Source: Williamsia limnetica (lineage in GTDB: Bacteria > Actinomycetota > Actinomycetes > Mycobacteriales > Mycobacteriaceae). From it: 64,000 nt of DNA. The number at the start of each line of letters is the position of its first letter. Positions within the stretch are counted from its first letter, which is position 1. The stretch is taken from contig NZ_QJSP01000003.1 of NCBI RefSeq assembly GCF_003217475.1, positions 186,001 to 250,000 of the forward strand, read 5' to 3'. The translations under genes were made by a program, and so were the position numbers. Below are positions 1-64,000 of the stretch, piece after piece. The notes below the pieces were generated by a model. It saw only the letters and a list, made by a program, of their open reading frames with translations. It was not told the origin of the DNA and made no database searches.

Positions 1-1139
1 GTCAGCAGCCGATTCGAGTGCTCACCGATACTCAGGGCCAGTTCGCTTCTCGTGGAGGTCATCGGGGTCAGCAGTGCCTTGTTGCGGGAGCGCCCGAGTT
101 CGCCGCCTGCAGCTCCCACCAAGGGCATTCCGGCGGTGTAGTCCCGCGGACCGACTGGCGCCACATGCGCGCCTTGCCTGGCCATCGCCGACGAGTACTG
201 CGAGGCGGGCGATTTCGTCCAGGTTCCCACCAGTACGCAGCCGACGACGTCACCGGCCACCTCTACGGATTCGTACTCGACCTCGACGGGTGACCCCGAG
301 GGCAAGGTGAGGGACGTCGGTTCGAAGCGGCAGTCGACCAGTGCGGCACGTACCGCCTCTGTCAGCACTGCGCTGTCGGATCCGTCGAGCGCGTTGGCGC
401 GCGGATCGAAGATCGTGTGATCACCTGCGGCGCCGATCGCGAACGTGCCGGTGCCGTGGACCCTGGCCGCCAACCGCGCCGAGGTTGCGCTCAAGGCAGT
501 GGATGGCCCCGCGATGAGGTCGGCGCCGACCTGTGCGGCCAGCGTTCTGGTGACGGCGGCAGCGAACTCGGCGACCGGCTGATCGGACACCAGGACGATC
601 GCACCGATCACCGCACCCGCGTCATCGATGACGGGTGCGGCGGACTCGTGGAGGCCGACGAGGTCGGGGTGGAAGTGTTCGGGGCCCGAGACCAGTGCAG
701 GCCTGCCCAAGCTGAGGGCAAGAGTGCCTGCGGACGTGCCGAACTCGCGCTCGGTGATCGAGAAGCCCTCGGCTACAGGCCAGGTGTCGAGGATCGCCGC
801 TACGGCAGACGTACCATCGTGCCGGCAGCGGACCACGGCGTGTGCGTCGATTGCGAGAATCGACGCCGGGATGGGCCCAGCTGTGGCGGACCACTGCGTC
901 ACCACCGCGCGTGCGACTCGGGTCAAGGGGGCGCCCGGGATGTCTCCGACGAAGCTGAGTTGCTTGTCGAGGCGATTGCCTTGGTGTCCGTTGTCGACGC
1001 ACCGGAGCCAGGAGTCGGCGATCTCTGGACTCACCTGGTCGGCCCACCGGCCGAGATCACCGTTTTCGACAACACTGAGTCGCGCAGCAGTGATCGCGGC
1101 ATCGGAGTGCACCACGCAAGCATAGGCTTCGTGGTGCAC
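1..1139 (-). CDS. GAF-domain transcriptional regulator, AcoR-like (partial, N-terminal part)
   Basis: An open frame of about 379 codons enters from the left edge on the minus strand. No stop is reached, so the C-terminus (expected helix-turn-helix) lies outside the window. The reading frame contains EIADSWLRCVDNG near residue 40, the typical start of AcoR/Fis-type activators that carry a GAF sensor, followed by a GAF-like stretch (FGTSAGTLALSLGRP, then a segment ending in GAIVLVSDQP). The chosen start is a GTG 10 bases after the stop of the upstream HNH gene; an earlier start would overlap that gene. The regulator presumably senses a small molecule, but nothing visible identifies the ligand. 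Transcription may depend on the SOS-controlled gene in front of it. Family assignment is moderate because the DNA-binding part is not visible. Confidence 0.65.
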   Translation of the reverse strand, partial: MHHEAYACVVHSDAAITAARLSVVENGDLGRWADQVSPEIADSWLRCVDNGHQGNRLDKQLSFVGDIPGAPLTRVARAVVTQWSATAGPIPASILAIDAHAVVRCRHDGTSAVAAILDTWPVAEGFSITEREFGTSAGTLALSLGRPALVSGPEHFHPDLVGLHESAAPVIDDAGAVIGAIVLVSDQPVAEFAAAVTRTLAAQVGADLIAGPSTALSATSARLAARVHGTGTFAIGAAGDHTIFDPRANALDGSDSAVLTEAVRAALVDCRFEPTSLTLPSGSPVEVEYESVEVAGDVVGCVLVGTWTKSPASQYSSAMARQGAHVAPVGPRDYTAGMPLVGAAGGELGRSRNKALLTPMTSTRSELALSIGEHSNRLL

Positions 1140-1149
1140 TCCGGCCGTC

Positions 1150-2922
1150 TCATTGTGAGAGCGGATCCGCGTCCGGCGGCGACTCATCCGGCGACGGTTC
1201 GCCTGGAGGATCTGGACTTTGACCGCTCAGTTCTCTGGTGCGTTGTTCGAGTTGGGCTTTGCGGCGTGCGAGCATGGCCTGCCGTGCTTCGATCAAGGCC
1301 TCGTCCGGGTGATGGGCACGGTTGACCCTCGGTGTGCGCTCGGGGTCCAGGAACGCCGGCGGTATCCAGGCACACCGGCCGGCGTCGGGCCCTTCGGTGA
1401 TCATCACCGTCTGCCACTGATGCTCCCCCGGCCCCACCAGCTTGTGGTGCTGCGGGCACGCCGGAGCCAGATGCGAAATATCGGTCAGCCCACCCAGCGC
1501 CCATTCGACGGTGTGGTGAGCCTCGGCCCACATCGCCGGGTTCGAACACCCACCGAACGAACAACCCCGGTGCGCAGCGAACATCGCGATACGTTGCGCT
1601 TCACTGGCCAACCGTTTCGCCCGACCCAGATACAACACTTCGTTGCTGTGGCTGGCGAACACCGCCAACGCCTTATCGCTACGCGCAGCGAGCTTGATGG
1701 CATCGCTGATCGGCAGCACCGTCCCGGTCGCGGTATAGACCAGCTCGTGGCCGTAGGGACGCGACGACCCACCAGCCAACGTCGGCAACCACTCCGGATC
1801 CTCCCAATGCGTCTCCGGGTCGGGATACGCACGCTCAGGCTCAGGCTCAGGCTCGGGCTGCGGCTCGGGCTCGGGCTGCGGCTCGGGCTCGGGCTGCGGC
1901 TCGGGCTCGGGCTCGGGCTGCGGTTCGGGCTCGGGTTTTGGCTCGGGGCGGGCGTCTGCTTGCTGCTTGCGTAGAGCCTGATCGAGTTGGTCTTTGGTCA
2001 TGTTGATGATCAACTGCACCGGCAACCCACGATGAGTCTTACCCAACTGCCCCGACTCAAGCAGATACATGAGCATTGCTTTGAGCGCATCATGATTGCG
2101 CTGCGACTGAGTACGAAGATCGTTGTCGGCCGCCGCCTGCAGAACCGCTGGGTCCACTGCTGGATCATCAGCGGCACCGGACGGGGACAGCTCATCGTCG
2201 GGGTTGTTCATCCCCGGCGCCGCCCACACCGCCAACATCACTTCCATCAGCGCTGTGGTCGTCGGATCCAGATGCCCGGCCACCTTCGCCATCAAATCCG
2301 TCGCCGGCCGACCCAAAGCCACACCACGCTTGCGCGCCCGATCACCATCATCAGCGAGGGTGCCGTCGGGATCGAAATAGTCCACGATCCGCTCACCGAT
2401 CGTCTTGACCTGCCCCGGCGGATACTTACTGCACAGATCCGCCAACGCCACCTCCGTGTTCGCGCGCTGCTCGGCACCGATCTTGTGCGGAATCGACGCC
2501 ATCACCTCGATCACCACACCGACATGATCAAGATCAATCACACCCGCAGCGAACAACTCAGCCGTCTCCGGGAACCGCGGGGCGATGACCTCACCACTGG
2601 GGGTCACCGACGGAGTCAACGCATCCATCGCCTCCACCCGCGCCCGCGCCGCACCCGGACGCATCCGCGTCAACGACGTCAACACCGCCGCTGGAGAGGA
2701 ACACCCCACCGTCGAATACGCCCGCCGCACAGACACATCCCGCAACACCGGCAAACTCGCTGACTGCAACCGCCGCGCCGCGATCTCCAACCGCTCAGTC
2801 AACCGCACACACTCAGAATCAGAGAACGCCGTCGAATCCAGCTCGGCCAACAACGCGATCGCAGCATCAAGCCCCGACACCGCAGCAACAACCGGCGAAT
2901 CAACAACAACACCCTCCGACAC
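1150..2922 (-). CDS. DUF222 / HNH endonuclease protein (13E12 repeat family)
   Basis: A 590-residue protein with an N-terminal DUF222 region and a C-terminal HNH nuclease motif: CSFGGCSNP, then AHHTVEWALGG and CPQHHKLVGPG. Between the two halves is a low-complexity proline/glutamate tract. The family corresponds to the 13E12 proteins of mycobacteria, which are multicopy, often LexA-controlled, and of unclear biological role. I chose a GTG start because a GGGAGGGGG ribosome site lies 5-6 bases upstream; a start at 2970 is also open. A perfect LexA box and a TATAGT -10 element precede the gene, so damage induction is likely. The Cys pairs and His residues expected for a metal-binding HNH fold are present, so the domain looks intact. 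Whether the protein is a mobile-element nuclease or a domesticated repair factor cannot be told from sequence. Confidence 0.88.
   Translation of the reverse strand: MSEGVVVDSPVVAAVSGLDAAIALLAELDSTAFSDSECVRLTERLEIAARRLQSASLPVLRDVSVRRAYSTVGCSSPAAVLTSLTRMRPGAARARVEAMDALTPSVTPSGEVIAPRFPETAELFAAGVIDLDHVGVVIEVMASIPHKIGAEQRANTEVALADLCSKYPPGQVKTIGERIVDYFDPDGTLADDGDRARKRGVALGRPATDLMAKVAGHLDPTTTALMEVMLAVWAAPGMNNPDDELSPSGAADDPAVDPAVLQAAADNDLRTQSQRNHDALKAMLMYLLESGQLGKTHRGLPVQLIINMTKDQLDQALRKQQADARPEPKPEPEPQPEPEPEPQPEPEPQPEPEPQPEPEPEPERAYPDPETHWEDPEWLPTLAGGSSRPYGHELVYTATGTVLPISDAIKLAARSDKALAVFASHSNEVLYLGRAKRLASEAQRIAMFAAHRGCSFGGCSNPAMWAEAHHTVEWALGGLTDISHLAPACPQHHKLVGPGEHQWQTVMITEGPDAGRCAWIPPAFLDPERTPRVNRAHHPDEALIEARQAMLARRKAQLEQRTRELSGQSPDPPGEPSPDESPPDADPLSQ
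1837..1960 (-). repeat. Pro-Glu-Gln coding repeat inside the HNH gene
   Basis: A tandem hexanucleotide-like array (ggctcg/ggctgc units on the plus strand) encodes an imperfect run of PEPE and PQPE units in the linker between DUF222 and the HNH domain. Such tracts are prone to slippage and probably form an extended linker; length variation between strains is likely. Confidence 0.9.
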
Positions 2923-3011
2923 AAAGACCCCCTCCCCAGGGAACCGAGAAACACACGCAGACAACAACAACCACTGATTGATTCGCCGTTCGATGAGTTT
3001 CTCTACTCGCT

Positions 3012-3017
3012 ACTATA
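3012..3017 (-). promoter_or_regulatory. Likely -10 element of the HNH gene
   Basis: The minus strand reads TATAGT here. A -35-like TTCGACA overlaps the LexA box about 16 bases upstream. Spacing and position relative to the GTG at 2922 fit a sigma-70-type promoter directly occluded by LexA. Confidence 0.6.
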
Positions 3018-3036
3018 CCCGGCAATCGCGAAGTTG

Positions 3037-3052
3037 TCGAACGCATGTTCGA
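3037..3052. promoter_or_regulatory. LexA (SOS) box
   Basis: The sequence TCGAACgcatGTTCGA is a perfect match to the actinobacterial LexA consensus TCGAAC-N4-GTTCGA. It overlaps the presumed -35 region of the HNH gene. SOS control of 13E12-family genes is documented in M. tuberculosis, so the site is probably functional. Confidence 0.9.
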
Positions 3053-3089
3053 ATACGTTCGTTGTCCTCAGCAATGTTTGATGAACGTG

Positions 3090-3893
3090 TCAGTTCAACT
3101 CGATGTCGGCTGCGACGTTCGGGTCCGAGATGTCGCGCCCAGCTTCGGCCGCCTTCTGATAGCGGCGATACAGATCGTAATCGAACTCGTCCCGGGTACG
3201 GCCGCGCGCCCAATATGGCAGTGCCAGAATCTGTTCCGTGGCGAAGCCCGCGGCGAGCGCTTCACGACGCAGCCGCGCCACCTCAGACACCTCTGCGCCG
3301 ATCCAGATCGTGGTGTCAGCCGGACTGGCATCGGCTTCGGCGGCGATGTCGCCCCACGGCCTTTCCTGTTGTTCCACGAATGCAGACACCGTGACACCCA
3401 CCGGCGCGTTCGATTTGATCGAGTCGATCGACGGACGCGCCGACAGATCGCCGATGGCGACGATCTTGGTGTGCGTAGAGGGAACCTGCAGCTCGTTCTT
3501 GAATCCGATGAGTCCGATCCGGTCCCCGACCGCGACTCGATAGAGCCAGCTACCCGGCAGGTCCAAATCGAGCACGTCACAGGCGATGCGGCCTGCCTTC
3601 CGATCGACCTCGCTTGCCGTGTACGTGCGCAGAATCGGGCGCTTGGGATCACTCTCCCAGCCGGAATCCGCGAGATTGTTCGAGTCGAAGCCCGGCAGCG
3701 TCACGGGGTAATCGGGCGCCCGCGGGACGAACAGCTTGAGAGCCGGCGCCATACCTGTGGTCGTCACGATGTCTCGAAGCTCGGGCGCCTGCACGATCAA
3801 TCGGTGGAAGCGCGAGTCGATCTCGTCTAGTCCCTCGACGGTCACCATCGTCATGACCATGCCATTGGTGAGCCTGTGCGTCTGTGTTGTCAT
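3090..3893 (-). CDS. Siderophore-interacting protein / FAD-dependent ferric reductase
   Basis: A 267-residue protein of the siderophore-interacting (SIP, ViuB-like) family, expected to reduce ferric siderophores in the cytoplasm with an FAD and NAD(P)H. Visible family marks are the RTYTASEVD FAD-binding segment near residue 90, DLPGSWLYR and GDRIGLIG of the flavodoxin-reductase fold, and a C-terminal YWARGRTRDEFD segment, which is highly typical of SIP proteins. The ATG at 3893 was chosen because GGGAGG lies 5 bases upstream; an in-frame extension to 3998 lacks support and would cross a hairpin. No iron-box (IdeR/DtxR site) was recognised upstream. It stands alone, with the porin genes behind it separated by a terminator. 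Confidence 0.85.
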   Translation of the reverse strand: MTTQTHRLTNGMVMTMVTVEGLDEIDSRFHRLIVQAPELRDIVTTTGMAPALKLFVPRAPDYPVTLPGFDSNNLADSGWESDPKRPILRTYTASEVDRKAGRIACDVLDLDLPGSWLYRVAVGDRIGLIGFKNELQVPSTHTKIVAIGDLSARPSIDSIKSNAPVGVTVSAFVEQQERPWGDIAAEADASPADTTIWIGAEVSEVARLRREALAAGFATEQILALPYWARGRTRDEFDYDLYRRYQKAAEAGRDISDPNVAADIELN

Positions 3894-3954
3894 GTGGCCT
3901 CCCAAGCAGGCAACCTCATGGACGTCTCCACCATGGGAACACGCCCGGAAACGA

Positions 3955-3990
3955 CGAAAGCCGGAACACCTTGCGGTGCTCCGGCTTTCG
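3955..3990 (-). terminator. Hairpin terminator after the porin pair
   Basis: Two 16-base arms (CGAAAGCCGGAACACC and GGTGCTCCGGCTTTCG, one mismatch) flank a 4-base loop. It lies 36 bases beyond the stop of the promoter-distal porin and in front of the siderophore-interacting gene, so it probably insulates the two. Confidence 0.75.
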
Positions 3991-4025
3991 CCAATCATGC
4001 GGTGATTACAACAGCAATGCTGCTA

Positions 4026-4673
4026 TCAGCCGATGCTGAAAGGCTTGCCGTACAGGGTCACGATGCCCGTGGTGGACTCCGTCTCGACGGTGACCTTCAC
4101 GAAGGCCTTGGCCTCGGCGAATCCGGCACAGCTGTCGATCTGGAAGGTTTCCTGGCTGTATGCCAGGCCGCCCGTGGCGCCTTCGAAGTCAAAGCCGGTG
4201 TTGTTGCCATCTTCGTCCGAGAAGAACGCAACGTAGGTGGCCTCACCGGGAGCAAGCGAGAAGCCCGCCTCGGCTCCGGCTTCGGGTTCGCCGACCGCGA
4301 TTCCCGTTTCGGTCAGCGCGCCGCCGATACCGCCCGTTGCACCGGCGTTTGCGCCGAAGTTGAGCTGGCAGCCGACGATGTAACCGGCTTCGATGTTGCC
4401 GCCTTCGGCGCCACCGGCGACGTCGACCTTGATCTTGCCGTTCAGCCACACGTTACGGCTGGTCGGGATGGCAGCCATCGACGGAGTGATGTTGACCGAC
4501 TCGCCGAACAGCGACACGGTGACCGCGGTGCCGTCGTCGAGGACCTGGGTGGTCTTGCCACCAGGCAGCGGGCCCGCAGCAGCAGCGCCGGCTCCCATGG
4601 TTGCGAGCGCAACAGCCGTGACGCCGCTGATGGCGGCGGCGGCGGCGATACGACGCGAAGTGGTGTTCTTCAT
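4026..4673 (-). CDS. MspA-family outer-membrane porin, copy 1
   Basis: A 215-residue secreted protein. Residues 1-33 form a Sec signal peptide (MKNTTSRR, hydrophobic Ala-rich core, cleavage near AAAAG), followed by GPLPGG. The mature part has the alternating small/hydrophobic pattern of a beta-barrel, an AGYIVGCQLNFG strand and the ending LYGKPFSIG, which matches the C-terminus of MspA-type porins. These form octameric channels through the mycomembrane for small hydrophilic solutes. The start was set at the ATG preceded by AAGGGGA, not at an upstream in-frame codon. It lies downstream of a second porin gene in the same direction, 76 bases apart, and is followed by a hairpin terminator. Overall divergence from classical MspA is high, but signal, length and C-terminus agree. 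Confidence 0.82.
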   Translation of the reverse strand: MKNTTSRRIAAAAAISGVTAVALATMGAGAAAAGPLPGGKTTQVLDDGTAVTVSLFGESVNITPSMAAIPTSRNVWLNGKIKVDVAGGAEGGNIEAGYIVGCQLNFGANAGATGGIGGALTETGIAVGEPEAGAEAGFSLAPGEATYVAFFSDEDGNNTGFDFEGATGGLAYSQETFQIDSCAGFAEAKAFVKVTVETESTTGIVTLYGKPFSIG

Positions 4674-4749
4674 GATTCCCCTTACGGAAATATCAATCTG
4701 CTTGCGGCAGATAAAGTTCAAAGATTTGAGGGTGGGTTATCTGCCGAAA

Positions 4750-5355
4750 TCAGTTCAGGCTGAACGGAGCACCGTACAGGGTCGACTTGATGACGTAGTC
4801 ACCGGAGGTCGTCACCGTCGAGAACGCACGAGCCTGGGCGTAACCGCCACACTGCTGAACGTCGATGCCCTGGTTCTTGTACTGGATCGAAACGTCGTTG
4901 CCGTCGAACTCTTTGCTTCCGAGGGAAACGAAAGCTGCCTCGCCCGGGTTCAGCGGCACCGAGATCGAGCCGGCGAGTCCGCCTGCTGCGCCGAGGATGT
5001 CGAGGCTGCCGCTCAGGCCGCCTTCGAGTCCGGTGATGTCGATCTGGCAGCCGACGATGTAGCCGGTGGTCAGAACGCCTGCAGCGCCGCCCGAGTAGAC
5101 CTTCACCTTGCCGTTGACCTCAGCCGCACGGCCAGCGCCATTGTTGGCGACCGACGGGACCGGGTACGCGCTCTCGTTGCTGCGCTCGAGCTTGATGACG
5201 GTGCCATCGACACCCTCGGTCACCTTGCTGTTGCCGGGCAGCGGTCCGGCGGCGGCATTGCCGGCGCCCATGCTTGCCAGTCCAAGGGCCGCAACGGCGG
5301 TAATGGCGCCAACACCGACGACTCGGCGCAGGCCGAACATGCTCATCTTGCTCAT
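4750..5355 (-). CDS. MspA-family outer-membrane porin, copy 2
   Basis: A 201-residue paralogue of the downstream porin. It has a signal peptide of about 35 residues (MSKMSMFGLRR, hydrophobic core, GNAAAG cleavage region), the same GPLPGN motif after cleavage, the TTGYIVGCQIDI strand and the ending LYGAPFSLN. The mature proteins share layout but not close sequence, so this is an old tandem duplication or two specialised subunits of a hetero-oligomeric channel. The start ATG has AGGGA a few bases upstream; a second in-frame ATG three codons later is possible. It is the promoter-proximal gene of the pair, facing a non-coding stretch of nearly 400 bases upstream. Confidence 0.82.
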   Translation of the reverse strand: MSKMSMFGLRRVVGVGAITAVAALGLASMGAGNAAAGPLPGNSKVTEGVDGTVIKLERSNESAYPVPSVANNGAGRAAEVNGKVKVYSGGAAGVLTTGYIVGCQIDITGLEGGLSGSLDILGAAGGLAGSISVPLNPGEAAFVSLGSKEFDGNDVSIQYKNQGIDVQQCGGYAQARAFSTVTTSGDYVIKSTLYGAPFSLN

Positions 5356-5738
5356 TCGTTCCCTCTCACAGGATTGCTGTGTAATCCAAGCTCAACCAAA
5401 TCGTGAGCTTGAAGTGACCAACTGGTTCGACGGAATCCTCTATGGGAATAGTTAACGGGCGGGTATGCCCGAGGTTTCCCAATTGTTAATTCCAGCCGAA
5501 CTTTTGGCCACACCGCGATCGCCATTGGGGACGAGTCACGGGACACGTCCAGCCCCCGCACTGGTACTGGAAGTATCGAGCCGAACGTTAGTGTGCTGAC
5601 CGACCGCAAGCAACAGTTAGCGAAGAGCGTGTTCAAAAAGCAAAGATCCGCTGTACTGGACAGCGGATCTTTGGTAGTGCAGAACATTCAGTGATTTATC
5701 AGGAAAACCCCAGGACCGGCCTGTAACCGAAATGCTAT
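5356..5738. other. Intergenic region upstream of the porins
   Basis: About 380 bases with no convincing gene. It holds a strong hairpin terminator near 5641-5673 belonging to the operon on the right, and an AT-richer stretch at 5440-5500 that may carry the porin promoter. The one short minus-strand frame here has neither a ribosome site nor protein-like composition. Confidence 0.6.
5641..5673 (-). terminator. Intrinsic terminator of the mprAB-pepD-moaB2 operon
   Basis: Perfect 13-base arms (CAAAGATCCGCTG / CAGCGGATCTTTG) around a 7-base loop, followed on the minus strand by a T-rich run (GCTTTTTG). This is a textbook rho-independent terminator for transcripts coming from the right. Confidence 0.88.
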
Positions 5739-5924
5739 TCAGCCGTGATGCGGTGGGCGATTCTCCAAAAACCATTCATCGCTTTGCATATCCTCACCTG
5801 TGTGACCTTCGTCACTGCGACCGAGTGATCGCTCATCGCGCGTGGTCGCGGGCAGATCGTCGCCAAAAATCTTCTCTAACTCCGCGCGTTCCTTACTTCG
5901 CTTGGCTATCGAAGGATCTGGCAT
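5739..5924 (-). CDS. Small hypothetical protein, last gene of the mpr operon
   Basis: A 61-residue charged protein beginning MPDPSIAKRSKERAELEKIFG and ending SDEWFLENRPPHHG. I believe similar short proteins with a W-x3-x-PPHH tail occur next to moaB2 in related genera, but this is recollection, not a search. It starts 9 bases after moaB2 and is followed, 66 bases on, by an intrinsic terminator, which supports translation as part of the operon. There is no signal peptide, membrane segment or Cys. The N-terminal part looks like a short amphipathic helix. Function unknown. Confidence 0.6.
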   Translation of the reverse strand: MPDPSIAKRSKERAELEKIFGDDLPATTRDERSLGRSDEGHTGEDMQSDEWFLENRPPHHG

Positions 5925-5933
5925 GACGGTCTC

Positions 5934-6638
5934 TCAGAAGTCGCTGATCGAGGTGATGACGTGCTTGGCCATGGGCGTGATGGTGGCCATCCCATCCCGG
6001 ACCGCAGCCCGGGAGTTCGCCAGATTGACCACAATTGTTTGCCCGGAGATGCCCGCGAGACCACGAGACAGACCCGCGTCCATCGCACCGGCGGCCAAAC
6101 CCGAACTGCGCAACGCCTCTTCGATCCCCGGCAGCTTGCGGTCGAGCAGATCCGCAGTGGCCTCAGGGGTCACGTCGCGTCCGGCAACACCGACGCCACC
6201 CACGGAGATCACGAGATCGACACCTCCGATGACGGCGGTGTTGAGGGCGTTGCGGATCTCGACCTCATCGGACTCCACCGCGACCACTGCGTCGACGTGG
6301 AAGCCCGCTTCTTCGAGCAATTCCTTCACCAACGGCCCGATCAGACTCTGATCCTCACCGTGCGCCGCACGATCGTCGACGATCACGACCAGGGCTCGGC
6401 CCAGGTCCTCGTCAGCCAGGTTCAATGACCTCATCCGCAATCCTTCCGCTTCGATCTCCTCGGCGCGGACAGCGAGCTGTTCGGCCGCAGCATCTGCGGC
6501 CACAACATCCGCCTCCCCGATCACCATCGCGGAGATGTCAACATCTCCGAAAGGAACTGTATCGGGCGGGGTGATGGTCACGGTCCTCAGTCGGGTTGCG
6601 ACACCATCACGGGATTTTTCAGAGTCTGGCGATTTCAC
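5934..6638 (-). CDS. moaB2: MoaB/Mog-fold molybdopterin-type protein (MoaB2-like)
   Basis: A 234-residue protein. From about residue 80 it has the MoaB/MogA fold: ALVVIVDDRAAHGEDQSL, then DLVISVGGVGVAGRDVTPEA, the conserved phosphate/substrate loop (usually GGTG, here GGVG), followed by LPGIEEALRSSG. An N-terminal extension of about 75 residues precedes it. MoaB2 follows mprA-mprB-pepD in M. tuberculosis (Rv0984), and the order is the same here. The start is a GTG with GGAGGAC 8-9 bases upstream, directly after the pepD stop. Strict molybdenum-cofactor activity is doubtful for this subgroup; the replaced Thr in the loop hints at altered chemistry. Confidence 0.85.
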   Translation of the reverse strand: MKSPDSEKSRDGVATRLRTVTITPPDTVPFGDVDISAMVIGEADVVAADAAAEQLAVRAEEIEAEGLRMRSLNLADEDLGRALVVIVDDRAAHGEDQSLIGPLVKELLEEAGFHVDAVVAVESDEVEIRNALNTAVIGGVDLVISVGGVGVAGRDVTPEATADLLDRKLPGIEEALRSSGLAAGAMDAGLSRGLAGISGQTIVVNLANSRAAVRDGMATITPMAKHVITSISDF

Positions 6639-6641
6639 GGG

Positions 6642-8294
6642 CTAACGTCCTCCGGTGTCCAAGGTGTCGAGCGTGACTTGAGCGGTCTTTTCCTGGCCGT
6701 TCACCTCATAGGTGATCTCCACACTGTCGCCGGGCGCGTGTGAGCGCACAGCAGCGATGAGAGCGTCACCTGATGGGATGACCCGGTCGTCGAGTTTGGT
6801 GACCAGCGCACCGTTGGGGATGCCGGCCTTCGACGCGGCTCCCCCCGAGGTGACCTCGCTGATCAAGGCGCCGGGATCATCGGCCGACGGTGCACCCGAG
6901 CGCACCGAGACCCCGAGACCGGCCTGCGTGGCCTTGCCGTTCTGTTCCAGTTCGTTGGCGATACGCATGGCCTGATCGATGGGGATCGCGAAGCCGAGGC
7001 CGATGCTGCCGCCGGTCTGTCCTTCGGAGAGGCTGGCGATGGCCGAGTTCACGCCGATCAGCGCGCCGTTGGCGTTGACCAGTGCGCCACCGGAGTTACC
7101 GGGGTTGATGGCCGCGTCGGTCTGGATGGCGTCGATGACCGACGCCTGTCCGTCGCCTTCACCACGGGTGGACACCGGGCGGTTGAGCGCGCTGATGATG
7201 CCGGTGGTGACCGTGCCGTTGAGTCCGAGCGGCGAACCGATCGCGATGACTTCCTGTCCCACGGTCAGGTTGTTGGACGTGCCGACCTCGATCGGGGTCA
7301 GCCCGGTCTTGTTGACCTTGATGACCGCGATGTCCGAGATCTGGTCAGCGCCAACTATTTCTGCGTCAGCAGTGCTGCCATCGCTGAAGGTGACCGTCAG
7401 CTTCGGCGAGCCGCCCGCACCCGAGACGACGTGGTTGTTGGTCAGGATGGTGCCGTCCTCGGTGAGCACGATGCCCGAACCGGAACCGGACGCCTGGCTG
7501 CCCTGCACCTCGATGGAGACAACCGACGGCGTGACCTTCTGAGCAACCGCCTGAGTAGACCCGGCGGGGGCCTGCACCGGCTGGGTGTTGTTGCGGTCGC
7601 CGCCGAGCACGCTGTCACTGTTGGAGCTCGAGTTGGAGGCGTTGTCGCTCACATTGGCGCCGACAACTCCGCCGACACCGCCGGCCACCAGGACCAAAGC
7701 GACTGCCGCAGCGACCAATCCGGCCTTCGCTCCACCGGTGCGTCCGGTTTTCGGGTTGGACTGGGCCGGCGCGTAGGTCTGCGGTCCGCCGCCGTACGGA
7801 TTGCTGTCCCCGGCGCCGAGGCTGGGGAACGAGTTGGTGCCGGGTCCCGAGGTGCCCTGGGTGTAACCGGAGTAGGGCGTGGACTGGCCGTACCGACCCG
7901 CATAGGGGTCCTGGGCGCCGTAGGCGTACCCGGCCTGCTGGCCCGGGGCCGACTGCTGGCCGGTCGCCGGGCGGCCGTACGGGTTCTGGGTCGACTGGCC
8001 GAAGCCCTGCGTTCCGAGATTGGTGGTCGGCTCCCCGGCGGCGGGCTGCTGGCCTGCCGGGCGGGGGTCGAACGACGACGTCCGACCGTAAGGGTTGCCT
8101 GGCGCAGACTCGGCAGCATCCTCGTGCCTGCCGAACTGCTCTGTGGGATGCGGCTGCCCCTGCTGTCCGGGCTGTCCCTGCTGTCCGGCCTGTCCCGGCT
8201 GTGCCTGCTGCCCCGATTGTGCCTGCTGTCCAGATTGTGCACCGAACCCTTCGCCGTCACCGGTTCCGCGCTCGTTGTCGTTGTTGCCGACCAT
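6642..8294 (-). CDS. pepD: HtrA-like membrane-anchored serine protease PepD
   Basis: A protein of about 550 residues. Residues 1-180 are a Gly/Gln/Pro-rich cytoplasmic tail, followed by one membrane helix (AGLVAAAVALVLVAGGVGGV), then a trypsin-like domain with the triad His in TNNHVV (about 288), Asp in SDIAVI (about 321) and Ser in GNSGGA (about 401), and a C-terminal PDZ domain. It is an extracytoplasmic quality-control protease; in mycobacteria pepD (Rv0983) is under MprA control and acts in envelope stress. Its place right after mprB fits. The start is uncertain: the ATG at 8294 has GGAGG only two bases upstream, and the frame is open to 8435. Confidence 0.92.
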   Translation of the reverse strand: MVGNNDNERGTGDGEGFGAQSGQQAQSGQQAQPGQAGQQGQPGQQGQPHPTEQFGRHEDAAESAPGNPYGRTSSFDPRPAGQQPAAGEPTTNLGTQGFGQSTQNPYGRPATGQQSAPGQQAGYAYGAQDPYAGRYGQSTPYSGYTQGTSGPGTNSFPSLGAGDSNPYGGGPQTYAPAQSNPKTGRTGGAKAGLVAAAVALVLVAGGVGGVVGANVSDNASNSSSNSDSVLGGDRNNTQPVQAPAGSTQAVAQKVTPSVVSIEVQGSQASGSGSGIVLTEDGTILTNNHVVSGAGGSPKLTVTFSDGSTADAEIVGADQISDIAVIKVNKTGLTPIEVGTSNNLTVGQEVIAIGSPLGLNGTVTTGIISALNRPVSTRGEGDGQASVIDAIQTDAAINPGNSGGALVNANGALIGVNSAIASLSEGQTGGSIGLGFAIPIDQAMRIANELEQNGKATQAGLGVSVRSGAPSADDPGALISEVTSGGAASKAGIPNGALVTKLDDRVIPSGDALIAAVRSHAPGDSVEITYEVNGQEKTAQVTLDTLDTGGR

Positions 8295-8499
8295 GTCCTC
8301 CGCTTGCTTTCTGCCATGCGCACCGTTGCGCGCTCTCCGCTGCCGCAACATTTCTCGGCACTGGTGAATACCTTGCTGTGTCGTCCTGAGATGGGGCTGA
8401 GATAGCGCTGTTGGTTTACCCCTCAATTCTCTCACCAGTCACTACGAGCGGAAGGGAGGTCGACTCAACGAATGACCGCAAGCCGCCGGACGCGGGGTG

Positions 8500-10014
8500 T
8501 CACTGCTGCACGACGCGCGGGGCGATCTCCGCCGGCGTCGGCGATCCGGGCAGGCTGATGGTCACCAGGGCGCCACCGAACTCGGATTGTTCGGCCCACA
8601 CCGATCCGCCGTGGCGGATCACCACCTGCCGCACGATCGCCAGGCCGAGCCCTGACCCGGGCATCGACCGTGAGGCGGTGGACCTGTAGAAGCGCTCGAA
8701 GACGAGTTGGCGGTCTTCGGGTGGGATACCGGGGCCGGCGTCTGCGACGGCCAGTTCGGCCCTGCCGGGTTCGACCTGCGTCAGCCGAACCACCACGGGC
8801 TGATTCGGCGGGCTCCACTTCGCGGCGTTGTCCAGCACGTTGAGGACCGCACGCGAGAGTCCGGCGCTTTCACCGAACACGAACCACGGACTGACCTGCA
8901 CCGAGAAGTCGACGTCGCTGCGACGCCGGCGCACCCTCTCGAGACTGCGGTCGACCACTTCGGCCAGATCGATCTCTTCGTGCACCACCTCGGGCGCGTC
9001 TTCGCGGGCGAGGTCCACCAGGTCACCCACGAGGGTCGACAACTCCCCGATCTGCGCCATCACATCCGTCCGCAGCTCGGCCATGTCGGACTCCGGGATC
9101 GGCCGGGCGCCGGGTTCGCTCGACGCGATCAGCAACTCGAGGTTGGTCCGCAGTGAGGTGAGAGGCGTACGCAGCTCGTGTCCGGCGTCGGCCACAAGCC
9201 GGCTCTGCCGGTCTCTCGACTCGGCCAGCGCCCGCAGCATGAGGTTGAAACTTTCGGTGAGCCTTGCCAGTTCGTCGTTGCCGATGACAGGGATGGGGGT
9301 CAGGTCGTCGGTTCTGGCCACCCGTTCCGCGGCTCGGGTCAACCGGGCCACCGGTCGCAGCCCGGCTCGGGCAACCGTCGTCCCTGCCACTGCGGCCAGG
9401 ATGACGCCGCAACCTCCGATGACCCCGAGCACCCACGCCAACCGATGGAGCACCTCGTCGGTGTCGCGCAGGCCCTGCGAGATGATGATGGTGTTGCCAT
9501 CGACGAGTTTGCGCGCCAGCACACGCTGGTTCTTGACGGTGCGCAGCGAATACTCGGCCTTCCCGTCGACGACTTCCTGTTCGGACGCCCCGAAGGGGAC
9601 ACTGCCGAGCTGGAATCCGCGTCCACCGGGCATCACCAGGGCCACCGAGATGTCGGTCGAGTACACCGTGCCGGCGACCAGGGATTCCGGTGAATCGTCG
9701 AGGATCCCGATCTGAGCTATTGCGGTCAGCCCGTTGGCGCGATTGTTGAGCTGGGAGTCGACGTCGGCGTACATGGCGCGATAGACCACCGCGAAGGCAG
9801 CGGCGGCCATCACGGCGACGGCGATACCGACCACGGTCGCGGCGAGGATGGTGATACGCCAGCGCAGCGAGATGACCCGCGTGACCGGGGTGGGCTTACG
9901 CATCTCCCGCGGCACGGGGCCGGGGTCGAGTTGCGTGGGGCGCTGAGGCGTCAGTGTGCCCGGCGCGGACGACTGTTCGGCGGGTGCGGAGGCGTGACGA
10001 TGATAGAAACTCAC
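8500..10014 (-). CDS. mprB: Sensor histidine kinase MprB
   Basis: A 504-residue two-component sensor. A membrane helix near residues 52-74 is followed by an extracytoplasmic sensor region, a second helix near 190, a HAMP linker, the H-box AGHELRTPLTSLR that carries the phosphorylated His, and a HATPase domain with N, G1 (DAGPGIPPED) and G2 (GSGLGLAIVRQ) boxes. The neighbouring mprA, pepD and moaB2 identify it as the MprB orthologue, which senses cell-envelope and SDS-type stress in mycobacteria. It starts 3 bases after the mprA stop, so translation is probably coupled. The N-terminal cytoplasmic tail of about 50 residues is longer than in many relatives. Confidence 0.93.
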   Translation of the reverse strand: MSFYHRHASAPAEQSSAPGTLTPQRPTQLDPGPVPREMRKPTPVTRVISLRWRITILAATVVGIAVAVMAAAAFAVVYRAMYADVDSQLNNRANGLTAIAQIGILDDSPESLVAGTVYSTDISVALVMPGGRGFQLGSVPFGASEQEVVDGKAEYSLRTVKNQRVLARKLVDGNTIIISQGLRDTDEVLHRLAWVLGVIGGCGVILAAVAGTTVARAGLRPVARLTRAAERVARTDDLTPIPVIGNDELARLTESFNLMLRALAESRDRQSRLVADAGHELRTPLTSLRTNLELLIASSEPGARPIPESDMAELRTDVMAQIGELSTLVGDLVDLAREDAPEVVHEEIDLAEVVDRSLERVRRRRSDVDFSVQVSPWFVFGESAGLSRAVLNVLDNAAKWSPPNQPVVVRLTQVEPGRAELAVADAGPGIPPEDRQLVFERFYRSTASRSMPGSGLGLAIVRQVVIRHGGSVWAEQSEFGGALVTISLPGSPTPAEIAPRVVQQ

Positions 10015-10017
10015 GGT

Positions 10018-10704
10018 TTACGGCGGGGTCTCCCGCAAGACGTAGCCCACGCCCCGCACGGTGTGGATCAACCGGATCTCACCTTCGGCCTCGGTCTTGC
10101 GACGCAGATATCCGACGTATACCTCGAGGGCGTTGCCCGACGTCGGGAAGTCGTATCCCCACACCTCCTCGAGGATGCGACTGCGGGTGAGCACCCGCCT
10201 CGGGTTGGCCATCAGCATCTCGAGCAACGCGAATTCGGTGCGGGTCAAGCTGATCGACCGCTCGCCCCGGGTGACGTCGCGGGTCACCGGGTCCATCGTC
10301 AGATCCTCGAACGTCATCGCCTCCGAGTCGGGCAACGGCTCCGCGGTCGCGCGACGCATCAGCGCCCGCAGCCGGGCCAGCAACTCTTCGAGGGCGAAGG
10401 GCTTGGGGAGGTAGTCGTCGGCGCCGGCGTCGAGGCCGGCAACCCGCTCGGACACCGAGTCCCGGGCGGTGAGCACGAGGATGGGCAGATCGTCGCCGGT
10501 GCTGCGGAGTCGACGGCACACTTCGAGTCCGTCCAGCCGCGGCATCATGACGTCGAGAACCACCGCCTCAGGACGATCCGAGGTGATCTTTTCGAGTGCT
10601 TCGACACCGTCGCCCGCGGTGGTCACCGTGTACCCGTTGAACGTCAGGGACCGGCGCAGGGACTCGCGAACGGCACGATCGTCGTCCACAACAAGAATGC
10701 GCAT
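10018..10704 (-). CDS. mprA: Response regulator MprA
   Basis: A 228-residue OmpR-type response regulator. The receiver domain has the acidic pocket (VVDDD, residues 5-9), the phospho-acceptor Asp51 in [12 protein letters not shown], Thr in VLTARD and Lys in LPKPF. The C-terminal winged helix contains [20 protein letters not shown] and YVGYLRRK. It leads the operon mprA-mprB-pepD-moaB2. In M. tuberculosis MprA autoregulates and controls sigB, sigE and pepD. I could not assign an MprA box upstream with confidence. Confidence 0.94.
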
Positions 10705-10855
10705 GCCAACAGTCTTACGTGCATCACTGAGAGCGCGCTAAGGAACCCCGTACCCGGCGTGTCCGAGATGCCCAATTCTGCGGTTACGCGATGACTTCTG
10801 CGGGTCGATCGAGTCCTACTTCTCAGGAGTGGAACTGTTCCGAATGGAGGTTTCG

Positions 10856-11674
10856 ATGGCTGCTCTCGACGGCAAGGTCGCGTTGATCACCGGGGGTGCA
10901 CGGGGTCAGGGTCGCGCACACGCGGTGACGCTCGCGCGGGCCGGCGCCGACATCGTCGTGTGCGATTCGGTGACCCAGTTCGAGGAAGTCGACTACGACC
11001 TGCCGACGCCTACAGATCTGGAACAGACGGTGCGGGACGTCGAAATACTGGATCGACGTTGCCATTGCGTAGTTGCCGACGTCCGCGATCTGCCTGCCAT
11101 GCACAGCGTTGTCGGGGAAGCTGTAGCGAGGTTCGGGCAGATCGACATCGTCGTCGCCAACGCCGGTATCGCGAGCGCCGCCCCGATCGCCACCATGTCC
11201 GCCGAACGCTGGCAGACGATGATCGACGTGAACTTGACCGGCGTCTTCAACACCTTCCGGGCGGTACTCCCCCATCTCATCGAGCGCGAATCGGGACGGA
11301 TCGTCGCCACGTCATCGTCGGTCGCTCCCACAGGGGCCACCAACTCCGGGCACTACGCCGCGGCCAAAGCGGGAGTCCTCGCACTGGTGAAGTCGGTGGC
11401 GTTCGAGGTCGCGCAGCACGGGATCACTGTGCACGCGATCATGCCCGCCGGGGTGAACACCCAGATGATCCACAACCCGACGACCTATCAGATGATCCGG
11501 CCCGACGTGGAAAACCCGACCCGAGACGACGTCGAGGAGATGTTCCGTCAGGGTCGACCTCGGCCGGGGTTGCTGGAACCGGCGGATGTGGCCGATGCTG
11601 TGCTGTTCTTGGTGTCCGGACAGGGACGCTTGCAGTCAGGTGAAGCCATGCTGCTCAACAACGGGATGAACTGA
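10856..11674 (+). CDS. Mycofactocin-type SDR family oxidoreductase
   Basis: A 272-residue short-chain dehydrogenase/reductase. The cofactor site is [16 protein letters not shown] near residues 12-27, the motif typical of mycofactocin-coupled SDRs, followed by the family insert [21 protein letters not shown], the catalytic Ser in ATSSS and Y-x3-K (YAAAK) are present. These enzymes keep a tightly bound nicotinamide that is thought to be re-oxidised by mycofactocin rather than exchanged. The ATG at 10856 was chosen for its GGAGG six bases upstream; an earlier in-frame ATG at 10829 lacks such a site. No other mycofactocin gene is in the window. The alcohol substrate is unknown. Confidence 0.85.
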
Positions 11675-11684
11675 CCCGGGTTTC

Positions 11685-12308
11685 TCAGCGAGCGCCAAAC
11701 GACTCCCGGTGCACGACGTCGTCGAGTGAGCGTCGGTCTCGCCATCCGAACCGTTCCAGATCAGGAACGGACTGCAATTCGCTGACCGGCCCCAGACACA
11801 ACCACGCCACCACCTCGATGCCATCTGGGATGTTGATCAGCTCCCGCAGAAAGGGTTCGGTGTAGAACGACACCCACCCGACCCCGAGACCCTCAGCGGT
11901 GGCCGCGAGCCACAGATTCTGGATGGCCAGCCCCACCGACAACCGTCCGGTCTCGTCGATCGTGTGACGGCCGAGGATGTGCCGTCCACCGCGTGCCCGG
12001 TCATAGGTCACCACCACGCCGGTGCCCGAACTCTCGATTCCTTGGACGTTGATCGGCTTGAAGGTGTCGGCCCGATCAGCGGGCAACGACTCAGCGAACT
12101 TCTCGCGCCGCTGCGCCACATGATCGGCAAAGCGCCGCAGAACATCCCGATCCTGGACGATCACGAAGTTCCAGGGCTGGGTGTTGCCGACGCTGGGCGC
12201 CGCATGAGCGGCGGCAAGGATGCGCCGTAGCTGCTCGTCGGTGACGACGTTCCCCGTGAACTCGTTACGTACGTCGCGGCGCGCGGCGATGGCTTCATAG
12301 ACATCCAT
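11685..12308 (-). CDS. bluB: 5,6-dimethylbenzimidazole synthase BluB
   Basis: A 207-residue flavin-destructase/nitroreductase-fold protein. It begins MDVYEAIAARRDVRNEF, with the RRDVR signature of BluB, and has SVGNTQPWNFVIV and GLGVGWVSFY, which line the flavin pocket. BluB cleaves reduced FMN with oxygen to make the lower ligand of vitamin B12. The start was placed at the ATG after GAGGG; the longer open frame upstream overlaps the next gene and is not protein-like. No other cobalamin gene is adjacent. It converges on the SDR gene with only about 10 bases between the stops. Confidence 0.85.
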   Translation of the reverse strand: MDVYEAIAARRDVRNEFTGNVVTDEQLRRILAAAHAAPSVGNTQPWNFVIVQDRDVLRRFADHVAQRREKFAESLPADRADTFKPINVQGIESSGTGVVVTYDRARGGRHILGRHTIDETGRLSVGLAIQNLWLAATAEGLGVGWVSFYTEPFLRELINIPDGIEVVAWLCLGPVSELQSVPDLERFGWRDRRSLDDVVHRESFGAR

Positions 12309-12328
12309 CAGGCGACCCTCCACCACAT

Positions 12329-12952
12329 CTACCGCCGACCGAGCGAGCGCTGCGGTGCAGTCGGCAGTTTCCACTTCCACTGCAGACTCGCCAGTCGCAG
12401 CCCGGTCGCAAAGATCCCGCCCACCACGAGTCCGGTCCAGTCGGGCCAGCCGACGCCGTCGACGATCACCACGGCCAGCGCCCCGCACATAGCCGGAACC
12501 GCGTACAGATCGGCCGGCCGAAGCAGCAGCGGCACCTCACCGGCAAGAACATCACGGATGACGCCACCGCCGACAGCGGTGGTGATGCCGATCAGGACGG
12601 CGGCGATCGCACTCGACGAATGCTCGAGGGCGAGCAACGCACCGGAGACCGCGAAGACCCCCATGCCGATGGCATCGAGGAAAAGTACCGCCGGGTAGAG
12701 CCGCTTGAACGCCGGGTGCAAGAAGAACGTGAGGAGGCCGGAGACCACAGCGATGGTCAGGTTCGGCCAGTGCTGGACAGATGTCGGCGGGGTGATGCCG
12801 AGCAGGAGATCGCGGACGATGCCGCCGCCGACGCCGGTGGCTGCACCCATCGAGAGGATTCCCCAGAGATCGAAGTCCTTGCGGACCCCGACGAGGGCGC
12901 CCGAGCAGGCGAAGACGGCGATGCCGGCGAAATTGAGGACGTCTTGCAGCAC
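12329..12952 (-). CDS. TRIC-type (UPF0126) cation channel protein
   Basis: A 207-residue membrane protein with seven predicted helices in two homologous halves. Each half carries the GGG-x2-RD signature: GVGGGIVRDLLLG near residue 40 and AVGGGVIRDVLAG near residue 126. Bacterial members form trimeric monovalent-cation (potassium) channels like the animal TRIC channels; older annotations give glycine transport. The start is a GTG with GGAGG five bases upstream. It lies 20 bases before bluB on the same strand, so the two may be co-transcribed, although no functional link is known. Confidence 0.85.
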   Translation of the reverse strand: MLQDVLNFAGIAVFACSGALVGVRKDFDLWGILSMGAATGVGGGIVRDLLLGITPPTSVQHWPNLTIAVVSGLLTFFLHPAFKRLYPAVLFLDAIGMGVFAVSGALLALEHSSSAIAAVLIGITTAVGGGVIRDVLAGEVPLLLRPADLYAVPAMCGALAVVIVDGVGWPDWTGLVVGGIFATGLRLASLQWKWKLPTAPQRSLGRR

Positions 12953-13043
12953 CGCGGCCTCCTGTCTGTCCGATCACCCCGAGAGCGCACATCACCCCGA
13001 GACCACACGTCTGCCCTGAGAGAGCGTCCCCGGGCACAACAAA

Positions 13044-13070
13044 AGACTGACCGTCGGTGACGATCAGTCT
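13044..13070 (-). terminator. Terminator of the mrf-rpmE2-rpmF2 operon
   Basis: An imperfect hairpin, AGACTGA...TCAGTCT, with an inner GTC/GAC pairing. On the minus strand it is followed by TTTTGTTG. It lies 30 bases past the L32 stop. Confidence 0.8.
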
Positions 13071-13100
13071 CTGTTGAGAATTACTGGAAGGGCTGAGGCC

Positions 13101-13274
13101 CTAGCGCCGATCGAGATCGACGATGCCGAGCTTGACGGCCTTGACCAGACGACGCGGCACGCGATGTGCAACACCGCCGACCTTGACCTCTTGCAAAGCC
13201 GGGTTCTCAGCTTTCCACTGCGAACGGCGGCTACGAGTATTCGACCGCGACATCCGGCGCTTCGGTACAGCCAT
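13101..13274 (-). CDS. rpmF2: Ribosomal protein bL32, zinc-independent paralogue
   Basis: A 57-residue protein starting [21 protein letters not shown], the standard L32 N-terminus, but with no cysteine anywhere, so the usual zinc ribbon is absent. It is the last gene of the minus-strand arm, 24 bases after L31 and followed by a terminator. Cysteine-free (C-minus) paralogues replace zinc-binding ribosomal proteins when zinc is scarce, releasing zinc from ribosomes. The gene is too short to be noticed by many gene finders. Identity is clear from sequence; the paralogue numbering is mine, and the housekeeping copy is not in the window. Confidence 0.92.
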
Positions 13275-13298
13275 GATTCAGCCCTTCATTTCTTTCGT

Positions 13299-13565
13299 TT
13301 ACGTTCCGGGGGTTGTGCGTGTCCGCTTGCCGTAGCGGCGCTCGAACTTCTGCACTCGTCCTGCGGTGTCCAGTACCCGCTGCGCCCCGGTCCAGAAGGG
13401 GTGCGAGTCGGACGTGACATCGACAACCACTAGAGGGTACCGGTTACCGTCCTCCCAATCCAAAAAGGCCTCGGAAGTGAGCGTCGACCGGGTGAGGAAC
13501 GCCTTGCCCGTGGACGCGTCCTTGAAGATGACCGGCTGGTAGTCGGGATGGATGTTTGCCTTCAT
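13299..13565 (-). CDS. rpmE2: Ribosomal protein bL31 type B
   Basis: An 88-residue protein with the type-B L31 signature: [16 protein letters not shown] at the N-terminus and [13 protein letters not shown] near residue 55, without the CxxC of zinc-binding type-A L31. The ATG overlaps the stop of the upstream MRF gene by four bases (ATGA), so translation is coupled. Type-B L31 is normally made under zinc limitation by loss of Zur repression, which matches the rest of the island. Confidence 0.94.
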
Positions 13566-14926
13566 GACTTGTCCTCTCTTTCCGGGTTCTGCCCGGGGTT
13601 GTCAGGCTTTGGACCAGCCAAATCCTGTACTTCTAGGAACCATTCGGAGGGTGGTTCTGTTCCCTCGAGAAGGGCTCGTTCGTCGAGCATGTCGTCACAC
13701 GGATCGGCGTGGGTGACGCCGAACGGATCGGATAATCCGTGCCAGCCCGATTGGCCCGCAGCGAGCTCATCGTCGGTCAGCACGGCGGACGCAAGGGTCC
13801 GCCGGATGTGGCCCGGGTCTGCCTCCACCGAGACCGCGACGATCGAACTGCTGCGATCGCCGTAGAGCGGATCCCACCGCAACGACGCCATCGCGAGCCG
13901 CTCGGGATCGACCTGGGCGACCTGATCGTCGGTCATCGCGGCAATCCAGGTACCACCGGTGGCGATCCGCAGACCTCCGCCCGCACTCTCGAGCCAGAGG
14001 GCTTCGTCGGGCTGGGTCGCCAGCCACAGTCGGCCCCGAGCCGCCACCACTCCGTCGAGCAGGACGTCGATGGCGTCGTGCAGCCGCTCGGGATGAAACG
14101 GGCGATCGGTTTCGAACTCCACCACGTGCACCCCGCAGTCCGGGGTCAGCGGTGGCTGTCCGCGGAGCAACGGGTCATGCGGGCCGGTGATGGCACCGCG
14201 GCGCGCTCCTGCCGGAATCGACGTCAGGAGGTTGCGCATGATCGTCGGTCCGAGCTGACGCTGCGGTAGCTCCATGATGATCGGCGCAGTCGGGTTGAGT
14301 CGCTTGAGGACGGCGAACAACTTCGCCCCCGACCACCCGTTCGCAGCCTGGCCGTGCACCACCAAAGCGTCCGCGAAGCCGACATGGCCGACCGCGAGCT
14401 GCGCGACCGTACGTTCATCGCCTTCGGGACCTCTTGGATCTTCGTCGAGCACCGTGTCTCCAGTCGCGTCCTCGAGCCAGGTGCCCTCGTGGATGCACCC
14501 GATGACGGCGTCGATCTGGACGTCGAGGCCGGCGGGGCCGTCCACCTGCCCGGGAACGTCCGCGACGACGACGTTGGAGATGGCCCACGAGAGCGGTTCG
14601 GGTTCCAGCGCGGGGTCGAGGGCGAGCACGATGCGGTCGACGTTGCCACGCCGGTGCAGCGCTCGGAGCAACGGCAGCACGTCCTCGCGCATGGCGCAGG
14701 ACAAACATCCATGGTCCAGGGCGCTTTGGGTTGTCCGTGAATCTGTTTCACCACTGAAGTCGGTGGTCGACACCGTTCGGACGATCGTTCCCGCCCCGAC
14801 GAGCGACAGGTCGTGATGGACCACCGCGGTACCGGGCACCGCGAGGGCCTCTGCGCTGCGGATGGTTGCCCCGCGATCGAAACCGGTGACGATCACCAGC
14901 GGGGTCTTGTTGACCAGGCGGGCCAC
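13562..14926 (-). CDS. mrf: MRF: CobW/COG0523-like ribosome-hibernation recruiting protein
   Basis: A 454-residue CobW/COG0523-like protein encoded with C-minus ribosomal genes, the position of mycobacterial MRF, which brings the hibernation factor Mpy to the ribosome in zinc starvation. The N-terminal P-loop position reads [12 protein letters not shown] (residues 13-24) and lacks the GK[S/T] of real GTPases. The metal motif CxCC is reduced to CLSC (Cys74 and Cys77). The CobW C-terminal region, with [11 protein letters not shown] and [17 protein letters not shown], is present. The start is a GTG at 14926, because GGAG lies 8 bases upstream; a GTG at 14935 is too close to that site. Promoter and Zur-like box are shared with the divergent rpmB2 operon. 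A degenerate P-loop may be normal for MRF (recollection). Confidence 0.85.
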
Positions 14927-14941
14927 TGAACACACTCCTAT

Positions 14942-14956
14942 CGGGAATCGTTTTCA
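14942..14956. promoter_or_regulatory. Zur-like operator between the two ribosomal-protein arms
   Basis: The plus strand CGGGAATCGTTTTCA matches the Zur palindrome TGAAAATCATTTTCA at 11 of 15 positions, with one half nearly perfect. It lies 16 bases upstream of the mrf start and about 80 bases before rpmB2. Control of such islands by Zur is established in mycobacteria; this exact site is inferred. Confidence 0.6.
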
Positions 14957-15033
14957 TTTGCTGTGTGTTGAAGGTACAGTCCAACTCGTCGGTTGTCGAC
15001 AACCATTCCCATTAAGCAAACGAGGAGGGCCCG

Positions 15034-15270
15034 ATGTCCACGCACTGCCAGGTCACCGGCCGCAAACCCGGCTTCGGCAAGCAGGTGTCGCATTCACACG
15101 TGCGCACCAGTCGCCGCTGGAATCCCAACATCCAGCGCCGTCGCTACTACCTGCCCAGCGAACACCGGACCATCACCCTGACGGTCTCGGCGAAGGGCAT
15201 CAAGACGATCGACCGCATCGGCATCGAGGCCGCGGTCGCCAAGATTCGCGCGCAAGGAGAGAAGATCTAG
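15034..15270 (+). CDS. rpmB2: Ribosomal protein bL28, zinc-independent paralogue
   Basis: A 78-residue L28: [20 protein letters not shown], with the GFG and [14 protein letters not shown] core. The first CxxC of zinc-binding L28 is broken (C-Q-V-T) and the second Cys pair is missing, so no zinc site can form. GAGGAGGG lies six bases upstream of the ATG. It leads the plus-strand operon rpmB2-rpmG2-rpsN2-rpsR2, an order shared with the M. tuberculosis Rv2055c-Rv2058c cluster. Confidence 0.94.
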
Positions 15271-15435
15271 ATGGCACGCAACGAAATTCGCCCGATCATC
15301 AAACTGAAGTCGACCGCGGGCACGGGGTACACCTACGTCACCCGTAAGAACCGGCGCAACGATCCGGACCGGATGGTGCTGCGCAAGTTCGACCCACGCG
15401 CCCGCCGGCACGTCGACTTCCGCGAGGAGCGCTGA
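15271..15435 (+). CDS. rpmG2: Ribosomal protein bL33, zinc-independent paralogue
   Basis: A 54-residue protein: [20 protein letters not shown], followed by the [14 protein letters not shown] core of L33 and the ending [10 protein letters not shown]. The four cysteines of zinc-binding L33 are absent. It starts on the base right after the rpmB2 stop, and its own stop overlaps the rpsN2 ATG by one base (TGATG), so the three genes are translationally coupled. Confidence 0.94.
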
Positions 15436-15740
15436 TGGCCAAGAAGTCCAAGATCGAGAAGAACGAGCAGCGCAAGCTGATCGTCGCGCGGTACGCCGAG
15501 CGTCGTGCGGCCCTCAAAGAGACCATTCGCAGCCAGAAGTCGTCCGATGACCAGCGTGCCGAGGCGCAACTCGCCTTGCAACGACTCCCCCGCGATTCGA
15601 GTGCCACCCGCATCCGCAACCGCGACGCGGTCGACGGGCGCCCGCGCGGTTACGTCGGCAAAGTCGGCCTCTCCCGTATCCGGCTGCGCCAGATGGCACA
15701 CAACGGCGAGCTCCCCGGCATCACCAAATCAAGCTGGTGA
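15435..15740 (+). CDS. rpsN2: Ribosomal protein uS14, zinc-independent paralogue
   Basis: A 101-residue S14 of the long, zinc-free type: [14 protein letters not shown] at the start and [20 protein letters not shown] near residue 63, where the short zinc type would have a CxxC. The C-terminal [18 protein letters not shown] is the standard S14 end. It is the third gene of the operon, with a 50-base gap before rpsR2. Confidence 0.94.
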
Positions 15741-15790
15741 CAACAGCGTTCACCTCCTGACAACTTCGACCAACACAGAGGGACATCATC

Positions 15791-16036
15791 ATGGCCAGGC
15801 GCCCTGCCAAACCCGACCTCCCGGCCAAGCGCAAGCGCAACATGCTGCTCACGGCCGGCGTCACCACCGTCGACTACAAGGACACCGCGCCCCTTCGCCA
15901 GTTCTTGTCCGATCGCGGCAAGATTCGTAGCCGTTCGATCACCGGACTCGACCCGCAACAGCAACGGCAGGTCGCCACCGCCATCCGCAACGCCCGCGAG
16001 ATGGCGCTACTGCCCTACCCCGGCTCGTCCCGATAG
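15791..16036 (+). CDS. rpsR2: Ribosomal protein uS18, paralogue 2
   Basis: An 81-residue S18 with the typical core [27 protein letters not shown] and the end ARNARE-like [10 protein letters not shown]. Its N-terminus, [20 protein letters not shown], lacks the Cys residues of the zinc-associated S18. An AGAGGGAC ribosome site precedes it. It closes the zinc-starvation operon. Immediately downstream is a 36-base perfect palindrome that could end transcription but has no T-run. Confidence 0.93.
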
Positions 16037-16043
16037 TCGCAAC

Positions 16044-16079
16044 GGATCGCTTTCCACTTGCATAAGTGGAAAGCGATCC
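16044..16079. promoter_or_regulatory. 36-base perfect palindrome
   Basis: Two 16-base arms (GGATCGCTTTCCACTT and its exact complement) flank a GCAT loop. It lies between rpsR2 and the membrane-protein gene, just upstream of a TAAACT element. It may be an operator for the winged-helix regulator encoded two genes on, a terminator for rpsR2, or both. Confidence 0.7.
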
Positions 16080-16083
16080 ATAA

Positions 16084-16102
16084 ACTTTCCAACATGGAAA
16101 GT
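16084..16102. promoter_or_regulatory. Second palindrome spanning the start codon
   Basis: ACTTTCC-AACAT-GGAAAGT overlaps the ATG at 16094. It repeats the CTTTCCA / TGGAAAG half-sites of the larger palindrome with shorter spacing, which suggests a second, weaker site for the same binding protein. TAAACT at 16081-16086 may be a -10 element giving a leaderless transcript. Confidence 0.55.
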
Positions 16103-16558
16103 GATGAGGCACGCAAGCTGCTGCGGGTGGCCGAGCGAGCAGAAGCCGCCCCGTACCTCGACTATCCACCGACGCCCTGGTGGTACTACCCGGCGATCGG
16201 TGCCTGGGCGGCGGGAATGATCGGCGCGTTCGCCTGGTGGCGCGAGAGCATTCCGCTCTTCGTCGGAACGCTCACAGTCCTGATCGTCCTCGAAATCGCA
16301 TTCATCAACTGGATGCAACGCCGCCACGGCTCTTTGCCGCAACCCGGCCGCGGGCGACCACCTGCAGAGATCGGCGTCCTATGGCGCAGATACTTCATGG
16401 CGCTACCCGCGATTGCGGGGCTGGTCGCGGTGTCGTGGTGGCTGGGTGGGGTCGCGACGGCTGCCGCAGTGGCTTTTGTACTGGTCACCGGCGGATTGGT
16501 GATCTACGAAAAACGATACGAACTCGCCGCGGAGGCGACCCGAGCCCGGCTCTCATGA
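16094..16558 (+). CDS. Small membrane protein paired with a winged-helix regulator
   Basis: A 154-residue protein with a short charged N-terminus (MESDEARKLLRVAERAEA), four hydrophobic helices (about residues 30-46, 50-70, 98-114 and 115-132) and a charged tail. I do not recognise a named family beyond actinobacterial multi-helix membrane proteins that are often encoded beside small winged-helix regulators. The ATG was chosen over an upstream one because the region before it is palindromic operator DNA and a -10-like element lies about 8 bases upstream, consistent with a leaderless transcript. The regulator follows 13 bases later. The role is unknown; a stress-inducible membrane protein is a guess. 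Confidence 0.7.
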   Translation: MESDEARKLLRVAERAEAAPYLDYPPTPWWYYPAIGAWAAGMIGAFAWWRESIPLFVGTLTVLIVLEIAFINWMQRRHGSLPQPGRGRPPAEIGVLWRRYFMALPAIAGLVAVSWWLGGVATAAAVAFVLVTGGLVIYEKRYELAAEATRARLS

Positions 16559-16571
16559 TGGCCCAGCGCTC

Positions 16572-16859
16572 ATGATCGAAGGTCTCGATCCAGTCATCCA
16601 CGCCCCGAAACGATTGGCGGCCATGGCCATTCTCGTCAACAGTTCGTCGACATCGTTCCGATTTCTCAAAGAACATCTGGGCCTGACCGATTCTGATCTC
16701 TCGAAACAGATGTCGGCTTTGGAGTCGGCGGGGTACGTCCGCGCGTCGAAAGAAGGCCTCGGACGAGGCAGCAGCACCACCTACCGGGTCACCACCACCG
16801 GACGGCGGGCGTACGAGGCACACTCGAACGCCCTCCGCACCCTGCTCGACCCCCGATGA
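16572..16859 (+). CDS. Winged-helix transcriptional regulator
   Basis: A 95-residue single-domain DNA-binding protein: an AAMAILVNSSSTSFRFLKEHLGL helical start, the recognition helix around DSDLSKQMSALESAGYV, and a wing with GRGSSTTYRVTTTGRRAYE. This is the compact MarR/ArsR-like winged-helix family without an obvious ligand domain. It forms an apparent two-gene operon with the membrane protein and probably represses it through the CTTTCCA/TGGAAAG palindromes. Its stop codon lies inside the left arm of a 71-base dispersed repeat. Confidence 0.8.
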   Translation: MIEGLDPVIHAPKRLAAMAILVNSSSTSFRFLKEHLGLTDSDLSKQMSALESAGYVRASKEGLGRGSSTTYRVTTTGRRAYEAHSNALRTLLDPR

Positions 16860-16920
16860 TGGGTCGTTCTGGCGAACAAAACGCCAGGTGGGACCCGCCA
16901 AAACAACCCATCATCGGGGG
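16850..16920. repeat. Dispersed palindromic element, family 1, copy a
   Basis: Arms of 25 bases (16850-16874 and 16896-16920; 23 of 25 pair) surround a GC-rich centre with ACGCCAGGTGGG. The inner 37 bases (16867-16903) match, in inverted orientation, 31 of 37 bases of 31521-31557. It overlaps the end of the winged-helix gene and precedes the AEC carrier by 16 bases. Confidence 0.8.
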
Positions 16921-16936
16921 TACCTAGACTGCTGAG

Positions 16937-17887
16937 GTGTCAGGCGTAATCCAGGGTTTCACGGTGATCTTCATCGTGGTGTTCGTCGGGTTCATTCTCG
17001 GCCGCACCGAAGCGCTGGGCCCTGGCGCGGTGATCGTGTTGTCGCGCTTGGTGTTCTTCGTCTGCACCCCGGCGTTGCTCTTCTCCTCCCTCGCCAAGGC
17101 AGACCTCGCGGACGTGTTCTCCACGACGCTGGTGGTCGCCGGCGGCAGCGCACTACTCGTCGGAGCGATCTATTTCGTGATCGCCCGGTGGCTGCTGAAA
17201 CGGCAGGTACCCGAAGCCACCATCGGCGCGCTGTCCGCGTCGTACGTGAACAGCGCCAACCTGGGTATCCCGATCGCGATCTTCGTTCTCGACGACGCGT
17301 CCTTCGTGGCACCGCTACTGCTGTTCCAGATCATGGTCTACTCGCCGCTGGCGCTCACCGCCCTCGACCTCACCGCCGTGGGTCGCACCGATGCCGACGG
17401 CGCCACCCGTCGAATATCGTTCCGCGACACCGTCGTGACGCCGTTCACCAACCCGATCGTGTTGGGCGGCGCAGCAGGTCTGCTGATCTCCGTTCTCGGG
17501 GTCACCCTCCCCGAAGCCGTGATGGAACCGTTCGACATGCTGGGCAACGCTTCGGTCCCGGGCGCTCTCCTGGTGTTCGGGCTGTCGCTGACCGGCGTCA
17601 GCGTGCTGCAGAAGGGGCAGAGTCCGCGCCGCGACGTCGCACTGGCCGCTTTCCTGAAGATGGTCGTCCAGCCCGTGCTGGTCTATTTCCTCGCCCGGTT
17701 TGCCTTCGGCGCCACCGGACACGAACTCTTCGCCCTCGTCGTCATCGCCGCGCTACCGACAGCCCAGAACGTCTTGGTGTACGCCACGCGCTATCAGCGT
17801 GGCGTGGTGCTGGCGAGAGACTCTGCGTTGGTCACGACGCTCATCGCGATACCGGCGATCGCCTTGATCGCCTTCTTGCTCGCCTGA
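16937..17887 (+). CDS. AEC family (auxin-efflux-carrier type) transporter
   Basis: A 316-residue integral membrane protein with about ten hydrophobic helices in two inverted five-helix halves. SRLVFFVCTPALLFSSLAKAD in the first half and NSANLGIPIAIFVL near residue 110 are hallmarks of the AEC/PIN-like superfamily, as is AALPTAQNVLVYATRY near the C-terminus. Relatives export malonate, malate or other organic anions; the substrate here is unknown. The start is a GTG at 16937 without a clear ribosome site. It converges on the serine-hydrolase gene with four bases between the stops. Confidence 0.85.
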   Translation: MSGVIQGFTVIFIVVFVGFILGRTEALGPGAVIVLSRLVFFVCTPALLFSSLAKADLADVFSTTLVVAGGSALLVGAIYFVIARWLLKRQVPEATIGALSASYVNSANLGIPIAIFVLDDASFVAPLLLFQIMVYSPLALTALDLTAVGRTDADGATRRISFRDTVVTPFTNPIVLGGAAGLLISVLGVTLPEAVMEPFDMLGNASVPGALLVFGLSLTGVSVLQKGQSPRRDVALAAFLKMVVQPVLVYFLARFAFGATGHELFALVVIAALPTAQNVLVYATRYQRGVVLARDSALVTTLIAIPAIALIAFLLA

Positions 17888-17891
17888 GTCG

Positions 17892-19058
17892 CTACGCGAT
17901 CGGGTGATCCGGTGCGATCAACTCCGCGATGTCGGTGGCAAGCGGATATGCGATGTTGCCCTCCTGCGTCCCCTTCACGGTAGGGGTCGCCGCCACCGCG
18001 ACGGTCACGGTGCCGATCTTCGATCGGTGGGCAGGCAGTGTCAGGACCGTCGAGGTGTACCCGTTGAAAAACGGGTTCGCATAGAACCAGTCGTTGTTGA
18101 TGAACACACCCAGACCGTACGAGCGCGCAGTCGTCAGAGTCGCCGAACCGAACGGTAGCCCGGCCAGCCCCTGGTCGGTGAGCTCGCGATAGCCGTTCTC
18201 GCCGAGAAACCGTGAGGATCCCAGCAGCGCATCGAAGCTCGAGGCGGCGTCGTCGATGGTGGTCGTCTGCACGGAACCGTTCGCGATGGTCCACGACGGA
18301 CTCCAGCTGATGGTGTCCTCATAAACGCCGCGATCGGTGCTGAATCCGTGCAGTGCAGGCGCCGGAATGGCCGGTCCCTGATTCGACACCGTGTGGTCGA
18401 GGCCGAGTGGATTCGAGATGTAGGTGCGCAGCAGCTCGGCCAGCGGCGTGCCGGTCGCCTTTTCGAGGACCAGACCCAGGATGACGTAGTTGCTGTGTGA
18501 GTACCCGAACTCTGTTCCGGGTTCGAAGGTGCGTTCCTGCGCGAAGGAGAACGACAGCAGCTCGTCCGGTGTCCAGTTCTTGTGGACATCGGCGAGGTTC
18601 TGCTCGTTGAACGACTCGTCGGTCACGTAGTCGGGGTAACCCGCGGTCATCGACGCCAGTTGGCGTGGGGTCACCTTGTCGGCATACGGCAGGTCGGGAC
18701 GCCACTTCGAGATCGGTTCGTCGAAGCCGACGATCCCTCTCTTTGCCAACTCGACCAAGAGCGCGCCCGTATACGTGATCGCGATGGCTCCGTTGCGGAA
18801 GTGATCTCGGGTGGTTGCGGGCACCCCCGGCGCGGCCTCACCGAACGCGATGTCGGCGATGACCCTGCCATCCACCCGGACCTGCACGATCGCCGAACGC
18901 AGGTTGCCGTCGCCGATCGTGTCGAGAATCAACTCGTCGACCGCGGCCGGCAGGTCGATGTCGGCGGTCGCCGGGGCGACGCCGCTCGTCAGACCGGCCA
19001 CCACCGCAGCCGACACGGCGACCGCAGACATGGTTCTGGCCAGGCGGAACAACTTCAT
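17892..19058 (-). CDS. Secreted serine-hydrolase (beta-lactamase) family protein lacking the catalytic SxxK
   Basis: A 388-residue exported protein with a signal peptide (MKLFRLARTMSAVAVSAAVV, cleavage near ATA-D at 33). The overall fold is class C beta-lactamase/DD-peptidase: TPRQLASMTAGYPDY, FEPGTEFGYSHSNYVILGLVLE and NPLGLDHTV. The nucleophile motif, normally RxGSxxK, reads FRNGAIAITYTG (residues 87-98), so Ser is Ala91 and Lys is Ile94. YSN is YSH, and the third HxG-type motif is FNGYTS. All three active-site elements are therefore altered. It may be a pseudo-enzyme, for example a binding protein for peptidoglycan, or use other chemistry. The frame is intact, arguing for selection rather than decay. 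It is transcribed divergently from the DUF1707 gene. Confidence 0.8.
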   Translation of the reverse strand: MKLFRLARTMSAVAVSAAVVAGLTSGVAPATADIDLPAAVDELILDTIGDGNLRSAIVQVRVDGRVIADIAFGEAAPGVPATTRDHFRNGAIAITYTGALLVELAKRGIVGFDEPISKWRPDLPYADKVTPRQLASMTAGYPDYVTDESFNEQNLADVHKNWTPDELLSFSFAQERTFEPGTEFGYSHSNYVILGLVLEKATGTPLAELLRTYISNPLGLDHTVSNQGPAIPAPALHGFSTDRGVYEDTISWSPSWTIANGSVQTTTIDDAASSFDALLGSSRFLGENGYRELTDQGLAGLPFGSATLTTARSYGLGVFINNDWFYANPFFNGYTSTVLTLPAHRSKIGTVTVAVAATPTVKGTQEGNIAYPLATDIAELIAPDHPIA

Positions 19059-19193
19059 GGGGGTCCTCCGGTCTCGACTGAGAAAACACTATCCCGGCAC
19101 CTGTCCGTACGGGCGGCGAACGAGTCGATGGTCGTTCCGGCGACAACCGCCGGGCTGTGGTCGCGACCACGGGCACCGGCTAACCTCACAAGG

Positions 19194-19844
19194 GTGAGTG
19201 AACTGATTCCTTCCGATGACCCTGATCAGGGGCGCAGCCGCCTACGCGCGAGCGACAGCGACCGAGACTTCGTTCACCAGATCTTGTCCTCTGCGATGAG
19301 CCAGGGCCACCTGAGTCCGGCCGAGTACGAGGAACGGGCCGAAAAAGCGGTTGCTGCCAAAACTTTCGGTGAACTCGATTCACTCACCGACGATCTGCCC
19401 GTCAACCAGCTGACGACCGCGGCGGTCGCCACCTCGCGTCGGGTGAATCAAGCATCGGCAGGTGTCGAGGTGATCACCAGCCGCGTGGCCGTGATGAGTG
19501 GCTCCGAACTCAAGGGGCGCGTCGCCGTCGGCGAACATCTCAACGCCTTCGCCATGATGGGCGGCATCGAGATCGATCTGCGTGACGCCGAGTTCACGTC
19601 TGATCAGCTGACGATCCGGGCGAACGCCATCATGGGCGGCATCGAGATCGTCGTACCCCACGATGCGACGGTGCGCATCACGGGGATGGGCATCATGGGC
19701 GGGTTCAGCGGCAGCCGCAACGCCGAAGGCAAAGGCGTCCCGGGTGCTCCGACGATCACCGTCAGTGGGCTCGCCATCATGGGTGGTGTCGAGGTGGTGC
19801 GTCGCAGCCCGCATGGCCAGGGGAAGATGTCGCTCGACAAATGA
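19194..19844 (+). CDS. DUF1707 domain protein with LiaF-like C-terminal repeats
   Basis: A 216-residue cytoplasmic protein. Residues 15-65 are the DUF1707 helix (LRASDSDRDFVHQILSSAM, HLSPAEYEERAEKAVAAKTFGEL). The second half repeats the unit MGGIEI / IMGGVEV four times, a LiaF/DUF2154-like beta-strand stack of the kind found in envelope-stress proteins. The GTG at 19194 was chosen because TAACCT, a -10 element, ends about 8 bases before it, giving a leaderless mRNA; no ribosome site is present. The next gene is convergent. Function unknown; a link to envelope homeostasis is inferred from the domain only. Confidence 0.83.
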   Translation: MSELIPSDDPDQGRSRLRASDSDRDFVHQILSSAMSQGHLSPAEYEERAEKAVAAKTFGELDSLTDDLPVNQLTTAAVATSRRVNQASAGVEVITSRVAVMSGSELKGRVAVGEHLNAFAMMGGIEIDLRDAEFTSDQLTIRANAIMGGIEIVVPHDATVRITGMGIMGGFSGSRNAEGKGVPGAPTITVSGLAIMGGVEVVRRSPHGQGKMSLDK

Positions 19845-19856
19845 CCTGGGGGTCGC

Positions 19857-20903
19857 TCAGCGATAGGCCGCGACGAACGGGCACTCGAACGGGTCGGCGT
19901 AACCCATGCCCACACGGTTGAGGTATTTGATGACGATGCCGTACGACTCGACCAGGCCTGCTTCGGTGTACGGGATATCGTTCTCGAGGCAGTAGCGGCG
20001 GACGAGCGGCCGGGCCTGTCGCAGGCTCGCACTCGGCATGCTCGGGAACAGATGGTGCTCGATCTGCAGGTTCAGACCGCCCATCGCCCAGTCCATCGCC
20101 CGACCACCGCGGACATTGCGTGAGGTACGGACCTGCCGCTCGAAGAAGTTGACGCGCACGTCCTTCGGAACGATCGGCATGCCCTTGTGGTTGGGGGCGA
20201 AACTGGCGCCCATGTAGAGCCCGAAGACCACCGACTGCACCACCAGGAAGACCGCGCCGACGCCCCAGCCCATGGCACTGAACACAATCACCGGGAAGCC
20301 GATCAACCGGATCGAGAGCAGTGCGAGCTCGAGGCGACGACGGCTCGGGCGGCTGCCGTCGAACAGCACCTTCAGGGACTCGAAGTGCAGGTTGACACCT
20401 TCGAGCGTGAGCATCGGGAAGAACAGCCAGCCCTGGTGCGCACGGATCCAGCCTTTGAGACCACCGGTGTCCTCGAAGTCCTCGGGCACGAACATCAGCG
20501 CTCCGGTCGCGATGTCGCCGTCCTTGCCGATCTTGTTCGGATTCGCGTGGTGCTTCGAGTGCTTGCCCTGCCACCAGCCGTAACCCAGGCCCACGATCAG
20601 GTTGCCGATCAGGCGGGCCGCCCATTCATTCGCCTTGCCGGAGGCGAACACCTGCTTGTGAGCGCTGTCATGCGACAGAAATGCCGTCTGAGTGAACAAG
20701 ATTCCGAATACTGGAGCAATCGCTATCTGCCACCAACTCGAACCGAGGGCGAAGACGACACCGAACGTGGCGAGAAACGCACCGAGCAGTAACGCCAACC
20801 TGCCCGCATACCAGCCGACCCTGCGTTCGAGCAGGCCAAGAGCTTTTACCTCGGAAATAAGGTCCGCATACAGTCGAACCTGATCGTTCCGAGTCGTGTC
20901 CAT
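19857..20903 (-). CDS. Membrane fatty-acid desaturase (acyl-CoA type)
   Basis: A 348-residue di-iron membrane desaturase with the three His boxes HDSAHK (near residue 80), HSKHH (near 118) and QIEHHLFP (near 275), and four main hydrophobic segments. The Q in the third box (QIEHH) groups it with front-end/linoleoyl-type and DesA3-like enzymes of actinobacteria. It would introduce a double bond into acyl chains at the cytoplasmic face, using ferredoxin or a reductase such as Rv3230c; no such partner is adjacent. The start is set at the ATG with CATACT about 7 bases upstream, which fits a leaderless transcript; an upstream extension lacks support. Confidence 0.9.
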   Translation of the reverse strand: MDTTRNDQVRLYADLISEVKALGLLERRVGWYAGRLALLLGAFLATFGVVFALGSSWWQIAIAPVFGILFTQTAFLSHDSAHKQVFASGKANEWAARLIGNLIVGLGYGWWQGKHSKHHANPNKIGKDGDIATGALMFVPEDFEDTGGLKGWIRAHQGWLFFPMLTLEGVNLHFESLKVLFDGSRPSRRRLELALLSIRLIGFPVIVFSAMGWGVGAVFLVVQSVVFGLYMGASFAPNHKGMPIVPKDVRVNFFERQVRTSRNVRGGRAMDWAMGGLNLQIEHHLFPSMPSASLRQARPLVRRYCLENDIPYTEAGLVESYGIVIKYLNRVGMGYADPFECPFVAAYR

Positions 20904-21000
20904 GCCTGAACAGTATGGTGTGCAGCCCATTCGTGCATCCAACTCCGGACGGAGTGGCGACCCTCTACTTCAGGACTAGGCCCGGGTGTCCCACCCGCAA

Positions 21001-21062
21001 ACGCTCCACATATACGAAGACGCGCCACTTATAAGTGGCGCGTCTTCGCAAAGGTGGAGCGT
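21001..21062. repeat. Dispersed palindromic element, family 2, copy a
   Basis: A 62-base double palindrome. Outer arms are ACGCTCCAC/GTGGAGCGT; inner arms are CGAAGACGCGCCACTT and its complement. The same element, also 62 bases, occurs at 62462-62523. It lies 8 bases from the stop of the vWA gene and upstream of the desaturase, so it may terminate the vWA transcript. Confidence 0.85.
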
Positions 21063-21069
21063 GTGCAGC

Positions 21070-23073
21070 TCAGCGCCGGCCGCGACGGCGTTTGCCACCG
21101 AGGTAGTCGCCGACCACCGCAGCGCCGAGTCCATCGAGATCAGGGGCGACCACGCGCCCCGATACCCTGCGTGCCATCTGATCGACGAACTGTACGAGTC
21201 CCGGGTCGTCGCCGAGCCGGAAAATGCTCACCTGAGCGCCCATCCTGGCCACATTGTCCAGCTCTCGGACAGTCGCTCCGAGTGTTGCCGGATGCGGTGG
21301 GTAGTAGAAGAACGGCTCACCACCGGGCAGCAGATGCGCGGTCGGCTCACCATCGGTGACGATGAGTACCACGGGCTGGGCGTTCGGATGCTTCCGAAAA
21401 TGCCGCTGTGCCAACAGCAGAGCGTGATGCAGGTTGGTGCCCTGCTGCCGCATGCCGTCGAGACCGATCAGCTCACTCATCTCCAGGGTGCGCGCATAGT
21501 GCCCGAACGAGATCAGTTCGAGCTCGTCTGAGCGGAAACGCGTCGATATCAGGTGGTTGAGGGCCATCGCGGTGCGCTTCATCGGGGTCCAGCGATTCTC
21601 CAGCCACATCGAGAACGACGTGTCCACCAGCAGTGCGACCGCGGCCTGGCTACGAGCCTCCGTCTCGCCCACCTCGACGTCGCGCACGTTGATCTTCACA
21701 CCGTCGCGGAGCATGCCGTTGCCGGCGTGCAGTTTGTCCGGATCCTCGGAGATGGTGCGCAGCACCGCATTCGAGACCGTTCGCGTGACATCCCAGGGCT
21801 CGGTGTCGCCGAACTCCCACTCTCGAGAGGACCCGGTGGGCTCCCCCGCCTGACCCGACCGTCGCGTCTGCCGATCACCGCCACGGCCCGAGAGCTGTTC
21901 TGCGACGTCTTTGAAGATCGACTGACCCAGCTGCCTCATCGCCTTGGGTGACAGGCGCAGTTGACCGTCACTGCCTTTCTCGAGCAGCCCCTGATCTTTG
22001 AGAGCTTTCTCGAGTTCGGACAAGGTCCTGGCGTCGACGGCCGCATCGGCTCCGAGCTGCCGGGCGAGCGCATCGAGGTCGACGTCGTCGAGATGCGCAC
22101 CCGAATACTGCTGCGACAGTTGCTCTGACAGCGATTCCAGCTCGGCCAGATCCTGCAGGGCACCGGCGCCTTCGCCCATGCCCATGCCCTGACCGCCTTC
22201 GAAGTCCTGGCCTTCGCCCCACCCCATACCCGGACGGGCCTGCTGCAACTGCGAATCCATCTGCGCGAGCTGATTCATCAGATCCGGCGACCCGAAGGCC
22301 TGCTGCGACAGCTGATCGAGCTCGGCTCGCTGTTCATCCGACAGCGAGTTGTAGAACTGCTGCGCGGCAGCGGCTCGGGCGGCCAGCGAATCGATCAGCT
22401 CATCGGTGTTCTTCGGGTTCTCCGGGAAGAATTCGCCGTGCTTGTCCATGAACTCACCGAACTGCTCGGTGGTGTCCTCGCCACGGTTGTGCGCCGCCAG
22501 CAACTCGTTGAGATCTTTGAGCATGTCCGCGATGCGCTGCCGGTCTTCCTCGGTGGCGCCCTCGAGCGCCTCCTTCATCCCCGCGAAGCGCTGGTCCAGC
22601 AATTCGCGCCCCAGCAGATCTTTGATCTTGTCGTACTTCTCCTTCGCCTCAGGACTGCGCCAGTCGTAGTTGGCGAGGTCCTGAACCGCTTGCGCGGTGG
22701 ACGTCGGCAGATTCTGGATCTGCATCTCGGCGAACCGGGCCTCGTCGTCGAGGTCGCGGGCGAGTTGCTTACGCTCGTCGAGCACCGCGTCGTCGAGCAG
22801 CTGCCGGATCTCCTCGAACGTCCCGTTTAAATTGCGCGACTTCAGGATCTCTTCGCGACGCTTGTTCACCATCTCGCGGAGTTCGTCGAGTCCACGCATG
22901 TTCTCGCTGCCCCGACGCAGGTATTCCCGCATCGCGGCCTGTGGTGAGCCACCGGCCATCACATCGTCGCCGATGGCGTCGAGTGCTTCGCGCAGATCGA
23001 CGGGCGGTGCGAGCGGGTCGGGCCCACCGGTGTAGCGCAAATAGCGTGCGCGATGAAAGTTACTGCGGGCCAT
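21070..23073 (-). CDS. vWA-domain protein of a MoxR-type chaperone pair (Rv0959-like)
   Basis: A 667-residue protein with a long Glu/Gln-rich helical N-terminal part (including GQDFEGGQGMGMGEGAGA) and a C-terminal von Willebrand A domain. The MIDAS motif is DTSFS in ALLVDTSFSMWLENRW, with later TDGEPTAHLLPGG. It is encoded 31 bases after an AAA+ ATPase. Such pairs resemble the D and I subunits of magnesium chelatase but act as metal-dependent assembly chaperones for other targets; M. tuberculosis has the same pair as Rv0958-Rv0959. The target is unknown. Confidence 0.88.
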   Translation of the reverse strand: MARSNFHRARYLRYTGGPDPLAPPVDLREALDAIGDDVMAGGSPQAAMREYLRRGSENMRGLDELREMVNKRREEILKSRNLNGTFEEIRQLLDDAVLDERKQLARDLDDEARFAEMQIQNLPTSTAQAVQDLANYDWRSPEAKEKYDKIKDLLGRELLDQRFAGMKEALEGATEEDRQRIADMLKDLNELLAAHNRGEDTTEQFGEFMDKHGEFFPENPKNTDELIDSLAARAAAAQQFYNSLSDEQRAELDQLSQQAFGSPDLMNQLAQMDSQLQQARPGMGWGEGQDFEGGQGMGMGEGAGALQDLAELESLSEQLSQQYSGAHLDDVDLDALARQLGADAAVDARTLSELEKALKDQGLLEKGSDGQLRLSPKAMRQLGQSIFKDVAEQLSGRGGDRQTRRSGQAGEPTGSSREWEFGDTEPWDVTRTVSNAVLRTISEDPDKLHAGNGMLRDGVKINVRDVEVGETEARSQAAVALLVDTSFSMWLENRWTPMKRTAMALNHLISTRFRSDELELISFGHYARTLEMSELIGLDGMRQQGTNLHHALLLAQRHFRKHPNAQPVVLIVTDGEPTAHLLPGGEPFFYYPPHPATLGATVRELDNVARMGAQVSIFRLGDDPGLVQFVDQMARRVSGRVVAPDLDGLGAAVVGDYLGGKRRRGRR

Positions 23074-23104
23074 AAGTGTTTCCCGTCGAAAGATCTAGTG
23101 GTCT

Positions 23105-24520
23105 CTAGCCATAGATGGTCTGGCCTTCTTCGTCGGCCTCTTTGCCGATCCTGCGCGCCAAGAACAGCCCTTCAAGGGCGAGCTCCAACGCGCTGGCCCG
23201 CTCACCGTCGTCGGTGATGTCGAAGCGTTCGGCGATCTTGTTGACCACCGGCTCCGTGCCCTCGGGCATCGAACTGAGCAGCTGCGATGCCGATACCCGA
23301 TCACCGGTGACGATCGGTTCGCTGGCCTCCAGTGCGGTGACGAGCGTGGCGAGGTCGACTCCGCCGAGATGCGCACGGACGGTGTCGGCGGTCGACTTCC
23401 GGAGGAGGTGTTCGAGGATTTCGAGTTCACGACCCTCCTCACCGGATTCGAACTCCACCTTGCCGCGCAGGACCTCGATGACCGACGAGAGGTCGACGAT
23501 GCGGGCCACCGGGAACTCCTCGCCGAGGACCGCTGATCGGTGCAACGCCGCCGCCGCGACCGTCTCGGCACCGGCGATGGCGAAACGCGCCGACACACCG
23601 GACCGCTGGTCGATCGCCGGATGGTCGCGCACGTGCCGGGTGAACCGGGCGATGATCTCGATCAGGAACGTCGGCACGGTGGCCATCAGATCGGCTTCTT
23701 GCTCGATGACCGCGATCTCGTCGTCAAGCTCGATCGGGTAGTGAGTGCGGATCTCGGCGCCGAAGCGATCCTTCAGCGGGGTGATGATCCGCCCGCGGTT
23801 GGTGTAGTCCTCGGGGTTGGCACTGGCCATCAGGACGACGTCGAGCGGCAGGCGCAGGCTGTAGCCGCGGACCTGGATGTCGCGTTCCTCCATCACGTTG
23901 AGCATCGCCACCTGGATCCGCTCGGCGAGGTCTGGCAACTCGTTGATGGCGACGATGCCGCGGTGTGCCCGCGGGATCAACCCGAAGTGGATGGTCTCGG
24001 GGTCACCGAGGCTGCGCCCTTCGGCCACCTTCATCGGATCGACGTCGCCGACGAGGTCGCCGACCGAGGTGTCGGGGGTCGCGAGCTTTTCGCTGTATCG
24101 CTCGCTGCGGTGCAACCAGCTGATGGGCAGGTCGTCCTGCAGATTCGCGGCCTTGCGGATGGACGCCGGGGTGATCGGCTCGAACGGGTGCTCGGCCAGT
24201 TCGGAGCCGTCGATGACAGGCGTCCATTCGTCGAGGAGCCCGGAGATGGTGCGCAGCAGTCGGGTCTTGCCCTGACCGCGCTCGCCGAGCATGACGACGT
24301 CGTGGCCGGCCAGCAACGCACGTTCGAGCTGCGGGATGACGGTGGCCTCGAAGCCGAGGATGCCGGGCCACGGATCGTCGCCCGAACGGAGCTTGGTCAG
24401 CAGGTTGTTGCGGATCTCGTCTTTGACGCTGCGCTGCACGTGACCGGACGCGCGCAGCTCCCCGAGGGTGCGCGGCGAGGGGTGGGCAGTGGTGATATTC
24501 GCGGTGTGGGGTGTGCTCAC
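23105..24520 (-). CDS. MoxR/magnesium-chelatase-like AAA+ ATPase (Rv0958-like)
   Basis: A 471-residue AAA+ ATPase. Walker A is GERGQGKTRLL near residue 75, the Walker B region is GIVAINELPDL, and ASANPEDYTNRGRIITPLKDRF carries the sensor and arginine-finger region typical of ChlI/MoxR ATPases. It acts with the adjacent vWA protein. The start is uncertain: a GTG at 24520 follows GGAAGGG by one base, another GTG lies at 24529, and a longer frame would run into the divergent CoA-transferase gene. In M. tuberculosis purH directly precedes this gene; here 6.5 kb of other genes separate them. Confidence 0.88.
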   Translation of the reverse strand: MSTPHTANITTAHPSPRTLGELRASGHVQRSVKDEIRNNLLTKLRSGDDPWPGILGFEATVIPQLERALLAGHDVVMLGERGQGKTRLLRTISGLLDEWTPVIDGSELAEHPFEPITPASIRKAANLQDDLPISWLHRSERYSEKLATPDTSVGDLVGDVDPMKVAEGRSLGDPETIHFGLIPRAHRGIVAINELPDLAERIQVAMLNVMEERDIQVRGYSLRLPLDVVLMASANPEDYTNRGRIITPLKDRFGAEIRTHYPIELDDEIAVIEQEADLMATVPTFLIEIIARFTRHVRDHPAIDQRSGVSARFAIAGAETVAAAALHRSAVLGEEFPVARIVDLSSVIEVLRGKVEFESGEEGRELEILEHLLRKSTADTVRAHLGGVDLATLVTALEASEPIVTGDRVSASQLLSSMPEGTEPVVNKIAERFDITDDGERASALELALEGLFLARRIGKEADEEGQTIYG

Positions 24521-24665
24521 CCCTTCCACGCTACGAGCACTCCCGCGGAAACGCACTCCTTTACGCCTGCAGAGGAACCGGCGGCGTCGTTCGGGGGTCG
24601 GCGTTTGGGGTCGTCGTTCGGAGGGTGTCGATCGGTCCGGCCGGCCGATGCGTGAGACTGGATCG

Positions 24666-25898
24666 ATGGTGGAGAACACAGCGCAGGACACACAGCTGCC
24701 GACAGGTGCCCTCGACGGAGTGCGGGTACTGGAGTTGGGTTCCCTGATAGCCGGCCCGTTCGGTGCCCGCCTCATGGGTGACCTGGGCGCTGACGTCATC
24801 AAGATCGAGGCACCCGGAAAACCGGACCCTCTGCGCGGCTGGGGTCAGGCCGAGCGCGACGGCCATCGGTTCCTGTGGACCGTCTACGCCCGCAACAAGC
24901 GCGCGGTCACGCTGGACCTGCGCAGCGACCGGGGCCGCGAACTGTTCCTGCAACTCGTCGACTCGTCGGACATCATCGTGGAGAACTTCCGCCCGGGGAC
25001 GCTCGAGAAGCTCGGACTCGGTTACGACGTACTCCACGAACGCAATCGCGGGATCATCCTGGTGCGGGTGTCGGGGTACGGGCAGACCGGACCCGACGCG
25101 GGTCGAGCCGGGTATGCGTCGGTCGCCGAGGCCGTCAGCGGCCTGCGCCATCTCAATGGATATCCCGATCAACCGCCGCCACGACTCGCGCTGTCGCTCG
25201 GGGACACGCTGGCGGGCATGTTCGCCGTGCACGGTGCCCTGGCCGCCCTCTATCGGCGCACCATCACCGGGGAGGGCCAGATCATCGACACCGCGCTGAA
25301 CGAGGCCTGTCTGGCCATCCAGGAATCAACGATCCCTGACTACGACCAGGGCGGGATCGTCCGCGGGCCGTCCGGCACCAGACTCGCGGGTATCGCCCCG
25401 TCCAACATCTACCCCACCGCGGAGGGTCGGATGGTGGTGATCGGCGCCAACCAGGACACCGTCTTTACCCGACTGTGCGCGGTCATGGGACAGCCGGAAT
25501 TGAGCAGTGACCCCCGGTTCGCCACGCACGCCGCGCGCGGCGAGAATCAGGACGAACTCGACGAGCTCATCGCAGCCTGGACCGCCGAACAACCGCACGA
25601 CAGTCTGATCGAGCGGCTCAGCGATGCCGGAGTGGTTGTGGGGCCGATCAACACTGTCGCCGAGGTGATCAAGGACCCTCAGTTGATCGCGCGCGGCATG
25701 ATCGCAGACCACTTCGACGAACGGATCGGCGAAAACGTGCGCGGCCCCGGGATCGTGCCGCAATTGACGGGCACCCCTGGCCGAATCCGGAACGCCGGGT
25801 CGGCCACCCCTGGCCAGCACAACTCGGAAGTCTATGGCTCGCTTCTGAACTTGAGTGAGGACGAGCTGGGCACGCTGGCGGAGGACGGCGTGATCTGA
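24666..25898 (+). CDS. CaiB/BaiF-type (family III) CoA transferase
   Basis: A 410-residue family III CoA transferase. The N-terminus GVRVLELGSLIAGPFGARLMGDLGADVIKIEAPGKP is canonical, followed by NKRAVTLDLRS and DIIVENFRPGTLEKLGLG, which includes the catalytic Asp/Glu region (usually ENFRPG), then SGYGQTGP. The enzyme moves CoA between carboxylic acids; relatives include formyl-CoA transferase, succinyl-CoA-dependent enzymes and racemases. The substrate is not deducible. The ATG at 24666 lacks a strong ribosome site; a GTG follows it at once. It is divergent from the AAA+ gene and belongs to an insertion in the Rv0954-Rv0959 block. Confidence 0.9.
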   Translation: MVENTAQDTQLPTGALDGVRVLELGSLIAGPFGARLMGDLGADVIKIEAPGKPDPLRGWGQAERDGHRFLWTVYARNKRAVTLDLRSDRGRELFLQLVDSSDIIVENFRPGTLEKLGLGYDVLHERNRGIILVRVSGYGQTGPDAGRAGYASVAEAVSGLRHLNGYPDQPPPRLALSLGDTLAGMFAVHGALAALYRRTITGEGQIIDTALNEACLAIQESTIPDYDQGGIVRGPSGTRLAGIAPSNIYPTAEGRMVVIGANQDTVFTRLCAVMGQPELSSDPRFATHAARGENQDELDELIAAWTAEQPHDSLIERLSDAGVVVGPINTVAEVIKDPQLIARGMIADHFDERIGENVRGPGIVPQLTGTPGRIRNAGSATPGQHNSEVYGSLLNLSEDELGTLAEDGVI

Positions 25899-25911
25899 CC
25901 GCCCGCCGCAC

Positions 25912-26640
25912 CTATCGGAATGCGAGCCAGATCGCGAGCCCGAAGCCGCTGAACGCGATGGCGATCCGCAGTACCGACACCGGTATCCGCGCGACGATGG
26001 GTGGTCCGATCCACCCGCCGGCCAGGCATCCGATACCCATACTCGCCGCGGCGAGCCAGTCGATCGAGAAGAAGAATGCGAAGGCCACCGCCGCAACCAG
26101 ATTGGACGCGCACAGCAGCAGCGATTTGAGCAACGTCGCCTGGAACATCGTCTGACCGGTGGCCAATAACGCCAGGGCCATGAAGATGATCCCGGCTCCG
26201 GCACCGAAGTAGCCGCCGTAGATCCCGATCACGAAGACACCGACCCCGAACACGGTCGGCGCATCGCGGTGGCCGGAGAGCCGCCGGATCAGCGGTTGAC
26301 ACAACACCGCAAGCGCGGCGAACGCGACCAGATAAGGGACCAAGGCCTCGAACGTGGCCGCCGGCGTGAGCAGCAGCACCACCGAACCGACGAAACCGCC
26401 CGCCGCCGCCGCGCCCAGCAGGAGACCGAGCCTGCGGTCGAAGGTGATGGAGGCGCGCGCCTGGGTCGCACTTCCGATGCCCACCGGGATCAGCGCGACC
26501 GTGTTGGTGACGTTGGCCGTGATGGGCGGTAGACCCACCAGAAGGAGCGCCGGATAGCTCACGAGTGAGGCGATGCCGGTCACGTAACCCACCATGCCGG
26601 AGAAGAATCCGGCGACAACGAGGAACGCCGCTTCTGCCAC
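25912..26640 (-). CDS. Sulfite exporter TauE/SafE family protein
   Basis: A 242-residue membrane protein with seven to eight helices in two repeats. It begins MAEAAFLVVAGFFSGMVGYV, with GIASLVSYPALLLVGLPPITANVTNTVALIP, the typical TauE first half, and has GIYGGYFGAGAGIIFMALALL for the second half. The family exports sulfite, sulfoacetate or similar organosulfur anions, though many members are uncharacterised. It lies near a methionine-type importer, so a sulfur-related role is conceivable but not shown. It converges on the CoA-transferase gene. Confidence 0.88.
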   Translation of the reverse strand: MAEAAFLVVAGFFSGMVGYVTGIASLVSYPALLLVGLPPITANVTNTVALIPVGIGSATQARASITFDRRLGLLLGAAAAGGFVGSVVLLLTPAATFEALVPYLVAFAALAVLCQPLIRRLSGHRDAPTVFGVGVFVIGIYGGYFGAGAGIIFMALALLATGQTMFQATLLKSLLLCASNLVAAVAFAFFFSIDWLAAASMGIGCLAGGWIGPPIVARIPVSVLRIAIAFSGFGLAIWLAFR

Positions 26641-26680
26641 AACGCCGAAACCTACCGCACACCCGCCGAGCGTGCCCTAC

Positions 26681-26750
26681 CGGACGACGACAGTAGGGCC
26701 CGGTCGGCGACAGTAGGGGCACGGTCGACGACGGTGAGGGCACGGTCGGC
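26681..26750. repeat. Short direct repeats between TauE and FadD6 genes
   Basis: Three and a half degenerate copies of a 20-21 base unit (GGTCGGCGACAGTAGGGGCA type). They fill the gap before the FadD6 stop. No coding or structural role is evident; local duplication is the simplest explanation. Confidence 0.65.
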
Positions 26751-26751
26751 G

Positions 26752-28614
26752 TTACTTACGCGGGAGGGTTCCTGCCGCGACCTCACCGGCGTAGTCGTCG
26801 TAGAACGGGACGTAGCCGTCGCTGCCTCCGACGAACACGAAGACGTCGTCGCCGGCGTGCGAGTATCCCTCATCCCGCAGGGCGACCTTGACGCTCTTGA
26901 AGGTGGAGGTGTGCGCCAGCTCCTTCACCACTCGGATGAACAGCGGCGTCGCATAGGCGGGCAACTCCCGTGTGATGTGTACGCCCAATGCCCGGGCATC
27001 AAGCGACTCGCCGCCGTTCAGGGTGATGGCCGCCATGCCTGCTTTGCCGTCGGTGCCCGGTATCTCGACCCCGAACACCACCGACTGCGCCACCGGACCG
27101 AATCCGTCGAGCACGCTCTCGACCTCGGTGGTGGCGACGTTCTCGCCCTTCCACCGGAAAGTGTCACCCAACCGGTCGACGAACGCGATGTGCGAGAACC
27201 CCTGCGAGCGAACGAGGTCGCCGGTGTTGAACCATCGGTCACCCTTCTTGAAGGCATCGGTGACGATCTTCTTCGACGACGCCTGCGGATCGGTGTACCC
27301 GTTGAACGGCACTCGTGTGCTGATCTGAGAGACGAGAAGTCCCGCATGACCTTTGGGTACTTTGATCAATCTGCCGCCGTTGCCTCGAAGCGGCTCACCG
27401 GTGTCGGGGTCGTACTCGACGATCTCGTGGGGCAGCGGGCAGAATCCGACGGTTTTCGACGCGTTGAACATGTTGATGAACCCGATGTTCGCTTCGCTGG
27501 CCGAGTAGAACTCGACCACCCGCGAGATCCCGAACCGTTCGGTGAACTCATCCCAGATGCCCGGACGTAACCCGTTGCCTGCCATCAGCCGAACGGAATG
27601 CTGTCGATCTGCGGGCGACGGCGGTTGCGCCAGCAGATACCGGCACAACTCACCGATGTAGCAGAATGCAGTGGCCTGATTGAGCGCGATGTCGTCCCAG
27701 AATGTCGATGCCGAGAAACGCTTACCGATTGCCAGGCAGGCACCGCTGGCCAGCACCGACGCCAGCGACACCGTCAGGGCGTTGTTGTGGTAGAAGGGCA
27801 ACGACGCGTACATCGTGTCCTCCTTTCTCAAACGTATTCCGACGCCACCGATTCCGGACATCGCCGCCAGCCACCGCGAATGCGACATCACGCTGGCCTT
27901 CGGCATACCGGTGGTCCCAGAGGTGAAGATGTAGAACGCCGTGGTGGAGGCGGGTAACTGCGCCGTGATCGAGGGATTGCGTTCAGAGCGCCCGGCGGAC
28001 TCCTGTTCGAGGTCGAGGAAGCTCACAGTGGTGCGCGGCAACGCATCATCGGGCACCGAGTCGAATACCTCGCAGACGTCGGGATCCACGAGCAGGATCT
28101 TCGCCTCCAGCAGCCCCAGGCTGTGCGTCAGCACGTCGCCGCGCTGATTGTGATTGAGCATGCCTGCCGTCGCACCCAGCTTGACGGTGGCGAGCATCGC
28201 GAGCACGATGCCGGGCTTGTTCTGAGAACAGATGGCGACCACGTCGCCGGGTCCGACGCCGTGCGCGGTGAGCAATGCCGCGTAGCGATTGACTGTCCGG
28301 TTGGCCTCGTCATACGAAATGGATTCGCCTTCGAACCGCAGGAATGGCCGATCGGAGTGGGCCGCCGCAACCTGCTGAAATCGCTTGCCGATGGTCATCC
28401 TCCGCGAGCGCCGATGGTCGGCCAGAGCGGGCAGACTCCGCACGATCGAGGGCAGGTCGTGTCGCATCTGCGCGACTCCGGAGAGCAGTTCACGCACGCC
28501 GACACCGCCGCCGTGTTCCTCGCGACCCGACTTCTCGGCGCCGACTCCGCTCCCCTCGCCCACTGCCTTGCCGACCACTCTGCGCTCCCCTGTGTCCGCC
28601 GAGTCGTTCCACAC
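26752..28614 (-). CDS. fadD6: Long-chain acyl-CoA synthetase FadD6-like (FATP family)
   Basis: A 620-residue AMP-forming acyl-CoA synthetase. The P-loop is [20 protein letters not shown] (near residue 235), followed by [50 protein letters not shown] and [20 protein letters not shown], matching M. tuberculosis FadD6 closely. These enzymes activate long-chain fatty acids and may aid their uptake at the membrane. The first 70 residues are unusually charged and Gly/Glu-rich and may not all be translated. The start codon at 28614 is the outermost one and uncertain. It is divergent from metN. Confidence 0.88.
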
Positions 28615-28809
28615 CGTGGAGCAACACTAACGCAGAGAACTGACGTCGGGTTCAGCTTTGCGTTCATTCGACCGCAGACCGTGATCAGAAGCGGGCCCTT
28701 TGCGGTCACCGTGATCGCAAAGCTGTGCCGATCCGCCGGCGATGGCCAGGATGACTGGCGTACCGACGCGCCTGGCGTCGGAGGAATATGGCTGAGGAAG
28801 ACACACTCC

Positions 28810-29813
28810 GTGATCGAAGTAGAAAAGCTCGGGAAGATCTATGGATCCGGACCCGCCGCAACCACCGTTCTCGACGACGTGAGTTTCACGGTCGACCCTG
28901 GCGAGATCTTCGCCATCGTCGGCCCCAGCGGTGCCGGAAAGAGCACGCTCGCGCACTGCTGAATCTGCTGGAGCGGCCGACATCCGGGAAAGTGGTGGTG
29001 AACAACCAGAATCTCACCGAACTCGGGAGCGGAGAACTACGGGACGCGCGCCGACGTATCGGAACGGTCTTCCAGTCGTCCAGTCTGCTGTCCCGCCGCA
29101 CGGCAGCCGAGAACGTGGCCCTGCCGCTGGAGTTCCTGGGCGTCACCAAGGGGCAGACCCGCAGTAGGGTGGCCGAGCTTCTCGACCGCGTTGGCCTGAC
29201 CGATCGCGCACACCTCTACCCACATCAACTCTCCGGTGGCCAACGCCAACGAGTCGGCATCGCCCGCGCACTGGCACTGCGACCATCGGTGCTGTTGTCC
29301 GACGAGGCGACATCCGGCTTGGATCCGCAGACCACCGACTCGTTCCTCGAACTTCTCCGCGAGGTCCGTCAGGAACTCGATCTGGCCGTCGTGTTCATCA
29401 CACACGAGATGGACACCATCGTGAAGGTTGCCGACAGCGTCGGCAGACTCGACGCCGGACGAATTGTCGAAAAGGGTTCGCTGATAGACCTTCTCACCGA
29501 TTCGTCCTCGGTACTCGGTCGTTCGCTTCGACCTCGGGGCACATCCGCAGACCCCGAGCCCGGGCAACGATCCATCGAGTTGACCTACAACTCGGCGAAC
29601 GTTCCCACCGACTGGATCACCCGCATCGGCACCGAACTGGCGATTCCCGTCGCCGTGCTGGGGGCCGCCGTGCAGGTTGTCGACGGGGTATCTGTCGGCT
29701 CGGTGACGGTATCGGTCCCCGACGCAGCGGCCGCGGCATTCATCGAGAGCGCCGCCCGCCACGGGCTGTCCGGTACGGCGGCCACGGCGTTCGGTGTCGA
29801 GGTGGCCGCATGA
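28810..29813 (+). pseudogene. metN: metN, methionine ABC importer ATPase, interrupted by a frameshift
   Basis: The gene starts at a GTG ([12 protein letters not shown]) with GAGGAAG 9 bases upstream. Walker A (GPSGAGKST) is intact, but at 28957-28962 the frame hits TGA right after KSTLAHC. The protein continues in the next frame from [12 protein letters not shown] at 28959, with VFQSSSLLS, signature LSGGQRQRVGIARAL, Walker B VLLSDEATSGLDP and a C-terminal NIL domain. Loss of one C (TGC-CTG to TGCTG) explains it. Everything else is intact and metI and metQ follow, so the mutation is recent, or it is an assembly error. No slippery heptamer for programmed shifting is visible. If real, the N-terminal 50 residues with the ATP loop are lost and this importer should not work. 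Confidence 0.8.
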
Positions 29814-30526
29814 GTACCACCACACATCTGGCGGCGATCACGGTACCCACCAACGAGATCCCCGATCTGCTGATTCCGGCGTTCGTCGACACGCTGACCA
29901 TGGTCTCGATCGTGATGGTCATCGTCCTGGTGATCGGAGTACCTCTCGGTGCAACCATCCACAACCTCGCCCCGGGTGGCCTGTATGAGAACAAGCTCCT
30001 GCATTCTCCGCTGTCCTGGGTGATCAGTATCGGACGTTCGCTACCCTTCCTGGTGCTGATGACCTCCATCATCCCGCTGACCCGCCTGATAACCGGCACG
30101 AACATCGGCATTCCGGCTGCGGTGGTGCCGATGTCGCTCGCCGGTGTCGCCTTCTTCACCCGGATCGTCGAGAACTCCCTGCGGTCGGTGCCGGCTTCGG
30201 TGATCGATGTGGCCAGGGCGTCCGGCGCATCGAACAGTCAGGTGATCTGGAAGACCCAGATCCCGGAAGCCCTGCCGAACATCGTTGGTGGACTGACGAT
30301 CAACACCATCGCGATGATCGAGTACTCCGCGATCGCAGGCACCATCGGCGCGGGAGGTCTCGGGTACATCGCCGTCACCTACGGCTATCAGCGCTTCGAC
30401 CACGGCGTCATGATCGCCACCATCGTGACCCTGGTCATCACCGTTGCGCTGATCCAGATCGTCGGTGACGCCCTTGTGCGCCATCTGACACCGGGACAGA
30501 GCGTGCGGACCCGCGCCACAGTCTGA
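29810..30526 (+). CDS. metI: Methionine-type ABC importer permease
   Basis: A 238-residue permease with five to six membrane helices (first at about residues 20-45: TLTMVSIVMVIVLVIGVPLG) and the EAA-like loop VIDVARASGASNSQVIWKTQIPEALPNIVGG of MetI. The ending EYSAIAGTIGAGGLGYIAVTYGYQRF is typical. The ATG overlaps the metN stop (ATGA), so it depends on translation of the frameshifted gene. It acts in the cytoplasmic membrane with MetN and MetQ. Confidence 0.9.
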   Translation: MSTTTHLAAITVPTNEIPDLLIPAFVDTLTMVSIVMVIVLVIGVPLGATIHNLAPGGLYENKLLHSPLSWVISIGRSLPFLVLMTSIIPLTRLITGTNIGIPAAVVPMSLAGVAFFTRIVENSLRSVPASVIDVARASGASNSQVIWKTQIPEALPNIVGGLTINTIAMIEYSAIAGTIGAGGLGYIAVTYGYQRFDHGVMIATIVTLVITVALIQIVGDALVRHLTPGQSVRTRATV

Positions 30527-30595
30527 ACCACCTTGCCCCGAACGACCGAAACGGGGCTCAGCCCTGCCATTTTCATCAATCCAGAGGAGTCCAAA

Positions 30596-31501
30596 ATGAC
30601 CACCACGACGCCCCGACCCACCGGCGACCCCGGCGGGTTCGACATCAAGACCCGAAAGCGGCTACCGCTGTTCATCGCGATCGGTGTGATCGTCGTCGTG
30701 GTCCTGGCCTTTGCCGGCTGGCGATTCTGGGGCGGCTCGGATTCGAAATCTCCCAACGAGACCGCAGGCGCCACCCTCGAGATCGCCACCGCGGAAGGCA
30801 ATGCCGCCGAAGAGGCGCTCGTCAACTTCATCGCCGAGAAGGTCGCGCCCAACTATGATCTGAAGATCAAGTTCAAGGGCCTTGCGGACAGCACCACCAT
30901 CAACCGGGCTGTCAGCGACGGTGAGATCGCCGGCACCATCTACCAGCACAAGCTGTGGCTCGGACAGGTACTCGAAGCCAACCCGGACTTCAAAGAGGAA
31001 GCCGCGACGCCGGTGTTCCGCTGGGGATTCGGCATCTGGTCCGACAAGTACGCCGATCCTGCCCAGCTACCCGACGGCGCCACCGTCTCGCTGTACTCCG
31101 ACCCCGCCAACGAGGCCCAGGGCCTGTGGTTGCTCGAGCGCGCCGGTCTCATCGGATTGAACCCGACCGCAGACAAGTGGAAGGCGACTCAGAAGGACAT
31201 CGTCTCCAACCCCAAGAACCTGCAGTTCAAGCTGCTCGACTTCGCAGCCCAGTCGCGAGCACTGCCTGATCTCGACGCCGCTGTCGGGTACACCGAGTAC
31301 TACCTCGCCGCGGGAATCGACGTCACCAAGCAGATGTTCGCGCCACCGGCTCCGGACGAGTTCGCCGGCCAGCTGACCATCGGCAGCAAGTGGAAAGACA
31401 CCGAGAACATCAAGAAGCTCATCGAGGTCTTCAAAGACCCGGCTGTTCAGGAGTACCTGGCCACCGATCCGCAGGTGAAGAACATCCTTTTGCCCATCTA
31501 G
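30596..31501 (+). CDS. metQ: MetQ/NlpA-type substrate-binding protein, membrane-anchored
   Basis: A 301-residue NlpA-family binding protein. The start ATG follows AGAGGAG by 7 bases. Unlike usual MetQ lipoproteins there is no lipobox cysteine; a single N-terminal helix (residues 25-45, IAIGVIVVVVLAFAGW) anchors it outside. The binding domain has GTIYQHKLWLGQVLE, VSLYSDPANEAQGLWLLERAGLIGL and the C-terminal IKKLIEVFKDPAVQEYLATDP. Methionine is the family default, but peptides and other amino acids are known ligands. It ends the metN-metI-metQ operon and is followed by a palindromic repeat. Confidence 0.88.
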   Translation: MTTTTPRPTGDPGGFDIKTRKRLPLFIAIGVIVVVVLAFAGWRFWGGSDSKSPNETAGATLEIATAEGNAAEEALVNFIAEKVAPNYDLKIKFKGLADSTTINRAVSDGEIAGTIYQHKLWLGQVLEANPDFKEEAATPVFRWGFGIWSDKYADPAQLPDGATVSLYSDPANEAQGLWLLERAGLIGLNPTADKWKATQKDIVSNPKNLQFKLLDFAAQSRALPDLDAAVGYTEYYLAAGIDVTKQMFAPPAPDEFAGQLTIGSKWKDTENIKKLIEVFKDPAVQEYLATDPQVKNILLPI

Positions 31502-31508
31502 ACCAACC

Positions 31509-31569
31509 GGAAGTGGTGGCTTCTGGCGAGGCCCACCTGGCGTTTCACTCGCCAGAACCCACCACTTTC
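31509..31569. repeat. Dispersed palindromic element, family 1, copy b
   Basis: Arms at 31509-31530 and 31548-31569 (20 of 22 pair) flank CCCACCTGGCGTTT. The inner 37 bases match the element at 16867-16903 in inverted orientation (31 of 37). It sits between the convergent metQ and purH genes and probably works as a two-way terminator. Confidence 0.8.
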
Positions 31570-31580
31570 GGGGTTTGGGG

Positions 31581-33146
31581 TCAGTGGGCGAAGTGGCGGG
31601 CGCCGGTCAGGTACAACGTGATCCCGGCGTCATGAGCCGCGCCGATCACCTCGTTGTCACGGATTGATCCACCAGGCTGTACGACAGCTTTCACGCCGCC
31701 GTCGATGAGCACCTGCAAACCGTCGGGGAAGGGGAAGAACGCGTCGGACGCGCCCACACTGTTCATGGCGCGGTCGCCGGCCCTGTTCACTGCCAGGTGC
31801 GCAGAGTCGACCCGGTTGACCTGACCCATGCCCACTCCGACAGACGCCCGGTCGGACGCCAGGAGAATTGCGTTCGACTTGACCGAACGGCATGCGCGCC
31901 AAGCGAAGACGAGGTCGGCCAGGGTGGCATCGTCGGCCGGATCCCCGGCCACGAGCTGCCAGTTCGCCGGGTCGTCACCTGCGGCATCGAGGATGTCCCG
32001 CTGCTGGACGAGCAATCCGCCCGACACCGGCTTGAACTCGGCCCCGCCTCGCTGCGGCGGCTGCGCGAGCAGCACCCGGACGTTCTTCTTGCGCGTCAGC
32101 ACCGACAGAGCGCCGTCCTCGAAACCGGGAGCGACGATCACCTCGGTGAAGATCTCGGCGACCTGCTCGGCCATCTCCGTACTGACCGGACGATTCGACG
32201 CGATCACGCCGCCGTAGGCACTGACCGGGTCGCAGGCGTGCGCGCTGCGGTGCGCCGCAGCGACGTCGTCGGCCACCGCGATGCCACACGGGTTGGCGTG
32301 CTTGATGATCGCGACGGCCGGATCGGTGAAGTCGTAGGCGGCGCGCCAGGCGGCATCGGCATCGGTGTAGTTGTTGTAGCTCATCTCTTTGCCGTGCAGC
32401 TGCTGCGCCTGCGCGAGCCCGGGCGCGTCAGAGGTGCTCACGTACAGCGCGGCACTCTGGTGGGGGTTCTCGCCGTACCGCAGCACCGACGATCGCTCCC
32501 ACGTCTTGCCCATCCAGACCGGGAAAGGACTGTCGGCGTCATTCGCAACCACCGAACCCATCCACGACGCAACCGCGGTGTCGTAGTCGGCGGTGTGGCG
32601 GAAAGCCTTTGCTGCCAACGCTTTGCGTTCATCCAGCGTGAATCCACCCGCTTCGACGGCAGCAAGAACGGCCTGGTAGTCACCGGCATCGACGACCACG
32701 CCCACCGAGGGGTGATTCTTCGCGGCGCCCCGCACCATCGACGGACCACCGATGTCGATCTGCTCGACGCACTCGTCCGGGGTTGCACCAGAGGCCACGG
32801 TGTCGGAGAAGGGATAGAGGTTGACGATGACGAGCTCGAATGCCGCGACACCCAGATCTGCGAGCTTGTCGACGTGTTCGGGCTTACGCGTGTCGGCCAG
32901 GATGCCTGCGTGGACAGTGGGGTGCAGCGTCTTGACCCGGCCTTCGAGGATCTCCGGGAATCCGGTGAGCTCGGAGACCTCGATCACCGGCACCCCGGCT
33001 TCGGCGATCTTCTTCGCCGTCGATCCGGTCGACACGATCTCGACGCCACCGGCGTGCAGCCCCTGCGCCAGCTCGGCGAGGCCGGTCTTGTCGTACACAC
33101 TCACCAGTGCACGACGAAAAGGCTTGCGCTGCAGGTCATTACTCAC
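31581..33146 (-). CDS. purH: Bifunctional AICAR transformylase / IMP cyclohydrolase PurH
   Basis: A 521-residue purine-biosynthesis enzyme that catalyses the last two steps to IMP. The N-terminal IMP cyclohydrolase half has [38 protein letters not shown] and NLYPFSDTV. The C-terminal formyltransferase half has [28 protein letters not shown] and [14 protein letters not shown], which holds the catalytic KHxNPCG, and ends [19 protein letters not shown]. The start is a GTG that overlaps the purN stop (GTGA), so translation is coupled. Gene order purN-purH is as in M. tuberculosis Rv0956-Rv0957. Confidence 0.97.
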
Positions 33147-33760
33147 GGGATGTAGGCCTTTCGTCCTTCGATGACAACACCTTTGACAGCGATCGAACGC
33201 ACCACTGCAACCAGCAGCACCCGTTCGACCATCTTGATTCGTTCGTGCAATGTGATCTCGTCGTCGGCGGGGTTCACCGCGACGGGCGCCTGGGCCAGGA
33301 TCGGTCCGGTATCGACGCCCTCGTCCACCAGGTGGATGGTGGACCCGGTGACCTTGACGCCGTGGGCCAGCGCGGCCGGCACCGCGTGAGCGCCCGGAAA
33401 CGACGGCAGCAGCGCCGGGTGCGCATTGATGATCCGACCACCGAAGCGGGCCAGGAAATCGGCTCCCAGGATCTTCATGAAGCCCGCGGACACGACCAGG
33501 TCGGGGTGATGGCCGGCGACGGTGTCGGCGAGGGCGCGGTCCCATTCGGCCCGGTCATCCGTCATCGGCACCACGGTGGTGGGCACGCCTCGACGTTCTG
33601 CCGCTTTCAGCGCGGGGCATTCGCGATCTGAGACAACGGCCGCGACGGTCGCCGGGTACTCGTCGTCTTCGACGGCGTCGAGCAGCGCAGAAGCCAGCGA
33701 CCCGGTGCCCGACGCGAGGATCACGACGGTCAGCGATTCGGCAGACGGGATGGCGTCCAG
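33143..33760 (-). CDS. purN: Glycinamide ribonucleotide formyltransferase PurN
   Basis: A protein of about 205 residues that formylates GAR with 10-formyl-THF in purine synthesis. It has the substrate-binding start [33 protein letters not shown], the catalytic [17 protein letters not shown] and [19 protein letters not shown] with the invariant Asp. No ATG or GTG is available near the expected N-terminus. A CTG at 33760 has GAGGAG 7 bases upstream and gives the family length, so I infer a rare CTG start; the next GTG would remove the first strand. The frame is open further upstream into perM but the sequence there is not protein-like. Confidence 0.9.
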
Positions 33761-33831
33761 GGCTGGGCTCCTCGAACTCGGATCGGAGATGAAGTGCCGG
33801 TAAGGCAGATTTGAGCGTAGTGGCCGCGACT

Positions 33832-35538
33832 TCAGCGGGTACGCCGGGTACCGAAGTCGTCGGTGGACACCAGTTCTTCCCCGTCGACCGCAGGCGCGAT
33901 CGGGGCGGTGCCGGCATCGCTCCAGTCGGCGGAATCGTCGGTGGAGTCCTCGGACGCTCCGTCCCATTCCAGGTCGACGACCCAATCGTCGGCATCCCAG
34001 CCATCGATTGCGGGTCCGGAGTCCACCTCTGCGGCGGCATCCCGGAGGGCGCCGGCGGTCTGCCGGTACTCGATCTCGGGTTCGGCGGGTGTGAGCACTT
34101 CGACCTCGGGTCCCTGCTCATCCTCGAACGCATCGTCCTCGAACTGCTCGTCGGAGACGTTCCCGAACTGCTCGTCGGAGACGTTCCCGAACTGCCCGTT
34201 TGCAATGTCGTCGTCGTAGTGGAGGTTTCCCACCAGCGCGGCCCTCGCACGTCTGGTCTTGGGCAGCGCGCTGTACGCGAGCGCCGCCACGGCGCCCACC
34301 ACCGCTATCCAGCCGAAGGTGAACACGCCGACCACGGGGAGGTTCACGCCCACCCCGCCCAAGATCCCGAGGTCTCCACCGGCCAACGTCGCCAACACGA
34401 CCACCAGCAGCGACGCCGTCGCCGCAGCGACCGCGACCATGCGGATGTTGCGCAACAGGGACAGGTCGAGGCACAGCCGCGCCACACCCAAGGACACCAC
34501 CGCGACGAAGACCATGAGCAGCGCACTCCAGCTGCCCGCCCCGCCGTCGGGCAGCACCGCCAACACCGGCAGCGGAGGTACCTGTCCGCCGTGCGAGCCG
34601 AACAGATCCACCAGGGCGCCACCCACCTGCACCGGCGCACCGATGAGGGCTGCGGCCGCCCCGATCAGGACGTTGGGCAGGTAGAGCACCGAGAGGACGG
34701 CAAGCCCGAGCGCGCCGATCCAGCCGTTTCCGGCTTCGAACAACTCCCCGGCGACCGACCAGTTGATCATCAGCCGCACGGCGACGAGCATCGCTGCCAC
34801 GCTGAGGAGCGCGACCACTGCGATCAGGCCGCACCGCACGCCCTTGAGCACCCACGTCGGGACCCCGAGCCTGACGACGATCGTGGACCACCACTTGTAC
34901 CCGACGCCGATCACGGCGCCGGTCAGCTGCAGGACGAACGTGCAGGCGAACGCCAGCAGCGCATCGGGGCTTTGCACGGTCATGACTGTGGAGGCGTCCA
35001 TCAGAACGGCAAGCGAGAGGATCGTCGCCAGCAATGGGCCGCCGACAGCCGACAACACCACCGCCGTGACCTCCGATTGCGGACGATCGACGTCGGTGGC
35101 GCGTGCGGTCGCCCGGGCGGTGAGCCCGACCATCACGAAGGAGGGGGCCAGCGGCAGCACACCGAGTGTGACGTCGCCGATGGTCAGGGGAACCTGATGG
35201 ATACCGAGCCACATCGAGGCGACAGTGGCAGGAACGCTGCCCACACCGTCTCCGACGGCGAGCAAGATGATGGTCGCCGTGATCGCCAGCAGCAGCAGGG
35301 TCGCGGCGGTGGTCCCGAATGCCAGCCGGACCAGTGCACGGGCTGAATCGGCCGCGCCCGCTTCGGCAGCGCGCCGTGATCGGCGCATCTCCCTCAGACG
35401 CGCAGCAAGATTCTCCCCAGAAAGATTCTTTCCGGGAGAGGTTTTCCCAGAAGGGTGTTCCGCTGTAGAGCTGGCCACCCTTGTCAGGGTGTCATTCGCC
35501 CGGCGAACGGCACGGCAGGCGCGCCGGTCGATGCGCAA
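33832..35538 (-). CDS. perM: PerM-like cell-division membrane protein (DUF6350)
   Basis: A 568-residue polytopic protein with about ten to eleven membrane helices between residues 65 and 450, and a long acidic cytoplasmic tail. It is syntenic with M. tuberculosis Rv0955 (PerM), located next to purN and the DUF5336 gene, and matches DUF6350 in layout. PerM stabilises the division protein FtsB and is needed for persistence. The tail carries a nine-residue repeat (GNVSDEQF) encoded by 27-base tandem DNA repeats. The N-terminus is uncertain: a start at 35538 gives a basic leader, and a GTG at 35478 (VASSTAEHP) is an alternative. Confidence 0.87.
   Translation of the reverse strand: MRIDRRACRAVRRANDTLTRVASSTAEHPSGKTSPGKNLSGENLAARLREMRRSRRAAEAGAADSARALVRLAFGTTAATLLLLAITATIILLAVGDGVGSVPATVASMWLGIHQVPLTIGDVTLGVLPLAPSFVMVGLTARATARATDVDRPQSEVTAVVLSAVGGPLLATILSLAVLMDASTVMTVQSPDALLAFACTFVLQLTGAVIGVGYKWWSTIVVRLGVPTWVLKGVRCGLIAVVALLSVAAMLVAVRLMINWSVAGELFEAGNGWIGALGLAVLSVLYLPNVLIGAAAALIGAPVQVGGALVDLFGSHGGQVPPLPVLAVLPDGGAGSWSALLMVFVAVVSLGVARLCLDLSLLRNIRMVAVAAATASLLVVVLATLAGGDLGILGGVGVNLPVVGVFTFGWIAVVGAVAALAYSALPKTRRARAALVGNLHYDDDIANGQFGNVSDEQFGNVSDEQFEDDAFEDEQGPEVEVLTPAEPEIEYRQTAGALRDAAAEVDSGPAIDGWDADDWVVDLEWDGASEDSTDDSADWSDAGTAPIAPAVDGEELVSTDDFGTRRTR
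34143..34202 (-). repeat. 27-base tandem repeat in the perM acidic tail
   Basis: Two and a fraction copies of a 27-base unit encode FGNVSDEQF repeats. They lie in the acidic C-terminal tail, where length change would not disturb the membrane domain. Confidence 0.85.
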
Positions 35539-35565
35539 TCAGCCACAACGTAACCGTAATTATAT

Positions 35566-35607
35566 GAAGCGGGCACCGCCGTCGGGGTCGACGGCGGTGC
35601 CCGCTTC
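35566..35607. terminator. Strong hairpin between perM and the DUF5336 gene
   Basis: Perfect 18-base arms (GAAGCGGGCACCGCCGTC and its complement) around a 6-base loop. It lies 28 bases past the DUF5336 stop on the minus strand, upstream of perM, so perM needs its own promoter or read-through. Confidence 0.8.
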
Positions 35608-35635
35608 AGATGCGGGTCGGACCCGCATCACACGC

Positions 35636-37009
<1,374 letters not shown>

Positions 37010-37103
37010 TCACGGACCTGTTGTTCGTCGGGCACCACGCTAGTACATACGGCTGTGGCGACAAGGTCCGATTTGGCCGCAAGACGGTCCATCCGGCGCC
37101 GTC

Positions 37104-37559
37104 ATGTCATCTGTCGGAACTACGGTTGACAACGTGGACAACGCGGGTGGGGCCGGGACGGGCGACGGCGGAGCAGCGGACTTCGACCAGGTCGTGGAGA
37201 TCCTTCACGCCCGCGCCCTCGCGCTGCCGGAGGTGTACTCCGAACCGGCGTGGGTGGGCGTCCGCTGGCGTGTTCGCGGCCGTACATTCGCGCACGTCCT
37301 CGACATCATCGGCTCCCATCCCCCGTCCTACTCGAAGGCCGCGAACACTGCGGGTCCCGCGATAGTGCTGATGTTCCGTTCGGCGGGCGATGAATTGGAG
37401 GCTTTGCGCCACGCCGGGACACCGTTCTTCCCGACGCCGTGGCGCGCCGACGAGATCGGACTGCTGATCACAACGGACACCGATTGGAGCGAGGTCACCG
37501 AACTCGTGACGGAGAGTTATCGGGTGCTCGCGCCGCCGACACTGGGTGCACGTGTCTAG
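37104..37559 (+). CDS. MmcQ/YjbR family protein
   Basis: A protein of about 140-150 residues with the YjbR/MmcQ fold: FDQVVEILHARALALPEVYSE near residue 27, a WVGVRWRVRGRTFAHV strand pair, and the ending DEIGLLITTDTDWSEVTELVTESYRVLAP. The family has a double-wing fold and was proposed to bind DNA, but its biochemical role is unknown. The ATG at 37104 has no ribosome site. A GTG at 37134 lies 7 bases after TACGGT, a -10-like element, and could be a leaderless start. Confidence 0.78.
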   Translation: MSSVGTTVDNVDNAGGAGTGDGGAADFDQVVEILHARALALPEVYSEPAWVGVRWRVRGRTFAHVLDIIGSHPPSYSKAANTAGPAIVLMFRSAGDELEALRHAGTPFFPTPWRADEIGLLITTDTDWSEVTELVTESYRVLAPPTLGARV

Positions 37560-37581
37560 GTCCCGCGGGTGAGGCCACCGT

Positions 37582-39564
37582 TCAGCCTCGGCTCCAGGTG
37601 TGCGCCGCGCCCTGCCTGCGGTACCACTCGAGCAGGTCCGGATCGTCGACGGACCGAGGGTCCACCGCGACATCGGATCGCCCTGCGAGAATCGCGGTCA
37701 CCGGGACCTCGAGCTTCTTCCCGGTCCGCGTGTGGGGGATGCCGGGCGCGACGATCACCTCGTCGGGGACATGTCGCGGGGACAGCCGGGCGCGGATCTC
37801 GGTCCGGATCTCGGTGATCAGCCGCTCGTCGAGGTTCGACCCCGGCGTCAGTGTGACGAACAAGGGCATCCAGTAGGCACCGCCGGGACCATCGACCCCG
37901 AGCACGAAGCCCTCTGAGATCTGTTCGATTCCCTCGACGACCTCGTATATGTCCGCCGATCCCATGCGGATGCCGTTCCGATTCAGCGTCGCATCGCTCC
38001 GTCCATGGATGACGATGGAACCGCGCTCGGTGAGCGTCACCCAATCGCCGTGGCGCCACACGTCCGGCCTCGGACCGGTGGACCACTGATGGTCGAAGTA
38101 GGCCTTTCGATACCGCTCACCGTCGGGGTCGTCCCAGAAGCCCACCGGCATCGACGGCATCGCGGTGGTGATCACCATCTCACCCACCTCTCCCACCAGA
38201 GGCGTGCAGTCAGGACCCCAACTCTCCAACTCCACGCCGAGGTAGCGGACCGACAATTCACCCGGAACGACGTCGATCCCGGGAGACCCACCTGCGAACG
38301 CCGTGACCACGTCGGTGCCCCCGCTGATCGATGACACACCGATCCCGTGTCGCACGTGGTCGTCGACCCAGACGAAGAGGTCTGCCGCCAGGGTCGAACC
38401 CGTGCTACCGATCGTGCGCAGCGCACCGAGATCGTGATCGGCACCCGGGTTCAGATTTGCTTTACGAGACGCCTGCAGTTGTCCGGGGCTCGTTCCGAAA
38501 TAGCTGACCTTCTCCGACTCGACGACCTGCCAGAGCCGGTCGGCATCGGGATAGAGAGGATGGCCGCTGTAACAGATGATCCGGGCGCCGACGAGCAACC
38601 CGGCGATCTGGTAGTTCCACATCATCCAACTCAGCGCGGTCTGCCAGAAGAACACGTCACCGGAGTCCATGTCGCCGTGCAGGCCAACGGCTTTGAGGTG
38701 TTCAACCAGGACTCCTCCGTGGCCGTGCATGATGCCTTTGGGCTTGCCTGTGGTGCCCGAACTGAAGAGCACCCAGAGCGGATGGTCGAAGGGGACCGAT
38801 TCGGTGGTCAGATCTGCCGACCTGCTCACTGCGACATCGAACTCCACCGCAGTGGTGGCCATCTCGTCATCGGGGGGTCGGCCTTGCGCCTCCTGACCGG
38901 CGACCCTCACCACCAACTGCCCCACCAGGGTGGGCAGCAACGCCGCCAACTCGGCACTGTCACTGCGCTTGTCGATCCACTTGCCGCCATATCGGTAACC
39001 GTCGGCCCACACCAGCACCTTCGGCTCGAGTTGCGCGAGACGGCCCGCGGCGCCGGCGGGTGCAAAGTCCTGCCCGCACCCCGAGAACACCGCACCGAGC
39101 GCTGCGGTCGCGAGGAACAAGATCACCGCTTCGGGCACATGTGGAAGATAGGCGACGACCCGGTCACCGCGCCCGACACCGAACTCTCGCAACGTGGCCG
39201 CGACCCCGGCCACCTGCGGTGCGAGTGCTGACCACGCGATCTCGGTGCGACCACCGTCCTCGGTCAACCCGACGATCGCCGCCCCCGGCAGCCGGGTGTG
39301 GTTCATCACCTGATCCACATAGTTGAGCGACACCCCGGGAAACCAGCGAGCACCCGGCATGGTCGGGTCGACAAGGATGTCCTCGTCCGACTCCCCCAGC
39401 ACCGTGCCTCCGGTCGGAGTGAGCGCATACAGATTCCACAGATCACGCCAGAACTGCTCGGGATGGTCGACCGACCACCGCCACAATGCCTCGTAACCCG
39501 TGAGGTCGAGACCACGCTCAGCACTGACGCGGGCGGCGAAATCTTCGATTGCGCTTGTCGTCAC
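37582..39564 (-). CDS. Acetoacetate-CoA ligase (acetoacetyl-CoA synthetase)
   Basis: A 660-residue AMP-forming ligase. Its N-terminus (LTGYEALWRWSVDHPEQFWRDLW, then MPGARWFPGVSLNYVDQV) is characteristic of acetoacetyl-CoA synthetases. The P-loop is LWVLFSSGTTGKPKGIMHGHGG near residue 268, followed by WQTALSWMMWNYQIAGLLVG, GSTGSTL and GRSDATLNRNGIRMGSADIYE. It activates acetoacetate, the end product of leucine breakdown by the pathway encoded at 50.7-58.5 kb, so the two may be metabolically linked though far apart. It ends 22 bases from the convergent YjbR gene. Confidence 0.92.
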   Translation of the reverse strand: MTTSAIEDFAARVSAERGLDLTGYEALWRWSVDHPEQFWRDLWNLYALTPTGGTVLGESDEDILVDPTMPGARWFPGVSLNYVDQVMNHTRLPGAAIVGLTEDGGRTEIAWSALAPQVAGVAATLREFGVGRGDRVVAYLPHVPEAVILFLATAALGAVFSGCGQDFAPAGAAGRLAQLEPKVLVWADGYRYGGKWIDKRSDSAELAALLPTLVGQLVVRVAGQEAQGRPPDDEMATTAVEFDVAVSRSADLTTESVPFDHPLWVLFSSGTTGKPKGIMHGHGGVLVEHLKAVGLHGDMDSGDVFFWQTALSWMMWNYQIAGLLVGARIICYSGHPLYPDADRLWQVVESEKVSYFGTSPGQLQASRKANLNPGADHDLGALRTIGSTGSTLAADLFVWVDDHVRHGIGVSSISGGTDVVTAFAGGSPGIDVVPGELSVRYLGVELESWGPDCTPLVGEVGEMVITTAMPSMPVGFWDDPDGERYRKAYFDHQWSTGPRPDVWRHGDWVTLTERGSIVIHGRSDATLNRNGIRMGSADIYEVVEGIEQISEGFVLGVDGPGGAYWMPLFVTLTPGSNLDERLITEIRTEIRARLSPRHVPDEVIVAPGIPHTRTGKKLEVPVTAILAGRSDVAVDPRSVDDPDLLEWYRRQGAAHTWSRG

Positions 39565-39659
39565 GGCTCAAGTATTGCCCACCGAGCGAGCACGTATCCG
39601 GTGTTTGTCGACCTGCGTCACCAGGGTGGAGTCCGGTCGGGACTGCCCTCAGGTCGAAC

Positions 39660-40469
39660 TCAGACCAGTCCCTGCGCCTTGGCCACATCCCAGTAGGAAT
39701 GCAATCCACGAACGTGCTGGCCACCGTCCACCGGGATGAAGTGCCCGGTGACACGTTGGGCGGCGTCGGATAGCAGGAACAGGGCCACGTCGGCGATGTC
39801 GGAGGCTTCCTGGTGCCGCACCTCCGGTCCGACCAGGACGCGGTCCAAGAATTCCTGGCCCATCTGACCGACCGTGAAACCCTCACCGAGCGGCGTCCTC
39901 GTCGTCCCGGGGCCGATGGCGTTCGCCCGGATCCCGTACCGACCGAACTCGCCGGCGCAGACCTGGGTGAACTGGTTGATCCCAGCTTTCGCCGCGCAGT
40001 AATGACCGAGGCCGTCGGTGGCCGCCACCGCGTTGAGTGACGAGATGTTGACGATCGCCCCGGGCAAGTCCTTGGCGATCAACCTCTGCGCGAAAGCCCT
40101 GCTGCACAGGAACGTGCCCTTGAGACACGTGTTAACGATCTTGTCCCACTGCTCGACCGACGTGTCGACGATCAACGAGAGTGCGGCAGTCCCTGCGTCG
40201 TTCACCAACATCTGGACAGCACCGAACTTGTTCTCGGCAGCCGCGAAAGCCTGGTCGACGTCTTTCTCGAGCTCCACGGTCCCTACGGTCCACGACAGTC
40301 GATCGGCCCCGTACTTCGCCTCCAGGTCCCGCCTGGTCAGGTCACCGGTCTCCGCATCGATGTCGAGGACGGCGACCCGGATGTCGCGTTCGAGCAGCTG
40401 GGTGACGATTTCTTTGCCGATACCGCTCGCACCACCAGTGACGAGTGCTGTTTCTCCGTTGAATTGCAT
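39660..40469 (-). CDS. SDR family oxidoreductase, catabolic island
   Basis: A 269-residue short-chain dehydrogenase. Cofactor loop TGGASGIG (residues 12-19), VNDAGTAALS, catalytic Ser in NISSLNAV, Tyr-Lys in YCAAKAG, and the substrate-loop region GPGTTRTPLGEGF. The Asp at the end of strand 2 (VLDIDAETG) suggests NAD preference. It is the last gene of the minus-strand arm of the catabolic island, 84 bases from the CoA ligase gene. It probably oxidises an alcohol made by the P450 in the divergent arm or a ring-opened hydroxyacid. Confidence 0.88.
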   Translation of the reverse strand: MQFNGETALVTGGASGIGKEIVTQLLERDIRVAVLDIDAETGDLTRRDLEAKYGADRLSWTVGTVELEKDVDQAFAAAENKFGAVQMLVNDAGTAALSLIVDTSVEQWDKIVNTCLKGTFLCSRAFAQRLIAKDLPGAIVNISSLNAVAATDGLGHYCAAKAGINQFTQVCAGEFGRYGIRANAIGPGTTRTPLGEGFTVGQMGQEFLDRVLVGPEVRHQEASDIADVALFLLSDAAQRVTGHFIPVDGGQHVRGLHSYWDVAKAQGLV

Positions 40470-40553
40470 GCACGTACCTCAGTTCGGTTGAGAGACTGGC
40501 TGTTCGGACATTGTCTGTAGGACACCAGCGCACGCGTCGTCGATCGCGCCGGC

Positions 40554-41963
40554 TCAGCGAGTGGCGCGCCGATCGACCACACGCCTGGCCTTGAATACGG
40601 TCCGGTCGAGGGTCCCGGGCTCTACCAGGGTGATCGGTATCCGGATTCCGTTGACCTTCTTCATCGTCTTCTCGCCTTCGGCGACCAGCTCGGCCAACGC
40701 GGCGCCTTTACCCGAAGAGTCCCGCGCGTTCCCGGCGAGCCACACCGGATCGTACTCGGCACGAACCTCGATCTCGTCGAGCGCGCCTTCGGTGCGCACG
40801 TGGATCTCGAACTCGACGTCGAAGCCCTCGACACTGCGCAGACACGTCTCGATCGCACTGGGGAAGATGTTGGCGCCGCGGATCAGCAACATGTCGTCGA
40901 GTCGGCCGAGTACCCCTTCGGGCATTCTCGGGTACGTTCTGCCGCAGGAACACACCGAGTTGTCCAGGAAACTCTCGTCTCCCGGGGCGAACCGGATCAT
41001 GGGTTGCGATTCACGCCACAGATGCGTGTAGACGATCGCGCCCCTCGTACCTTCTCGCAGAGGGGAATTGTGATCGGTCGGAGCGACGATCTCCGGGTAG
41101 ACCTCGTCCGAGATGATGTGGGTGCCGGTTCCGGATTGGCAACCGACATTCGTCTGGAACGGATACATCTCGGAAGTCGAGCCGGCATCGATGGCTCGCG
41201 CACCCCAGCCTTCCTCGAGGAGTCGCTTGGTTCCGGGCAGGCTCCCGCCGGGCTCGCCGCCGATCAGCAGGGTCTTGACCGAGCTCTCCCGGAGCGAGAT
41301 CCCCATCTTGGACGCCACTGAGATCAGATGCAGGCAGTAGGACGGAGTCGCACTGAACACGGTCGGCTGCAACCGACGGATGAATTCGAGATGCTTCTCC
41401 GAGTCGGTCACCCCGAGCGGGAACAGGGCTGCACCGATCGCCTCGACTCCCTGCACCACGCCCCAGCCGCCGAAGAACAGTCCGAACGGGAATCCGACCT
41501 GCACCAGATCGTCGGGACGCACTCCCGCACACCATTGCGCCATCGCGTGAACCTCGGCGGCCCGGTCCCAGTCCGCCTGGGACACCGCATACATCGTCGG
41601 GGTACCGGAGGTTCCGGACGAACCGTGGATACGCGCGATGCCCTCATACCCGTCGAACTTGGTGTAGCTACCGAAGATCGGGTGGGCCGCCTGGTCCGCC
41701 ACCAGCATCTTCTTGTTGATGGCGGGCACCTTCGTCGCGAAGTCCTCGAGACTTCCGACCATGTCCGGCGTGAACCCGTGTCGATCGTAATGTTCACGAT
41801 AGAAGGGCAATTCGTCGTACACATAGTGGAGCTGGTGCACGATGCGCTCCAAGATCACCTTGGCGCGGACGTCACTGCTCATCGTCTCGCGTTCCTCATC
41901 CCAGTACTTCGGGAATCCACGAGAGTCGGTCGACGAACTACGTGCTTCGGGGGATCTGGCCAT
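40554..41963 (-). CDS. AMP-forming CoA ligase, phenylacetate-CoA ligase-like
   Basis: A 469-residue ligase of the PaaK-like type. Visible features are the N-terminal FPKYWDEERETM and PFYREHYDRHGFTPDMVGSL, the AMP loop IHGSSGTSGTPTMYAV near residue 105, LIGGEPGGSLPGTKRLLEE, the acid-binding GSTSEMYPF region, a C-SC-GRTYPRM segment and GRLDDMLLIRGANIFP. PaaK relatives activate aryl acids, but similar proteins act on alicyclic and terpene-derived acids. The ATG at 41963 has AAGGA some 12 bases upstream. In this island it should make the CoA ester after ring cleavage. Confidence 0.85.
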   Translation of the reverse strand: MARSPEARSSSTDSRGFPKYWDEERETMSSDVRAKVILERIVHQLHYVYDELPFYREHYDRHGFTPDMVGSLEDFATKVPAINKKMLVADQAAHPIFGSYTKFDGYEGIARIHGSSGTSGTPTMYAVSQADWDRAAEVHAMAQWCAGVRPDDLVQVGFPFGLFFGGWGVVQGVEAIGAALFPLGVTDSEKHLEFIRRLQPTVFSATPSYCLHLISVASKMGISLRESSVKTLLIGGEPGGSLPGTKRLLEEGWGARAIDAGSTSEMYPFQTNVGCQSGTGTHIISDEVYPEIVAPTDHNSPLREGTRGAIVYTHLWRESQPMIRFAPGDESFLDNSVCSCGRTYPRMPEGVLGRLDDMLLIRGANIFPSAIETCLRSVEGFDVEFEIHVRTEGALDEIEVRAEYDPVWLAGNARDSSGKGAALAELVAEGEKTMKKVNGIRIPITLVEPGTLDRTVFKARRVVDRRATR

Positions 41964-42039
41964 CGAACTGGTCCATCCTTTACGAATGCTGGTGGAGGGG
42001 CTGATCAAGGCGTCGCCGGGTGCGACGCCTCGCCGCCGG

Positions 42040-42801
42040 TCAGCCGGCACTTCCCTTTGCGTTCCAGCCTCCGTCGACGGGCAGGATCTCGCCGGTACAG
42101 AACTCTGAGTCGTCGGAGAAGAAGAAGGCTGCTGCATTGGCGATGTCTTCTGGGCGGCCCAACCGGTGGATGATGTGAGCGTTCATGAAGTTCTCCCGCA
42201 TGCTCTCCGTCGTGTTCGCCAGGATCGGGGTGTTTATCGTGCCCGGGCAGATGCAATTGCACCGGATGCCGCGTGGCCCGTACTCGAGTGCGACCTGCTT
42301 GGTGAGACTGACGACGCCGCCCTTGGCGGCGGAGTACGCGGCCAGGTTTTCCAGACCCTTCAGAGCAGCCATGGACGCGATGTTGACGATGCTCCCCGAA
42401 CCCTTGGAGAGCATGTGCGGAATCACCGCCTGCATGCCCAGCCAGACACCGCGCAGGTCGGTCCCGACGACCAGATCCCATCCGTCATCATCGAGATCTA
42501 CGACGGTGTCCGGTCCGAGCGTGTTGGTCACTCCTGCAATGTTTCCCAGAAAGTCCACACCGCCGAACTCCTTGAGGGCCGTCGCCACCAGATCATCCCA
42601 GCTGTCGCGTTGACGAACGTCCATCACCACGTGAACAGCCTTGCCGCCGTTGGCAACGATCTGCTTGGCAGTCCTGTCGTCGGCCTGCAGGTCACCGATG
42701 ACCACCGCAGCCCCCTCGGACGCCGCGCGCAGCGCGGTCGCCTGCCCGATCCCCTGAACGCCACCAGAAATCACTGCGACCTTGTCAGCCAATCGATTCA
42801 T
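42040..42801 (-). CDS. SDR family oxidoreductase, first gene of the minus arm
   Basis: A 253-residue SDR with cofactor loop SGGVQGIGQATALRAA, an NIAGVTNTLG segment in place of NNAG, catalytic Ser in NIASMAAL, Tyr-Lys in YSAAKGG and the C-terminal PVDGGWNAKGSAG. Asp at GDLQADD indicates NAD use. The ATG at 42801 was chosen for AAGGA 12 bases upstream and family length. It leads the minus arm (SDR, CoA ligase, SDR). Role: probably alcohol-to-ketone oxidation before the luciferase-like monooxygenase step. Confidence 0.88.
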   Translation of the reverse strand: MNRLADKVAVISGGVQGIGQATALRAASEGAAVVIGDLQADDRTAKQIVANGGKAVHVVMDVRQRDSWDDLVATALKEFGGVDFLGNIAGVTNTLGPDTVVDLDDDGWDLVVGTDLRGVWLGMQAVIPHMLSKGSGSIVNIASMAALKGLENLAAYSAAKGGVVSLTKQVALEYGPRGIRCNCICPGTINTPILANTTESMRENFMNAHIIHRLGRPEDIANAAAFFFSDDSEFCTGEILPVDGGWNAKGSAG

Positions 42802-43094
42802 CTCGCTACATCCTTTTCGTAGTGCCGCACTGGCGGTGAAAACCTCGCATTCGAGGATCGGACGTGTCGGCCGGTCATCGGGTTCGGCGGACTGGGAGTG
42901 ATTGCACGCTGCCGGCAATCGTCCACGAGTGAGAACAGTGGCAGTCCACTTGCAACCGAAGGCAACCGTTCGTTTGCCTACACAAGACAAGTGTGTCCTA
43001 GGCCACTTTCACTGTCAAGCAGAATTTCAAACACCAGGTGGATTGCCGGGCCGGATTCATCGGCGATCCGGGCCGTGTCCGCCCCCGGGAACGG
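42802..43094. other. Promoter region of the minus arm of the catabolic island
   Basis: About 290 bases without a gene, between the SDR start and the TetR stop. It contains an ACCGTnnGTTTG site at 42965-42976 and a GACA-AGTG-TGTC inverted repeat at 42985-42996, both candidate regulator sites. Confidence 0.55.
42965..42976. promoter_or_regulatory. Candidate island operator ACCGTnnGTTTG, site 3
   Basis: ACCGTTCGTTTG lies upstream of the first minus-arm SDR. The same 12-base pattern recurs at 43822 and 45491 upstream of plus-arm genes. The link to the local TetR regulator is an inference. Confidence 0.45.
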
Positions 43095-43676
43095 TCAACC
43101 ACTCTTGCGCGCGAGGGAGCCAGAGAGAAATATGTCGGCCATCTGGCTGGCCTGCGCGCGGGCAACAGAACGATCCCCCGGGACGTACCACCGAGTCATC
43201 CAGTTGAGGGAACCCACCAGCATCCGCGCTGCGAGGTGGCTATCGATGGAGCTGTCGAATATCTGCATGCGTCGACCCTCGTCGATGATCTCGGTCAAGA
43301 GCGACAGGTACTCTCGGTCCATCGCCGCCCATTCCGGCGATATCCCTTTCCCGACGATCTCCTGCAGATATACCTGAACATACGGCAGGTTGTCCTCGAT
43401 GATGTCCGCGTGGATCAACGCCACCCGGCGGACCTTTTCCGAGGGTGGCAGGTCCGACCCCGCAATCCTGCGGACCTCGGTGAGCAGATGATCCGCAGGT
43501 GATCTCACCACTGCGAACAGCAGGTCTTCCTTGTTGGTGATGTAGTTGTACAAACTGCCCTTGAACATGCCGACCTCGGCAGCGATGTCCTCCAGAGAGG
43601 CGGCGCTATAACCCTTCTGGCTGAACACCTTGGCAGCAGCCTGCACCACGTCAGGCCAGCGGCTCGGTCGCGGCAC
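43095..43676 (-). CDS. TetR family regulator of the catabolic island
   Basis: A 193-residue TetR/AcrR-type regulator. The N-terminal helix-turn-helix is VVQAAAKVFSQKGYSAASLEDIAAEVGMFKGSLYNYITNKEDLL; the rest is a helical ligand domain (VALIHADIIEDNLPYVQVYLQEIVG). It sits between the two divergent catabolic arms and is transcribed away from the ferredoxin operon, the usual place for a local repressor. The effector may be a pathway intermediate, often a CoA ester in this family. A TACCGT...GGTA palindrome lies in the 200-base gap to the ferredoxin gene. Confidence 0.85.
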   Translation of the reverse strand: MPRPSRWPDVVQAAAKVFSQKGYSAASLEDIAAEVGMFKGSLYNYITNKEDLLFAVVRSPADHLLTEVRRIAGSDLPPSEKVRRVALIHADIIEDNLPYVQVYLQEIVGKGISPEWAAMDREYLSLLTEIIDEGRRMQIFDSSIDSHLAARMLVGSLNWMTRWYVPGDRSVARAQASQMADIFLSGSLARKSG

Positions 43677-43821
43677 ATCTTCTCCAATTGATCGATGGTT
43701 CAGTACTCCACATCATAGAACGCCCGCCCGGCTGCACTCGAACAATGCAGCCGGATCCACCGATGCCTTGGACCACGTCGCCGAGTGGTTCGCACTGGCC
43801 ACCAGCTGGACTGTTTAAACT

Positions 43822-43833
43822 ACCGTACGTTTG
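43822..43833. promoter_or_regulatory. Candidate island operator ACCGTnnGTTTG, site 1
   Basis: ACCGTACGTTTG lies within the imperfect palindrome TACCGTACGTTTGGTA, 59 bases before the ferredoxin start, in the gap shared with the TetR gene. Confidence 0.5.
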
Positions 43834-43880
43834 GTAACGTCTTGTTTCAGACGGTTCACCCGGAATCAAAGGAGGTCGAC

Positions 43881-44204
43881 ATGCCGATTGTCACGTACGT
43901 GGACGATGCTGGCGAAGCGCAAGAGATCGACGGCCAGGACGGAGACTCGGTCATGGAGACCGCGGTGACGAATGGCGTCTCGGGAATCGTCGGACAATGC
44001 GGTGGATCACTCGCCTGCGCCACCTGCCATGTCTACATTCATCAATCATGGAGAACCAGAACGGGCTCCGCCTCTGAACTCGAAGAAGAGATGCTGGAAG
44101 GGGCCCTCGCCGAGCACCGTCCGGAGAGCAGACTGTCCTGCCAGATCGTGCTCGACGACAGCCTGGACGGACTGACCGTGACCGTGGCACCGGACCAGTT
44201 GTGA
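43881..44204 (+). CDS. [2Fe-2S] ferredoxin, putidaredoxin/adrenodoxin type
   Basis: A 107-residue ferredoxin with cysteines at positions 40, 46, 49 and 87 (C-x5-C-x2-C-x37-C), the adrenodoxin/putidaredoxin spacing that serves class I bacterial P450s. Sequence marks are GQCGGSLACATCHVYI and RLSCQIVLDDSLDGL; length matches putidaredoxin (106). The ATG has AAAGGAGG 5-6 bases upstream. It is the first gene of the plus arm, overlaps the reductase gene by four bases, and should carry electrons from that reductase to the P450 at 48.9 kb. Confidence 0.95.
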   Translation: MPIVTYVDDAGEAQEIDGQDGDSVMETAVTNGVSGIVGQCGGSLACATCHVYIHQSWRTRTGSASELEEEMLEGALAEHRPESRLSCQIVLDDSLDGLTVTVAPDQL

Positions 44205-45421
44205 CCGGAGGAGTGGCCATCGTTGGCTCATCTCACGCCGGCGTGAACCTGGCCGCATCGCTCCGCGCGCTCGGCTACGCGAGCGAGATCACCATCTTCG
44301 GCGAAGAGTCCTCGGCTCCCTATCAGCGGCCACCGCTGTCCAAGAAACTGATGACCACGCCCACAGGGCCACTGCCGGTGCCGCTCCGGTCGCCGGCGTT
44401 CTTCGAGTCCCGCGCGATCAACGTCGTTCTCGGCACCCGAGTCCTCTCGGTGGATCGCGCGACGGGACTCTTGGAGACATCGCAACAGGCTCAGGTCCCG
44501 TTCGATCGGGTTGCACTCGCCACCGGCGCCCGCGCCCGCAAGTTGGACGTACCCGGTGGCGAGCTGACCGGTGTGCACTACCTCCGAACCTTGGAAGACG
44601 CAGGTCAGCTGCGTCAGCATGCGTGCGACGCATCCTCGGCAGTCATCATCGGGGGCGGTTTCGTCGGACTGGAGGTCGCATCGTCGCTGTCGGCGGCCGG
44701 AAAGTCTGTCACGGTTCTCGAGTCGAGCACCCAGCTCATGGGCAGATCCCTCACAGCGACCACGGCCGGCTTCTTCGAAAAGGTCCACCGCAGCGCAGGG
44801 GTGGACCTGCACCTGTGCGCACGAGTGGATGCGCTGGTCGGACAGGACGGTGATGTCATGGGCGTTCGGCTGGCAGACGGCACCGAGATTCCCGCAGACC
44901 TTGTCGTGGCAGGCATCGGCGCCGTTCCGCGGACCGACCTGGCCCAGCAGATGGGACTCGAACTCGCCGACGGGATCGTGGTGGATGAGTACGCCCGGGC
45001 CAGCGATCCCAGGGTCGTCGCCATCGGCGACGCCGCGGTCTTTCCCCATCCGCTCCGTACCGGCGGGCGGACCCGTCTGGAGTCGGTACAGAACGCCGAT
45101 GAGCAGGCGACCATCGCTGCCAACACCCTGCTCGGAAACCTCGTTCCCTACACCTCGGCGCCCTGGTTCTGGTCCGATCAATTCGGTTTCAAGTTGCAGA
45201 TGGTGGGCGCACCGAAGGTCGTCGACCTAGAGGTCGTCCGAGGCTCGCCCGACGGCGACGACCTGTCCGTGCTGCTCTACTCATCCGGCCGAATCGTCGG
45301 CGGCGAGTTCGTGAATTGTCCGGCAGATTTCGTCGCGGTACGTAAGGCCATCGGTGCCGGCACACATCTCCCACCCGAGATGGCCTGCGATCCCGGCGTC
45401 CCGCTGAAATCGCTCCTGTAA
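44201..45421 (+). CDS. Ferredoxin reductase, putidaredoxin-reductase type
   Basis: A 406-residue FAD/NAD(P)H-dependent reductase. FAD-binding GSSHAGVNLAASLRALG at residues 9-25 replaces the usual GxGxxG with GSSHAG; the pyridine-nucleotide loop is IIGGGFVGLEVASSL near 148. PYQRPPLSKK, VALATGARARKLDVPG and DEYARASDPRVVAIGDAA are characteristic. The start is GTG, overlapping the ferredoxin stop (GTGA). It completes a class I P450 electron chain with the ferredoxin. The flavin reductase next door probably serves a different enzyme. Confidence 0.94.
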   Translation: MTGGVAIVGSSHAGVNLAASLRALGYASEITIFGEESSAPYQRPPLSKKLMTTPTGPLPVPLRSPAFFESRAINVVLGTRVLSVDRATGLLETSQQAQVPFDRVALATGARARKLDVPGGELTGVHYLRTLEDAGQLRQHACDASSAVIIGGGFVGLEVASSLSAAGKSVTVLESSTQLMGRSLTATTAGFFEKVHRSAGVDLHLCARVDALVGQDGDVMGVRLADGTEIPADLVVAGIGAVPRTDLAQQMGLELADGIVVDEYARASDPRVVAIGDAAVFPHPLRTGGRTRLESVQNADEQATIAANTLLGNLVPYTSAPWFWSDQFGFKLQMVGAPKVVDLEVVRGSPDGDDLSVLLYSSGRIVGGEFVNCPADFVAVRKAIGAGTHLPPEMACDPGVPLKSLL

Positions 45422-45490
45422 TTGCCGACCTGCAGGTCTTCGATTGACCCGAGAAATTTCCTGTGATGGGCGCCACATCCGTGATAACCT

Positions 45491-45502
45491 ACCGTTGGTT
45501 TG
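45491..45502. promoter_or_regulatory. Candidate island operator ACCGTnnGTTTG, site 2
   Basis: ACCGTTGGTTTG lies 64 bases before the flavin-reductase start, almost the same distance as site 1 from the ferredoxin start. The 133-base gap here suggests a second promoter inside the plus arm. Confidence 0.5.
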
Positions 45503-45554
45503 CATACGAAGTCCGCACCCGCCAGAGGTGCCCGCAACGAAGTCGAGGTGGAGC

Positions 45555-46055
45555 ATGGAGGAAGTTACCGGCAGGTCTTTCGACCTCGGCGAACTGCGAA
45601 ACATCTTCGGCAGCTTTCCGAGCGGCGTCACTGCCCTGTGCGCAATGGTGGACGACGTACCGGTAGGAATGGCTGCGAGCTCGTTCGCTTCCGTCTCGAT
45701 GGACCCACCCCTGGTTTCGATCTGCGTGCAGAACGAATCCAGAACGTGGAAGCGGTTGCAGAACAGTACTTCTCTCGGAATCAGCGTGTTCGCAGAGGCA
45801 CAACGCGAAGAATGCCTCAGGATGTCCCTGAAAGAGGGGGACCGTTTCGCGCGCGTCGAATGGGAGCAGTCCGGACGGGGTGCCGTCCACCTCAAGAACG
45901 CAGCGGCCACCTTGACCTGTCGGCTTCATTCGGTTGTTCCGGCCGGTGACCACGGCATAGCCCTGCTTCGAGTCGATGACGCTTCGTGCGACCACGACGT
46001 CGATCCCCTCATCTTCCATCGCAGCATGTTTCGAGCCCTTCAGCTACTGAGTTGA
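45555..46055 (+). CDS. Flavin reductase (HpaC/RutF-like) partner
   Basis: A 166-residue flavin reductase-like protein: LRNIFGSFPSGVTALCAMVDD near residue 12, GMAASSFASVSMDPPLVSICVQNESRTW, which forms the flavin site, and LGISVFAEAQREECLRMS. Such proteins reduce FMN with NAD(P)H and hand it to two-component monooxygenases. The next gene encodes a luciferase-like monooxygenase that needs such a supply, so the pair is likely functional. The ATG at 45555 has GAGGTGGAG upstream. It has a possible promoter of its own with an ACCGTnnGTTTG site. Confidence 0.9.
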   Translation: MEEVTGRSFDLGELRNIFGSFPSGVTALCAMVDDVPVGMAASSFASVSMDPPLVSICVQNESRTWKRLQNSTSLGISVFAEAQREECLRMSLKEGDRFARVEWEQSGRGAVHLKNAAATLTCRLHSVVPAGDHGIALLRVDDASCDHDVDPLIFHRSMFRALQLLS

Positions 46056-46165
46056 TCCTGTACAGCGCGGTTCTGGCGAGTCTGAACAGCATCAGAAGAT
46101 GCCTTCCCAACTGTTCCACCACAGCATTTTCGTTCAAATGAGTTTCCGATCAAGGAGGATTGACG

Positions 46166-47275
46166 ATGAAATTTGGAATCTTCACGATGCCCGAGCATCC
46201 GCCACGGGAGAACTGGACTCTGTCCTACGACCGTGACATCGATGATGTCGTGCTCGCCGAGAAGCTGGGTTTCGACGAGTACTGGATCGGCGAGCACCAC
46301 ACCGGCGGCTACGAAAACGTGCCGGTGCCCGAATACATGCTGGCCAAAGCGTCGGCGGTGACGCATCGGATCAAACTCGCGACCGGAGTGGTCAATCTCC
46401 CCTTCCAAGACCCGTTCCAAGTCGCCGAGCGTCTCGCTTTCCTCGACCACCTGACCCACGGTCGGTTGATCTACGGATTTGGCGGCGGCGGTCTCCCGTC
46501 GGACAAAGCCCTGTTCGAGATGCCGGTCGAAGAAGGAACCCCTCGCACGAACGAGGCGCTCGAGATCATCGAAAAGCTCCTCGTCTCGGAAAGCCCCGTC
46601 GATCACGACGGCATCTTCTGGCAATACAAGAATCGTCAGCTACAGGTCGGGCCCCATCAGATGGTGCCGCCCTTCGCCGTCGCAGGCCTCACCGGCACAC
46701 ACAACTTTCGCAAGTGCGGTGAACGCGGCTGGATTCCGGTCAGCGTCTACTTCGCGCCGCTCGACTCCGCAGACAACCCACACGGTCCCGACCTAGTCGA
46801 CCACGCGAATGCCATTGTCGCGGGCGCGAAGGATTCCGGCCTCGATCCCGATCTCGCCCGCGAACAATGGCGAATCTCGCGCGAGGTCTATGTTTCCGCG
46901 AACAAGAACCAGGCGATGAACGAGATTCGTGAAGGTGTCAACAGGTCGTACGATTACCTTCTCGGGTTGGGCCTGGGAGCGTTGATGAAACGTGACATCG
47001 AGATGGCCGATGCTGATCTCACCTTCGACTGGATGGTCGAGAACATTCCATGGGTGATCGGCAGCCCCGAGGATTGCACTCGCCAGATCAACGAGATCAA
47101 CGAAGCCGTGGGCGGCTTCGGTCACTTCCTCATCAATTCACGCGACTGGGTCGGCACCGACTACTGGAACAGATCGCTCGAATCGTTCGCGCGCTACGTG
47201 ATGCCACAGTTCCAACCGAACCAGCGACTCGCACGACGCGAGGCCTTGGCGGCGAAAGCCCTGGGCAAGAGCTGA
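46166..47275 (+). CDS. Luciferase-like (LLM) flavin-dependent monooxygenase
   Basis: A 369-residue TIM-barrel monooxygenase of the bacterial luciferase superfamily: MKFGIFTMPEHPP, GFDEYWIGEHHTGGYENVPVPE, IKLATGVVNLPFQDPFQVAE and LIYGFGGGGLPSDKALF. Members include type II Baeyer-Villiger enzymes (diketocamphane monooxygenases) and alkane or F420-linked oxidases. Here a flavin reductase directly precedes it, favouring FMNH2 use. AAGGAGG lies 7 bases before the ATG. In the island's scheme it would insert oxygen into a ketone formed by P450 plus SDR. The Baeyer-Villiger role is inference; the fold assignment is firm. Confidence 0.9.
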   Translation: MKFGIFTMPEHPPRENWTLSYDRDIDDVVLAEKLGFDEYWIGEHHTGGYENVPVPEYMLAKASAVTHRIKLATGVVNLPFQDPFQVAERLAFLDHLTHGRLIYGFGGGGLPSDKALFEMPVEEGTPRTNEALEIIEKLLVSESPVDHDGIFWQYKNRQLQVGPHQMVPPFAVAGLTGTHNFRKCGERGWIPVSVYFAPLDSADNPHGPDLVDHANAIVAGAKDSGLDPDLAREQWRISREVYVSANKNQAMNEIREGVNRSYDYLLGLGLGALMKRDIEMADADLTFDWMVENIPWVIGSPEDCTRQINEINEAVGGFGHFLINSRDWVGTDYWNRSLESFARYVMPQFQPNQRLARREALAAKALGKS

Positions 47276-47290
47276 CGACGACCGCTGATT

Positions 47291-47325
47291 GCCCGCTCGC
47301 CGGCCGGTCCGGCGGGCGAGTGGGC
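47291..47325 (+). terminator. GC-rich hairpin inside the plus arm
   Basis: GCCCGCTCGCC at 47291-47301 pairs with 47315-47325 (one G-T), with further pairing inside. It lies 17 bases after the monooxygenase stop and has no T-run; it may attenuate transcription or protect the upstream mRNA. Confidence 0.5.
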
Positions 47326-47408
47326 ATGTCCCCGGCGCCCCGTCAGCCGGGTGTGGGCGAGATACTGCCTGGCCCGAGAACATCGACTTGTCGAAATGAG
47401 GTAGGCAG

Positions 47409-47753
47409 ATGAAGGATCCGAGGCCTGTGGTCACCGACCTGCGCGTGCACGGAGTGGTCTGTGAGACATGCGGATTGGCGATGGCGACCGCACGCCCGAG
47501 GTGCGCCGAGTGCCGAAGTTCAGTAACCGCTGCAGAATTCGGCCCCGAGGGCTCTGTCTTCGCATCGACCATCGTGAGAATTGCAGTGGCAGACCGTGAA
47601 CCGCCCTATGCGCTCGCATACGTGAACCTCGACAACGGGCCACGGGTCCTCGCACACGTCGTTGGCCCACTCGACCTGCCGCCGCAAGTCGGTGGCAGGG
47701 TTCGCCTCCTACCCCAGGTCGACGGCGATCTCCGCGTCGAGGTGACTCGATGA
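47409..47753 (+). CDS. DUF35 zinc-ribbon/OB-fold protein, thiolase partner
   Basis: A 114-residue protein of the Zn-ribbon plus OB-fold (DUF35/DUF35_N) family. The ribbon is CETCG ... CAEC at residues 18-37, followed by an OB-like domain (GSVFASTIVRIAV, YALAYVNLDNGPRVLAHVVG). Proteins of this type bind SCP2-type thiolases, as the ChsH2 DUF35 domain binds the Ltp2 aldolase in steroid side-chain breakdown. The gene overlaps the thiolase gene by four bases (ATGA), which supports a complex. Confidence 0.9.
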   Translation: MKDPRPVVTDLRVHGVVCETCGLAMATARPRCAECRSSVTAAEFGPEGSVFASTIVRIAVADREPPYALAYVNLDNGPRVLAHVVGPLDLPPQVGGRVRLLPQVDGDLRVEVTR

Positions 47754-48895
47754 CTGCCTGGATCACTGCGGCCGGCACCTCCCAGTTCGGAAAACAGCGG
47801 GACAAGTCGATCAGCGAACTGGCCTGGACGGCCATTGGTGAGGCATTCGATGATCTGGATGCCACGGCGCCACCACGCATCGACGCCGTCTACGTCGGCA
47901 ACGTCTTCGGGGAACCAGGTATCGCGGTCCGCGCGGTGCAGGGCTTCGGGATAACTGAAGTACCGGTCTTTTGTTTCGAGAATGCTTGCGCAAGTGGCTC
48001 GGTCGCACTCCACGAAGCCAGGATCGCCATCGAAACCGGCAGGTTCGAGCAAGTTCTCGTGCTCGGGATCGAGGCCATGACCGGGCTCTTCACAGGGCCC
48101 ATCTCTCCTCAGCAAAGCGACGCGGAAGGACGCAGTGGGCTGGCGATGCCCGCGCTCTACGCAATGTCCGCGAGCAGGTGGCTCGCCGAGGATCGGGTGA
48201 CGGTGGATCAACTCGCGGCGGTGTCGGTGAAGAACCACGCACACGCGCTGTTCAACCCGCGAGCCCAGTACAGCGGCAGTTACGACATCGCCCAGGTGCT
48301 GGCGTCCCCGATGATCAGCGATCCGCTCACCCTCTTGCAGTGCAGTCCGTTGTCGGACGGGGCGGCGGCCGTAGTCGTCAGCGCACACTCGACAGGCGCT
48401 CAATCGGTGAAGATCAGCGCAACCGAACATCGATCCGGCAAGGCCTGGGACCACCGCAGCGACGCGGTCTGGGGCTACGACATCGTTCGCGCGACCGCCA
48501 CTGCGGCGTATGACGCAGCCGCTATTTCGCCAACGGACGTCGACTTCGCCGAAATACACGACGCCTTCACCATCGGTGAATTGGTGACCACCGAGGCTCT
48601 GCGCCTGGCGCCCGAGGGCGCTGCCGGACGGTACGCCCTGGGCGGCACCACCGCGCTCGGTGGATCTCTCCCGATCAACCCGTCGGGCGGACTGCTGTCG
48701 CGGGGTCACCCGCTCGGGGCCACCGGGGTCGCACAGGCCGTCGAGGCGGTGTGGCAGCTCCGTGGAGACGCCGGAGGCCGTCAGGTCGACGGGGCGCGCC
48801 GAGCCCTCACCGAGACGATGGGCGGCGGAGTCAGCGGCAGTGACGGCAACTCCTGCGTCGTATCCATATTTGAGCGAAATGAGGACGCAGCATGA
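47750..48895 (+). CDS. SCP2-type thiolase / retro-aldolase-like protein
   Basis: A 381-residue thiolase-fold protein: nucleophile Cys in FENACASGSVALHEA (near residue 82), IHDAFTIGE (near 266) and SRGHPLGATGVAQAVEA (near 318). The last thiolase motif (CxG near the C-terminus) reads GNSCVVSIF, as in lipid-transfer-type thiolases. With a DUF35 partner it may be a true thiolase or, like Ltp2, a retro-aldolase on a beta-hydroxy CoA ester. It would shorten the CoA ester made by the ligase of the minus arm. It overlaps the P450 gene by four bases. Confidence 0.9.
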   Translation: MTAWITAAGTSQFGKQRDKSISELAWTAIGEAFDDLDATAPPRIDAVYVGNVFGEPGIAVRAVQGFGITEVPVFCFENACASGSVALHEARIAIETGRFEQVLVLGIEAMTGLFTGPISPQQSDAEGRSGLAMPALYAMSASRWLAEDRVTVDQLAAVSVKNHAHALFNPRAQYSGSYDIAQVLASPMISDPLTLLQCSPLSDGAAAVVVSAHSTGAQSVKISATEHRSGKAWDHRSDAVWGYDIVRATATAAYDAAAISPTDVDFAEIHDAFTIGELVTTEALRLAPEGAAGRYALGGTTALGGSLPINPSGGLLSRGHPLGATGVAQAVEAVWQLRGDAGGRQVDGARRALTETMGGGVSGSDGNSCVVSIFERNEDAA

Positions 48896-50130
48896 GGTCG
48901 GGCGCCGACGATATACTGGGACCCACAGCGGTCGCAGACCCCTACTCGTACTTCGCCGAGTTGCGCGCCACTGATCCCGTGCACTGGATCGCTTCCTATC
49001 GGTCGTGGTTCGTCGTTCGGCACGACGACGTCTCCGAGGCTCTCAAGAGTGAGGATTTCTCGTCGGATCGTATCGCCCCGGTCATCGAGCGTCTGCGATC
49101 GAAAGACAGACCGGACATCTCCCTCATCGAGACTCTCGAATTGCTCAACGGGTGGCTGGTCTTCCGGAATCCGCCTGAACACACGAGATTTCGGCGACTT
49201 GTACACAAGGCGTTCTCGCCGCGCATGATCGCCGCCATGCGCGAAGAAGTCGTCTCCGTCGCAGGTGAGCTGATGGACCTCGCGGTCGCACGGAGTTCAC
49301 CCGACCGGCCGACCGACCTCATCCACGAGATCGCTTACCCATTGCCCGCCATCGTCATTGCCGGAATGCTGGGTGTACCACCTGAGGACAGGGACCTTTT
49401 CAAGGACTGGTCCGACGACATCTCGGCGCTGGTCTTCGGTGCACTCGACGACGAGGGAAGGCATGAGCGGGCCCGGCATGGAATGAGCGAACTGGTCCGC
49501 TACATCGGCGAACTTCTCGATCGCGTCCGCCTCCAACCCGGCGATGACCTCGCGACTGCACTCGTCGAGTCACGCGACGGTGAGGACGGGCTGACGAACG
49601 AAGAACTCATCGCCATCTGCGTCAACCTACTGTTCGGCGGACACGAGACCACTACGAATCTCATCGCGAACAGCATGCTCGGCCTACTGAAGAATCCGGA
49701 GCAGAAGGAACTCCTTCGCACCGATCCTGCGATCATCGGGGCGGCCATCGAAGAGTTCCTGCGCTATGACGGGCCTGCAAAATCCGTCGTCCGCGTCGTC
49801 GCAGCCGACACCGAACTGGGAGGGAAGTCGATGAAGCGCGGGGATCGGGTATTCCTCATGCTGGCGGGGGCCAATCACGACCCCGAAGTCTTCGATCGAC
49901 CCGACGAGCTCGATCTACGGCGTAAACCCAACAAACACATCGGCTTCGGTGCCGGCGTCCACTACTGTCTGGGCGCATCTCTGGCACGACTGGAGGCGAG
50001 CGTCGTGATTCCTCTTATGCTGGAGCGTTTTCCCGAATGCGAGCTCGGTTCCGAACAACTAGAGTGGGATCCCGTCCTGCTGACCCGAGGCATGAAGCAC
50101 CTGCCGGTGTTCTTGCACGCCGATCGATGA
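48892..50130 (+). CDS. Cytochrome P450
   Basis: A 412-residue soluble bacterial P450. The I-helix oxygen motif is LLFGGHETTTNL near residue 245; the K-helix ExxR position is in EEFLRYDGP, and the heme-binding loop is HIGFGAGVHYCLGASLARLEA with the Cys ligand near 359. FRNPPEHTRFRRLVHKAFSPR is the C-helix region. The P450 family cannot be named from motifs alone. Ferredoxin and reductase at the start of the same operon make a complete class I system. It probably performs the first hydroxylation of the island's substrate. Confidence 0.96.
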   Translation: MRSGADDILGPTAVADPYSYFAELRATDPVHWIASYRSWFVVRHDDVSEALKSEDFSSDRIAPVIERLRSKDRPDISLIETLELLNGWLVFRNPPEHTRFRRLVHKAFSPRMIAAMREEVVSVAGELMDLAVARSSPDRPTDLIHEIAYPLPAIVIAGMLGVPPEDRDLFKDWSDDISALVFGALDDEGRHERARHGMSELVRYIGELLDRVRLQPGDDLATALVESRDGEDGLTNEELIAICVNLLFGGHETTTNLIANSMLGLLKNPEQKELLRTDPAIIGAAIEEFLRYDGPAKSVVRVVAADTELGGKSMKRGDRVFLMLAGANHDPEVFDRPDELDLRRKPNKHIGFGAGVHYCLGASLARLEASVVIPLMLERFPECELGSEQLEWDPVLLTRGMKHLPVFLHADR

Positions 50131-50618
50131 CCGCGCACCTCTCGCTCGCAACCCGCAGTCCCCTGCGACTGTTCATACCGACCCGGTGTGGTGCGGCGCC
50201 CGTCGACCCCTCGGACGCCCGACAGTGGAGGGAGTTCACAGACCCGTCTGGTGACGTCACGTTCATCCGTTCCGACTATCTCGCGGGTGCCCATCGGCTG
50301 ACCCAGAATCTGCGCAGTCGCAGTTCATCACCTACCTCCCAGCCCACCGCGGTAGTACTTCAGATCGAAGTGGTGATCGATCGCGACCCGGCGACCGCTC
50401 GCCTAGCACTCGGGGGCGAGCCTCGCCGCGTCGACCATGGGCGGCCTACCTTCCAATTCGTGGGATCGCCTGCCGGGCTTACCGGATTGGTGGCAGACAT
50501 CTACATTGCCGAGGTGGCCGACGGTGTCGCCTTCGTCCCGCTGCTCCGGGCTCAGCACGCGCAAGACATCTGCGGGGATGTCGCAGCCCGGCTGCGCCGA
50601 AGAGGGATGATGTCCTGA
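50127..50618 (+). CDS. Unrecognised protein with weak LLM-like C-terminus, last gene of the plus arm
   Basis: A 163-residue protein that overlaps the P450 stop by four bases (ATGA), so it is translated with the operon. No family is recognised with confidence. The segment VVLQIEVVIDRDPATARLAL near residue 75 and the end GLVADIYIAEVADGVAFVPLLRAQHAQDICGDVAARLRRRGMMS resemble the last strands and helix of LLM-class flavin monooxygenases (ADGF-x-L-x-P ... ELQRRG), but at 163 residues it is less than half a barrel. No Cys, signal peptide or membrane helix is seen. It may be a remnant, or an accessory subunit of the 46.2-kb monooxygenase. Confidence 0.7.
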   Translation: MTAHLSLATRSPLRLFIPTRCGAAPVDPSDARQWREFTDPSGDVTFIRSDYLAGAHRLTQNLRSRSSSPTSQPTAVVLQIEVVIDRDPATARLALGGEPRRVDHGRPTFQFVGSPAGLTGLVADIYIAEVADGVAFVPLLRAQHAQDICGDVAARLRRRGMMS

Positions 50619-50660
50619 ACCGCGGCGCATCCGACGCGACCCCGAAACGAGCGAGGACCT

Positions 50661-50688
50661 TCCCGGGCCGGGCCGGGCCGGCCCGGGA
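50661..50688. terminator. Two-way terminator between the island and fadD35
   Basis: TCCCGGGCCGG and CCGGCCCGGGA form a perfect 11-base stem with a 6-base loop, between the convergent stops at 50618 and 50689. Confidence 0.75.
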
Positions 50689-52308
50689 TCACCCCCCGAG
50701 TAAGCCGACGGCCTGCTCTCGCATCTGCACTTTCCGGACCTTGCCGGTGACCGTCATCGGGAACTCGTCCACGATGTGCACGTACTTCGGAATCTTGTGC
50801 CGCGCCACCTTGCCGGCCGCGAACTCTCGCAGGTCTTGCGCCGTGAACTCTCCGGCGCCGTCGCGCAGCCGGACCCAGGCCATCAGTTCTTCGCCGTACT
50901 TCTCGTCCGGGACGCCGATCACCTGGGCATCGAGGATGTCGGGATGGGTATAGAGAAACTCCTCGATCTCGCGGGGGTAGATGTTCTCCCCACCCCGGAT
51001 GACCATGTCTTTGATCCGGCCCGTGATCTGCACGTACCCATCGGCATCCATCACGGCGAGATCACCGGTGTGCATCCACCCGTCAGAGTCCAACGCCTCC
51101 GCCGTCTTGTCCGGCTGATTCCAATAACCGACCATCACGCTGTAGCCACGTGTACAGAACTCGCCTGTCTCACCGCGTGGGGCGGTTTCGCCTGTCACCG
51201 GATCGACCACCTTGATCTCCAGGTGCGGACCCACCCGACCCACAGTGCCCACCCGGCGCTCGAAGGTGTCGTCGGCGCGGGTCTGTGTGGACACCGGCGA
51301 GGTCTCGGTCATGCCGTAGCAGATCGACACCTCGGACATGTGCATCTTGTTGATGACCTGTCGCATGACCTCCGCCGGACACGGCGAGCCCGCCATGATG
51401 CCGGTGCGCAGACTGCTCAGGTCGTACTCGTCGAAATCGGCGAGCGCCAGTTCGGCGATGAACATCGTCGGCACGCCGTAGAGACTTGTACACCGTTCGC
51501 CCTCAACCGCTTTGAGAGACAGCGCCGGATCGAAGCCGGGTGCCGGGATCACCATCGCCGCACCGTGGGTGGTGGCCGCGAGATTGCCCATCACCATGCC
51601 GAAGCAGTGATAGAACGGCACCGGGATACAGATCCGGTCGGCGTCGGTGTAATTGCAGAGTTCGCCGACGAGATAACCGTTGTTCAGGATGTTTCGATGA
51701 GACAGGGTGGCACCCTTGGGATTTCCCGTCGTACCGGACGTGTACTGGATGTTGATCGGATCATCCGGTGACAGTGCCGCTGCCGCGGCGTCGAGTGCCG
51801 AGAGTTCTGATTCGTCCGGTGTCGAGATGAGTTCGGCCCATTCCGGCGAACCGAGGAGTACCGCCGTCTCGAAGTCCGGACATTTCTCGAGCGCGGTGGC
51901 GAGCATCGCGGCGTAATCGGCATCGCGGAATTGCGGTGCAGCGATCACGATGCGGGCGCCGGATTGGTTCAGCGCGAACTCGATCTCGGTCTGTCGGTAC
52001 GCCGGGTTCAGGTTGACCAGGACCAGTCCGAGTTCTGCGGTGGCGTACTGGGTCAACACCCATTCTGCGCAGTTCGGAGCCCACAGACCCACGCGATCGC
52101 CCCGCGTGAGCCCACTGCGTGCGAGCCCGGCAGCCAGCGCGCGGACGTGCTCGCGGAACTCACGGTACGTCCAGCGCCGCCCCGTCGGGACGTCCACGAG
52201 GGCGTCGTTGCCGGAGAAGTTCTCTGCGGTCTGCCGCAGCGATTCTCCGATGGTGACGGTCAGCAGTGGCGGGTTCGACTCGCCCTGGGTGTACGACAAC
52301 TCGCTCAT
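50689..52308 (-). CDS. fadD35: Acyl-CoA synthetase, FadD35-like
   Basis: A 539-residue AMP-forming ligase: [22 protein letters not shown] near residue 187, [83 protein letters not shown], and the catalytic Lys in [13 protein letters not shown]. tuberculosis FadD35 (Rv2505c) belongs to the same leucine-type cluster. The ATG at 52308 follows GGAGCG; the longer open frame overlaps citE and is ignored. Likely substrates are short or branched acids such as isovalerate. It is the distal gene of the operon, 20 bases after citE. Confidence 0.9.
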
Positions 52309-52328
52309 CTTCGACGCTCCTGATTGGT

Positions 52329-53165
52329 TTAGGTGCCGATGGACTCGGCCCGGCGCATGATCGCCTCCGCCTGACCGAGCAACGGCGAATCGATCATCTG
52401 ATTCCCCACCCTGAAAACGCCCCCTGGATTGTGCTGCGCCGCATCGAGAATTTCCCTGGCCCAACTGACCTCGTCCTCGGTCGGGCGATACGCCGAACGC
52501 ACGATCTCCACCTGCGACGGATGAATACATGCGGTGGCCTCGTAGCCGAGGTTCACCGCGTCGAGGGCCTCCGCGTGCAGACCGTCGGTGTCGGCGATCT
52601 CGATGTGCACCGAGTCGATCGCGAAGCGGCCATGGGTGGCGCAGGCCAACCGGACCATCGCTCTGACCTGACGGACCACGTCGCGATAGCGTCCGGTGTT
52701 GTCCTCGGCGGCGGTGAAACGACTCGAGCGACCCCCCATGGCGGCGACCAGGTCTTCTGCACCCCACATCAGTCCGATGCAATTGGGTGCCGCCGCGATC
52801 TCATCGGCGTGCATGGCACCGGTGGGTGTCTCGATCAGCGCGATCACCTGGTATCCGACGCCGGCGACTTCCTCTGCGCTCTCCGCCTTGGCCAGCATGA
52901 CCACGCGGTAGTCGGTCTGTGCGAGCGCTTTGATGTCCCTGAAGTGATCACCCGTGCCCGCGGAGTTGATGCGCACGATCGTGATGTTCGGATCGATCGG
53001 CGTATTGACCAGGGCTTCGCGCGCCTCGTCCCGAGATTCAGCGCGAACAGCATCCTCGAGATCGATGATGACGGCATCGGCTCGCTCCGCCGCCTTGGCG
53101 TACCGCTCCGGTCGATCGGCCGGGCAGAACAAAATCGCCGGCCCGGGTGGGCTCCAGTTGGTCAC
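52329..53165 (-). CDS. citE: CitE-like acyl-CoA lyase (Rv2498c type)
   Basis: A 278-residue HpcH/HpaI-CitE family TIM barrel: [30 protein letters not shown] with the Mg-binding acidic residue, [11 protein letters not shown] and [13 protein letters not shown]. The M. tuberculosis counterpart Rv2498c is reported to cleave (R)-HMG-CoA and citramalyl-CoA, joining leucine breakdown to itaconate use. The neighbours here (maoC, fadE19, accA1, accD1) are in the same order as in M. tuberculosis, so the same role is likely. Confidence 0.92.
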
Positions 53166-53188
53166 CGTGGTTCCTCCTGTGTGGTGTT

Positions 53189-53710
53189 TTACGGTTCCTT
53201 GCGTATCAGGGTCGAGCGCTGCGCGATGGCCACAACATCGCCGTGCTGGTTCTTTCCGACATGCCGCAATGACACCACGCCTTCACCGGGCCGCGATTTG
53301 CTTTCCCGTTTTCCCGTGCAGACCGTTTCGGCGTACAAGGTGTCGCCGTGGAACATTGGTTTGGGGAAAGCGATCTCCGAGAAACCCAGGTTCGCCACCA
53401 GAGTTCCCTGCGTCAGCTGGCTCACCGACAGACCGACGATCGTCGACAACGTGAGCATCGAATTCACGAGGCGCTCTCCGCCGAACCCCGGTTGGGTTGC
53501 GGCGAAAGCAGCATCGAGGTGCAGCGCTTGAGAGTTCATTGTCAGTGTGGTGAACAGTACGTTGTCTGCCTCGGTGACGGTGCGCCCGGGTCGGTGCTCG
53601 TAGACCGTGTCGACCTCGAACTCGTCGAACCACAAACCTCGCTGAGTCACCTTCTTGGGCTCGTCACCACCACCGACACCACCACTGTGATCGAGCTCCG
53701 AACCGCTCAC
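53189..53710 (-). CDS. MaoC-type (R)-specific enoyl-CoA hydratase (Rv2499c type)
   Basis: A 173-residue hot-dog-fold hydratase: GRTVTEADNVLFTTLTMNSQALHLDAAFA holds the hydratase-2 motif with the catalytic Asp/His-type region, followed by VNSMLTLSTIVGLSV and PMFHGDTLYAET. Placed between citE and an acyl-CoA dehydrogenase, it probably hydrates 3-methylglutaconyl-CoA to HMG-CoA. It overlaps the dehydrogenase gene by four bases. Confidence 0.9.
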   Translation of the reverse strand: MSGSELDHSGGVGGGDEPKKVTQRGLWFDEFEVDTVYEHRPGRTVTEADNVLFTTLTMNSQALHLDAAFAATQPGFGGERLVNSMLTLSTIVGLSVSQLTQGTLVANLGFSEIAFPKPMFHGDTLYAETVCTGKRESKSRPGEGVVSLRHVGKNQHGDVVAIAQRSTLIRKEP

Positions 53711-54879
53711 GAGAACCCCAATTCGCGGGCGATCAGCATGAGCTGGACCTCGGTGGTCCCCTCACCGATCTCGAGGATCTTCGAATCCCGGTAATGCCGC
53801 GCAACCGGGTACTCGTTCATGAATCCGTAGCCACCGTGAATCTGCGTGGCTGCACGGGCATTGTCCATCGCGGCTTCACTGGAGACCAGTTTCGCGATGG
53901 CCGCTTCCTTTTTGAAGGGCTTGCCGGCCAGCATTTTCGACGCGGCGTGGTAGTACGCCGTCCGCGCGGTGTGTGCCCGCGCCTCCATCCGGGCGATGGC
54001 GAACGACACCGACTGGTACTCCCCGATCGCGCGGCCGAACGACTGCCGTTCCTTGGCGTATTTGACGCTTTCGTCGACGCATCCCTGCGCCACGCCGGTC
54101 GCCAGCGCCGCGATGGCAATGCGGCCCTCATCGAGGATCGACAGAAAGTTTGCATATCCGCGACCGCGCTCGCCGAGCAGGTTCTCCACCGGCACCCTGG
54201 CGTCGGAGAAGCTCAGCGGATGGGTGTCCGAGGCGTTCCAACCGACCTTGTTGTAGGCAGGTTCGGCCACGAATCCCGGTGTGCCGCTCGGCACGATGAT
54301 GGTGGACAGCTCCTTGCGGGGCCGACCGTCCGGACCTGGTGTGCGATCGCCGGTGACCGCGGTGACCGTCACCAGCGAGGTGATGTCGGTGCCCGAGTTG
54401 GTGATGAACTGCTTCGAGCCGTTGATGATCCAGTGATCACCGTCTTCTTTCGCGGTGGTCGCCGTCGCCCCGGCATCCGACCCGGCACCGGGCTCCGTCA
54501 AACCGAAGCCGGCCAGTGCACGACCAGCGGTCAAGTCGGGCAGCCAGGTCTGCTTCTGGTCTTCGCTGCCGAACCGATAGATGGGCATCGCTCCCAGGCC
54601 GACCCCGGCCTCGAGGGTGATGGCCACCGACTGGTCGACCTTGCCCAGTTCCTCCAGTGCGAGGGACAACGCGAAGTAGTCGCCTCCCATGCCGCCGTAT
54701 TCCTCCGGGAAAGGCAGTCCGAACAGGCCCATCTCCCCCATCTGGCGCACCACGTCGTAGGGGAAGCTGTGTTCGGCATCGTGTTTCGCCGATACCGGTG
54801 CAACTACGGATTTCGCGAAGTCGGCAACGGTTTTGCGTAGCTCGTCGTATTCCGTTGTCAGATCATCGGTCACGCTCAT
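53707..54879 (-). CDS. fadE19: Acyl-CoA dehydrogenase, FadE19-like (isovaleryl-CoA type)
   Basis: A 390-residue FAD acyl-CoA dehydrogenase: [20 protein letters not shown] near residue 118, [42 protein letters not shown], and [33 protein letters not shown] at the C-terminus with the usual catalytic-base region. By position it matches M. tuberculosis fadE19 (Rv2500c) and should make 3-methylcrotonyl-CoA from isovaleryl-CoA. It overlaps accA1 by four bases and maoC by four, so the operon is tightly coupled. Confidence 0.93.
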
Positions 54880-56912
54880 GCGGGGGTTCCTTCCGAATTG
54901 TCGGCCACGCTCGTATCGGTGATCGTGGCAAGAGTCGCACCGGAGGTGACCTTGTCGCCGACCGCAACGTTCACGGTGAGGTCTCCGGCTCGCGGGGCAG
55001 TGAGGGTGTGTTCCATCTTCATCGCTTCGACCACCAGGACCGGCGCTCCGGCCTCCACCGAATCGCCGCCCGCATTCAGCACGGCGACCACCGTGCCGGG
55101 CATCGGGCTGGTGATGACGCCGAGAGCTTCGGCGTCCCCGGAGGACTTGAGAATGCGCGCCTTTCCGACCTGCCAGGTGCCGGGTGCTCCCGCGACCGTG
55201 CCACTGACCCAGTAGGTGTGGTCGGTGTCGGTGACGTGTTCGAGTTGCGAACTCGGCTTCGTCTCTGCGATCAGCCAGCGCGCGCCTGCGCCGTCGATGA
55301 CGAGCCGCTCGCCCACCAGGGACGCCTTCGCGGTCCACTCCCCGACGCTCACGTGGGCGTCGGTCTCAGGACCGGTGACATCCACCGTCACCACCTCCTC
55401 GCCCACCTGCAGTCGGGTGCGGGTCGGTGCCGCGCCGCCGATCCGCCAACCGACCTGTGAGGTCCACGGCGAACTCCCATGCCGGGCCTGCCGCACCCGA
55501 TGCAAACCGATGAGCGCCAACGCCTCCGGAGGCACCAACGTAGGCCGGTAGTCCACGATCAGCCGATCGAGTAGCTCGGTGTCGAGGTCTCCGTCGCGCA
55601 CCTTCGGCTGGTCGAGGACGAAGTCGCAGAAGTCGATGTTCGTCTGCACACCCAGCACGTGGGTGCCTGCCAGGGCGGCCCGCAGCCGATCGATGGCGTC
55701 GGCCCGGTCATTGCCGTGCACGATCACCTTCGCGAGCATGGGGTCGTAGTCGCTGCCGACTACGCCTCCGGTGACGATGCCCGAATCGACCCGGATGCCG
55801 GGGCCGGCCGGTTCGTCGACCAGCAACAGGGGTCCGCCCGTGGGAAGGAAACCGGCCGCCGGGTCTTCGGCGTAGACCCGGGCCTCGACGGCGTGCCCGG
55901 TCATCGTCACGTCGTCCTGCCCGAAGTCCAGTTTCTCACCGGCCGCGACCCGCAGTTGCCAGTCGACCAGGTCGATACCCGTGACCAGCTCGGTGACCGG
56001 ATGCTCCACCTGCAGCCGAGTGTTCATCTCCATGAAGAAGAACTCGTCGGGCTTGTGCGCGGACACGATGAACTCCACCGTCCCGGCGCCGGTGTAACCG
56101 ACCGAGCGGGCGGCATCGCGGGCGGCGGCGCCGATCCGCGCCCGGGTGACCTCGTCCAGCAGTGCCGATGGCGCCTCTTCGATGACCTTCTGGTGGCGCC
56201 GCTGCAGTGAACACTCACGTTCCCCGAGATGCACGACGTTGCCGTGGGCATCGGCGAGGACCTGCACCTCGATATGTCGCGGGGTGTCAACGAACCGCTC
56301 CATGAAAAGCGTGTCGTCCCCGAACGCGGCAGCGGCCTCACGGCGGGCTGTGCGCAGCGCTGCAGGCAGTTCGGCCGGATCGGCGACGCGGTGCATCCCC
56401 TTGCCGCCGCCACCGGCGCTCGGTTTGATCAGCACAGGGAATCCGATGTCGGCTGCTGCACCGATCAAATCGTCGTCGGTGAGTCCTGGGCGCGAGATTC
56501 CGGGCACCACGGGAACATCACGCTCCGACACCGCGGCGCGGGCGGCGATCTTGTCGCCCATCACCTCGATGGCCTTCGCCGGCGGCCCCAGGAAGATGAT
56601 CGACGCATCCGCGAGCGCCGTGGCGAATGCGGAGTTCTCCGACAGGAAGCCGTAGCCGGGATGCACCGCATCGGCGCCCACCCGCTTGGCGGCCGCGATC
56701 ACTGCCTCGATGCTCAGGTAGCTCTCGGTGGCGGAGGCCGGGCCGATTCGGACCGCTTCATCAGCGAGTCGCACGTGCAGGGCATCGGCGTCGGCGTCGG
56801 AATAGACCGCGACACTGCGAATTCCGGACGACTTGAGCGTCCGGATCACCCGGCAGGCGATCTCGCCTCGGTTGGCGATGAGGACCTTCTTGATTGTTGT
56901 CATCTCACTCAC
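54876..56912 (-). CDS. accA1: Acyl-CoA carboxylase biotin-carrying subunit AccA1 (methylcrotonyl-CoA type)
   Basis: A 678-residue alpha subunit: biotin carboxylase domain first ([55 protein letters not shown]), then a linker domain, and a C-terminal biotinyl domain with EAMKMEH, Lys632 being the biotin site. M. tuberculosis AccA1 pairs with AccD1 as 3-methylcrotonyl-CoA carboxylase in leucine catabolism; the gene pair is arranged identically here. The start is a GTG that overlaps the accD1 stop by four bases. Confidence 0.95.
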
Positions 56913-58495
56913 ATCCGGAAGACGCCGTAGGAGACCGGCGCGAGCGGCGCATGACGCGCGGCCGCGAGTGCCAGTCCGAGGACGGTACGGGTGTCGGCGG
57001 GATCGATCACGCCGTCATCCCAGAGTCGGGCGGTCGAATAGTAGGCGTCCGACTGACGTTCGAACTGCTCGCGGATCGGCGTCTTGAACTGTTCCTCGTC
57101 CTCGCTCGACCATTCGTCACCACCGCGTTCGATCTGATTGCGCCGCACGGTGGCCAAGGTGTCGGCGGCCTGCGGGCCACCCATCACCGAGATCCGGGCG
57201 TTCGGCCACATCCACAAGAAGCGCGGCGAATACGAGCGCCCGCACATCGAATAGTTCCCCGCCCCGAAGGATCCACCGATCATCACGGTGAACTTGGGTA
57301 CTCGCGCACAGGCCACCGCGGTCACCATCTTGGCGCCGTTCTTCGCGATACCGCCCTGCTCGTACTCCTTACCGACCATGAAGCCGGTGATGTTCTGCAA
57401 GAACACGAGCGGGATCTTGCGCTTGTCGCACAGTTCGATGAAATGCGCTCCCTTGAGGGCACTTTCGCTGAACAGGACGCCGTTGTTGGCGATGATGCCG
57501 ACGGGATGGCCGTGGATGTGCGCGAAAGCGGTCACCAGCGAGGTACCGTATCCGGCTTTGAACTCATTGTATTCGCCACCGTCGCTGATGATCTCGATCA
57601 CCGAACGCACGTCGTACGGCGTGCGCGCATCGGTGGGCACCACATCGTAGAGGTCGGTCTGCGGCACGCGAGGCTCGCGGATCGGCTGCACGTCCCACTG
57701 CGGCGGTTCGGCCGGGCCCAGGGTCGCGACGATGCCGCGCACCCGCTCGAGTGCGTCCTCATCGTTGTCGGCGAGATGATCGGTGACGCCGGAGACGGTC
57801 GAATGCATCAGTCCGCCACCGAGGTCCTCGGCCGTGACGTCTTCGCCGGTGGCGGCCTTCACCAGCGGCGGACCCGCCAAGAAGATCGTGCCCTGGTCGC
57901 GGACGATGACCGTCTCGTCACTCATCGCAGGCACGTATGCACCACCCGCCGTCGACGATCCCAGGACAGCGGAGATCTGCGGAATGCCCGCGGCACTCAT
58001 GTTGGCCTGGTTGAAGAAGATTCGGCCGAAGTGATCACGGTCCGGGAAGACCTCGTCTTGCTGCAGCAGCATCGCGCCGCCGGAGTCGACGAGGTAGATG
58101 CACGGCAACCGGTTGGCGGCGGCGATCTCTTGCGCCCGCAGATGCTTCTTGACCGTGACGGGGTAGTAGGTACCGCCGGAGACGGTGGCGTCGTTGGCGA
58201 TGATCAGACATTCGCGGCCGGCGACGCGGCCGATCCCGGCGATCACACCGGCGGCCGGCACCTTGCCCCCGTACATGTCCTCGGCCGCCAGCGGCGCTAT
58301 CTCGAGGAACGGGCTGCCCGCATCGAGCAGGGTGTCGATGCGCTCCCGTGGGAGCAGTTTGCCGCGGCCCAGGTGCCGCTCACGCGCCTTGTCGCCTCCA
58401 CCCAGCGCGACGCGATCGAGTCGGCGCCGCAGCTCGACGAGATTGCTCTCGTGCGCCTGCCGCCACTGGGACGTGGCTGCCGTCGTGGACACCAA
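56909..58495 (-). CDS. accD1: Acyl-CoA carboxylase carboxyltransferase subunit AccD1
   Basis: A 528-residue carboxyltransferase beta subunit: [84 protein letters not shown], and [25 protein letters not shown] followed by [32 protein letters not shown], all typical of methylcrotonyl/AccD1 enzymes. It is the promoter-proximal gene. The start is TTG at 58495 or GTG at 58492, behind AAAGGGG. A TAACTG-type palindrome lies 11 bases upstream of the start. Confidence 0.95.
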
Positions 58496-58505
58496 TGTCC
58501 ACCCC

Positions 58506-58531
58506 TTTCAGTTAGGAGCGATTAACTGAAA
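58506..58531. promoter_or_regulatory. Palindromic operator upstream of accD1
   Basis: TTTCAGTTA (58506-58514) and its exact complement TAACTGAAA (58523-58531) flank 8 bases. It overlaps the accD1 leader. The likely ligand is the BkaR-like TetR protein encoded at 62.5 kb, since the M. tuberculosis orthologue controls the same operon; the exact site is inferred. Confidence 0.65.
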
Positions 58532-58609
58532 TCACCATAAGCGCTGGCAAGCCCATTGTCACGTGATTCGCCAGTTTGATTAGCCGGGACGAGCGAACTC
58601 GCACCGCCC

Positions 58610-58698
58610 GCGTGCGGCCCGCGTGCTCTGGACGAGGGAGCGAGGGAGCGCAGCGACTGAGTCGACCGAGGAAGAGCACGCGATAAAGGGCCGCACGC
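58610..58698. repeat. Large inverted repeat in the accD1 / oxidoreductase gap
   Basis: GCGTGCGGCCC and GCGTGCTC on the left pair with GAGCACGC and GGGCCGCACGC on the right, around a 45-base purine-rich loop with repeated GAGGGAGCG. It could be a folded leader or an actinobacterial intergenic repeat. Confidence 0.55.
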
Positions 58699-58889
58699 CC
58701 CGCGTAGCGAAGCGGAGCGAAAAAACACAGCTGGTGAGACGAAGAAACAAACCCGACCCACTCGCTACCCGACCACCACTCCCGTGACCACCGTCACAAC
58801 CGTGCAGTACGATCGGCGTTACCCAAGTGCACGTCCTCGCCCCACCACCCCCGGGGCGGAACAACAACATAGAGAGCCGGGAAACACCC

Positions 58890-61800
58890 ATGACCCTCGC
58901 AACGCAGCACCACAACGAAGGCGATCACGATCGCGATCCACTGGGCGGTAACGCCTCGCCCGTGGAATCCTTCTCGCTCGACGACCGGTACACCAGAGAG
59001 ACCGGAACGGTGTATCTCACCGGTATCCAGGCCCTGGTCCGCATGGTCCGTGACCGCGCAAAACTGGATCGTCGCCAGAATCTCGACACCGCCTCGTTCA
59101 TCTCCGGTTACGAGGGCTCACCGCTGGCAGGGTATGACCTGGAGATCGCCCGGCGCGCCCGGTACCTCGCCCCCTTCGACGTCGTTCATCGCCCCGGACT
59201 CAACGAGGAAATCGCCGCCACCTCGGTGATGGGTTCGCAGGTCGCTGCCCAGGTCGGCACGCTCGCCGGAACCACCGCGGGCATCGTCGGCTATTGGTAC
59301 GGCAAGGCGCCCGGTCTCGACCGCGCGACCGACGCCCTGCGACACGCCAACATCATCGGCACCCACCCGACGGGCGGTGCCGTCGCCCTCGTCGGCGACG
59401 ATCCCGGTGCGAAGAGTTCCACCGTCCCCTGCGCGTCCGAGATGGCGCTAGCCGACCTGTACATGCCGATCCTGTACCCGGCCGATTCCCAGGACATCCT
59501 CGACCTCGGCGTGCACGCCGCCATCATGTCCCGCGTGTCGGGTCTGTGGACCTCTATGAAGATCTCGGCGCACGTCGCCGACGGTGCTTCCACCGCCGAC
59601 GTGCACCCCGACCGCATCCTCCCCGTGTACGGAGACCTCGGCACCAGCCCACACGTTCCGAGCGGAAAGTTGCTGGGCGCCAACCTGATGGAGCTCGAAC
59701 AAAACCAACTCACCACCAGGCTCCCACGGGCGGTCGAGTATGCCCGTGTCAACCGACTCAACCGGATCACCACGCGCTCCGGCGACGACCGCATCGGAAT
59801 CGTCGCGGCAGGCAAGACCTACATGGACGTCCGGGAAGCACTGCGGCTCATCGGGATCAGCGACGCCGACCTGGCAGGCCTCGGGATCCGCATCCTCAAG
59901 ATGGGTATGGTCTACCCGTTCGAACGCGAGATCATGGACGACTTCATCTCGGGTCTCGATGAGGTGATCGTCGTCGAGGAGAAGCGCGATTTCCTCGAGA
60001 CGATGATGCGAGACATCCTGTTCCGACGTCCCGACGTACCGAACATCGTCGGGAAACTCAACGAAGACGGTTCGACCCTGTTCTCGCGGTTCGGCGAGCT
60101 CGACATCGATTCGGTCACCCGCGGGCTGGCCAACCGACTGGCGAAACAGCACCGCGTGCCGGCCGCTGTCAACTGGCTCGAGACGAAAGGCCGCGGACGC
60201 GGACGCATCGAGCTGCCCCTGGCGGTCCGCACCCCGTACTTCTGCTCGGGTTGCCCGCACAACAGCTCGACGAAGGTCGCCGACGGCACCCTGGTCGGCG
60301 CCGGGATCGGTTGCCACGCGATGGTCCTGCTGATGGACCCGAGCCAGGTCGGCGATATCGCCGGCGTCACCCAGATGGGCGGCGAGGGCGCGCAGTGGCT
60401 CGGTATGTCGCCGTTCGTCGAGCAGCACCACTTCGTCCAGAACATCGGCGACGGCACCTTCATGCACTCGGGATCGCTGGCGGTGCGGTCGGCGGTGGCC
60501 TCCGGCGCCAACATCACCTACAAGCTGCTGTTCAACGGAACCGTGGCCATGACCGGCGGACAGGACCCCGTCGGCCAGATGACCCTGCCCCAGATCGTCA
60601 ATCTGTTACTCGCCGAACGTGTTCAGAAGGTGGTCGTCACTTCGGACGATCCCATCCGCACCAGGGCGCTGGGCTTGCCCGGCGGTGTCGAGGTGCGTCC
60701 TCGCGACGAGATGATGCAGATCCAGCAAGATCTCGCGACCACATCGGGTGTCACCGTTCTCATCCACGACCAGGCCTGTGCAGCCGAGACGCGACGCAAG
60801 CGCAAGCGCGGCAAGGTCGAGACCCCGAAGCAGCGCGTGATGATCAATGAGCGGATCTGCGAGGGCTGTGGCGACTGCGGCGAGAAGAGCAATTGCCTGT
60901 CGGTGCATCCGGTGGACACGGACTTCGGACGCAAGACCCACATCGACCAGAGTTCATGCAACCTCGACATGTCGTGCCTGAAGGGAGACTGTCCCTCGTT
61001 CGTCACCGTCACCCCTTCAGACAAGGAACGGGCACGCCATACCGTCGCGGACATCGCGGCCGGTGTCCTACCTGCCCCGACGATCACGAAGGACATCAAC
61101 GACGGGTTCACGTTGCGCGTCACCGGCATCGGTGGCACCGGCATCGTGACGGTGTCGCAGGTGATCGCGACCGCTGCCGTCCTGGACGGGCATGTCTCCC
61201 GGACCGTGGACATGACCGGGATGGCCCAGAAAGGCGGTGCGGTGGTCAGTGACGTGAAGGTGAGCGCGGGCGTCGTCGAGCAGGCCGCCAAGGTCGCCGC
61301 GGGCGACTGCGACCTCTACCTCTCGTGTGACGGCCTGGTCGGTGTCGATCCGGCGAACCTGAAGGTCGCGTCGCCGGAGAAGACGACTGCCATCGTGTCC
61401 ACCACCAAGATCCCCACCGGCGCCATGGTCATCGACACCTCGGTGTCCTACCCGACCGACTCTGAGATCTCGTCATCCATCAACCGCTCCGTTCGTCGAG
61501 GTATCTACGTCGACTCCGGCGCACTCACGCTCGACCTGTTCGGTGACGAGCAGTTCGCGAACATGCTGATGGTCGGCGCGGCGTACCAGTCCGGTGCGAT
61601 GCCGATCTCGGCCGAATCGATCGAACGGGCCATCGACCTCAATGGCGTTGCCACCGAACGCAACCTGCAGGCATTCCGGCGCGGTCGCCAGGTGGTCGCC
61701 GACCGCGACGCTGTCAGCGAGGCCATTGCGGCGGCTCACCCGGCGCCGGCACCGTGGCAACCCAGTGCCAGGGCCGTGGCTCTCACCGCATCGATCGCGT

Positions 61801-62441
61801 CCGCCAGTCCCGAGGTGATCGCCACGGTGCAACGACGTATCGACGAACTCACCGAGTACCAGGACTCGGCGTACGCATCCGACTACGCGCAGTTCGTTGC
61901 ACGGGTCGCTCGCGCCGAGGGTGATCCGGCGGCGTCTGGTCTCACCGACACCGTGGCCCGGAACCTATTCAAACTCATGGCCTACAAGGATGAGTACGAG
62001 GTCGCCAGGCTCACCCAGGATGCCGCGTTCGCCAGTGAGGTCGCCGACCAGTTCGGTGACGACGCCAAGGTCGCGGTACGTCTGCACCCGCCGACGTTGC
62101 GGGCACTGGGCATGAAGAACAAGATCGCGATCGGCCGGTGGGGCGTGCCCGCCATGTCGGCATTGGCGAAGGCGAAGCGCCTGCGCGGGACAAAGCTCGA
62201 CCCGTTCGGCCGTGCAGAGGTGCGGCAGACCGAGCGCGCGCTCATCGCCGAGTACCGGGACATGATCGATTCCCTCCTGGCTGCCATGGCCAAGGGAACC
62301 GTCGGGAAAGACCTGCGCCACAGCGCCATCGCGCTCGCCGGCCTACCGGACATGGTCCGCGGCTACGAGGACATCAAGATGGGCAACGTGGAGCGGTATC
62401 GCGCCGCGGTGGCCGAGCAGCGAGCGGCACTGGGCATCTGA
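58890..62441 (+). CDS. Indolepyruvate ferredoxin oxidoreductase family protein (fused subunits)
   Basis: A 1183-residue fused 2-oxoacid:acceptor oxidoreductase. N-terminal part: TGIQALVRMVRD, FISGYEGSPLAGYD and VMGSQVAAQVG (pyruvate-ferredoxin-type domain). Middle: CSGCPHNSS near residue 452 and the thiamine-diphosphate region up to about 620. From about 650: INERICEGCGDCGEKSNCLSVHP and CNLDMSCLKGDCP, a Cys-rich iron-sulfur section. C-terminal gamma-like domain: VTGIGGTGIVTVSQVIATAA with DMTGMAQKGGAVVSDVK. It turns 2-oxo acids into acyl-CoA with ferredoxin as acceptor. Facing the leucine operon and flanked by its likely regulator, it may act on branched-chain oxo acids such as ketoisocaproate rather than indolepyruvate. 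The ATG follows CCGGGA. Confidence 0.92.
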   Translation: MTLATQHHNEGDHDRDPLGGNASPVESFSLDDRYTRETGTVYLTGIQALVRMVRDRAKLDRRQNLDTASFISGYEGSPLAGYDLEIARRARYLAPFDVVHRPGLNEEIAATSVMGSQVAAQVGTLAGTTAGIVGYWYGKAPGLDRATDALRHANIIGTHPTGGAVALVGDDPGAKSSTVPCASEMALADLYMPILYPADSQDILDLGVHAAIMSRVSGLWTSMKISAHVADGASTADVHPDRILPVYGDLGTSPHVPSGKLLGANLMELEQNQLTTRLPRAVEYARVNRLNRITTRSGDDRIGIVAAGKTYMDVREALRLIGISDADLAGLGIRILKMGMVYPFEREIMDDFISGLDEVIVVEEKRDFLETMMRDILFRRPDVPNIVGKLNEDGSTLFSRFGELDIDSVTRGLANRLAKQHRVPAAVNWLETKGRGRGRIELPLAVRTPYFCSGCPHNSSTKVADGTLVGAGIGCHAMVLLMDPSQVGDIAGVTQMGGEGAQWLGMSPFVEQHHFVQNIGDGTFMHSGSLAVRSAVASGANITYKLLFNGTVAMTGGQDPVGQMTLPQIVNLLLAERVQKVVVTSDDPIRTRALGLPGGVEVRPRDEMMQIQQDLATTSGVTVLIHDQACAAETRRKRKRGKVETPKQRVMINERICEGCGDCGEKSNCLSVHPVDTDFGRKTHIDQSSCNLDMSCLKGDCPSFVTVTPSDKERARHTVADIAAGVLPAPTITKDINDGFTLRVTGIGGTGIVTVSQVIATAAVLDGHVSRTVDMTGMAQKGGAVVSDVKVSAGVVEQAAKVAAGDCDLYLSCDGLVGVDPANLKVASPEKTTAIVSTTKIPTGAMVIDTSVSYPTDSEISSSINRSVRRGIYVDSGALTLDLFGDEQFANMLMVGAAYQSGAMPISAESIERAIDLNGVATERNLQAFRRGRQVVADRDAVSEAIAAAHPAPAPWQPSARAVALTASIASASPEVIATVQRRIDELTEYQDSAYASDYAQFVARVARAEGDPAASGLTDTVARNLFKLMAYKDEYEVARLTQDAAFASEVADQFGDDAKVAVRLHPPTLRALGMKNKIAIGRWGVPAMSALAKAKRLRGTKLDPFGRAEVRQTERALIAEYRDMIDSLLAAMAKGTVGKDLRHSAIALAGLPDMVRGYEDIKMGNVERYRAAVAEQRAALGI

Positions 62442-62461
62442 CTCGACCCCGCTCATTGCAG

Positions 62462-62523
62462 ACGCTCCACCTTTGCGAGGACGCGCCACATATTTGTGGC
62501 GCGTCTTCGTACAGGTGGAGCGT
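62462..62523. repeat. Dispersed palindromic element, family 2, copy b
   Basis: A 62-base double palindrome with outer arms ACGCTCCACC/GGTGGAGCGT and inner arms GACGCGCCACA/TGTGGCGCGTC. It equals the element at 21001-21062 in length and in both arm pairs; differences fall mostly in the spacers. It sits between convergent genes and probably ends both transcripts. Confidence 0.85.
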
Positions 62524-62543
62524 TTGTGGGAGGAACGCCGTAT

Positions 62544-63179
62544 TCAGCTCAACAAAGCCGAGTGTGCCATCTCGGCGAGCAACGCCGACTGGCGGGCAGT
62601 GTCGAGTTCGGGCAATCGGGGTGATGAGTTGATCAGTCCGAACACCGCTTGAACCCGTGTTTGGGCCTCCTGGCGTGGCATCGGATCACCTGGCATCGGA
62701 TCACTCAGGCGGACGAGCACATCGGTCCACAGCTCGACGTACTTACGCTGCAAACGTCGGACTTCGCGCCTGGCTTCGGGTGTGAGCGATGACATGTCCC
62801 GATCCTGGACCGTGATCAGTTCGGGCTCGGTGGTGGCGAAGCGCACGTGGAAGGCGATCAACCCGCGCAGCGCGGTCTCCGCGTCGTCGGACTCGCTGAG
62901 TACATCCTGCCCACCGCCGAAGAGCCGTTGCGATATGTCGACGAGCATCTCCGCGAGAACTGCGTCCTTGCCGGAGAAGTGCCGGTACATGGCAGGGCCG
63001 CTGATACCGACCGCAGCACCGATGTCCTCCAGCCGCACTCCTGCGAACCCGCGTTCGGCCATCAACCTCGCAGCGGCCGCCAACAACTCCCGGCGCCGGG
63101 CTGCCTTGGCCTGGCCACGGCGGGTCACCGGCGCCGGTATCGGCGTCGGACCTTCTGCATCGTCAGCTGCTGCGGTCAT
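62544..63179 (-). CDS. TetR family regulator, BkaR-like
   Basis: A 211-residue TetR regulator: RRRELLAAAARLMAERGFAGVRLEDIGAAVGISGPAMYRHFSGKDAVLAEML is the DNA-binding part, followed by a helical ligand domain. In M. tuberculosis the TetR gene Rv2506 (BkaR) flanks the fadD35-citE-accA1-accD1 cluster and represses it; here the gene lies on the far side of the oxidoreductase. It likely controls accD1 and the divergent oxidoreductase via the palindrome at 58506. The ligand is perhaps a branched acyl-CoA or oxo acid. Confidence 0.85.
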   Translation of the reverse strand: MTAAADDAEGPTPIPAPVTRRGQAKAARRRELLAAAARLMAERGFAGVRLEDIGAAVGISGPAMYRHFSGKDAVLAEMLVDISQRLFGGGQDVLSESDDAETALRGLIAFHVRFATTEPELITVQDRDMSSLTPEARREVRRLQRKYVELWTDVLVRLSDPMPGDPMPRQEAQTRVQAVFGLINSSPRLPELDTARQSALLAEMAHSALLS

Positions 63180-63230
63180 CGTCGAATCAGACTACCGGCC
63201 CCGAGCAAGGCACCTACCCGGCGATCGGTG

Positions 63231-63902
63231 TCATCGATGCAGCGCCCGCTTGGCCAGCCAGTTGCCCAGCAGTTGGCCGAGCTGCACCAGGACGATCAGC
63301 ATGGCGATGACGACAACAGTGAGCTTCCAATTGAACTGCTGGTAGCCGTATTGCTGTGCGAAGTCGCCGAGTCCGCCGCCGCCGACATAGCCGGCCATCG
63401 CGGACATGTCGACGATCGCCACGAAGACGAACGCATAACCCAGGATCAGCGGCGGTAGTCCTTCGGGGATCACCACGGTCAGCAGGGTGCGGGTGCGGCT
63501 GGTGCCCATCGCCCGGGCGGCTTCCACCACACCGGGGTCCACGGCGATCAGGTTCTGCTCCACCACACGACCGATGACGAAGACGGCCATGACGGTCATC
63601 GGGAAAATCGCCGCTTCGGTACCGATCCTCGTTCCCATCACCTCTTTCGTCAGCGGCGCCATCGCCGTGATGAAGATGATGAACGGGATGGGTCGCACGA
63701 TGTTCACGGCGACGTTGAGGACGTGGTAGACCACGGCGTTCTCGAGGAGATTGCCCGGGCGGGTCGCGTACAGCAGGCCACCGAGTCCGAGTCCGATCAC
63801 GCCGCCGATGACGAGGGTGAACCCGACCAACTGGAAGGTCTGAATCACCGCCTCCCACAACACCGGACGCAGTTCCGGGGTGATGATGTCTCCGAGAAAC
63901 AC
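63231..63902 (-). CDS. metI: Methionine-type ABC importer permease, second system
   Basis: A 223-residue permease with five to six helices: VGFTLVIGGVIGLGLGGLLYA first, the EAA-like loop PGVVEAARAMGTSRTRTLLTVVIPEGLPPLILG, and the ending AMAGYVGGGGLGDFAQQYGYQQF. It is a MetI-type protein distinct from the copy at 29.8 kb. The GTG start lies 2 bases after the stop of the preceding metN gene. No binding-protein gene follows, so metQ is probably upstream outside the window. Confidence 0.9.
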   Translation of the reverse strand: MFLGDIITPELRPVLWEAVIQTFQLVGFTLVIGGVIGLGLGGLLYATRPGNLLENAVVYHVLNVAVNIVRPIPFIIFITAMAPLTKEVMGTRIGTEAAIFPMTVMAVFVIGRVVEQNLIAVDPGVVEAARAMGTSRTRTLLTVVIPEGLPPLILGYAFVFVAIVDMSAMAGYVGGGGLGDFAQQYGYQQFNWKLTVVVIAMLIVLVQLGQLLGNWLAKRALHR

Positions 63903-63904
63903 GC

Positions 63905-64000
63905 CTACGCCTCCCCTGCGAGTGGTTTGTCCGTGAGGTGATGTTCGGTCACTGTGGTCAGCCCTCGCAGTCGCTCGATCACCCGGTCCACCTCGGCATC
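63905..64000 (-). CDS. metN: MetN-type ABC ATPase, C-terminal end (partial)
   Basis: Thirty-one codons plus stop at the right edge encode DAEVDRVIERLRGLTTVTEHH and a short tail, in frame to the end of the window. Its position just before metI and a fold-compatible C-terminal stretch suggest the end of the NIL domain of a MetN ATPase. The ATPase core lies outside. This second system could replace the frameshifted copy at 28.8 kb. Confidence 0.7.
   Translation of the reverse strand, partial: DAEVDRVIERLRGLTTVTEHHLTDKPLAGEA

Follow-up and report, generated by a model that had tools for sequence, protein, structure and literature searches.

Here we describe a block of about 11 kb with twelve genes in the 6.35 Mb genome of Williamsia limnetica, which is a clean insertion between two neighbouring genes and looks like one regulon with its own TetR switch. 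We put at about even the chance that this island is a horizontally spread, inducible pathway, in which an alicyclic or branched compound would be hydroxylated, oxidised, opened by a type II Baeyer-Villiger reaction, activated with CoA and thiolysed. The block lies in the window, by which we mean the whole 64,000-nucleotide stretch that was analysed (contig 3, 186001-250000; positions below are those of the window). The first-pass annotation had listed twelve genes with named domains at 39660-50618, among them two short-chain dehydrogenases (SDRs) and a DUF35-thiolase pair, and translation together with Pfam and NCBIfam scans confirmed all twelve ORFs, with Pfam support for the domains. The features are as follows.

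37582-39564, minus strand, acetoacetyl-CoA-synthetase-type gene (flank)
39565..50688, whole insertion, between the fadD-type and acetoacetyl-CoA-synthetase-type genes
39660..40469, minus strand, SDR1, short-chain dehydrogenase (PF13561, 3.6e-50)
40554..41963, minus strand, CoA ligase of 2-hydroxyisobutyryl-CoA synthetase (HCL) type, PaaK superfamily (6hdw, 352 bits)
42040..42801, minus strand, SDR2 (best solved relative cyclohexanol dehydrogenase 4ure, 6e-50)
42960..42979, putative TetR operator before SDR2-ligase-SDR1 (PWM 14.4 and consensus match)
43095..43676, minus strand, TetR-family regulator (PF00440, PF17932)
43817..43836, putative TetR operator in the tetR/ferredoxin gap (PWM 18.9 and consensus match)
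43881..44204, plus strand, 2Fe-2S ferredoxin (PF00111, 5.9e-9)
44201..45421, plus strand, ferredoxin reductase of FAD/NAD type (PF07992, 2.2e-61; PF14759, 3.1e-24)
45482..45505, putative TetR operator before flavR-LLM-DUF35-thiolase-P450 (PWM 15.3/15.0 and consensus match)
45555..46055, plus strand, flavin reductase (PF01613, 2.2e-34)
46166..47275, plus strand, LLM monooxygenase, putative type II Baeyer-Villiger component (PF00296, 3.8e-39)
47409..47753, plus strand, DUF35/OB-fold partner (PF01796, 3.8e-13)
47750..48895, plus strand, SCP2-type thiolase (PF22691, 4.1e-39)
48892..50130, plus strand, cytochrome P450 (PF00067, 6e-32)
50127..50618, plus strand, small ORF of an LLM-C-terminal-like family (weak TIGR03860, 0.0019)
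50689-52308, minus strand, fadD-type gene (flank)

The Pfam matches of the named domains exceed their curated cut-offs, except for the AMP-binding domain of the ligase (27.9 bits, cut-off 29.9), whose AMP-binding_C_2 domain scores 64.1 bits (cut-off 25). Acyl-CoA dehydrogenase, enoyl-CoA hydratase and lactone hydrolase are absent from the island, and the domain scans of the twelve ORFs gave neither an FMO-like (type I Baeyer-Villiger monooxygenase, BVMO) match nor, in Pfam, a transposase or integrase match.

The insertion is evident from empty sites in related genomes. The two flanking genes are adjacent in seven of eight same-genus genomes, where their matches touch or lie 11 bases apart, and are separated by 11.1 kb in the window; in the eighth genome (G001) the acetoacetyl-CoA synthetase match is just 43% and on a different contig. 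Comparison of the junction letters in the three closest relatives revealed that the stop of one flanking gene and the start of its neighbour overlap within GTGA, a tetranucleotide found at both joints of the island in the window. This pair may reflect target duplication of 4 bp, or merely the preserved stop and start. The island boundaries of the earlier annotation agree with the insertion seen independently in this way, and the other eight members of the genus yielded no LLM match at E <= 1e-60. The bins at 42-44 and 46-48 kb have a G+C content of 0.608 and the remaining island bins one of 0.62-0.64, as compared with 0.65-0.68 at 32-40 kb and 0.635-0.637 at 50-54 kb on the far side; since the far-side values are close to those of the island, composition by itself would not reveal the block.

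The single-regulator reading draws on a 20-bp palindromic position weight matrix (PWM), which was trained on 14 intergenic stretches from relatives only, with the window excluded; a site scoring at least 14 occurs in 11 of these stretches and none in the other three. The top matches in the 64-kb window are three distinct sites, one before each island transcription unit, with the highest (18.9) at 43817 between tetR and the ferredoxin gene, while the matches at 45482 and 45486 (15.3 and 15.0) are a single site in two overlapping registers. At least one match of 14 or more appeared in 11 of 100 dinucleotide shuffles, with a maximum of two per shuffle and four in none, and the best match in 20 mononucleotide shuffles was 18.0, in one shuffled window. 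When a consensus was built from the three sites, its only exact copies anywhere in the genome were these sites themselves, with eight one-mismatch copies versus 20 matches of a reversed control pattern; as the window itself supplied this consensus, only the PWM and the lack of additional copies count as an independent test. The regulator itself is closest among NCBIfam models to FadR (75.5 bits, below the cut-off of 200) and is 63% and 59% identical to its counterparts in loci L037 and L038. We infer that the TetR protein acts on the three putative operators, and their position before all three transcription units favours shared control of the two arms, the lack of which the first-pass annotation had named as an argument against its own reading.

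The same annotation had called for a gene-cluster search. Six of 401 genomes of the family, four of 397 of the order and four of 394 of the class, own genome counted in each, gave LLM matches at E <= 1e-80, and with five further loci from named genome contigs the non-self LLM loci total 16, judged on stretches of 20-21 kb. The LLM gene is accompanied by ligase, thiolase, DUF35, P450 and TetR genes in ten of them (L001, L012, L014-L016, L020-L022, L037 and L038); the cassette is absent at five (L002, L003, L004, L013 and L039, with LLM identity of 65% or less), and the stretch of the remaining one (L005) is too short to judge. Because the same set recurs in ten other loci, the co-occurrence of the core set is not a matter of chance. 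In the window and in all ten loci the DUF35 and thiolase genes are adjacent, and the pairwise distances of LLM, ligase, P450, thiolase and TetR correlate (r 0.61-0.94; window and ten loci, without a housekeeping control). The cassette is known from at least four family-level actinobacterial groups.

The redox partners of the P450 differ from locus to locus. The 2Fe-2S ferredoxin and its reductase are present in two of the ten loci (L037 and L038), in four the reductase carries a 2Fe-2S domain at its C-terminus (L012 and L014-L016; Pfam was run on the L012 protein only), a small ferredoxin-like protein was seen by eye in L020, L037 and L038, and three (L001, L021 and L022) hold no homologue of any of these partners. 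A flavin reductase homologue occurs in five loci (L012, L014, L016, L037 and L038), an SDR1 orthologue of about 65% identity in four (L001, L012, L016 and L021), and a close SDR2 orthologue (75%) in L021 alone. The best reading of this pattern is a horizontally spread module with swapped redox partners. No relative was found on viral contigs. More distant LLMs occur in nine plasmid records, and in the three whose annotation was read, those of Natrinema, Streptomyces and Rhodococcus sp. DMU1, the stretch concerned has no annotated P450. Several loci carry additional genes: one resembling a type I BVMO was seen close to the cassette in L021, a PF04199 gene adjoins the ligase gene in L022, and an EthD-family gene was noticed near DUF35 in two of the ten loci, L020 and L037.

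The domains bear out the class I P450 system (ferredoxin, reductase, P450) that had been proposed for the island. The ferredoxin cysteines, counted by eye on the translation, are spaced C-X5-C-X2-C-X37-C, which is the spacing of putidaredoxin, and the P450 has the ExxR, GGHETTT and heme-cysteine motifs, also by eye. The flavin reductase gene lies directly upstream of the LLM gene, and we infer that its product supplies the LLM protein with flavin. The best PDB match of the latter, a distant one, is 3,6-diketocamphane 1,6-monooxygenase (4uwm, 2.8e-24), which covers residues 3-349, a greater length than that of almost any of the other 19 matches (the one to the alkanal monooxygenase 8cbb spans 2-316); no NCBIfam model reached its cut-off among the matches listed, and the AlphaFold model from a five-row alignment has a mean pLDDT of 35. 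Of the earlier idea of a flavin-dependent oxygenase pair, both genes thus stand, and the best solved relative is a type II enzyme of camphor breakdown, while the Baeyer-Villiger role itself is putative and rests on distant homology.

The ligase had been called PaaK-like, a description that needs revision, since the protein is nearer to 2-hydroxyisobutyryl-CoA synthetase (352 bits to 6hdw) than to the phenylacetate type (202 bits to PaaK 2y4o). It is 41% identical to the ligases of Methylibium and Xanthobacter encoded in B12-mutase operons and 50% identical to a Pseudonocardia ligase beside TPP-enzyme genes. A ligase tree is only partly resolved, since its outgroup branch is very long and many of its forks are open, and we rely only on one starred fork, which pairs the L020 ligase with the Pseudonocardia TPP-enzyme-linked ligase and so speaks against the main reading for that locus; in the same tree the island ligases do not form one clade apart from HCL. 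A tblastn search with the TPP-enzyme and mutase proteins (E <= 1e-3) gave no match in the window or at any of the ten island loci, and the same search recovers the reference TPP-enzyme and mutase loci.

The best solved relatives of the thiolase are 6hsj/6hrv and BbsB (7pxp), and its ENACASG and HDAF motifs are invariant in nine aligned thiolases (window and eight loci; L037 and L038 left out). The DUF35 partner has a CxxC...CxxC zinc-finger-like motif, seen by eye, and its best PDB match is a DUF35 chain (6esq_E, 6e-6). The assignments of the SDRs are weak: matches of SDR1 are scattered over 684 PDB sequences, and the SDR1 and SDR2 orthologues noted above occur at just four and one of the ten other loci.

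From these parts a tentative route can be drawn, in which the individual reactions, their order and the substrate class are read from the gene content. The TetR protein would repress from three operators until either the substrate or a CoA intermediate released it. With electrons from the island's own ferredoxin and reductase, the P450 would hydroxylate a compound that is alicyclic or heavily branched. An SDR would oxidise the alcohol to a ketone, and the LLM protein, with reduced flavin from the flavin reductase, would insert oxygen beside the carbonyl in a type II Baeyer-Villiger reaction. Opening of the resulting lactone or ester would yield a hydroxy acid, which the HCL-type ligase would convert to its CoA ester; the second SDR would produce a 3-oxoacyl-CoA, and the thiolase/DUF35 complex would cleave it. 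Because the island has no acyl-CoA dehydrogenase or enoyl-CoA hydratase, the beta-keto group would be created by the two oxygenations, an arrangement that would fit substrates in which branching prevents normal beta-oxidation. The PF04199 gene of L022 and an SMP-30/gluconolactonase-family gene of the Rhodococcus plasmid pRB98 are possible lactone or ester openers. A more specific version, which we offer tentatively and with well under even confidence, is that the substrate is a terpenoid-like alicycle with a quaternary carbon, converted to a 2- or 3-oxygenated branched acid for HCL-type and BbsB-type cleavage; P450 and type II Baeyer-Villiger oxygenation would then allow ligase and thiolase cleavage without acyl-CoA dehydrogenase or hydratase, and the island, a so far undescribed route in the form of a single-regulator cassette moving between genera, would be the camphor pathway's counterpart in actinobacteria.

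The camphor (CAM plasmid) pathway of Pseudomonas putida has a class I P450, a 2Fe-2S ferredoxin and a reductase in common with the island, and an LLM-type two-component Baeyer-Villiger oxygenase with flavin reductases, of which the island LLM is a distant relative. Its regulator, CamR, is TetR-type as in the island, and it employs a second, type I BVMO known as OTEMO. The island has no second (type I) BVMO, and its SDRs stand in place of the camphor alcohol dehydrogenase, an enzyme of a different type from SDR. It further differs in its HCL-type ligase, its DUF35-thiolase and its host class. The available part of a report on camphor likewise describes a plasmid-borne P450 chain with two-component LLM oxygenases supplied by several flavin reductases (PMC5192521). 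Of the first-pass annotation, the single, apparently co-regulated island is supported, as are the class I P450 chain, the flavin reductase/LLM gene pair, the CoA ligase and the DUF35-thiolase, while its cyclic-terpenoid substrate is conjectural. For its camphor parallel the second BVMO is missing, and the likeness is one of functional analogy, not membership.

Other known systems share single elements. The adjacent DUF35 and SCP2-type thiolase genes with HDAF recall the benzoylsuccinyl-CoA thiolase BbsAB, which has different operon partners. The 854-880 kb cluster of pRB98 in Rhodococcus oxybenzonivorans has adjacent P450 (52%) and ligase (51%) genes and also holds, besides the gluconolactonase-family gene, a flavin reductase, a PDR/VanB reductase, an LLM and a DUF35-thiolase fusion; its LLM (33% over 117 residues) and thiolase part (31%) are, however, distant relatives. 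For Rhodococcus opacus 1CP, a table in the available part of PMC13101518 has the entry 'Cytochrome P450 and LLM F420-oxidoreductase'. Every part of the island is of a known kind, and neither the combination nor its single-regulator packaging was found described in a search with subscription journals mostly outside its reach, in keeping with the first-pass annotation, which had not recognised this exact gene set.

Among alternative explanations, the ligase invites a pathway for branched (tert-alkyl or ether) compounds, in which the P450 would cleave or hydroxylate the substrate to give a tertiary 2-hydroxy acid, the ligase would act as an HCL, and the LLM and thiolase would process the rest. 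Its HCL type, with the identities to the TPP-linked Pseudonocardia enzyme and the two B12-mutase-operon ligases given above, fits this idea, as does the EthD-family gene of L020 and L037, although that gene was noticed at just those two loci. The 2-hydroxyisobutyrate pathway combines the same kind of ligase (41-50% identity) with a TPP lyase or B12 mutase; the island has instead a P450, an LLM and a thiolase, and since the tblastn search found neither homologue in the window or the ten loci, it is not that pathway. The words 'Luciferase', 'P450' and 'thiolase' are also absent from the available part of a paper on the latter (PMC7176365). We regard the branched-compound route as unlikely. Similar doubt attaches to an LLM that is an epoxidase, a desulfurase or a C-N ring-cleaving oxygenase, with an alkene, thioether or N-heterocycle as substrate: the superfamily is functionally broad and no listed NCBIfam match reached its cut-off, but the diketocamphane enzyme is the best PDB match over residues 3-349, and a P450 and SDRs are encoded alongside.

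Two further readings rank low. The thiolase and DUF35 might act as an aldolase in steroid-like side-chain removal, like Ltp2-ChsH2 or Sal, where a thiolase-like protein and DUF35 are paired alike; the island thiolase, however, has the BbsB-type HDAF, with ENACASG, and lacks the aldolase tyrosine seen in the YDHF of Ltp2 and the YDCY of Sal (available part of PMC12329534), and a MaoC-type hydratase is absent among the twelve ORFs, so we hold this to be very improbable. Just as remote is a biosynthetic tailoring cluster. Many PDB matches of the P450 (best 60 of 598) bear names of biosynthetic enzymes, but no synthase or carrier-protein domain is present among the twelve ORFs, which do include a CoA ligase and a thiolase, and P450 relatives on Rhodococcus plasmids adjoin acyl-CoA dehydrogenase, thiolase and CoA-ligase genes.

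The island is a compact, apparently self-regulated cassette with a short list of enzymes. Knowledge of its substrate might reveal a natural route by which alicyclic or branched compounds are degraded, and might also provide a new type II Baeyer-Villiger enzyme together with the reductase native to it, as well as an HCL-type ligase that acts on another acid. The last gene of the block is a small ORF without a Pfam match, whose start overlaps the P450 stop as ATGA. Its product is one of a family of small proteins with a weak likeness to the C-terminal region of NtaA/DmoA-type LLMs, and its homologues occur in 58 of 121 genomes, own genome counted.

Several smaller features were recorded in the island and in related loci, as listed here:
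47296-47320 of the window, a G+C-rich hairpin with one mismatch, between the LLM (luciferase-type monooxygenase) and DUF35 genes
50127-50618 of the window, + strand, a small ORF whose product falls in a stand-alone protein family with weak similarity to the C-terminal region of NtaA/DmoA-type LLMs
L021:13897-15270 and 17019-18893, two genes close to the cassette, the first of the carotenoid-oxygenase family and the second type I BVMO-like
L037:11713-13433, a second copy of the P450, at 67% to that of the window
L016:15097-15408, L037:11280-11618, L038:8391-8696 and L039:5707-6000, a conserved protein about 100 residues long, encoded close to the flavin reductase
L040:11753-25286, a related, rearranged cluster on Rhodococcus oxybenzonivorans plasmid pRB98

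The hairpin is possibly an attenuator or a processing site. The small-ORF family, at the end of the island, has matches in 58 of the 121 family genomes (own genome counted), and a cysteine-desulfurase-like frame was seen by eye near the homologue in all three loci read (L046, L047, and L050).

The carotenoid-oxygenase-family and type I BVMO-like genes were noticed in L021 only and possibly hint at an apocarotenoid substrate; a transposase separates the two genes. In the L037 cluster, a SnoaL-like gene adjoins the second P450 copy. The L037 locus has an ABC transporter of oligopeptide type, whereas the set downstream of the cassette in L038 (15183-19901) is, by eye, of branched-chain-amino-acid type. 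The conserved protein, also present in L039, an LLM relative without the cassette, gave no match in a Pfam scan of the L016, L037, and L038 copies.

The pRB98 cluster differs in that DUF35 and thiolase are fused in one protein and in that an SMP-30/gluconolactonase-family gene is included. Within the window itself, the G+C content of positions 2001-6000 (0.605-0.616) lies below that of most of the stretch.
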